Origin: Bacteroidota bacterium
GTDB taxonomy: Bacteria > Bacteroidota > Bacteroidia > Flavobacteriales > Flavobacteriaceae
Assembly (NCBI GenBank): GCA_012522045.1
Contig: JAAYLC010000112.1
Location: 1-33,912 of the forward strand
Direction: 5' to 3'
Length of the DNA: 33,912 bases
A program made the translations under genes and the position numbers. Under the pieces are notes generated by a model. It searched no databases. It was given only the letters and a program-made list of their open reading frames with translations, and had not been told where the DNA came from. This document shows, in pieces, positions 1-33,912 of the stretch (position 1 is its first letter; the number at the start of each line of letters is the position of its first letter).

Positions 1-1068
1 CAAAAAAAGTGCAATTCCAACCAAGCTGTCACGTCCGTAATGCAAATCAGGATAAATAATTCCTCCATTTCCTTCTCCTCCGATGACAGCATCAGTATCT
101 TTCATTTTTTGTACCACATTCACTTCTCCTACTGCGCTTGCGGTATAAGTTCCATCGTGTTTTTCTGTAACATCTCGAAGCGCACGCGATGAGGACATAT
201 TGCTGACCGTATTTCCTTTGTTGTTGCGAAGTACGTAATCTGCAACCGCCACCAATGTATATTCTTCGCCAAACATTTCTCCGTGTTCATCGATTATAGC
301 CAAACGGTCAACATCCGGATCTACCACAAATCCCATGTCGGCATTTTTATCTTTTACCAATTGCATAATCGCTCCCAAATGTTCTTTTAAAGGTTCCGGA
401 TTGTGTGGAAAATCGCCTGTGGGATCGCAATACAACGGAATGGTTTCAACGCCAAGTTTGTCAAGCAAACGCGGAATTGCAATTCCGCCCGTAGAATTTA
501 CCGCATCAACCACAACGACAAATTTTTTCTTTTTAATCAAATCCGGTTTTACCAAAGGGAGCTTAAGGATTTCTTCGATGTGCAAATCGATGTAAGCATC
601 ATTTACCGTTATTTTTCCCAATTTATCGACTTCGGCAAATTCAAAATTATTTTCTTCAGCATAATTTAAAATTTCTTGTCCGGCATCGGCATTTAAAAAT
701 TCGCCTTTGCTATTTAATAGTTTGAGCGCATTCCATTGTTTCGGATTGTGACTTGCCGTAAGGATAATTCCTCCGTCGGCATGCTCCATAACTACTGCCA
801 TTTCTACTGTAGGCGTTGTTGAAAGTCCAAGATCGACGACCGTTATTCCCATTCCCACCAAAGTATTCATTACCAAATTTTGTATCATTTCGCCCGAGAT
901 TCGTGCATCTCTTCCCACCACCACTTTGTGAGTTTCTTTATTTCGTTGTTTTTGAATCCACAATCCGTAGGCAGCAGCATATTTTACGGCATCAATGGGC
1001 GTGAGATTTTCTCCGGGAACACCTCCGATGGTTCCGCGAATCCCGGAAATTGATTTAATTAAAGTCAT
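1..1068 (-). CDS. glmM: Phosphoglucosamine mutase / phosphohexomutase, 3' end beyond the window
   Basis: Alpha-D-phosphohexomutase superfamily enzyme that isomerises hexose-6-phosphate to hexose-1-phosphate. In this family the Bacteroidota member is usually named phosphoglucosamine mutase and feeds UDP-GlcNAc for peptidoglycan. The reverse strand opens MTLIKSISGIRGTIGG. The phosphoserine loop TASHNP lies near residue 103, the metal loop DPDVDR near residue 250, and a sugar-binding loop GGEGNGG near residue 330. Only 356 codons are inside the window; the family is about 460 residues long, so the C-terminal phosphate-binding domain is missing because of the window edge, not because of damage. 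The sugar loop is EGNGG rather than the GEXSG of E. coli GlmM, so phosphomannomutase activity cannot be excluded. It is transcribed divergently from the next gene. Confidence 0.85.
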   Translation of the reverse strand, partial: MTLIKSISGIRGTIGGVPGENLTPIDAVKYAAAYGLWIQKQRNKETHKVVVGRDARISGEMIQNLVMNTLVGMGITVVDLGLSTTPTVEMAVVMEHADGGIILTASHNPKQWNALKLLNSKGEFLNADAGQEILNYAEENNFEFAEVDKLGKITVNDAYIDLHIEEILKLPLVKPDLIKKKKFVVVVDAVNSTGGIAIPRLLDKLGVETIPLYCDPTGDFPHNPEPLKEHLGAIMQLVKDKNADMGFVVDPDVDRLAIIDEHGEMFGEEYTLVAVADYVLRNNKGNTVSNMSSSRALRDVTEKHDGTYTASAVGEVNVVQKMKDTDAVIGGEGNGGIIYPDLHYGRDSLVGIALFL

Positions 1069-1111
1069 GACTTTACGTTTATGTTAGTAGTTATTTTATG
1101 TATTTCGAGTT

Positions 1112-1119
1112 CAAAAATA
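1112..1119 (-). promoter_or_regulatory. Putative -7 element for the mutase gene
   Basis: Read leftward, these bases are TATTTTTG, an exact match to the Bacteroidota consensus TAnnTTTG. They lie about 43 bases upstream of the mutase start codon. No clear TTTG -33 box is seen at the usual distance. The element lies two bases from the rightward element of the divergent gene, so the two promoters probably compete. Confidence 0.4.
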
Positions 1120-1121
1120 CA

Positions 1122-1129
1122 TATATTTA
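1122..1129 (+). promoter_or_regulatory. Putative -7 element for the ACP phosphodiesterase gene
   Basis: TATATTTA matches TAnnTTTG at seven of eight positions and ends four bases before the ATG at 1134. If used, transcription would begin at or next to the start codon and give a leaderless mRNA. The match is imperfect and no -33 box is evident. Confidence 0.3.
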
Positions 1130-1133
1130 GAAA

Positions 1134-1733
1134 ATGAATTTTTTAGCACACATATATCTTTCCGGAACGGATGAAAATATTATCATCGGAAATTTTATTG
1201 CCGATGCCATTAAGGGGAAAAAATATCAAAACTATCCGCTGCCGATTCAAAAAGGAATTTTACTTCATCGGGAGATTGACACTTTTACGGACTCCCATCC
1301 GGTTGTTCATCAAAGTACGGCGCGATTGCATAAAAACTACAGCCATTACAGCGGTGTTATCGTCGATATTTTATACGATCATTTTTTGGCAAAAAATTGG
1401 AAACATTACCATCCGCAACCGTTGGCAGTTTTTGTACAGGAGTTTTACACTTTGATTCGGAAAAATTTTACCAAATTACCCGCTCGAATTCAGCGTTTAA
1501 CACCTTATATGATTGCAGACAATTGGCTTTTGAGCTATGCGACCATTGAAGGAATCGGAAGAATTTTGGCACAAATGAATGTGCGAACCAAAGGAATTGC
1601 AAAAATGAATTTGGCCGTAAAAGATTTGGAGAAACATTACGATTCATTTGAAAATGAATTCACCTTGTTTTTTGAAGAATTAAAAGCCTATTCCGCACAA
1701 AAATTAATTGAATTAAACCGAAATCACAACTAA
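1134..1733 (+). CDS. acpH: Acyl carrier protein phosphodiesterase (AcpH/DUF479 family)
   Basis: The 199-residue product begins MNFLAHIYLSG and continues with GNFIADAIKG, the N-terminal signature of the ACP phosphodiesterase family. Characterised AcpH removes the 4'-phosphopantetheine arm from holo-ACP in the cytosol. The length agrees with the family (about 190-200 residues). Acidic and histidine residues expected for metal-dependent hydrolysis occur in the first half (HREIDTFTDSHP near residue 46, DILYDHF near residue 77). It stands alone, divergent from the mutase and followed 131 bases later by uvrA. A possible weak hairpin with a T-run (1738-1791) lies after it. The family call is firm, but true ACP-directed activity of the Bacteroidota members is inferred. 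Confidence 0.85.
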   Translation: MNFLAHIYLSGTDENIIIGNFIADAIKGKKYQNYPLPIQKGILLHREIDTFTDSHPVVHQSTARLHKNYSHYSGVIVDILYDHFLAKNWKHYHPQPLAVFVQEFYTLIRKNFTKLPARIQRLTPYMIADNWLLSYATIEGIGRILAQMNVRTKGIAKMNLAVKDLEKHYDSFENEFTLFFEELKAYSAQKLIELNRNHN

Positions 1734-1851
1734 TTTTAAGCAATTCATAGTTGGTTATTTTCCGTATCAAATGTTATATTCACATTGCTTTTTTCAAATA
1801 ATTAACAGCTTGAACGCCTGACGAAACATGATTAAATATTATTCAATTCCG

Positions 1852-1859
1852 TACCTTTG
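1852..1859 (+). promoter_or_regulatory. -7 element of the uvrA promoter
   Basis: TACCTTTG is an exact TAnnTTTG match ending five bases before the uvrA ATG. In this phylum transcription starts a few bases past this element, so the mRNA probably starts at or within a base or two of the start codon. No -33 TTTG is seen 17-23 bases upstream. Confidence 0.55.
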
Positions 1860-1864
1860 CACCC

Positions 1865-4708
1865 ATGTCAAAAAATGAAGATTTTATAGAAGTTTTGGGC
1901 GCTCGCGTTCATAACTTAAAAGATATCGATGTAAAAATTCCACGTGAGAAACTTGTTGTAATCACCGGACTTTCCGGAAGCGGAAAATCCTCACTCGCCT
2001 TTGATACAATTTATGCCGAAGGCCAACGTCGTTACATCGAGACTTTTTCGGCTTATGCCCGACAATTTCTCGGAAGTTTGGAACGTCCGGATGTCGATAA
2101 GATTAACGGCTTGTCACCGGTTATTGCCATTGAGCAAAAAACGACCAGTAAAAATCCGCGTTCTACCGTAGGAACCATTACGGAAATCTACGATTTTATG
2201 CGCTTGTTGTATGCTCGTGCCAGTGATGCGTACAGTTACAACACAGGAGAAAAGATGATCAGTTATACCGATGCGCAAATCAAGGATTTAATCCTGTCAG
2301 ATTTTGAGAACCGCCGCATCAATATCTTAGCTCCCGTAATTCGCGCCAGAAAAGGACACTATCGCGAATTGTTTCAACAAATTGCCAAACAAGGTTTTGT
2401 AAAAGTGCGTGTTGACGGCGAAATAAAAGACATAACGCCGGGAATGAAATTGGACAGATATAAAACTCACGATATTGAAATTGTCATTGACCGCTTAGTG
2501 ATTCCTGCCAAAGACGAAACTTCGGAGGAATTAGACAAACGCCTGACTCAGAGCATTCAAACCGCAATGAATCAGGGAAATGATATTCTTATGGTACTTG
2601 AACAAGACACTGAAGAAATCCGTTTTTTCAGTCGATCTTTGATGTGTCCCACTAGCGGAATTTCCTACCCCACTCCCGATCCTAATAATTTTTCATTTAA
2701 TTCGCCCAAAGGCATGTGTCCCAAATGCAAAGGCCTTGGAAAAATTCATGAAATAGATGAAGAAAAAATTATTCCGGATTCTTCTTTGTCTATTTTAAAA
2801 GGTGCATTGGCACCTTATGGAGTTCCGAAGAAAAATTGGATTTTTAAACAATTGGAATTAATTGCCGAACGCTATCAGTTTAAACTTTCAGATTCTTATG
2901 AATCCATCCCCGAAGAAGCAAAAAAGATGATTTTGTATGGTGGAAATGAAAAATTTGAGGTAACTTCCAAAGAATTAGGCATTACTCGAAGTTATAAAAT
3001 TGATTTTGAAGGAATTGCCAATTTTATCGAAAGTACTTTTATTAATAACGAATCAAGCAATTTAAAACGTTGGGCAAAAGACTATATGAACAAAATTTCT
3101 TGTCCGGAATGTGGAGGTTCGCGTTTGAGAAAAGAATCGCTTTATTTTAAAATTAATGAAAAGAATATTGCGGAATTAGCATCCATGGATGTGTTGGATT
3201 TGTCTGCTTGGTTTGCAGATTTACCTTCAAAAATGACAACCAATCAACTGAAAATTGCTTCCGAAGTGATTAAAGAAGTCCGAACGCGTTTGCAATTTTT
3301 AATCGATGTGGGATTAACTTATTTGTCGTTAAACCGAAGTTCCAAATCCTTATCCGGCGGTGAAGCGCAACGCATTCGTTTGGCAACACAAATTGGTTCC
3401 CAATTGGTCGGCGTTTTATACATTCTCGATGAACCCAGCATTGGACTTCATCAACGGGATAACGAACGCCTGATCCAATCTTTACAAAGTTTGCAACAGC
3501 TGGGAAATTCAGTTTTGGTCGTTGAGCACGACAAAGAAATGATTGAAAAGTCTGATTATGTTATCGATATCGGTCCTGCTGCAGGTCGACATGGCGGAGA
3601 AATTATTTTTTCCGGAACACCGCAGGAAATCAAAAGATCTGATACGTTGACCGCTGCGTATTTAAACGGCTCCAAAAAAATTGAAATCCCTGTCGAGCGA
3701 CGCAAAGGAAACGGAAAATTTTTAAGCCTTCACGGAGCTACAGGAAATAATTTAAAAGATGTTTCCGTCACATTTCCACTCGGACTTATGATTGGCGTTA
3801 CCGGTGTTTCGGGTAGCGGAAAATCGACATTGATAAACGAAACGTTATATCCGATTTTAAATACTCATTTTTTTAATGCCGTTAAAAAACCCAAACCTTA
3901 TAAAAGCATTAAAGGCATTGAACATATCGATAAAGTCATCGATATTAATCAGTCACCCATGGGGAGAACGCCTCGGAGCAATCCTGCAACCTATACGGGT
4001 GTTTTTTCGGAAATCCGAAATCTTTTTGCAATGACTCCGGAAGCCATGATCCGCGGATATAAATCCGGACGATTTAGTTTTAATGTTTCGGGCGGACGTT
4101 GTGAGACATGCAAAGGCGCGGGATTACGCATAATTGAAATGAATTTTCTGCCTGATGTATATGTAGCTTGTGAAACCTGTCAAGGCAAGCGATTCAATCG
4201 GGAAACCATGGAAATTCGTTACAAAGGAAAATCCATCGCCGATGTTTTAAATATGACCGTAAACGAAGCCACTGCTTTTTTTGAACACATTCCTAAAATT
4301 TATCGAAAAATAAAAACCATTCAAGATGTCGGATTGGGCTATATCACTCTCGGACAACAATCCACCACACTTTCCGGCGGAGAAGCACAACGGATTAAAT
4401 TGGCTACGGAGCTTTCCAAACGCGATACGGGAAATACGTTTTATATTCTTGATGAACCTACAACCGGTTTGCATTTTGAGGATATTCGTGTGTTAATGAT
4501 GGTTTTAAACAAACTGGTTGACAGAGGAAATACGGTTTTGATTATTGAACATAACCTCGACGTTATTAAAATGGCAGACTATATTATCGATATGGGTCCT
4601 GAAGGCGGAAAAGAAGGCGGCTATGTCATAGCAACCGGAACGCCTGAGGAAATTGTCGCTTCCAAAAAGAGTGTAACCGGTAAATTCCTTAAAAAAGAAT
4701 TAAATTAG
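1865..4708 (+). CDS. uvrA: Excinuclease ABC subunit UvrA
   Basis: DNA-damage recognition ATPase of nucleotide excision repair, acting as a dimer with UvrB. At 947 residues it has full family length. The first Walker A (GLSGSGKS) is at residues 35-42, followed by the [20 protein letters not shown] segment. The ABC signature [13 protein letters not shown] lies near residue 495 and the Walker [13 protein letters not shown] soon after. The second Walker A (GVSGSGKST) is near residue 646, the C-terminal zinc module CETC...CETC near residues 747-775, and the second signature [13 protein letters not shown] near residue 837. The UvrB-interacting and DNA-binding inserts are present. The first zinc module is unusual: C261-P-T-S264 pairs with CPKC at 285-288, so one expected cysteine is a serine. 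It probably starts an operon with the following genes (45-base gap). Confidence 0.97.
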
Positions 4709-4753
4709 ACAAAAATTAAAATCAATTTAGAATACTTTATTAGCAGAAATATT

Positions 4754-5446
4754 ATGATGAAAAAAGAAATGATGCCGAAGAACTGGAGTGCTGTTAAGTC
4801 AAATGATTCGTGGGCTATTTTTAAAATCATGGGCGAATTTGTGCACGGATACGAAAAGATGAGTCGGATTGGTCCTTGCGTATCCATTTTCGGATCGGCA
4901 CGTATCAAACCCGATCATCCTTATTACAAATTAGCTGAAGATATCGCCAAAAAAATTACAGAAAACGGATTTGGAGTGATTACCGGAGGAGGTCCCGGAA
5001 TTATGGAAGCAGGAAATAAAGGAGCGCATCTTGCGGGAGGAACCTCCGTAGGTCTTAATATTTCACTTCCTTTTGAGCAATTTGAAAATCCTTATATCGA
5101 TAGTGACAAAAGCATTGATTTTGATTATTTTTTTGTTTGAAAGGTTATGTTTGTAAAGTATTCACAAGGATTTGTGGTCATGCCCGGCGGATTTGGTACG
5201 CTTGATGAATTTTTTGAAGCGTTGACATTAATTCAAACCAATAAAATCGATAAATTTCCATTGATACTGGTAGGCACCAAATTTTGGGAAGGTTTATGGG
5301 AATGGATTTCCACAACCTTGTTGCACGCGAACAATAATATCAGTAAAGAAGACCTTGACTTGGTTCATATCGTCGATACTTCTGAAGAAGTTGTCGCTAT
5401 TTTAAATGAATTTTATAACGAATACAAACTTAGTCCGAATTTCTAA
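4754..5446 (+). pseudogene. LOG-family Rossmann protein (TIGR00730), interrupted by in-frame TGA
   Basis: The frame encodes a TIGR00730/LOG-type protein of the family of cytokinin-nucleotide phosphoribohydrolases formerly called lysine decarboxylase-like. The N-terminal part (4754-5140, 128 residues) has VSIFGSARI and VITGGGPGIMEAGNKGA. The C-terminal part (5147-5446) has the hallmark PGGFGTLDE. Both parts are in one frame, separated only by TGA at 5138-5140. In the family the segment normally reads FFVRKVMFVKY, so the stop sits where a conserved arginine is expected, and CGA to TGA is a single change. Readthrough would give about 230 residues, the usual size. A native ATG lies six bases after the stop and could allow reinitiation. 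The broken product as it stands lacks the catalytic PGGxGTxxE half. Confidence 0.8.
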
Positions 5447-5456
5447 ATTTCCGGTT

Positions 5457-6698
5457 TTGAAAAAATTAATCTTCCTTTCATTTTTTGTTTTTCTCAGTTT
5501 TTCTTTATCTGCTCAAGAATCACTTCGAGCTATGTTTTACAATGTTTTAAACTTCCCTTCGGGTTTTCCGCAAGATCGTGAGTTTATACTGAAAAATATT
5601 GTAGAAGAAATTGATCCTGATATTCTCATGATATGCGAACTTGAAAGTGAAAATGGAGCTGACAGAATTTTATCTGCTTTAAATTCCATCAATAACGAAT
5701 ATGCTCGAGCGCCTTTTTTTCCCAGTGCTTCTCAAGATTTTGACCATCAGCAGATGATATTCTTCAAAAGAAAAAAAATAAAGTTGCAATACAGTGAAGC
5801 TATTGCTACCGATGTTCGAGACCTTAATTATTATGAACTTAAGATAAACACTGCGGACAGTCTTACCGATCCGTTAATTATTCACACGTTTGTTACCCAT
5901 TTAAAATCGAGTCAGGGAAATGCAAACAAACAATTGCGATTGGAATCTGTTCAAAAATTTTTCGATCGCACTGAAAATTTGCCTAACGATGCATTCGTGA
6001 TTTTTGCTGGCGATTTTAATTTTTATGACCACAACGAACCGGGGTATCAATTAATGATAGATCCGTCCAATACCATTCCAATGGTTGACCCCTCCAATCG
6101 TGTAGGAAGCTGGCACGCCAACAGAAATTTCATGGATGTTCATACCCAAAGCACCAGAGTCAGTTCCGGCGGATTTGGCGGAGGTGCAGGCGGCGGATTA
6201 GACGACCGCTTTGATTTTATCATGATTTCTTCCAATATGCTCAACAATCCGAAGCTTGAATATGTGCCAAATTCTTATGTTGCTTATGGAAATAACGGAA
6301 ACTGTTTTAAACAAAACATCAACGATCCTTCTTGCTCAGGGATTTATTCTCAAGCCATTCGTGATGATTTGTATCAAATGAGTGATCATACACCGGTCGT
6401 GATGGACATTCAAACTTCTAAACAAATTGTGCTTAACACCGAAACTTTTGAAATTTTACAACCGTTTAAACTTCATAAAACAATTCTTTCAAATACTTTA
6501 GAAATAGAAGTGCATCCGGATGTTGCCGCAGAAGCTGCATTTTCAATTTATAACATCCTCGGTCAGAAAGTTTTAGAGTTTAATGCGGATAATCAATCCT
6601 ATCTGACTCTAGATGTTTCAGCCTTAGCATCCGGAGTTTACTATCTAAAATCCAATATTGATAAAGTTCCTGCCCTCAAATTCTTAAAATCCTCTTGA
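5457..6698 (+). CDS. Secreted endonuclease/exonuclease/phosphatase-fold protein with T9SS sorting domain
   Basis: The product is an EEP (DNase I-like) fold enzyme predicted to hydrolyse phosphodiester or phosphate esters outside the cell. Family motifs are visible in order: N in FYNVLNFP, catalytic E in CELES, THLKSS, GDFNFYD, and a C-terminal SDHTPVVMD. The last 70 or so residues form a T9SS type A domain ending in SGVYYLKS...KFLKSS. I chose the TTG start at 5457 because it gives a clean signal peptide (MKKLIFLSFFVFLSFSLSAQ) ten bases after the previous stop. An upstream ATG at 5406 would add 17 residues and overlap the LOG gene by 41 bases. A glycine-rich loop (GGFGGGAGGGLDDR) precedes a conserved Asp region. 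Nucleic-acid scavenging is plausible but the substrate is unknown. Confidence 0.88.
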   Translation: MKKLIFLSFFVFLSFSLSAQESLRAMFYNVLNFPSGFPQDREFILKNIVEEIDPDILMICELESENGADRILSALNSINNEYARAPFFPSASQDFDHQQMIFFKRKKIKLQYSEAIATDVRDLNYYELKINTADSLTDPLIIHTFVTHLKSSQGNANKQLRLESVQKFFDRTENLPNDAFVIFAGDFNFYDHNEPGYQLMIDPSNTIPMVDPSNRVGSWHANRNFMDVHTQSTRVSSGGFGGGAGGGLDDRFDFIMISSNMLNNPKLEYVPNSYVAYGNNGNCFKQNINDPSCSGIYSQAIRDDLYQMSDHTPVVMDIQTSKQIVLNTETFEILQPFKLHKTILSNTLEIEVHPDVAAEAAFSIYNILGQKVLEFNADNQSYLTLDVSALASGVYYLKSNIDKVPALKFLKSS

Positions 6699-9502
6699 AC
6701 ACAAGTCGATTTCTAAATATGCTGCTTTTAGTTTTTGTCTGCCATGTGTCAGCACAAAATAAAGTCACTATTGATGCTGATTTAGATATTGAAAATGACA
6801 TTGTTACCATTGTGCAAGAGTTGATTTTTCACAATCAAACTGATACTGTTTTAAACGAAATTTATTTTTTTGACTGGAACAACAGTTTTTCTTCCAAAAC
6901 CACGCCTTTAGCCAAAAGTTTTGCGGAAAATTTTACTTTAAATTTTCATTTTGAAAAAGATGAAGCTCGCGGTAAGACAACGATATTGTCAATTCGTGAC
7001 AGTATTTTCGATTTAAAGTGGAATCGTGAAAAAGCAGCGGATATTCTTAAAGTTGTGTTATCCAAACCATTGAATCCTGATGAAAAAATCAAATTAAGCA
7101 TCAATTACTCCATTAAGGTTCCCGATGCTAAATTCACACGATTCGGAGTGACGCGAAACAAAGAATATTTTTTAAAACATTGGCTCATTCTTCCGGCAAT
7201 TTATCAAAACGGATGGCAAGTTTATTCCAATAAAAACATTGATGATTTATACATTCTTCCTACCGATTTTGAATTACGAATTTCCACACCTGCCTCACAT
7301 TCCGTCACCTCTGACTTAGATGTGATTTCAATTTCAAAAAATGAGATTTCCAATGAGTTTTCTTTGTCCGGTAAAAATCGTTTGGATGTCACTTTATACA
7401 TAGAACCACAAAATACTTTTAAGACCGTAATAACCGATAATCTTACCCTTGTGACAAACATTCACAATCCCAGATTATCTCCGCCTTTACGCGCAGTTTT
7501 TATTGAAAGAATCATTTCGTTTTTAAACCAAAATTTAGGAGCTTATCCAAATCAAAGAATGGTTGTCAGCGATCCGGAATACCGCCGTCAACCGGTTTAC
7601 GGACTAAATTTACTTCCCAGCTTTCTCAGTCCGTTTCCTGACGGATTTGAATATGATCTTGCCATGTTAAAAACCATTAGCAAACAGTATTTAAACAACA
7701 GTTTGGTAATGCATCCGCGGAAGGATTATTGGCTTCAAGATGCGCTACATATTTACCTAATGATGAATTATGTAGATACTTTTTATCCGGAAATGAAACT
7801 GGGTGGGAGTTTCAGTGATTGGTGGTTGTTGCAATGGTCGGAAGCTGCCAAAATGGAATTTAACGACCAATACCAATTTCTTTACATGAACATTGCCCGA
7901 CAGCATTTAAATCAGGCGCTGACAACAGAAAGAGATTCGCTCATAAAATACAATGTCAATATTGCAAATGCTTATTACGGAGCTTCGGGATTAAAATATC
8001 TGGAAAGTTATATGGGAAAATATCCGTTGGAAGTTGCCATCAAAGCGTTTTATGAGCAAAATAAACTGCAAATGGTAACTACTCCTGATTTTGAAAAATT
8101 TTTGTCCGACAAAACCGATAAAAACATAAGCTGGTTTGTTGACAGTTATGCAAAATCCAAACACAGCATCGATTTTGATATTTTAAAAGTACGTCAAAAA
8201 GAAGATTCTGTTCAGGTTAAAATTCGCAATAAAAACAACCAAGAACTTCCGGTTTCTGTTTACGGATTGAACAAAGATCAAATTATTTACAAAACGTGGA
8301 CCGCCCCTTTTCAAGACAGTATCAACATCACGCTTCCCGGAGCGCAAATTACCCGCGTAGCATTAAATTATGATGGAATTATTCCGGAAATCAACAAGCG
8401 AAATAATTTTAAATCTATAAATGGACTTTTAAACAAACCCATTCGTTTTGAGTTGTTCAGAGATGTTGAAAATCCGCATTACAACCAACTTTACTTCATT
8501 CCGATTTTTGAATACAATTTGTATGACGGGATTTCCCTAGGAATCGATGCGCACAACAAAAATCTTTTGAATAAAAATTTAGAATATTCGATTTCTCCTT
8601 TATATGGGCTTCGTTCCGAAACGCTAATCGGCGGTGGTTCTATCAGTTATAAACATTATCCGAAAGATGAAGGAAAGTTATTTTTAATTCGTTACGGCTT
8701 TTCAGGCAAATATTTCTCATACGATTACAACCGATTTTATCGGCGTTATTCACCGTTTATCACCTTTACTTTCCGACCGAAAAATTTAAGACTAAACGAA
8801 CGCCAATACATTAATTTGCGAACGGTAAGTGTCCATCGGGATAAAAATGAAAACCAAAAAAATCCAAATTACGACGTATTTAATTTTCAATACGTTTACG
8901 CTGATCAAAACCTGATAGATTATTTTCGTTCTGTTGTTGACTATCAAATTTCATCAAAGTTCAGCAAACTTTCCTTTCAATTGGAGTATCGCAAATTATT
9001 TCTGAGCAACAGGCAAATTGACTTGCGATTGTTTTCCGGTATATTTTTATTCAATGATTCTCGTCAAAATGATCATTTCTTCAGTTTTGCACTCGACCGA
9101 CCGAGTGATTATATGTTTGATTACAAATACTATGGACGGAGTGAAATCCGTAGCCTTTTTAGTCAACAATGAATTATGGCAGAAGGCGGATTTAATTCCA
9201 AACTCGATCCCGGATATGCCGATCATTGGATTACCGCCGTCAATGCAAGCACCAATATTTGGCGATGGATTTTTGTTTATGGCGATGCGGCACTCGTAAA
9301 CAATCATCAAACGGGAACCAAAGCAGTTTTCGATTCCGGAATTCGCTTGTCATTATTAGCCGATTATTTTGAAGTATTTTTCCCGATGTATTCCTCCATA
9401 GGATTTGAACCCGGAATGCCTGATTACGAACAACGAATTCGCTTTATAATTACCTTAAGTCCAGATACTTTATTCAGATTATTCAGCCGAAGATGGTATT
9501 AA
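6695..9502 (+). pseudogene. Gluzincin/M1-like protein with C-terminal barrel-like region, interrupted by in-frame TGA
   Basis: The first 825 codons (6695-9172) and the next 108 (9176-9502) share one frame, split by TGA at 9170-9172. The tail resumes with MAEGGFNSKL and ends LFRLFSRRWY, as expected for the end of an outer-membrane barrel. The N-terminus has a signal peptide (MLLLVFVCHVSAQ). The start is either TTG at 6695, overlapping the nuclease stop, or ATG at 6719. Residues about 20-480 resemble M1 aminopeptidases (HPRKDYWLQDALHIYL parallels the NPR-D-WL-EGL region). The HExxH zinc motif is absent, so no peptidase activity is expected. The last 350 residues are rich in alternating aromatic strands. 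Either the barrel is truncated or the protein is made in two pieces by reinitiation at the ATG three bases past the stop. Confidence 0.75.
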
Positions 9503-9550
9503 ATTCGATACGATTATCATATTATAATTTTTGGAGATTAGAAATTGGCA

Positions 9551-9581
9551 TTGAAATAAAGATTCATTTTAACTACTTTTG
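9551..9581 (+). promoter_or_regulatory. Promoter of the 2-oxoacid dehydrogenase E1 gene
   Basis: TTG at 9551-9553 and TACTTTTG at 9574-9581 are separated by 20 bases, matching the Bacteroidota arrangement TTG - about 20 - TAnnTTTG. The ATG follows 23 bases after the -7 element. This is the best-formed promoter in the window. Confidence 0.6.
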
Positions 9582-9604
9582 CCACTACGTAAAAAATACA
9601 GCGC

Positions 9605-12019
9605 ATGCAAACAAGTGAGACAACCAACACCGACATATCTTTTGAAGATTTCAAAGAAACCGTTTTAAAAGATTATACAATTGCAGTTACCAGCCGTGAG
9701 TGCAGTCTTCTCGGACGCCGTGAAGTGCTTACCGGAAAAGCGAAGTTTGGAATTTTTGGAGACGGAAAAGAAGTACCCCAACTGGCTTGGGCAAAAGCTT
9801 TTAAAAACGGAGATTGGAGAAGCGGTTATTATCGTGACCAAACATTTATGATGGCCATCGGTCAACTCACTATAGAACAATTTTTTGCCGGACTCTATGC
9901 ACATACCGATATTGAAGCGGATCCCATGAGTGCCGGAAGACAAATGGGAGGACATTTTGCCACACATACGCTTAATGAAGACGGAAGTTGGAAAAATCTT
10001 GCACAATTAAAAAACAGCAGTTCCGACATCTCTCCTACTGCAGGACAAATGCCAAGGCTGCTCGGGCTTGCACAAGCTTCAAAAATGTATCGGCATTTGA
10101 CTGGTATTGAAAACAAAACTAATTTTTCAATAAACGGCAATGAAATTGCTTGGGGAACGATTGGAAATGCAAGTACAAGTGAAGGTTTGTTTTGGGAGAC
10201 CATCAATGCCGCTGGCGTGCTTCAAGTTCCTATGGTTATGAGTATCTGGGATGACGAATACGGAATTTCAGTTCATGCACGACACCAAACCACCAAAGAA
10301 AACATTTCGGAAATTCTGAAAGGTTTTCAACGAGATGAAAAAGGTGAAGGTTATGAAATAATCGTGGTAAATGGTTGGGACTATCCCGAATTGATAGAAG
10401 CATATGAACGCGCAGGAAAAATTGCGCGTGAAGAACACGTTCCGGTATTAATTCATGTAAAACAACTTACACAACCTCAAGGTCACAGCACAAGCGGCTC
10501 ACACGAACGGTATAAAAGCAAAGAGCGCTTGGAGTGGGAAAAATTACACGATTGTAACGCAAAGATGCGTGAATGGATGATTGCTGCAGATATTGCTACC
10601 GAAGAAGAGCTTAAAGAACTGGAATCGCAAATTAAAAAGCGGGTGCGCGAAGGAAAAAATGCGGCTTGGAATGCTTTTTTAAATCCACAAAAACAAGAGC
10701 GAGATGAAGTCATAACATTGATGGAAGCGCTGTCAAAAGTAAGTAGCAACACCAATGCAATTCAGGAACTTACAGCGACTCTTAAAGCGGAAAAAGAACC
10801 CATCAGAAAAGATATTCTTTCTACTGCCAGAAAAGCATTGCGTTATGTAATTCATGAAAACAGTCAAGAAAAGCAGGCCTTGGAAACTTGGATAGAAAAT
10901 TATTTTGAAAAAATTCAACCCAAGTACAGTGCTCACTTGTATTCTGAAAATGCTGAAAATGCAAAAACTGTCAAAGAAGTCCTTCCTACATATGATGAAA
11001 CCTCAGAAGAAGTTGACGGACGCATCATTTTACGAGACAACTTTGATTATATTTTAAACCATCGAGCAGAAACAGTAATATTTGGTGAAGATTCCGGAAC
11101 CATCGGCGATGTAAACCAAGGTTTGGAAGGACTTCAAGAAAAATATGGCAAGATGCGTGTGGCAGATGCCGGAATTCGAGAAGCAACCATTCTTGGACAA
11201 GGAATTGGTATGGCACTTCGCGGGTTGCGTCCCATTGCCGAAATCCAATATTTGGATTACATTCTCTATGCGTTGCAGATTATGAGTGACGATTTAGTAA
11301 CCACACGTTACAGAACAAGCGGAAAACAGAAAGCGCCATTAATCGTCAGAACTCGGGGGCATCGTCTTGAAGGAATATGGCACAGCGGTTCACAAATGGG
11401 TGGAATTATTCACTTGTTGAGAGGCATGTATGTACTTGTTCCGAGAAATATGACAAAAGCAGCAGGATTCTACAATACACTTCTTGAAAGTGATGAACCC
11501 GGATTAATCATAGAATGTTTAAACGGATATCGTTTAAAAGAAAAAATGCCTACCAATATCGGAGAATTTCGCACTCCCATCGGTGTTGTTGAAACCATAA
11601 AAGAAGGAAGTGACATTACCCTTGTAAGTTACGGGAGTACACTTCGTATTGTCGAAGAAGTAGCTTATGAATTGGAGCAATTTGACATTCATGCTGAAGT
11701 TATCGATGTTCAATCTTTGCTTCCTTTAGATCTTAATCATGACATAGTTAAAAGTGTTAAAAAAACCAACCGTTTGCTCGTCATAGATGAAGATGTTCCA
11801 GGCGGTGCTTCGGCTTATATTTTGAATCATATTATTGAGGAGCAAGGAGGTTATCGCTATTTGGACAGCGAGCCACAAACCTTAAGTGGTAAACCTCACC
11901 GACCTGCATATAGTACAGACGGCGATTATTTTAGCAAACCATCTGCTGAAGATATTTTTGAAAAAGTTTATAGTATAATGCACGAAAGCAATCCCAAACG
12001 TTTTCCTAAATTGAGATAA
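9605..12019 (+). CDS. Branched-chain-type 2-oxoacid dehydrogenase E1, fused alpha and beta subunits
   Basis: Thiamine-diphosphate-dependent E1 that decarboxylates a 2-oxoacid and passes the acyl group to lipoyl-E2. The 804 residues hold both subunits. The alpha part (about 1-400) has the TPP region GTIGNASTSEGLFWETI near residue 183 followed by SIWDDEYGIS. The beta part (about 465-804) has VIFGEDSGTIGDVNQG, REATILGQGIGMA, RTRGHR and the C-terminal transketolase region with VIDVQSLLPLD and VIDEDVPGG. A charged linker (EKEPIRKDILSTARK and following) joins them. Fusion of this kind is common in Bacteroidota, where it is annotated as a 2-oxoisovalerate or alpha-ketoacid dehydrogenase. No E2, E3 or BCAA genes are next to it. 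It has its own promoter and a strong terminator, so it is monocistronic. The exact 2-oxoacid cannot be read from the sequence. Confidence 0.92.
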   Translation: MQTSETTNTDISFEDFKETVLKDYTIAVTSRECSLLGRREVLTGKAKFGIFGDGKEVPQLAWAKAFKNGDWRSGYYRDQTFMMAIGQLTIEQFFAGLYAHTDIEADPMSAGRQMGGHFATHTLNEDGSWKNLAQLKNSSSDISPTAGQMPRLLGLAQASKMYRHLTGIENKTNFSINGNEIAWGTIGNASTSEGLFWETINAAGVLQVPMVMSIWDDEYGISVHARHQTTKENISEILKGFQRDEKGEGYEIIVVNGWDYPELIEAYERAGKIAREEHVPVLIHVKQLTQPQGHSTSGSHERYKSKERLEWEKLHDCNAKMREWMIAADIATEEELKELESQIKKRVREGKNAAWNAFLNPQKQERDEVITLMEALSKVSSNTNAIQELTATLKAEKEPIRKDILSTARKALRYVIHENSQEKQALETWIENYFEKIQPKYSAHLYSENAENAKTVKEVLPTYDETSEEVDGRIILRDNFDYILNHRAETVIFGEDSGTIGDVNQGLEGLQEKYGKMRVADAGIREATILGQGIGMALRGLRPIAEIQYLDYILYALQIMSDDLVTTRYRTSGKQKAPLIVRTRGHRLEGIWHSGSQMGGIIHLLRGMYVLVPRNMTKAAGFYNTLLESDEPGLIIECLNGYRLKEKMPTNIGEFRTPIGVVETIKEGSDITLVSYGSTLRIVEEVAYELEQFDIHAEVIDVQSLLPLDLNHDIVKSVKKTNRLLVIDEDVPGGASAYILNHIIEEQGGYRYLDSEPQTLSGKPHRPAYSTDGDYFSKPSAEDIFEKVYSIMHESNPKRFPKLR

Positions 12020-12040
12020 AAAAATATTTTTTATAAACTT

Positions 12041-12080
12041 AAAATCCTCGAAAAAATCTATTCTTTCGAGGATTTTTTTG
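12041..12080 (+). terminator. Intrinsic terminator after the E1 gene
   Basis: A 13-base stem, AAAATCCTCGAAA at 12041-12053 pairing with TTTCGAGGATTTT at 12064-12076, closes a 10-base loop and is followed by T residues. It begins 21 bases after the E1 stop. Confidence 0.85.
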
Positions 12081-12142
12081 TCAATATGTATTTAGAAGAA
12101 ATCTATCGATAAAATAAGCTAAGCCTTCGTAAAAGAATAAAA

Positions 12143-12186
12143 AAACACCCGCTATTCAAGGCTTCTCTGAATAACGGGTGTTTGTA
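12143..12186 (-). terminator. Intrinsic terminator after the leftward T9SS protein gene
   Basis: Arms AAACACCCG...TATTCA and TGAATA...CGGGTGTTT form a long stem with one mismatch around a loop rich in C and T. Read leftward it is followed by a T-run (12135-12145 on the plus strand is A-rich). It lies 24 bases downstream of the stop at 12210. It could also work rightward. Confidence 0.8.
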
Positions 12187-12209
12187 TTTGAATAAAAGTA
12201 TAAGGCAAT

Positions 12210-12950
12210 CTATTTAATCATGAATTTAGAAGTTTTCGTTGCTCCGGCCTCATTTTTAAATTGAATTAGATAAAGTTGAGAATTCAGGTTAGAAACCTCA
12301 ATTTCTTGATACCCTACAGCCAATTTATTTGTCATTACAAGTTTGCCTTCCATATTGTAAATAGCATACTGAACAGGTTCATTTACATCCAAGCTTAATT
12401 TATCTTGAACTTGCGTTGCGTGAAGTGATAAATTAACTGTGGTAAATTCATTCACGTTTAAAAGTGGATTGTATCGATATGTAAAGGTTAAGGCAGTTCC
12501 AATTTCGTTAGTGCTTGTCAATCCATCGTATTGCTTAAAAGAAAAAACAAAATCCACATTTCCTTGACCGTTTCCTGCATCATCTGAATAAAAATGATTT
12601 CCCATTCCGGTGGTTCTGCCGGGCATGATTTCCACTGCATTTTCACTCATGGGAGGAACCGTTGTTCCTAATGGGATTCCGTAATAACATTGTTCGCCGT
12701 AGCAAAGTTGTTCAAAATCAGGATCTAAAGCGTTCGTTTGACTGACATATTCCACGCGAGAATAAATATTGTCCGTAGGATGGTCATTGGGCACGAAAAA
12801 TAAAAGTTCAGCGACACTATAATCCGTAGAACCAAATTCGATGATATCACCGTCATTAAAAATATTTCCTTGGTCATCCTTTACAGTAAATTGTGCATTA
12901 GCGATGAGGATGCTGCCAAAAAAACACGCAAAAAGTAGTTTAAATTTCAT
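12210..12950 (-). CDS. Secreted T9SS type A sorting-domain protein of unknown function
   Basis: The 246-residue product has a signal peptide (MKFKLLFACFFGSILIANAQ) and a C-terminal T9SS type A domain (about residues 175-246: LHATQVQDKLSLDV, YAIYNMEGKLV, ending KTSKFMIK). The body is a single small domain of about 150 residues with a cysteine pair in CYGEQCYYG near residue 85 and a beta-rich pattern with aspartate- and glycine-rich turns. I do not recognise the family. A comparable arrangement is seen in small beta-sandwich proteins that Bacteroidota display or release. It is divergent from an Omp28-type protein across a 125-base intergenic region, so the two may be expressed together. Confidence 0.8.
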   Translation of the reverse strand: MKFKLLFACFFGSILIANAQFTVKDDQGNIFNDGDIIEFGSTDYSVAELLFFVPNDHPTDNIYSRVEYVSQTNALDPDFEQLCYGEQCYYGIPLGTTVPPMSENAVEIMPGRTTGMGNHFYSDDAGNGQGNVDFVFSFKQYDGLTSTNEIGTALTFTYRYNPLLNVNEFTTVNLSLHATQVQDKLSLDVNEPVQYAIYNMEGKLVMTNKLAVGYQEIEVSNLNSQLYLIQFKNEAGATKTSKFMIK

Positions 12951-12986
12951 TTTTTATTAATTTTAGGTTATGCAAAATAACGATAC

Positions 12987-13031
12987 CAAATTTAAAAATA
13001 AAATTTGATATAAATAATTCTTTTATATTTA
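12987..13031. promoter_or_regulatory. Compact divergent promoter region between two T9SS genes
   Basis: Leftward, 12994-12987 reads TAAATTTG, an exact TAnnTTTG match 36 bases before the ATG at 12950. Rightward, TTTG at 13004-13007 and TATATTTA at 13024-13031 (seven of eight matches) could form -33 and -7 boxes with 16-base spacing. CAAATTT and AAATTTG form a 7-base inverted repeat (12987-13007), so the two promoters interlock. Confidence 0.4.
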
Positions 13032-13075
13032 CCTGATTTAAAAATCAAAATAAGTCTTACCTAAAATTTATACTT

Positions 13076-14740
13076 ATGTTAAAAAAACTACCCTACGCCA
13101 TCGGAATGCTTTTATGTGCATCCGTTGGATTTTCGCAAACTATAGTTCCGACGACACCTCAGAATCGAAATGTAGTCTTGGAAGAATTTACCGGTATCAA
13201 TTGTGTATACTGTCCTTCAGGTCATGCAATTGCTCAAGCCATTCAAGATGCAAATCCCGACCGCGTGTCTTTAATCAATATCCACACGGGAACTTTTGCC
13301 AATCCTTCAGGAAACCAGCCGGATTTTCGAACGCAGTGGGGAGCTCCCATTGCAGCTCAAACCGGACTGACCGGTTTTCCCAGTGGAACCGTTAACCGAC
13401 ATGTTTTTACGGGAAATAATACGATATTAGATCGCGGACAATGGACTGCTGCTTCAAATCAAATACTAAATATGCCTTCTTATGTGAATGTCGGTGTTGA
13501 AGCGACATTGGATATCAATACGCGGGAACTTGTGGTAAATGTAGAAGTTTATTACACCGGAAACAGCCCGGAACCTACAAACAGGCTGAATGTAGCCTTG
13601 CTTCAGAACAATACTAAAGGACCACAAACCGGAGGTGGACAAGGAAATAACTACAACCATATGCATCGGTTGGTTGATTTATTGACCGGACAATGGGGAG
13701 AAGTGATTCAGACCACAACTACAGGAACTTTTGTTAATAAAACTTACACTTATACCATTCCTGCGGATTACCGAAATGTGGATGCCGTTCTCAGAGATAT
13801 GGAAATTGTGGCATTTGTGAGTGAAACCCGACAAGAAATCATGACCGGTAGCAGAGCGTTTCCAAATTATACTGGTTTAACGATAACAAACGATGCACAA
13901 TTGATTTCCATCGAACCGATTGACCCGACTTGTTCAGATGAACTTAGTCCGGTAATTAAAGTCTCCAACGAAGGAATGAATCCGATAACTACATTGGAAA
14001 TTGATTATAGTATTAACGGTCAGTCGCATACCTATACTTGGACCGGAAATATTACCACCTATCAAACTGAAACTATTGTGTTGCCAAGTACTCCTTTTAA
14101 TTTACAAGCAAACAACACATTAAATATATCCCTCCCGAACGATGAGGACAACACCAACAACACCGCTTCTATAGATTTTGAAGAAGCTCCTGAAGGAACA
14201 AGCAGTATTTATCTTCACATCAGACCGGATCAATACGCTAACGAATTTAGCTGGAGAATTACAGATTCACAAAACAATGTGGTAACCAACGGTTCAGGTT
14301 ACCCGGCAATGGTTACTACAATTGAAAAAGTTAATCTCCCTGCTGCAGATTGTTATACAATTACGATTATCGATTCTTTTGGTGATGGAGGTACGCGATT
14401 AGAAATTAAAGACCTTAACGGCGATCGTTTATTTTATGCAGTAGGAGATTGGGGATCTCAGCGCGATGGTAATTTCTCTACGAATGGTGTACTCAACACC
14501 AATGAAATTTCTATTCAGTCAGTAGCTGTCTATCCAAATCCTGTAAAAGATATTTTAACCATTCAAGGTGTGGAAAATGCGGAATTAGCGATTTTTGATA
14601 TTTTAGGCAAAGAAATCATTCGAAAATCAGACATTTCCTCAGTTGAAAGTATATCCGTTTCACAACTTCAGGCAGGAACCTATATAATTACGCTTTCTCG
14701 AGATGGAGAAATGACTACTAAAAAGTTTATTAAGTTATAG
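13076..14740 (+). CDS. Omp28-family thioredoxin-like outer-membrane/secreted protein with T9SS sorting domain
   Basis: The 554-residue product begins with a signal peptide (to about residue 20, GFSQ). The Omp28-type domain follows: VVLEEFTGINCVYCPSGH with a CxxC pair near residue 40, then ALL-beta segments and PVKVGG-like equivalents. The thioredoxin-like start suggests disulfide chemistry, but activity in this family is not established. The middle (about 280-370) has a CARDB-like beta domain (VKVSNEGMNPITTLEIDYSING). Residues about 375-470 form another beta domain with DSFGDGG. The tail (VYPNPVKDILTIQGVENAEL to KKFIKL) is a T9SS type A domain. Omp28 of Porphyromonas gingivalis is a surface protein. 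It is divergent from the small T9SS protein and followed by a terminator. Confidence 0.88.
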   Translation: MLKKLPYAIGMLLCASVGFSQTIVPTTPQNRNVVLEEFTGINCVYCPSGHAIAQAIQDANPDRVSLINIHTGTFANPSGNQPDFRTQWGAPIAAQTGLTGFPSGTVNRHVFTGNNTILDRGQWTAASNQILNMPSYVNVGVEATLDINTRELVVNVEVYYTGNSPEPTNRLNVALLQNNTKGPQTGGGQGNNYNHMHRLVDLLTGQWGEVIQTTTTGTFVNKTYTYTIPADYRNVDAVLRDMEIVAFVSETRQEIMTGSRAFPNYTGLTITNDAQLISIEPIDPTCSDELSPVIKVSNEGMNPITTLEIDYSINGQSHTYTWTGNITTYQTETIVLPSTPFNLQANNTLNISLPNDEDNTNNTASIDFEEAPEGTSSIYLHIRPDQYANEFSWRITDSQNNVVTNGSGYPAMVTTIEKVNLPAADCYTITIIDSFGDGGTRLEIKDLNGDRLFYAVGDWGSQRDGNFSTNGVLNTNEISIQSVAVYPNPVKDILTIQGVENAELAIFDILGKEIIRKSDISSVESISVSQLQAGTYIITLSRDGEMTTKKFIKL

Positions 14741-14768
14741 GATATCAATTCTTATTGAAGTTGAAATT

Positions 14769-14803
14769 AGCCCTGTGTAAAAGTATGCAGGGCTTGTTTT
14801 TTT
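14769..14803 (+). terminator. Intrinsic terminator after the Omp28-type gene
   Basis: AGCCCTG at 14769-14775 pairs with CAGGGCT at 14788-14794, and a run of T follows (14796-14803). It is 28 bases after the stop codon. Confidence 0.85.
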
Positions 14804-14875
14804 ATATTAATTTAATGAATTTAAACAGCAACATTTTTTCTTAAAATCACCTTAATTTATTAACCAAATTTAACT

Positions 14876-14883
14876 TACATTTG
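14876..14883 (+). promoter_or_regulatory. -7 element upstream of the MBOAT gene
   Basis: TACATTTG is an exact TAnnTTTG match, 48 bases before the ATG at 14932. A -33 TTG is not obvious at the usual distance. It would drive the MBOAT/SGNH pair. Confidence 0.45.
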
Positions 14884-14931
14884 TTATTCTTTGAATCAAC
14901 AACAAAATCCATTATAGAAGCTACTAATTAA

Positions 14932-16359
14932 ATGCTTTTCAACTCTCTTACATTTCTTATTTTTTTACCTACGGTATTTATTATCTATTGGTTTTTTCTT
15001 CGTAACACTTTAAAAGGAAGAAATTTATTTTTACTCATCGCAAGCTATCTATTTTACGGTTGGTGGGATTATCGATTTTTAAGCTTATTGATTATCAGTA
15101 CGCTTGTTGATTTTGTTATAGCTCTTTTAATGGATAAAGAACAACGTGACAAAAGACGTAAACTTCTTCTCACTATAAGTCTGATTACAAATTTAGGACT
15201 GTTAGGTGTATTCAAATATTATAACTTTTTCATAGAAAATTGGGTAAATATGTGGGATGCATTTGGAGTTGAAATGCATGTTTCATCTTGGCGTATCATT
15301 TTACCTGTTGGAATCTCATTTTATACTTTTCAAACTTTAAGTTATGTAATTGATGTCTATCGAAAACAATTAAGAGCTTCAAATAATTTTATACAATTTG
15401 CTGCGTACGTGTCATTTTTTCCGCAGCTAGTGGCAGGTCCCATTGAACGCGCTACAAATCTGTTGCCACAATTTTCACGATTACACAAGTTTGATTATAC
15501 TTTGGCTCGAAGTGGAATTTCACTCATTGTGTGGGGATTTTTCAAAAAAGTAGTAATTGCAGATAATGCCGCATTTTTTGTTAATGAAATTTTCGCAACC
15601 CCGGAGGCGTTTTCAACCCCGGAACTTTGGATGGGTGCAATATTATTTGGTTTCCAGATTTATGGAGATTTCTCCGGATATTCTGATATTGCCATTGGTA
15701 CTGCTCGCTTATTTGGGTTTAGATTAATGACAAACTTTAAGTTTCCTTATTTTTCACGAGATATTGCAGAATTTTGGCGACGTTGGCACATCTCATTGTC
15801 AACTTGGTTTCGAGATTACTTATATATACCACTGGGAGGATCCAGAGGGAGTAAAAAAATGCAACTGCGAAATACAATGATTATATTTCTAGTGAGCGGA
15901 TTTTGGCATGGAGCGAATTGGACTTTTATAGTATGGGGAGCTATTCACGCACTTCTTTTCTTGCCTTTGTTATTAACTAACCGAAATCGTAAACATCTAG
16001 ACATTCAGCGTTTAAGCATCAGAAACTACAGCTCTATGATTTTGACATTTACATTGGTCACTTTGGCTTGGGTATTTTTTAGAGCTGACAATATAACTAT
16101 AGCAACTAACTACATTATAAGTATGTTTAATTTTAATGGTTCCTCTTTAGATTTATTCTTAAAAAGTCAGAAAATGATTCTTTTAACCGGAATTACTTTA
16201 TTATCCATATTTATAATGTTACGTTACGAATTTAGAACCTTTAAAAGAAATCAAGTTGAAATTTCTTTATCATCCCCTCACATTCTTTTTATAATGCTGC
16301 TAATATTAATGTTTGGAGTTTTCAAAAATCCTGCAGACTTTATTTATTTTCAATTCTAA
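14932..16359 (+). CDS. MBOAT-family membrane O-acyltransferase (AlgI-like)
   Basis: The 475-residue polytopic membrane protein starts MLFNSLTFLIFLPTVF, typical of the AlgI/DltB group. Family motifs include FFPQLVAGPIER (near 163), the long FWRRWHISLSTWFRDYLYIPLGG block (near 281), and FWHGANWTFIVWGAIHA holding the conserved histidines (near 325). About ten hydrophobic segments are visible. AlgI-type enzymes pass acetyl groups across the inner membrane for O-acetylation of exported polysaccharides, working with a periplasmic SGNH partner. The partner is the next gene, overlapping by one base (TAATG), so translation is coupled. It faces the glycosyltransferase cluster, suggesting that cluster's product as a substrate. 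Confidence 0.93.
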   Translation: MLFNSLTFLIFLPTVFIIYWFFLRNTLKGRNLFLLIASYLFYGWWDYRFLSLLIISTLVDFVIALLMDKEQRDKRRKLLLTISLITNLGLLGVFKYYNFFIENWVNMWDAFGVEMHVSSWRIILPVGISFYTFQTLSYVIDVYRKQLRASNNFIQFAAYVSFFPQLVAGPIERATNLLPQFSRLHKFDYTLARSGISLIVWGFFKKVVIADNAAFFVNEIFATPEAFSTPELWMGAILFGFQIYGDFSGYSDIAIGTARLFGFRLMTNFKFPYFSRDIAEFWRRWHISLSTWFRDYLYIPLGGSRGSKKMQLRNTMIIFLVSGFWHGANWTFIVWGAIHALLFLPLLLTNRNRKHLDIQRLSIRNYSSMILTFTLVTLAWVFFRADNITIATNYIISMFNFNGSSLDLFLKSQKMILLTGITLLSIFIMLRYEFRTFKRNQVEISLSSPHILFIMLLILMFGVFKNPADFIYFQF

Positions 16360-17276
16360 TGAAAGCGTTTCTAAAATATATCGGTTTTCTAAGTATTACT
16401 TTTTTAATACTCGCTTCGCTAATGTCATTTATAAGCCTATATTCTCTACGTACGTCAAGTTTATACAAACCTTCATTTATCGTTAATTCTGTTTCTGAAA
16501 ACAACTTTGATTATATTATTTTAGGTTCAAGTGTCGGACTGACAACACTCAATACAAAATTAATTGACTCAATTACAAGAATGAATGGAATTAATTTTTC
16601 CGAAGATGACACCGGATTATCAAGTCAATATTTAATGCTTCAACACACTTTATATGAAGGAAAAAAAATGAAATATTGTATTCTTGCTCCAGGATTGGCT
16701 GCATTGAGGAATAAAGATGCAAATATTGGTGGGAATGATTACCGATTTGTAATGCACGTAAATCGTGACTATATAGGAAATTATTATAAGGAAGCAGCAC
16801 CAAATTCTTTTGAAGCACGCATTTTATACACAACCAAATACTTGCCTTTTGTGGGAGTTTCTTATTACAATACCGAATTGTTTTTTCCTTCTATTCGTGT
16901 GCTTTTTGATAAAAAGAAACGAAATCGATTTGATGATAAAGGGAATTATACCTATCCACAGAAAAAAGCAAATCTTAAAGAAAAACCTTTGGATACGGTA
17001 AAAGTAACATTCGATCATACATACCTGAAAAAAATTGAAGCACTTTGTAAGAAAAACGATATTGAATTAATATATTATTTTTCGCCGGAATATCAAAAAT
17101 TTGTTTCTTATGAAAAACCGGAGAATTTACACGTCATCAATCATTCAAATATTTTTCAAGATGAACTCTCACTCTTTTATGATCCACTACATGTAAATAG
17201 TAAAGGAAGAGAAAAAGCTACGCTCCATTTTATTAAAGATTTTGAGCAATTCTATTTATCAGATTCAGGAAACTAA
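16359..17276 (+). CDS. SGNH-hydrolase-like partner of MBOAT (AlgJ/DltD-like)
   Basis: The 305-residue protein has an N-terminal membrane anchor (residues about 5-30, LKYIGFLSITFLILASLMSF) with the rest on the periplasmic side. YIILGSSVGLTTLN near residue 53 carries the nucleophile-type GSS motif, and FYDPLHVNSKG near residue 275 supplies the Asp-x-x-His pair of SGNH enzymes. These support an acyl-transfer or acyl-handling role on polysaccharide. Overall similarity to AlgJ/AlgX is not obvious by eye. The start overlaps the MBOAT stop, making a two-gene unit. It ends 22 bases before the stop of the oppositely transcribed glycosyltransferase, with no visible terminator between them. Confidence 0.75.
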   Translation: MKAFLKYIGFLSITFLILASLMSFISLYSLRTSSLYKPSFIVNSVSENNFDYIILGSSVGLTTLNTKLIDSITRMNGINFSEDDTGLSSQYLMLQHTLYEGKKMKYCILAPGLAALRNKDANIGGNDYRFVMHVNRDYIGNYYKEAAPNSFEARILYTTKYLPFVGVSYYNTELFFPSIRVLFDKKKRNRFDDKGNYTYPQKKANLKEKPLDTVKVTFDHTYLKKIEALCKKNDIELIYYFSPEYQKFVSYEKPENLHVINHSNIFQDELSLFYDPLHVNSKGREKATLHFIKDFEQFYLSDSGN

Positions 17277-17298
17277 TTAGAATTTAACTCCTACTCTA

Positions 17299-18486
17299 TC
17301 AAATATCTGAGTAAAACGCTACAAATTCGCGTTCTTGTTTTTCTAAATTAAATTCTCTTCTGACGCGTTCTACAGCACGGGCGGCTATATCCTCTTTTTC
17401 TGATGAATTTAGTTGAATCACTTTCTGAAGTCTATCGGCAAGTAATTCGGGGTTGTTCTTTGGAACTACCCATCCCGTTTGTTTATGCAACACATTTTCA
17501 GACAATCCTTCGGCATTGCTGACAACACACAATTTCCCCATGGCCTGAGCTTCCAATACAGCATTGCAGAAACCTTCTTGATAGGAATATTGAATATAAA
17601 TATCTGAAAATTCCATGTGACTCTTTACTTCTTCATGAGAAAGATTGCCTAAAAATCGAATATGATTTGAAAGTCCTAATTTATAGACAGTAAAAGCAAT
17701 TCTTCGATACAATTGCCCACTTCCTATAATTGTATAAATAAAATCAATATTTCGAGATTTTAAAATTGCAAGTGCTTCAATAATTTGAATATAATTTTTA
17801 ATCCAGTGCAATCGACCTACCGTTAAAAAAGTAACCGTGTTTTTGTTTGAAATATGAATTGTAGATGTAAAAAGTTTAATATCTACTGCAGGCGTTATCT
17901 TCTCTACAGGGATTAAAGTGGAAAATCCGTGAGGAATTGCCAATTTTACCAAACCCTCCGAAATCGTATGAACTTTATCGACATATTTCCATAACTTGGT
18001 ATAACATCCCGGATTTTTAACAGGATAAACGGCAATGTCAAAACCTCTAAAACTTACAGCCATTCTTGCATTGATAGCTTTGGCTACAGTTTCGCTTCCA
18101 AGAGCCAACGTAGAAAATCCAAAATGCAACCAATCTACATCTGATTTTAATAAATGCGCATTTAAATATATTTTTTTAGCTATTTCTCCAAGGGAAGTTC
18201 CTTCTTTTCGTTCTAATTTCACATAGCGTTTCAATCGGCCTAAATGGGGAATCAAGCTGAAGTATTCTTTTGCAAAATAAAAAAGCTGTATTAACGGATT
18301 TCGGTGGACTTTAGACGCAAATTTTACCGGACACAATTCAAACGTATTTTCTCCACCACGGCAAAACAAGGTAATTTCAAACCCGTTTTTTTGTAGTCCT
18401 TTTATTTTACTTCGAAAAAATGTTTCAGAATATCCCGGCGGATTGGCAAGTACAAGTCCTATTTTCATCTTTTCCCGATGGTTCAT
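17299..18486 (-). CDS. Glycosyltransferase family 4 (GT-B)
   Basis: The 395-residue product has the GT4 two-domain layout. The N-terminal domain begins MKIGLVLANPPGYSETFFRSKIKGL. The C-terminal half has VTFLTVGRLHWIKN (about 221), IRFLGNLSHEEVKSHM and the nucleotide-sugar motif EGFCNAVLE (E-x7-E, about 308), then NAEGLSENV. It is cytosolic and would add a sugar to a growing glycan. The start at 18486 directly abuts the stop of the upstream sulfotransferase gene (TAA-ATG), and an internal ATG at 18468 is an equally good start. It is last in the leftward cluster. Its TGA stop is followed at once by TAG. Sugar and linkage cannot be read from the sequence. Confidence 0.9.
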   Translation of the reverse strand: MNHREKMKIGLVLANPPGYSETFFRSKIKGLQKNGFEITLFCRGGENTFELCPVKFASKVHRNPLIQLFYFAKEYFSLIPHLGRLKRYVKLERKEGTSLGEIAKKIYLNAHLLKSDVDWLHFGFSTLALGSETVAKAINARMAVSFRGFDIAVYPVKNPGCYTKLWKYVDKVHTISEGLVKLAIPHGFSTLIPVEKITPAVDIKLFTSTIHISNKNTVTFLTVGRLHWIKNYIQIIEALAILKSRNIDFIYTIIGSGQLYRRIAFTVYKLGLSNHIRFLGNLSHEEVKSHMEFSDIYIQYSYQEGFCNAVLEAQAMGKLCVVSNAEGLSENVLHKQTGWVVPKNNPELLADRLQKVIQLNSSEKEDIAARAVERVRREFNLEKQEREFVAFYSDI

Positions 18487-19344
18487 TTACTTTCTGTTGG
18501 TAAATTCTCTTTCATAACTTTTAATCTGAAATATGTCCAAATAGTGATTGATTACTTCGTATTCCTGATTTAAAAAATGAGGTTGTTTTGCATCTTTATT
18601 TACAATTTTACTCTTCGGATGTGTTTTACTAGAAGGCACACGGTAGCGGGACTCCAGATTGGTTAACGGCTCTAAATTAAAATGATTACAAACTTCTCTA
18701 AAAAGATTAATATCCTTTATCAGCATCTCATATTTTACAGTTTGTAACGGAACCCCCGGTATTTGTTTAATCTCGAATGCATCACAATTTTCGATACACC
18801 AACGAATTGTCAAGGCTTCGAGAGGTTCATAAGAAGAGTTGGAAAAAGTAAATCCATACCTATTTTTTAAAATAGCGGTAACTTTTTCTTGATTCTTAAA
18901 GTGCTCCAAATTATACAACCATGGAAATTTGACACGGGATTGGGATAACAAGGTATCATATGGATTTCTGATAATCGTTATTGTAGGCATTTTCATGGTT
19001 CCATACATAAAATTTCCTCCCAAACTTCCTCGGACCATTTTGATAATAAATTTTTTGGGAATAAAAGGCCACAAATGACGTTTCCATTTACGATTGCTGT
19101 TCTGGGCAATCCAGTCATTGTCAACGCGATTTGAAAAAACTTTACGCAAATATTTTTCAGCTTCAAAACTGTTCTCTTCAGTGAGATATTGATCGGCAAT
19201 CAGTTTTCCTTTTGAGGTATTAAATTCATGTTCGGGTTCAAACAACATCCGATAACGATGTTGTTGAGCAATTAATTCGGAAAACCAACTGGAACCACTT
19301 CTCGCAGATCCGAGTATTAAAACATGATTCTTATAAACTTTCAT
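18487..19344 (-). CDS. PAPS-dependent sulfotransferase
   Basis: The 285-residue product has both PAPS-binding motifs of the cytosolic/Golgi-type sulfotransferase superfamily. The 5'-phosphosulfate loop LGSARSGSSWFSEL is at residues 11-24, and the 3'-phosphate loop IIRNPYDTLLSQ is at residues 124-135 (Arg126, Ser134). It would move a sulfuryl group from PAPS to a hydroxyl on an acceptor. Neighbouring glycosyltransferases point to a glycan or glycolipid precursor. It overlaps the upstream GT4 gene by 14 bases and abuts the downstream one, so all three are translated together. No PAPS synthesis genes are in the window. Confidence 0.9.
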   Translation of the reverse strand: MKVYKNHVLILGSARSGSSWFSELIAQQHRYRMLFEPEHEFNTSKGKLIADQYLTEENSFEAEKYLRKVFSNRVDNDWIAQNSNRKWKRHLWPFIPKKFIIKMVRGSLGGNFMYGTMKMPTITIIRNPYDTLLSQSRVKFPWLYNLEHFKNQEKVTAILKNRYGFTFSNSSYEPLEALTIRWCIENCDAFEIKQIPGVPLQTVKYEMLIKDINLFREVCNHFNLEPLTNLESRYRVPSSKTHPKSKIVNKDAKQPHFLNQEYEVINHYLDIFQIKSYEREFTNRK

Positions 19345-20428
19345 ATAACGCTTCTCTCGATTTTATAAATTTTTCATAACTGTATTGGCGAACTACTTTT
19401 TCACGCATTTTTCTTCCTATTTCCTTCCGATTCGCTTCCGACATCTGTGCATACTTTTCCAAAAGCATACTTAATTCAGAAACATTTTCTGATTCGAAAA
19501 TATTTTCTTCAAATCCTTTTAATATATCGACAATTCCCGCCACCCGTGAACCAAGAACCGGTATTTCCATAGCCATGGCTTCCACAGGCGCCATAGGCAT
19601 TCCTTCGCGTTTTCCCTCATTTTTTGTGGGAATAACAAAAACATCTGCAACCGATAAATATTCTTGAACATTCATCTGTTTTCCGGTAAATATGATGTTG
19701 GAATTGTCTTTATATTTTTCTTTTAAATTTTTCACATAATCCGTTCGGTCATCTCCTACCAAAAAAAGTTTCCAATCAGAGATTTGAGAACGGATCATCG
19801 CTTCGGTTAAAATCTCAATTCCTTTTACCGGTACCATATTCACAACAGAAATTACCACAAAGTCTTGAGGTGAAATTTGATATTCAGAAATAATTTTTTC
19901 ACTTTTAGGCTGAGGAGCGTATTCATCCGTATCCAAACCAAGCGGCATATATACAGCATTTATTTTAGAATCCGCTGGAAAAAATTCTTCCATCATAGAT
20001 TCATTTATGGCAATAACCTTAGTACTTAATTTGGATCGGTAACGCCAGGCTTTGTTCCCCCAGCCCATCGCTTTTTTTGTATAAATAAATTTTATTCCGG
20101 CCAATTTTGCGGCAAGCGGTTCTGAAAAATCAGAACTCCAATGCCACGAATGAATTAAATCCCAATTGTGTTTTTTAAAAAATTTGACGACTTTCCACAG
20201 TCGAAAAGGAAAAGTGAGCAACGGTTTATATTCAGTTTCATAAGGAAATATATGAATTGGCACACCCAAAGATTCTATTTTCTTATAAAAAGCTCCTTTG
20301 GTATTTTTAACCAATATTTCAGGTTCAAAACGGTTTTTATCAATGCCCTGAATCAAATCATATACTACTTTTCCACTCCCGGCAGTATCAAAATTTGGAA
20401 TGGAATAAAGAATTCTCCTTTTTTTCAT
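19331..20428 (-). CDS. Glycosyltransferase family 4 (GT-B)
   Basis: The 365-residue product starts MKKRRILYSIPNFDTAGSGKVVYDLI, with the glycine-rich acceptor-side loop of GT4 enzymes. The N-domain contains LIHSWHWSSDFSEPLAAKLAG. The C-domain has VISVVNMVPVKGIEIL (about 194) and the E-x7-E motif in EGMPMAPVEAM (about 282), then VLGSRVAGIVDIL. It likely acts on the inner face of the inner membrane. It lies 21 bases downstream of the hexapeptide acyltransferase gene and overlaps the sulfotransferase gene by 14 bases. The donor sugar is unknown. Confidence 0.9.
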   Translation of the reverse strand: MKKRRILYSIPNFDTAGSGKVVYDLIQGIDKNRFEPEILVKNTKGAFYKKIESLGVPIHIFPYETEYKPLLTFPFRLWKVVKFFKKHNWDLIHSWHWSSDFSEPLAAKLAGIKFIYTKKAMGWGNKAWRYRSKLSTKVIAINESMMEEFFPADSKINAVYMPLGLDTDEYAPQPKSEKIISEYQISPQDFVVISVVNMVPVKGIEILTEAMIRSQISDWKLFLVGDDRTDYVKNLKEKYKDNSNIIFTGKQMNVQEYLSVADVFVIPTKNEGKREGMPMAPVEAMAMEIPVLGSRVAGIVDILKGFEENIFESENVSELSMLLEKYAQMSEANRKEIGRKMREKVVRQYSYEKFIKSREALYESL

Positions 20429-20449
20429 TATTATTTCTTAGAAAAATAA

Positions 20450-21034
20450 TCAGTTGATTGTTTTTATAATTTTTGCAGGATTTCCTGCCACCACACTATT
20501 CGAAGGCACATCTTTAACCACAACTGCACCGGCTCCGATAATGACATTATCACCAATGGTTATTTTTCCGATAATAACCGCATTGGCACCTACTGTCACA
20601 TTGTCCCCAATGGTAGGTATCATCGTGTTGTCATTATTTTTATTTCCAATGGTAAGACCATTTCTAAATTGAAAATTTTCCCCAATTGATTTGGCATTGA
20701 TAACCGTTGCATAAGGATGATAGCAAGTTAATCCTCCTTTAATTTTTGTGCTTCCAAAAATTTTACAAAGATAATCTTGCTTCATAAAATAGTTGCGTAA
20801 GGATAATGTTTTCCCTTTTGTGCGATAAAAAAAGATAAATGCATACTCCGGATAATACCTCATTAAATGTTCAAATTTATCACGAACTGTTTTGTTTCTT
20901 GAAGTGCATCCGCGCACAGTGTACGTTTGTTCGATGTCTTTTATAATAGTCGAATTTCCTTCAACATAATTAGAATACAGCCTTTTGATTATTATTTTTT
21001 GACGAAGAATATTAAATATCTTTCTCGGTTTCAT
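20450..21034 (-). CDS. Hexapeptide-repeat acyltransferase (serine acetyltransferase/WcaB-like)
   Basis: The 194-residue product has an alpha-helical N-terminal part (about 1-85). A left-handed beta-helix with hexapeptide repeats follows, from [15 protein letters not shown] to [16 protein letters not shown] and [14 protein letters not shown]. It closes with [13 protein letters not shown], typical of the CysE/WcaB-type O-acetyltransferases that use acetyl-CoA. In polysaccharide clusters such enzymes acetylate sugars in the cytosol. The start overlaps the stop of the GT2 gene by one base (TAATG). It ends with TGA, and TAA follows three codons later in the same frame. A true serine acetyltransferase is less likely given the neighbours. 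Confidence 0.85.
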
Positions 21035-22014
21035 TAGAGATAATGTTTCATGATTTTATATAAGTAAATTTTTAACAAGAACTTAGACGGAAATAATACA
21101 AGAATTCCTATCAATAACTGTAAAACAAATGGAAATTTTAAAGGTTGAATGTCTTTCAACAATTTTTTCTTTAATTTTTTGCGTTCATTAAATCCTTTTG
21201 TTTCTATTATAATTCGTGGAACGGAACTGTATATTTTATGCTTTAATATTTTTCCGTATTCTTTTTCCTCCGGATGTTGAAGATAAAAAGGGATATGTGA
21301 ATAAATAATCCGTGGCCACTGCATTGACGCTCTGCTTTTTGATGCTTTAACCTTATCGGTTATGGATTCACCGTGTTTCAGATATAAATAAACGTATTTG
21401 TCTATGAATGCAATTTTAGACGTCATTCCCAGTTGAATGTCCAAAGCTGTATCCTCCCCCAATCGTAACCTATTATCATACTTTCCTATATTTAAAAAGG
21501 TTTCCCTTCTATAAAGAAATGCAGGAGGCCCAACAACGGAACTTAAATCTCTAAACCATTTTAAACCCCAATAAGGTTTTGGTTTTAAGATAATCTCATT
21601 ACTTTCGTCTAAATCAGAACGGTTTATATCTGAAATTGGTAAACTAGATTTATACATTTTACCAAAAGAAGCGTCAATGGATTTGTCATTGATAAGTACA
21701 GAACTTAAATCTTCCAATGTAGTATCAAACAATTGATCGTCAACATCATAAAAATAAACAAAATCACCGGATGATTCATCAAAACCTTTATTTCTCGCCG
21801 CGGCTGCACCTTGAACCTTCTCTTGAAAAACTTTAACTCGGGAGTCGATTTCAGCCAATTCTTTTGCCATTTTCAAGGAAGTATCTTTGGAATTGTTATC
21901 TACAAAAATAATTTCTAAATGGAGGCTTACAGTTTGTTTACAAATGAAATCATAAGCTTGATTCACAAATTTTTCAGCATTATAAAGCGGTATAATGATG
22001 CTGATGGAACTCAT
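21034..22014 (-). CDS. Glycosyltransferase family 2 (GT-A)
   Basis: The 326-residue product begins [22 protein letters not shown], continues with [13 protein letters not shown], and has the region [30 protein letters not shown] corresponds to the metal-binding DxD position (about residue 96). This is the canonical GT2 N-terminal domain. The C-terminal 100 residues are basic and end with a hydrophobic stretch ([19 protein letters not shown]), perhaps a membrane anchor. It sits between the asparagine-synthase-like gene (49-base gap) and the acyltransferase gene (one-base overlap). Donor and acceptor are unknown. Confidence 0.92.
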
Positions 22015-22063
22015 AATTGGTTAGTTTTAAATTTTTAAGCAATTTAGGATATTCTATGTGTTT

Positions 22064-23461
22064 TTAAGAATTTTTATCTACAAATATTTCTTTCCACAAT
22101 GCCAAAGTCAATAACATACTGACAGGATGTGAAAAATAAACATCATTGTTATTTTTAAAACTATTGTAAAATCGTGTTACAATTTCTTTGGGTACAAGGT
22201 CATAAAAAGAAGGAGCAAAAATTCGTTCTTGCAACTTTAAATCATTTTCATGACCTACAAATTGCAATTCCCAATTTCGTTGGGTATATTTTTTTCCTAT
22301 TTTCTCAAGTGTCACGCGTTTTGCTTTATTTAAAACACGATATGGCAAATTATAAGGCGTTCTGTTTTTGTGGTAATTGTATAAATTAAATGGTTTTTGT
22401 GCCTGCCAAGTAATTTTAGCCACTTTAGGATTCTGAGATTTTATATACGCAATTTGGATTTTTCTGTCGGCTAAATACTCCTCCGGGATTTCACAGATAA
22501 ATTGGCACATTCTGTCATCATAATAAGGCGCTTCGATGGGACTTGTTGCTTCAAATATTCCGAAATTACTGTTTGTCCAGCGTACGGCTCGTGTCATGCT
22601 TTTGTAGGCGCGCATTTTTGCACCTAAATGATTCTCAATCGGAATTGAATCCCAAATTTCTTGAACCCGAGAACACAGATAACTTTCAAAATCGCAATCC
22701 AATTCCCAAGCTTCCCACAAAGCTTCAGCCAATTCTTTTCCTCCGCGTACAAGAATGTCGTTCATCACAACATCTACCGCATTTTCATTGGTAAGATGCT
22801 CGGGAGCAACTTTGTCAAACAACACATCGCCCCAATGTCCCAAAGTAAAAACACCTTTCATTTTTCTGAATTCATCGATAACTCCCATTTGGCGCGGATG
22901 TGTAAAATCAGAATAACAACCGTTGATTTTAGCCAATTCTTCAATTTTATCCCACAAATAACCGGGTTGAATCGTCATATCTCGGTATTCATAACCCAAA
23001 ACTTTGGCAATTTTCTTGGAAATTCCACCTTCTTTGTATCCATTTTTAAATGAATAACTGTAAGAAATAATCGGATTATTTAATGTAGCATACGCGACAG
23101 CTTGCGTTCTGCTGTCAAGTCCGCCGGACAAAGGCAATAGAACGGTTTGGTCTCCTGCTTGTTCTTTACAAATCTGATGGAACAATTCTGTGAAGTCAGA
23201 AACCGCTTGTTCGAATGTGATGTTTTTGGGTTTATAATACCATTGAAACCAAGGTTTTGATTCAATCCAATAGCCTTCATCATCGATTTTATTAATAGTT
23301 CCTGGAGGAAGTGCTTTTAAATCTTTCCAATGCGTATCGGAGCCTAAAAAATAACCGATTGCGGCAAAAATACACAAGGCTTTATAGTCAGGTTCATGAT
23401 TTTCTTTAACCTTTACAATGTGGTGATGCAGAGGAAGAATTGGAACTTTTATGGTTTCCAT
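22064..23461 (-). CDS. Asparagine-synthase-like protein lacking the glutaminase active site
   Basis: The 465-residue product has the PP-loop ATP-binding motif LLPLSGGLDSRTQA near residue 110 and the downstream asparagine-synthase fold (LGHWGDVLFD near residue 207, SPIEAPYYDDRM near residue 310). Asparagine synthase B needs Cys2 and a full N-terminal Ntn glutaminase domain of about 200 residues. Here only about 90 residues precede the synthase part, without an N-terminal Cys, and they resemble only the end of that domain (YFLGSDTHWKDLKALPPGTI). It would adenylate a carboxylate and use free ammonia, another amine or an unknown partner. Position at the head of a glycan cluster suggests amidation of a uronic acid or an amino-acid substituent. 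This is inference. Confidence 0.8.
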   Translation of the reverse strand: METIKVPILPLHHHIVKVKENHEPDYKALCIFAAIGYFLGSDTHWKDLKALPPGTINKIDDEGYWIESKPWFQWYYKPKNITFEQAVSDFTELFHQICKEQAGDQTVLLPLSGGLDSRTQAVAYATLNNPIISYSYSFKNGYKEGGISKKIAKVLGYEYRDMTIQPGYLWDKIEELAKINGCYSDFTHPRQMGVIDEFRKMKGVFTLGHWGDVLFDKVAPEHLTNENAVDVVMNDILVRGGKELAEALWEAWELDCDFESYLCSRVQEIWDSIPIENHLGAKMRAYKSMTRAVRWTNSNFGIFEATSPIEAPYYDDRMCQFICEIPEEYLADRKIQIAYIKSQNPKVAKITWQAQKPFNLYNYHKNRTPYNLPYRVLNKAKRVTLEKIGKKYTQRNWELQFVGHENDLKLQERIFAPSFYDLVPKEIVTRFYNSFKNNNDVYFSHPVSMLLTLALWKEIFVDKNS

Positions 23462-23648
23462 TTTATGATGTTAGTTAGCGCTGGTTGCAAAATGGTGGTA
23501 TAGATATAAAGAGTTCAGAAATTTTTATTAGAAAATACGTAACCTTTTAAAGTAAGCTGGAAATTAATGGATTTATTCACCGGAAACTTTTTCAATTCAA
23601 CTCTGAAAAATTTATGTTTTTATTAAGGAAAATAGTCAAAAGAGATGG

Positions 23649-23701
23649 TACATTTGCGCTTGACAATTTTGTCAAACATAAAAGTCAAACAATTATGTCA
23701 A
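23649..23701 (+). promoter_or_regulatory. Promoter and likely operator of the TetR-controlled efflux operon
   Basis: TACATTTG at 23649-23656 is an exact -7 match, placing the transcription start close to 23660. Over it lies the inverted repeat TTGACAA-TT-TTGTCAA (23660-23675). GTCAA boxes recur at 23671, 23684 and 23697, exactly 13 bases apart, with another GTCAAA at 23635. The last box overlaps the ATG at 23695. This is the expected arrangement for autoregulation by the TetR protein encoded next, but binding is inferred. Confidence 0.6.
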
Positions 23702-24297
23702 TACAAAAGAAAGACGATGTCACCTATGAGCTGATAATCAAAACAGCTAAAAGACTCCTTTTTAAAGAAGGAAGATTTAATGTAACTACACAAGAAATTG
23801 CCGATGCTGCAGGTATTAACAGAACATTAATCAACTATTATTTTAGATCGAGAGATGCACTTTTTGAACTCGTGCTTCAAAACGCAGTTGAAGAAGAAGA
23901 AAAACGAAGAGAAATGATTGTTTTCTCAAATTTACCGATTCGGGAAAAATTAGAAACATTCATTGACTATTATTTTGAACAAGCTAAAAAATATCCTTAT
24001 CGCGAAGTTTATATTGTTACTCAGATGAACAGTGAATCCATTTGTAAGTTGAACAATAAAGATCATATAAAGCGATTGACTGAGAAGTTTTTTTTGGAGT
24101 TGGAACACGAGATGGAAAAAGGAAATATTCAAAAAATGGAACCCATTCAATTTGTTCTCAATTTTATTTCCATGCTTATTTTACCGGTGTGTATGCGTCC
24201 CCTGCTACAAAATAGTTTTGACTTAGCAGATGAGGGCTACGACAACATATTGGCGAATCGAAAGGAAGTTATCTTAAAATCCATTTTTAAAAATTAA
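23695..24297 (+). CDS. TetR/AcrR-family transcriptional regulator
   Basis: From the ATG at 23695 the product is 200 residues. It has a TetR helix-turn-helix near residues 24-47 (FNVTTQEIADAAGINRTLINYYF) followed by RSRDALFELV, then a variable ligand-binding domain. An upstream ATG at 23614 would add 27 residues, but that region holds the -7 element and operator-like repeats, so 23695 is preferred. The gene is first of a four-gene operon for an RND pump (24-base gap to the TolC gene), so it is most likely a repressor released by a pump substrate. The ligand is unknown. The stop is TAA. Confidence 0.9.
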   Translation: MSIQKKDDVTYELIIKTAKRLLFKEGRFNVTTQEIADAAGINRTLINYYFRSRDALFELVLQNAVEEEEKRREMIVFSNLPIREKLETFIDYYFEQAKKYPYREVYIVTQMNSESICKLNNKDHIKRLTEKFFLELEHEMEKGNIQKMEPIQFVLNFISMLILPVCMRPLLQNSFDLADEGYDNILANRKEVILKSIFKN

Positions 24298-24321
24298 ATC
24301 AACAATCAAACGGAAATTTAT

Positions 24322-25680
24322 ATGAAATTTTATTCATTTAGACAGAAAATCTTTTTTGTTGCCTTACTTTCTTTGTCATTCACTTTTTATGAGGGAACGG
24401 CACAAGAAAAAATGACTTTAAAAGATGCGGTCAATTATGCGTTGGAAAATAAAGCAGATGCAAATAAAGCCCGTCTTGACGTAGAAAACAGTGAACATTT
24501 AATCGGAGAAGTTCGGTCAAGAGCGCTTCCTCAAATCAACGCATCGGGAAATCTAATGTATAATGCAATTTTACAAGAAATGGCCATGCCCGGTGACATT
24601 ATAGGAATGCCCGGACAGACGTTATTGGTTGCTTTTGGACAAAAATGGACGGCTATCGGTGGTGTGCACCTGTCTCAGAACCTTTTTGATTATTCGGTGT
24701 TTACAGGTTTAAAAGCAGCAAAAACTACACGAGAGTTTTATAAAATCAATGAACAGTTAACTCAAGAACAAGTCATTGAAGCGGTTGCTAAAAATTATTA
24801 TCAAATTTTCATTACACGTCAAAAGCTAGAAACTATAAAGCAAACTTTGGAAAACACTAACAAGGTTAAAAACACGGTTGAAGGATTGTTTGAAAACGGT
24901 TTGGCAAAAAAGATTGACTTGGATCGTATCAAAGTAACGATTGTAAACTTGGAATCGGCTTTGAAACAACTTGAAAACGCAGCTGTTCTTCAGGAAAACT
25001 CACTCAAATTCCTTATCGGAATGCAAATCGACACACCGATTGAATTGGTTGAAGAAAACCTTGAAATGGAAATCACACCGGTGTTGCAAGACGCGCCTGA
25101 CGTAAAATCATTGACACAGTTTCAGTTATTGGAAACCCAAAAGCAACTTTTGGAATACAATAAAGAATCTATTAAAGCTGCCTACTACCCTACGCTATCT
25201 TTAAGTGCCAATTACAGTTATCAAGGATTGGGTGACAAATTTCCAATCGACGGAAAACCTGCCGATGGCGTATATTGGACAGATTATTCTACGATTGGCT
25301 TAAACCTGAACATTCCCATTTTCAGCGGTTTCCGTACACGTTCATTGATTCGTCAGGCGCAAACCCAATTGGATGTTTTGGAAGAAGATATGAAAGAAGC
25401 CGAATTGGCTTTAAATTTTGCTTATGAAAATGCGAAAACGCAAATTAATAACAATGTCATCACCATTGAAAATCAACGGGAAAACGTAAAGTTGGCGCAG
25501 GAAGTTTTAGACAATACTCAAAATAATTACCTCAACGGATTAGCTACACTTACGGATTTATTAGAAGCAGAAAATGCATTGGCGGATGCAAAAAACAATT
25601 ATTCAAATGCACTCTTAGAATATAAAGTAGCTGAAATTGAGCTAATTAAATCAAGAGGAGAATTAGATACTTTAAAATAA
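24322..25680 (+). CDS. TolC-family outer-membrane efflux channel
   Basis: The 452-residue product has a signal peptide ending near residue 27 (SFTFYEGTAQ) and two structurally repeated halves typical of outer-membrane efflux proteins. The first half begins MTLKDAVNYALENKADANKARLDVENS; the second contains LNLNIPIFSGFRTRSLIRQAQTQLDVLEEDMKEAELALNFAYENAKTQI. A coiled-coil-rich pattern and the NNYLNGLATLTDLLEAENALADAKNNY block support the call. It would form the trimeric outer-membrane exit duct for the pump encoded next, with the adaptor as bridge. It is cotranscribed with the TetR and pump genes. Confidence 0.94.
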   Translation: MKFYSFRQKIFFVALLSLSFTFYEGTAQEKMTLKDAVNYALENKADANKARLDVENSEHLIGEVRSRALPQINASGNLMYNAILQEMAMPGDIIGMPGQTLLVAFGQKWTAIGGVHLSQNLFDYSVFTGLKAAKTTREFYKINEQLTQEQVIEAVAKNYYQIFITRQKLETIKQTLENTNKVKNTVEGLFENGLAKKIDLDRIKVTIVNLESALKQLENAAVLQENSLKFLIGMQIDTPIELVEENLEMEITPVLQDAPDVKSLTQFQLLETQKQLLEYNKESIKAAYYPTLSLSANYSYQGLGDKFPIDGKPADGVYWTDYSTIGLNLNIPIFSGFRTRSLIRQAQTQLDVLEEDMKEAELALNFAYENAKTQINNNVITIENQRENVKLAQEVLDNTQNNYLNGLATLTDLLEAENALADAKNNYSNALLEYKVAEIELIKSRGELDTLK

Positions 25681-25718
25681 TCAACCTTAAATTTTAATCA
25701 AAAACCAACATCACTTTC

Positions 25719-25738
25719 CAATTCTCATTTGAGAATTG
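25719..25738. repeat. Perfect inverted repeat between the TolC and adaptor genes
   Basis: CAATTCTCA at 25719-25727 and TGAGAATTG at 25730-25738 form a perfect 9-base dyad with a 2-base spacer, starting 38 bases after the TolC stop and ending 26 bases before the adaptor ATG. No T-run follows, so it is not a standard terminator. It could be a protein-binding site or an mRNA processing hairpin. Confidence 0.6.
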
Positions 25739-25764
25739 AATTGAGGTCAAAAAACAAATTAAAA

Positions 25765-26826
25765 ATGAAAAAAATAATCTATACCTTAATTGCCATAGGC
25801 CTTATCGTTTGGGCAGGTTTTATCTTGGTCGGCAACAAGAAAAAAATGGAAGAGGAAACTGCCATTGTAGCGCAACAAAATGAATTTATTACCGTTCGCG
25901 TAGATACCGTAAAAACTGAAGTGGTGCACCAAGCGTATCGCGCCAACGGAAATTTTGCACCTTTACAAGATTTAAAATTGGCTTCTGAAAGGGGCGGTCA
26001 AGTAGTTCAAGTTCTCGTAGATGAAGGCGCAGAAGTTCGTGTTGGTCAAACTTTGGCAATTATCAAAGCTGATTTACAATCCATTGAATTGCAAAATGCT
26101 GAAGCTGCTTATCAAACAGCTAAAAAAGATGCACAGCGTTTTGAAAATGCATTTGAAACCGGTGGTGTCACGCAACAGCAACTCGATCAGATACGACTCC
26201 AACTTCAATCGGCAGAAGCACGATTAAATCAAGCAAAAATTACGGTTGGTGACAGTCATGTAAAATCTACTATCAATGGAATTGTAAACAAAAGACACAT
26301 CGAACCCGGAACTGTGGTTGGTCCCGGCACCCCTCTTTTTGACGTGGTCAATGTTTCTAAATTGAAATTAAATGTAAATGTTTCTGAAAGTCAAGTTGCC
26401 GCTATCAACACCGGGGATGAAGTTAGAATAAAAGCAAGTGTTTATCCGGATAAAGAATTCAAAGGAAAAATTACATTCATAGCAGCAATGGCCGATAGTT
26501 CCCTAAACTTCCCGGTAGAAATTGAAGTAATCAACAACACTGAAAATCAATTACGAGCAGGTATGTACGGCTCCGTACTCTTCTCATCTCAAGGCGAAGA
26601 CATTCCGGCGATTAAAGTTGTTCCCAGAGATGCTTTTGTGGGGAGTGTGAGTAATAATGAAATTTTTGTTGCTAAAGATGGTACGGCACAATTAAGAAAA
26701 GTTGTTGCCGGAAGAAATTTCGGTGATAAAGTTGAAATTCTGGACGGATTAGAAACCGGAGAAATCGTAATCACAAGCGGGATCATTAATTTAACCGACG
26801 GAGCGAAAATCGCCATTGTAGAATAA
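25765..26826 (+). CDS. RND efflux periplasmic adaptor (membrane fusion protein)
   Basis: The 353-residue product begins MKKIIYTLIAIGLIVWAGF, a membrane anchor. The lipoyl-type domain VLVDEGAEVRVGQTLAII (near 75) is interrupted by a coiled hairpin, QSIELQNAEAAYQTAKKDAQRFENAF to LQLQSAEARLNQAKI. The second lipoyl half (STINGIVNKRHIEPGTVVGPGTPLFDVV) and beta-barrel and C-terminal domains follow. I start at ATG 25765. An upstream ATG at 25729 would add 12 residues and lie inside the inverted repeat at 25719-25738. The protein links the RND permease to the TolC channel in the periplasm. Confidence 0.93.
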   Translation: MKKIIYTLIAIGLIVWAGFILVGNKKKMEEETAIVAQQNEFITVRVDTVKTEVVHQAYRANGNFAPLQDLKLASERGGQVVQVLVDEGAEVRVGQTLAIIKADLQSIELQNAEAAYQTAKKDAQRFENAFETGGVTQQQLDQIRLQLQSAEARLNQAKITVGDSHVKSTINGIVNKRHIEPGTVVGPGTPLFDVVNVSKLKLNVNVSESQVAAINTGDEVRIKASVYPDKEFKGKITFIAAMADSSLNFPVEIEVINNTENQLRAGMYGSVLFSSQGEDIPAIKVVPRDAFVGSVSNNEIFVAKDGTAQLRKVVAGRNFGDKVEILDGLETGEIVITSGIINLTDGAKIAIVE

Positions 26827-26843
26827 AGAAAAGAATTCAGAAA

Positions 26844-26901
26844 AGAGAAAAGCTGCTTTCTATAGGGTAATTAATTTCATCTTGCCGGTTTCCTTTTCTC
26901 T
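26844..26901. repeat. Inverted repeat between adaptor and permease genes
   Basis: AGAGAAAAG at 26844-26852 pairs perfectly with CTTTTCTCT at 26893-26901 across a 40-base loop, and flanking AAGAA/TTCTT adds partial pairing. There is no T-run, so it is not a terminator. It lies in the 98-base gap before the permease gene and may affect relative expression within the operon. Confidence 0.45.
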
Positions 26902-26924
26902 GTTCTTAAAAAAATAAAAATCAT

Positions 26925-29900
26925 ATGAAATTAGCAGAAATATCTATCAAGCGTCCCACGATGATAGTCGTGATGTTTGCGATATTAATATTGGGTGGAT
27001 TGTTTTCATACACCAAATTAGGTTATGAACTTATACCGAAATTCGAAGTGAACGTGATCTCCATTTCCACGATTTATCCCGGAGCTTCACCATCTGAAAT
27101 TGAAAATACGGTTACTAAAAAGATTGAAGATGCGATCTCTTCTCTCGAAAACGTAAAGAAAATTATCTCTCAATCCCATGAGAGTGTTTCTTTGGTGATG
27201 ATTGAATTGAATACCGGAGCCAATGTGGACTTTTCTTTAAACGAGGCACAGCGGAAAATTAATGCCATTCTTGCCGATTTGCCTGAAGATGCCGATCCGC
27301 CTTCGCTTATTAAATTTTCGATGGATGACTTGCCGATTATTACAATTGCCGCTACAGGAGATATGGACGAGGTTGCATTTTTTGACTTGTTAGACAAAAA
27401 AATTCAGCCGATGCTGTCCCGTGTAGAAGGTGTGGCACAAGTAAATCTAATTGGTGGTGAGGAACGTGAAATTCAGGTGAATATCAATCAGCAAAAGTTA
27501 GAAGGTTTCGGATTAACTGTTCCTGAAATCCGACAAGTTGTCTTGACTTCAAATTTAGATTTCCCCACGGGAAATGTGAAAACCAGAGAAAACACAACGC
27601 TTATCCGTCTTTCCGGAAAATACAAAGATGTTGAAGAACTTGAGAATTTGGTAATCAGAGAAATGGACGGCATTCAAATCCGTTTGAAAGATGTGGCTGA
27701 AGTTCGCGATACGCAAAAAGACGTTGAAAAGTTGGCAAGACACAATCAGGAAAATGCCATCTTAATTCAAGTTTTAAAACAATCCGATGCCAACGCCGTG
27801 GCGGTTAGTGAACTGGTGCGAGAAACTGCTTTGGAAATTGAAAACGATTACAAAGCTCAGAATGTAAAATTAAACATTGCAAATGATACGAGTGAGTTTA
27901 CTTTAACAGCAGCCAACAACGTAATTTTCGACATCTTTTTTGCTGTTTTTCTCGTGGGTGCCGTTATGTTGTTGTTCCTTCACAGTTTACGAAATGCCTT
28001 TATCGTAATGGTTACGATTCCGGCATCCTTGATTGCGACTTTTATCGGAATTTATTTTATGGGCTTCACGCTAAACTTGATGAGTTTGGTAGCGCTTTCA
28101 TTGGTAGTCGGGATTTTGGTGGATGATGCGATTGTAGTATTGGAAAATATTCACCGACATATGGAAATGGGTAAAAATAAGGTGCGAGCTGCCTATGACG
28201 GTGCATCTGAAATAGGTTTTACGGTGGTTGCCATTACCCTTGTTATTATTGTGGTATTCTTACCGATTACACTCAGCGGTGATTTGGTTGCCAACATCAT
28301 CAAGCAGTTTGCAGTTACCGTAATGATTGCTACCGCATTTTCATTTCTCGCTTCGTTTACGCTTGTTCCTTGGCTTTCTTCACGGTTTGGAAAAATCGAA
28401 GAAGTGTCTGACAAAAACCTGTATGGTAAATTAATTCTATGGTTTGAAGGGAGAATTCAAGCGTTTACTCACTGGATTTCAGGGTTGTTGGGATGGGCAT
28501 TAAAAAGCACAAAAAATAAAATAATTACGCTTGGTGTAGCTACATTGTTGTTCTTTGGATCTTTTGTGTTGGTTGGTGCAGGTTTTATTGGGGGTGAATT
28601 CTTTCCGAGAATGGATAAAGGAGAGTTTTTGGTGCAATTGGAACTTCCAAAAGACGCTTCTCTGGAACAGACAAATTTCTTGACTCAAAAAGCGGAACGT
28701 TTCTTAAGACAAAAGCCTGAAGTCGTCAATATGATTACTAAAGTTGGGGAAACCAGTGGCGGATTTGGATCAACGCAAGCCACAGCTTATATGTCTGAAA
28801 TTTCTGTAGAGTTAGTAGATAAATCCGAGCGAGAAGACAATACATTTATCTACGGTGCAAAACTAAAAAGAGAACTCCAAGAATATCTGGTAGATGCAAA
28901 GGTTAAAATTGTTCCGTTGGGAATGATGGGTGCAAATGATGCGCCATTGCAACTGGTTGTCGTTGGTACAGACCTTGAAAGTGCTATGGAATTTGCTCAA
29001 AAAGCAGAAGCAGAACTCTTGAAAATTGCCGGAACATCGGAAGTGGAACTTTCTGTTGAAGATGGAAATCCTGAAATTACGGTAGAAGTTGACAGAGATA
29101 AAATGTCTCGTCTCGGGCTGGATTTAGGAACGGTGGGGATTACCATGCAAACTGCATTCAGTGGGAATACCGATGCCAAATTCCGAGCAGGCGAGTATGA
29201 ATATGACATCAATATTCGTTATGACGAGTTCAACCGTTCCAATATTGACGATGTTCGAAATATTATGTTCGTAAACAACCGCGGAGAAACCGTCCGATTA
29301 AGTCAATTTGCAGATGTTCAACAAGGTTCGGGTCCCAGTGTATTGGAACGAAGAGACAAAAGCCCATCAGTTACCGTAAAATCTCAAGTTATTGGAAGAG
29401 CTGTGGGTGATGTTGCCACGGAATGGGAAGAAATTTTCTCACAAATCGAGCGACCTGCAGGAGTAAGCTATGTTTGGGAAGGAGATATTGGAATGCAACA
29501 GGAAGGATTCGGTACTTTGGGAATTGCCCTAATTGCTGCAATTATCCTTGTTTATCTCGTAATGGTTGCACTTTATAACAGTTACGTGCATCCGTTTGTA
29601 GTATTGTTTTCTATTCCACTTGCGCTTATTGGAGTGATGATAATTCTGGCATTGACCAACAACTCTATCAATATTTTTACCATATTGGGTATGATTATGT
29701 TGATTGGACTCGTGGCAAAAAATGCAATTTTGATTGTAGACTTTACAAATATAAGACGGGCAGCCGGAGAAGACATAAATACAGCACTTATTCAAGCAAA
29801 CCACGCAAGGCTTCGTCCGATTTTGATGACAACCATTGCCATGGTATTCGGAATGGTTCCGATTGCAATTGCATCAGGAGCTGCTGCCGAACTTAATAAC

Positions 29901-30092
29901 GGACTTGCTTTGGTAATTATCGGAGGGTTAATTTCCTCGTTATTCCTCACGCTGGTTATCGTTCCGGTAGTGTATTCTGTATTTGAAAGCATCACGCAAC
30001 GATTTACTAAAAACAAAGAGAAAATCGATTATGCCTCCGAAATGGTAGCAGAATATAAACCCATTGAGATTAAAGAAGAGTTTGAAAACTAA
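26925..30092 (+). CDS. RND-family efflux permease (HAE-1 type)
   Basis: At 1055 residues the product matches AcrB/MexB-type inner-membrane drug/proton antiporters. It begins MKLAEISIKRPTMIVVMFAILILGG (TM1). The first large periplasmic loop follows. The TM4 motif LVVGILVDDAIVVLENIHRH has the proton-relay aspartates at residues 400 and 401. The second half has GVSYVWEGDIG before TM7, and LGMIMLIGLVAKNAILIVDF carries the conserved lysine. The C-terminal tail is acidic. With the TolC and adaptor genes upstream it forms a complete tripartite pump. Substrates cannot be read from the sequence. The gene is followed by a convergent bidirectional terminator. Confidence 0.96.
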   Translation: MKLAEISIKRPTMIVVMFAILILGGLFSYTKLGYELIPKFEVNVISISTIYPGASPSEIENTVTKKIEDAISSLENVKKIISQSHESVSLVMIELNTGANVDFSLNEAQRKINAILADLPEDADPPSLIKFSMDDLPIITIAATGDMDEVAFFDLLDKKIQPMLSRVEGVAQVNLIGGEEREIQVNINQQKLEGFGLTVPEIRQVVLTSNLDFPTGNVKTRENTTLIRLSGKYKDVEELENLVIREMDGIQIRLKDVAEVRDTQKDVEKLARHNQENAILIQVLKQSDANAVAVSELVRETALEIENDYKAQNVKLNIANDTSEFTLTAANNVIFDIFFAVFLVGAVMLLFLHSLRNAFIVMVTIPASLIATFIGIYFMGFTLNLMSLVALSLVVGILVDDAIVVLENIHRHMEMGKNKVRAAYDGASEIGFTVVAITLVIIVVFLPITLSGDLVANIIKQFAVTVMIATAFSFLASFTLVPWLSSRFGKIEEVSDKNLYGKLILWFEGRIQAFTHWISGLLGWALKSTKNKIITLGVATLLFFGSFVLVGAGFIGGEFFPRMDKGEFLVQLELPKDASLEQTNFLTQKAERFLRQKPEVVNMITKVGETSGGFGSTQATAYMSEISVELVDKSEREDNTFIYGAKLKRELQEYLVDAKVKIVPLGMMGANDAPLQLVVVGTDLESAMEFAQKAEAELLKIAGTSEVELSVEDGNPEITVEVDRDKMSRLGLDLGTVGITMQTAFSGNTDAKFRAGEYEYDINIRYDEFNRSNIDDVRNIMFVNNRGETVRLSQFADVQQGSGPSVLERRDKSPSVTVKSQVIGRAVGDVATEWEEIFSQIERPAGVSYVWEGDIGMQQEGFGTLGIALIAAIILVYLVMVALYNSYVHPFVVLFSIPLALIGVMIILALTNNSINIFTILGMIMLIGLVAKNAILIVDFTNIRRAAGEDINTALIQANHARLRPILMTTIAMVFGMVPIAIASGAAAELNNGLALVIIGGLISSLFLTLVIVPVVYSVFESITQRFTKNKEKIDYASEMVAEYKPIEIKEEFEN

Positions 30093-30127
30093 AGTATATT
30101 GGTGTTAAGTTTCAGACCTATATTAAA

Positions 30128-30168
30128 AAACTCCCTCGAAAAAGACATTTTGAGGGAGTTTGTTTTTT
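30128..30168. terminator. Bidirectional intrinsic terminator
   Basis: AAACTCCCTC at 30128-30137 pairs with GAGGGAGTTT at 30152-30161, a 10-base perfect stem flanked by A's on the left and TG plus seven T's on the right. It serves the rightward efflux operon (stop at 30092) and the leftward NADH dehydrogenase gene (stop at 30187). Confidence 0.85.
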
Positions 30169-30186
30169 TATAACTTAAAATAATCC

Positions 30187-31464
30187 TTATTGTCTCTTGA
30201 CAAATGGTCTGATAATTAGGCGTGCTGCTTTGTCATGATTAATATAACTATAGGTCCAGTTAAAAAAGGTAACGACCCTGTTTCTGAAGCCAACCAAAAA
30301 CCACAAGTGAACAAAAATCCATAAAAACCAAGCAAAAGGTCCTCCAACATGAAGGTTTCCAATATCGGCGACAGCCTTATTTCTTCCGATAGTTGCCATG
30401 GTTCCTTTGTCTTTATATTTAAATGGAATCATCGGTTTTCCCTTGAGCATTCTTTGAAAATTTGAACCCAATCTTTTCCCCTGTTGAATTGCAGGTTGCG
30501 CAACTTGCGGATGACCATGTGGAAAAGCTTCTGTTGGCATTAGTGCAATATCTCCAATGGCAAATATGCGTTCCGTTCCCAACACTCGATTAAATTTATC
30601 AACCTGATACCTCCTTGCACGTTCATGCCAAGAATCTTGATTTAACCCTTCAATTTGAATTCCGGAAACTCCAGCAGCCCATATAAATGTTTCTGTTTCA
30701 AACACTTTTCCTTTGCTTGTTGTAACGGTATAGCCGTCATAATCTTTTATAAATTCGGATAAATGAATGTTGACTCCCAGTTGATCGAGGAATTTATATG
30801 CCATTTTGGAAACTTTCTCACTCATTCCCCCCAACAAACGATCCTGACCTTCCACCAAATGAACTTCCATGTCGTCCTTTTCCAATTCCGGATAATCATG
30901 TTCTAAAATTCCTTTTCTAAACTCAGCCAATGCACCTGCCAATTCAACTCCGGTGGGTCCTCCTCCCGCTATAATAAAAGTGAGCAATCGTTTTCTGTCA
31001 ACTAGATTAGCAGCACGATCTGCTTTTTCGATATTTTGAAGAATCAGACTTCTGATGTTTAATGCCTGCGGAATGGTCTTCATCGGCATACTGTTTTGTG
31101 CAATGGATTCGTTGCCAAAAAAATTTGTCCGTGTGCCTGTGGCAATAACTAAATAATCATATTGAACACTTCCAATAGAAGTCATTACTGTTCGCTGTTC
31201 TCTATTTATTTGCTCTACGGTACACAGCCGAAAATGAAAATTTTTGTGATTTCTGAATATTTTCCGCAAGGGATACGCAATTGAATCTGCTTCCAAACTG
31301 GCAGTTGAAACTTGATAAAGTAAAGGTTGAAAAGTATGGTAATTATGTCTGTCAATCAGAACTATTTGAACATCAACTTTTTTAAGATTTCTGATAAATG
31401 CGTTTCCGCCGAATCCCCCACCGATGACAACCACGCGAGGTAAATCTGTTTCAGGAATATTCAT
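30187..31464 (-). CDS. ndh: Type II NADH:quinone oxidoreductase (NDH-2 family)
   Basis: The 425-residue FAD enzyme passes electrons from NADH to quinone without pumping protons. The FAD loop VVVIGGGFGGNAFIRNL is near residue 12, RHNYHTFQPLLYQVSTASLEADSIAYPLRKI is typical of NDH-2, and the NAD loop FIIAGGGPTGVELAGALAEF is near residue 163. FAIGDIALMP (near residue 295) contacts FAD. The C-terminus (FAWFLWIFVHLWFLVGFRNRVV and beyond) is a hydrophobic/amphipathic membrane anchor. I start at ATG 31464. A TTG start at 31485 would overlap the promoter -7 element. It ends the leftward group after the acyltransferase gene but has its own promoter. Confidence 0.93.
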   Translation of the reverse strand: MNIPETDLPRVVVIGGGFGGNAFIRNLKKVDVQIVLIDRHNYHTFQPLLYQVSTASLEADSIAYPLRKIFRNHKNFHFRLCTVEQINREQRTVMTSIGSVQYDYLVIATGTRTNFFGNESIAQNSMPMKTIPQALNIRSLILQNIEKADRAANLVDRKRLLTFIIAGGGPTGVELAGALAEFRKGILEHDYPELEKDDMEVHLVEGQDRLLGGMSEKVSKMAYKFLDQLGVNIHLSEFIKDYDGYTVTTSKGKVFETETFIWAAGVSGIQIEGLNQDSWHERARRYQVDKFNRVLGTERIFAIGDIALMPTEAFPHGHPQVAQPAIQQGKRLGSNFQRMLKGKPMIPFKYKDKGTMATIGRNKAVADIGNLHVGGPFAWFLWIFVHLWFLVGFRNRVVTFFNWTYSYINHDKAARLIIRPFVKRQ

Positions 31465-31482
31465 AGCTAAATTTTTGCCCCG

Positions 31483-31530
31483 CAAAATTACAAAATTACG
31501 CAGCTATTTCGGATAAATGTATCAAAATTA
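31483..31530 (-). promoter_or_regulatory. Promoter of the NDH-2 gene with three TAATTTTG elements
   Basis: Read leftward, TAATTTTG occurs three times: 31530-31523, 31498-31491 and 31490-31483. Each is an exact TAnnTTTG match and the last two are directly tandem. The nearest ends 18 bases before the ATG at 31464. The most distal copy may instead supply a -33 TTTG, 24 bases from the middle copy. Confidence 0.5.
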
Positions 31531-31593
31531 AATTTTAGTGTATTTCTTTAAAATCAGACTGTGAAAAAATGTATAATCAGATAGGATTCTATG

Positions 31594-32406
31594 TTAATTT
31601 TTAGGATATCGCCACTGTCTTTGCTTGTCCAATTCCGCTTCTTTTTTCAACTCCTCCACAGGGATGACTTTGAGAAAAGACGGATGTTGCTCAATGGCGT
31701 ATTCAATTTTTTCCACAATATCTTGAACGGTATCATTTTCGTAATCGATGTCAAGAGGCGGTTTGATTTCCATGGTTTGGAGAATGTTTCTCTTCTTAAT
31801 CCGGATTCCCTTTTTATCGAATGACCGTCGAAATCCGTCAATAACTATAGGAACTACAATGGGTTTGTTTTGTTTAATTATATGTGCCGTTCCGCGGCGA
31901 ATGGGTTTCCAAGGTTTGGTGGTTCCTTGAGGAAAAGTAATTAGCCAGCCGTCTGCAAGTGCTTTATTAATGTTGCTGAGATCACTCAACTTAACTTGTC
32001 TGTTGATTTCTTTTCCTTTATCACGCCAAGTGCGTTCGATACTTACCGAACCTGCATAAGCCAAAATTTTGGGCAGCAAGCCGGCATTCATCGTTTCTCG
32101 AGCAGCAACAAAATATACATTTAATTTAGGTCTCCACAGGTAACCAATGTTTTTGATACTGTCTACTCGTCCGTGTAAACTGGCGTTAAACACGTGAAAC
32201 ATTGCAACCACATCGGCGAAATAGGTTTGATGATTGCTCACAAAAAGCACATTCTTATCCGGCAGATTGCGAATAACATCACTTCCAATTATCTGTAATT
32301 CATTAAATCCTTTAAATCTTCTATGAGTCAATGTACCCAACACTCGGATTAACCAAAGTTTAAGAATAAGATAATGCCCGAATGGATTTTTCTTAAAAAG
32401 ACCCAT
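31594..32406 (-). CDS. PlsC-like 1-acylglycerol-3-phosphate acyltransferase family protein
   Basis: The 270-residue product belongs to the PlsC/LPLAT superfamily that acylates lysophosphatidic acid or related lysolipids. Motif I is LFVSNHQTYFADV (His59, Asp65), motif II-type FVAARETMNAGLL follows near residue 99, and the FPQGTTKPWKP block is motif III. The spacing from His to Asp is five residues (H-QTYFA-D), not the usual four of HX4D. The C-terminal part is basic. It sits 87 bases downstream of the Nudix gene and 129 bases upstream of NDH-2 in the same direction. Its precise lipid substrate is unknown. Confidence 0.85.
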   Translation of the reverse strand: MGLFKKNPFGHYLILKLWLIRVLGTLTHRRFKGFNELQIIGSDVIRNLPDKNVLFVSNHQTYFADVVAMFHVFNASLHGRVDSIKNIGYLWRPKLNVYFVAARETMNAGLLPKILAYAGSVSIERTWRDKGKEINRQVKLSDLSNINKALADGWLITFPQGTTKPWKPIRRGTAHIIKQNKPIVVPIVIDGFRRSFDKKGIRIKKRNILQTMEIKPPLDIDYENDTVQDIVEKIEYAIEQHPSFLKVIPVEELKKEAELDKQRQWRYPKN

Positions 32407-32472
32407 TTTAAAAATTTAATGTTAAAATATTATTCCTGCTAAGAAATAAGTAGGTTCCTTATTTCATGGGGT

Positions 32473-32480
32473 CAAATATA
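32473..32480 (-). promoter_or_regulatory. -7 element upstream of the PlsC-like gene
   Basis: Read leftward the bases are TATATTTG, an exact TAnnTTTG match, 66 bases before the ATG at 32406 and just after the Nudix stop. No clear -33 box is seen, so confidence is modest. Confidence 0.35.
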
Positions 32481-32494
32481 AGAAATAAAGGTTT

Positions 32495-33136
32495 TTAATA
32501 AAGTTTCTTTAATAACTCTCTAACTTCATTTAACATCATCGCTGTAGCACCCCAAACCATATGATCGTTAAAAACAAATCCCGGAACCTCTATAACGGGT
32601 GAATAGGAAGCACTTACATTCCGTATTTCAATGCAATTGTCATCCATAAATTTTTCCAAATCAACTTCAATAATCGCATCAACTTCGATATCGTCGGGAA
32701 TAAATGTCGGTGTTTGTGAAGTTATTCCGACAAAAGGCTGAACAAAAAAATCGCTCGGAGGAATATATACTTCAGTTAATTGTTTGATGATTTCAATTTT
32801 TTCGGGATTCACCCCTACTTCTTCCTGCGCTTCTCTTAATGCCGTATCTTGCAATGAGTTGTCTTCGAGTTCTACTTTTCCTCCGGGCAAACTTACTTGT
32901 GCAGAATGAATGCCTCGATAGGTTTTTCGAAGAATTAGTACAAAACGTGTTTTCATTTCCAAAGATGGATAAAACAAAACCAAAACTGCTGCTCTTTTCG
33001 GATTTGTCATTGTTTTTATCGCTTGAAGTTGATGTTGGATGCGGTTTTTCGGAATCATTGCTAACTGAATATCTTCTCCCGGAAGCGCCATTTTTTTTAT
33101 TTTTACAATTCTTTTTTCAAATTCGCGAAAATTCAT
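32495..33136 (-). CDS. Nudix hydrolase, CoA pyrophosphatase (NUDT7/8-like) type
   Basis: The 213-residue product contains the Nudix box as PGGKVELEDNSLQDTALREAQEEVGV (residues about 100-125), with the two-residue-longer spacing typical of CoA pyrophosphatases such as E. coli NudL. Upstream, LILRKTYRGIHSAQVSLPGG fits the UPF0035 motif that precedes the box in this group. These enzymes cleave CoA or its derivatives to 3',5'-ADP and phosphopantetheine. The start codon lies three bases from the start codon of the divergent cyclophilin gene, so its promoter must lie inside that gene's coding region. It may be cotranscribed with the PlsC-like gene. Confidence 0.9.
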   Translation of the reverse strand: MNFREFEKRIVKIKKMALPGEDIQLAMIPKNRIQHQLQAIKTMTNPKRAAVLVLFYPSLEMKTRFVLILRKTYRGIHSAQVSLPGGKVELEDNSLQDTALREAQEEVGVNPEKIEIIKQLTEVYIPPSDFFVQPFVGITSQTPTFIPDDIEVDAIIEVDLEKFMDDNCIEIRNVSASYSPVIEVPGFVFNDHMVWGATAMMLNEVRELLKKLY

Positions 33137-33139
33137 TTT

Positions 33140-33823
33140 ATGAAACCAATTTTTATTTATTTAAGTCTTGTTCTTTTTTTAATTGCTTGTGATGACTCCA
33201 AAAAGCATCAGAAACCTGCAAATGATAAGGATTTTCAGCAAGAACAAAATCTTCAACCCTCAGATAGTGCAAAAAGTGCGCCCGAAAAGAAAGCTCACAA
33301 ACAATCCTCTCAAAAGCAATATCCAAAAATAACCAATTCAAATGTGGTAGCATTTTTAACGGAATACGGCAAAGAAAATCCTGAAACTAAAGTTTTATTT
33401 GAAACAAAATTCGGTACGATTGAAATTGAGCTTTATAAAGACACTCCTTTACACCGTGCCAATTTTATTTATTTGATAAAACAAGGATATTTTGACGATA
33501 CTTTTTTTCATCGTGTGGTACCGAACTTTATAATCCAAGGAGGCAGCAGTGATTTGGTTTCAACACAATCCAAACGAAATAAAATCGGCAATGATTATTT
33601 GATACCTGCTGAAATTATTCCCGGTCGCGTTCATAAGTACGGGACAGTTTCCGGTGCCAAATATTATCGTGAAAATCCGGACAACCAAAGCGCTCCTTTC
33701 GAATTTTTTATTTTTTTCGGTCCGCAAACTTCCACATCACACATCAACGGATCCTACACCATTTTCGGGCAAGTAACCAAAGGAATAAAGTACTACCCAT
33801 TTTCTGTACCACAATTAGGCTGA
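33140..33823 (+). CDS. Lipoprotein cyclophilin-type peptidyl-prolyl isomerase, 3' end replaced by IS sequence
   Basis: The N-terminus is a lipoprotein signal peptide with lipobox LIAC at Cys17, followed by a charged linker (about 18-85) rich in Lys, Gln and Ser. The cyclophilin domain begins KVLFETKFGTIEIELY and has the catalytic FFHRVVPNFIIQGG and SYTIFGQV motifs. It would catalyse prolyl isomerisation in the periplasm or outer membrane. The domain stops early: after FGQVTKGI (about residue 216) the expected segment (a GMDVVDKIA-like run of roughly 30-40 residues) is absent, and the last dozen residues come from an IS end. No other frame continues the domain. The encoded protein is probably misfolded or reduced in function. 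Its divergent partner is the Nudix gene, three bases away. Confidence 0.85.
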   Translation: MKPIFIYLSLVLFLIACDDSKKHQKPANDKDFQQEQNLQPSDSAKSAPEKKAHKQSSQKQYPKITNSNVVAFLTEYGKENPETKVLFETKFGTIEIELYKDTPLHRANFIYLIKQGYFDDTFFHRVVPNFIIQGGSSDLVSTQSKRNKIGNDYLIPAEIIPGRVHKYGTVSGAKYYRENPDNQSAPFEFFIFFGPQTSTSHINGSYTIFGQVTKGIKYYPFSVPQLG

Positions 33824-33912
33824 TTTAAGTTGAATTATTCTTTCAAATTTATACAAATCTTTTGGCTTTTTGTTTCCTATTCCTTGATGTTTTCTTTGGT
33901 TATATTCCTCAA
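33789..33912 (-). mobile_element. End of an IS3-like insertion sequence (IS150-resembling), remainder beyond the window
   Basis: From about 33789 the sequence leaves the cyclophilin frame. It begins AGTACTACCCATTTTCTG, which resembles the tip of IS150-type ends (TGTACTGCACCCATTTTG). It contains the 3' end of a transposase gene on the minus strand 24 bases inside. The precise tip (33787-33791) and any target duplication cannot be fixed because the other end is outside the window. Confidence 0.65.
33815..33912 (-). CDS. Transposase C-terminus (IS3-like, rve integrase core), 5' part beyond the window
   Basis: The reverse strand encodes 31 residues and a TAA stop at 33817-33815. The peptide EYNQRKHQGIGNKKPKDLY and a short basic tail match the end of the DDE integrase core of IS3-type OrfB proteins, where a YN-x-x-R/K-x-H-x-x-(I/L)G-x-x-x-P pattern follows the catalytic Glu. 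The upstream catalytic residues lie beyond the window. Too little is present to assign a subgroup. Confidence 0.65.
   Translation of the reverse strand, partial: EEYNQRKHQGIGNKKPKDLYKFERIIQLKSA

Follow-up and report, generated by a model that had tools for sequence, protein, structure and literature searches.

AsnB-fold enzymes and amidated glycans

In enzymes of the AsnB fold, ATP turns a carboxylate into an acyl-AMP, which in AsnB is attacked by ammonia. In the beta-lactam and carbapenam synthetases, which keep an N-terminal Ntn-like domain, a substrate amine attacks the acyl-AMP. Cys2-less relatives also use a substrate amine.

In P. gingivalis the uronamide depends on WbpS, according to excerpts of PMC7468200, and those of PMC6025236 propose it as the uronamide maker in H. 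pullorum. In Bordetella, the b-Cool locus combines UDP-GlcNAcA/GalNAcA synthases with a putative asparagine synthase and leads to GalNAcA-amide residues (excerpts of PMC12407052). Tannerella forsythia carries a 605-aa AsnB beside wecB/wecC, and the glycan of that cluster holds a ManNAcA amide; in the excerpts of PMC6120980 the authors propose another role for this AsnB. A Vibrio polysaccharide bears a glycine amide at C6 of a gulose-type sugar (PMC11637428, in part).

The gene described here, ASN, lies in a stretch of Bacteroidota DNA of 33,912 nucleotides, here called the window. ASN shares with the WbpS type (eps_aminotran_1, TIGR03108) the PF00733 domain and a setting in glycan loci. Candidate UDP-HexNAcA genes also lie in many ASN loci, although the dehydrogenase among them is nearly universal in genomes without ASN as well. 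The WbpS type is glutamine-dependent with a Cys2 domain, whereas ASN is without that domain and has the motif LGHWGDVLF. The closest solved fold is that of the hydroxyamidotransferase TsnB9 (7ylz), but TsnB9 keeps Cys2, the Ntn domain and a Glu at the place of AsnB Glu348, none of which is found in ASN. The carbapenam and beta-lactam synthetases (1q15, 1jgt) also fold as ASN does, with chains of 503 and 513 aa against 465 aa. Carbapenam synthetase, like ASN, has a residue other than Glu at the Glu348 place, Tyr where ASN has His. E. coli AsnB (1ct9) and human ASNS share with ASN the fold, the PP-loop and the Asp at the Asp351 place; ASN differs from both in the absence of the glutaminase domain and Cys2, in His for Glu348, and in falling outside TIGR01536. 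ASN seems to act in the manner of the AsnB-fold amide ligases, and its probable product is an amide-linked capsule sugar, formed by a route that has yet to be described. Among the new findings, the one with most weight is that ASN is paired with a single glycosyltransferase, GTa.

The gene block and its neighbourhood

ASN belongs to a six-gene block on the minus strand, running from 23461 down to 17299, on which a further pair of genes converges. A gap of 49 nt follows ASN, and the later genes are at most 21 nt apart or overlap. The features are as follows.

22064..23461, minus strand: ASN, a short Asn_synthase-fold gene of 465 aa without glutaminase domain (ORF call, Pfam, alignment, predicted fold)
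21034..22014, minus strand: GT2 glycosyltransferase, 49 nt downstream of ASN
20450..21034, minus strand: hexapeptide-repeat acetyltransferase-like protein (best NCBIfam models EpsC, WcaB and CysE, all below cut-off)
19331..20428, minus strand: GTa, a GT4 glycosyltransferase that co-occurs with ASN (Pfam, locus comparison)
18487..19344, minus strand: putative sulfotransferase (weak PF00685 match, 16.3 bits, short of the cut-off of 22)
17299..18486, minus strand: GTb, a GT4 glycosyltransferase, final gene of the block (Pfam, locus comparison)
14932..16359, plus strand: MBOAT O-acyltransferase, converging on the ASN block (Pfam, locus comparison)
16359..17276, plus strand: partner of the MBOAT gene, no Pfam match; presumably AlgJ-like, a label given from position only

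Loci were compared in a set of 47 (the window, 6 named and 40 other genomes), with mechanical ORFs of at least 90 aa. A sulfotransferase-type gene occurs in 18 of them and an APS kinase in four. MBOAT homologues, found in 28, mostly run in the same direction as ASN, and the converging pair at 14932-17276 of the window suggests that this region was inverted or rearranged locally. Relative L043 has a 780-aa protein in which the C-terminus of ASN is fused to a GT2. Examples typed in the wider loci resemble Wza- and Wzc-like exporters, a sugar-1-phosphate transferase and Wzm/Wzt-like ABC transporters, all of them below the name cut-offs.

A sequence-only reading of the window had placed ASN first in its operon. 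This is correct for the window, where an ORF running the other way begins at 23614, yet the next upstream ORF is codirectional in 40 of the 47 loci. The first place in the operon is thus not typical of the family, and gene order carries no weight as the pointer to function that it had been taken for.

Elsewhere in the window, positions 13076-14740 encode an Omp28-like protein whose C-terminus carries a type IX secretion signal (Por_Secre_tail). Positions 23614-30092, divergent from the ASN block, hold a TetR-like regulator and a TolC/adaptor/RND-type efflux set, as judged from the translations.

A synthetase half without its glutaminase

The sole Pfam match of ASN at E<=0.001 is PF00733 Asn_synthase (30.6 bits, cut-off 21), and membership rests on this gathering score together with the SGGxDS PP-loop. 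The PP-loop SGGLDSR occupies residues 112-118, LGHWGD residues 207-212 and RNWELQ residues 395-400. Residue 2 is Glu, not Cys, and GATase_6/7 (PF13522/PF13537) gave no Pfam match. The Asn_synthase fold, the intact SGGLDS loop, the missing Cys2 and the lack of a glutaminase of its own, all proposed from the letters of this minus-strand gene, are thereby borne out. An in-frame glutaminase upstream is excluded by a stop codon in the same frame, 9 nt ahead of the ATG. Reading from stop to stop gains only His-His-Lys ahead of the Met, showing that ASN truly begins without a glutaminase domain.

ASN scores 35.7 bits against the NCBIfam model of glutamine-hydrolysing asparagine synthase, TIGR01536 (cut-off 267.1), and both the N-terminal Cys nucleophile and the glutaminase domain of that type are missing. 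TIGR03108 gives 20 bits (cut-off 816.9) and the macrolactam cyclase model NF033561 13.9 bits (cut-off 300). The lasso-peptide cyclase model NF033535 gives no match at E<=1, and none of the defence-system models matches. By the criteria tested, ASN is neither AsnB, WbpS nor a known cyclase, and no tested family claims it. Of the two findings that the sequence-only reading had named as fatal to itself, a glutaminase upstream in frame is absent, and as to close similarity to true AsnB, ASN itself lies far below the AsnB cut-off.

The same reading had seen an Ntn domain reduced to about 90 residues. The length is roughly right, since 111 residues stand before the PP-loop, but they are not a small Ntn domain; the domain is absent. 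In a profile-profile comparison with 17 Cys2-bearing AsnB-type proteins from related loci (cluster c7), ASN residue 23 pairs with residue 176 of the first c7 protein, and the Pfam glutaminase match in the c7 neighbour extends only to residue 164. The 12 AsnB-fold rows of a structure comparison align only from chain residue 114-136 onward. Together these alignments show that ASN starts where the AsnB glutaminase domain ends, so that the glutaminase lobe is gone while the linker and the synthetase half are kept.

The AlphaFold2 model of ASN (pLDDT 94.9, pTM 0.92) is closest to TsnB9 (7ylz; Z 25.7 over 396 residues, 3.2 A, 15% identity). Next come carbapenam synthetase 1q19 (Z 20.5, 333 residues, 3.7 A), human ASNS 9b6c (Z 19.6, 316 residues, 3.7 A), beta-lactam synthetase 1m1z (Z 18.8, 299 residues, 3.3 A) and E. 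coli AsnB 1ct9 (Z 17.7, 309 residues, 3.7 A). Other PP-loop ATPases give Z below 10.

In the profile alignment LGHWGD of ASN lines up with SGDGGD of c7, with His209 opposite c7 Asp363. E. coli AsnB has SGEGSDEVF at the equivalent motif, holding Glu348 and Asp351. The Glu348 place is Glu in AsnB, ASNS and TsnB9, and His209 in ASN, with His in all 46 aligned family members. In carbapenam synthetase, the one of the two lactam-type synthetases aligned here, a Tyr stands opposite the ASN His. We take Glu348 of AsnB, and the Tyr of the carbapenam and beta-lactam synthetases at the equivalent place, to have catalytic roles. The place varies among Cys2-bearing proteins of these genomes too, being Asp in the ten c7 proteins listed and Ala in L114, which weakens it as a clean marker of chemistry.

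Conservation and spread of the ASN family

The alignment of 46 ASN homologues has 50 invariant columns. Identical in all 46 are SGGxDSR (apart from x), LGHxGD, R284-A-x-K287, W352, P357 and RNxELQ. The place of AsnB Lys449 is less strict, with K in 23 and R in 16 of the 46, and in the more distant L093 a Ser replaces the Arg of RN-ELQ. Since SGGxDSR, Asp212, Arg284 and Lys287 are invariant, the conserved columns argue for a working nucleotide site. The 47 ASN proteins of the first locus set are all distinct, none more than 85% identical to another.

Forty-three of 299 Flavobacteriaceae genomes carry ASN, in one copy each, all at 449 bits or more. A second ASN query recovered these 43 genomes again, none below 542 bits, and its next best match reached only 36 bits. 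ASN is thus no decayed gene but a member of a sharply bounded family. Winogradskyella eximia and Bizionia arctica (L004 and L005) are among the named carriers. In a wider search, 9 of 395 Bacteroidota genomes gave ASN matches at E<=1e-20: four in Flavobacteriaceae (the window's own genome included), three elsewhere in the class and two in a distant family, of which 21 genomes were covered. Phage records held no ASN homologue at E<=1e-5, and plasmid records gave five weak matches, two in haloarchaea and three in Streptomyces clavuligerus. In the latter (replicons NZ_CP045850.1, NZ_CP027859.1 and NZ_CP086233.1) ASN residues 15-118 were matched at 33.7% identity (E 2e-7), in a stretch for which the table lists no gene. 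Among the matches listed, titles and abstracts of open-licence PMC papers held nothing on the ASN family.

Pairing of ASN with GTa

Every one of the 47 loci has GTa on the ASN strand and no more than four ORFs from ASN. GTa is the next gene in 17, the second in 10, the third in 15 and the fourth in four, and precedes ASN in one. Seven further loci were read; five have GTa, among them both loci with the half-way forms of ASN described below, and GTa was not seen in the other two, L093 and L094. At E<=1e-50 GTa was found in 40 of 43 carrier genomes and in none of 256 non-carrier Flavobacteriaceae. The genome search at this threshold misses about 7%, and the three carriers it missed hold GTa within two ORFs of ASN.

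For comparison we took c4, a further glycosyltransferase from the same locus. Its link to ASN is almost as tight as that of GTa: 42 of 43 carriers have c4, against 4 of 256 non-carriers. In three of the c4-bearing loci without ASN (L122, L123 and L124) GTa is missing too in the stretch read; in the fourth c4-only genome, c4 sits on a short contig that begins just before c4. ASN and GTa are thus gained and lost as a pair, while the rest of the locus is conserved. In L122:7867-10303, L123:7358-9782 and L124:8625-11099 two other genes stand upstream of the GTb-type genes. They are weakly like the GT4s of the locus or cluster c29 (26-32% identity) and possibly represent an alternative cassette.

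ASN and GTa have not diverged in parallel. The Spearman correlation is 0.117, with 28 of 300 permutations as high; it is 0.249 with one GTb type (0/300), 0.351 with the other (2/300, n=13) and 0.041 with c4. The non-parallel divergence may reflect shuffling between strains.

Glycan precursors, ammonia and asparagine in carrier genomes

In 27 of 50 genomes the contig that carries ASN also encodes a UDP-sugar dehydrogenase no more than 50 kb away. Of these dehydrogenase stretches 20 were examined, and 17 include a TviC-like epimerase cluster. One dehydrogenase example typed as TviB-like UDP-GlcNAc dehydrogenase at 558.4 bits (cut-off 592), and one epimerase as TviC-like at 320 bits (cut-off 760). 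A TviB-like gene at E<=1e-130, never above the curated cut-off, was found in 42 of 43 carriers and, among genomes without ASN, in three of the four that have c4 and 30 of 33 others. The uronic-acid pathway was accordingly rejected as an ASN-specific signal; the TviB-like dehydrogenase is widespread among flavobacteria as a whole. The window's own genome has the dehydrogenase on another contig (L100), with c4 and its neighbours on L126.

The sequence-only reading had suggested looking for a separate amidotransferase partner, and none is fixed across the ASN loci. The Cys2-bearing AsnB-type gene c7 adjoins ASN in 8 of 47 loci and lies in the stretch read in 17. Cys2 is invariant in the 17 c7 proteins; the one scanned has GATase domains, and those listed have SGDGGDELF. 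The c7 neighbours pass the TIGR01536 cut-off, and three Cys2-bearing neighbours score 348-385 bits against TIGR03108, below its cut-off of 816.9. In the window's genome GATase_7 matches only GlmS and PurF (both judged from sequence) and the Cys2-less L003. Judged from the AsnB-type and GATase_7 genes covered here, a fixed glutaminase partner is unlikely.

A protein above the TIGR01536 cut-off is present in 38 of 48 carrier genomes. Six of the 38 have their sole such protein close to ASN, leaving 32 of 48 with one elsewhere and 16 without one away from the ASN locus. AsnA was not found in any of 12 carriers searched. In the window's genome, which is 93% complete, neither AsnA nor an AsnB-type protein above the TIGR01536 cut-off was found.

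Proposed reaction and alternatives

The sequence-only reading had pointed to carboxylate activation on a sugar or sugar-linked amino acid. Activation on a sugar is plausible, and the tie to one glycosyltransferase is the better clue. We propose, tentatively and with slightly less than even confidence, that ASN is an amide ligase that uses ATP but not glutamine, has a capsule uronic acid as its substrate and works together with GTa. In its favour stand the anatomy and conservation of ASN, its predicted fold, the GTa tie, the one ASN-GT2 fusion, the dehydrogenase near ASN in many genomes, and the uronamide glycans of loci that combine UDP-HexNAcA genes with an asparagine synthase or WbpS. By analogy with the family, the PP-loop domain would bind ATP and convert a carboxylate, with C6 of a uronic acid as the likeliest candidate, into an acyl-adenylate. 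Since ASN has no glutaminase domain, the attacking amine would reach it directly rather than as channelled ammonia. A small amine or amino acid is somewhat more likely to be the nucleophile than free ammonia, because the domain is gone and His replaces Glu348; this is the weakest step. In step with GTa, ASN might prepare the GTa donor or modify the residue that GTa has just added.

Several results count against this amide ligase: the TviB-like gene is not specific to ASN, ASN and GTa show no parallel divergence, GTa is unseen in L093 and L094, the Lys449 place is variable, and so is the Glu348 place in Cys2-bearing proteins. The presence of c7 in 17 of 47 loci would fit a shared ammonia source there. 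If the proposal is true, ASN plus GTa would be a gene marker for amide-modified capsules in flavobacteria, and the GTa tie makes the acceptor or donor directly testable. A bolder form of it seems possible, if doubtful as a whole: an undescribed two-gene Bacteroidota capsule cassette, in which a His-based AsnB-fold ligase that has shed its glutaminase half couples an amine, such as an amino acid, to a uronic acid and is paired with a GT4 that builds or extends the residue, both genes moving as a unit into and out of a conserved locus.

ASN could instead be an ammonia-dependent uronamide synthetase with a WbpS-like outcome, supplied by free ammonia or by leakage from a neighbouring full-length AsnB-type enzyme. 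A glutaminase-dead AsnB still uses free ammonia, there are uronamide precedents with the UDP-HexNAcA pathway, and c7 lies in 17 of 47 loci, next to ASN in 8. We nevertheless judge this rather unlikely. Thirty of the 47 loci have no c7 in the stretch read, ten of 48 carriers, the window's among them, have no protein above the TIGR01536 cut-off, and where c7 is present it might form the uronamide without ASN. Ammonia is also made less likely by the Glu348 place, which is His in ASN but Glu in AsnB, ASNS and TsnB9.

The locus does not fix which partner bears the carboxylate, and the roles could be reversed, with ASN activating an amino or hydroxy acid and N-acylating a sugar amino group. Linking sugars with 2-N-seryl and 2-N-glycyl groups occur in Bacteroidota, but the available portions of PMC7468200, which describe them, assign such transfer to VimA, a putative N-acetyltransferase and not an AsnB fold. 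The sole aminotransferase (k12) among the typed neighbour clusters is in 5 of 20 dehydrogenase stretches, and we hold this reversal to be improbable.

Another PP-loop reaction, or no catalysis at all, for example a structural helper that holds GTa, would suit the tight GTa tie and the incompletely conserved Lys449 place. It has a slim chance given a 46/46 SGGxDSR (bar x) and the invariant Asp212, Arg284 and Lys287, as expected of a working nucleotide site. That ASN is a minimal ammonia-using asparagine synthetase is very improbable in spite of the missing AsnA and the 16 carriers, the window's genome among them, that lack a TIGR01536 protein away from the locus: 32 of 48 carriers have one elsewhere, only 43 of 299 family genomes have ASN, and glycosyltransferase-type neighbours are present in 54 of 54 loci read, in agreement with the glycan rather than asparagine role of the sequence-only reading.

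Half-way forms and other Cys2-less proteins

Two distant relatives of ASN retain a longer N-terminus.

L089 8926-10662: distant ASN relative, 578 aa from the MIADLL start
L090 8938-10677: distant ASN relative, 579 aa from the MIADLL start

Read from GTG, these ORFs encode 603-604 aa. In both, SGGLDSR, AHWGD and RNWEIQF are kept, preceded by an extended N-terminal domain that lacks Cys2. Its residues 67-140 can be aligned to the latter half of the AsnB-type glutaminase domain (a profile of two sequences 86% identical), while a Pfam scan of this N-terminal domain gave no GATase match. In an AlphaFold2 model of the distant relative almost all of residues 1-124 have pLDDT <50. In a quick tree of the synthetase part, L089 and L090 group with the short ASN forms (support 0.995) and the Cys2-bearing AsnB-type genes group together (0.978). 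The nucleophile would then have been lost first and the whole domain later. If the amide ligase proposal is true, an ammonia-channelling enzyme would in this order have become a stand-alone amide ligase. Plasmid records gave 23 matches to the distant relative. L089 also encodes, at 17684-19585, a 633-aa protein weakly like the AsnB-type neighbours (25%, 51 bits) and without SGGxDS.

Other Cys2-less proteins share SGGxDSR with ASN but keep a long N-terminal domain (575-639 aa in all); judged by motif, their Glu348 place is Leu or Gln, against His in ASN. Two are haloarchaeal 'asparagine synthase-related' proteins (WP_252490896.1 and WP_227356793.1; L129:6509-8389 and L130:6533-8452), which start MVG and carry SGGSDSR. 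The third, L003:835-2562, is a second AsnB-like protein of the window's genome, 575 aa long, which starts MAGIYG and carries SGGMDSR. The tree places the haloarchaeal pair and L003 with a support of only 0.326. SGGxDSR may be the mark of a wider Cys2-less class. The L003 protein adjoins a flippase-like gene, as judged from sequence, in another glycan cluster.
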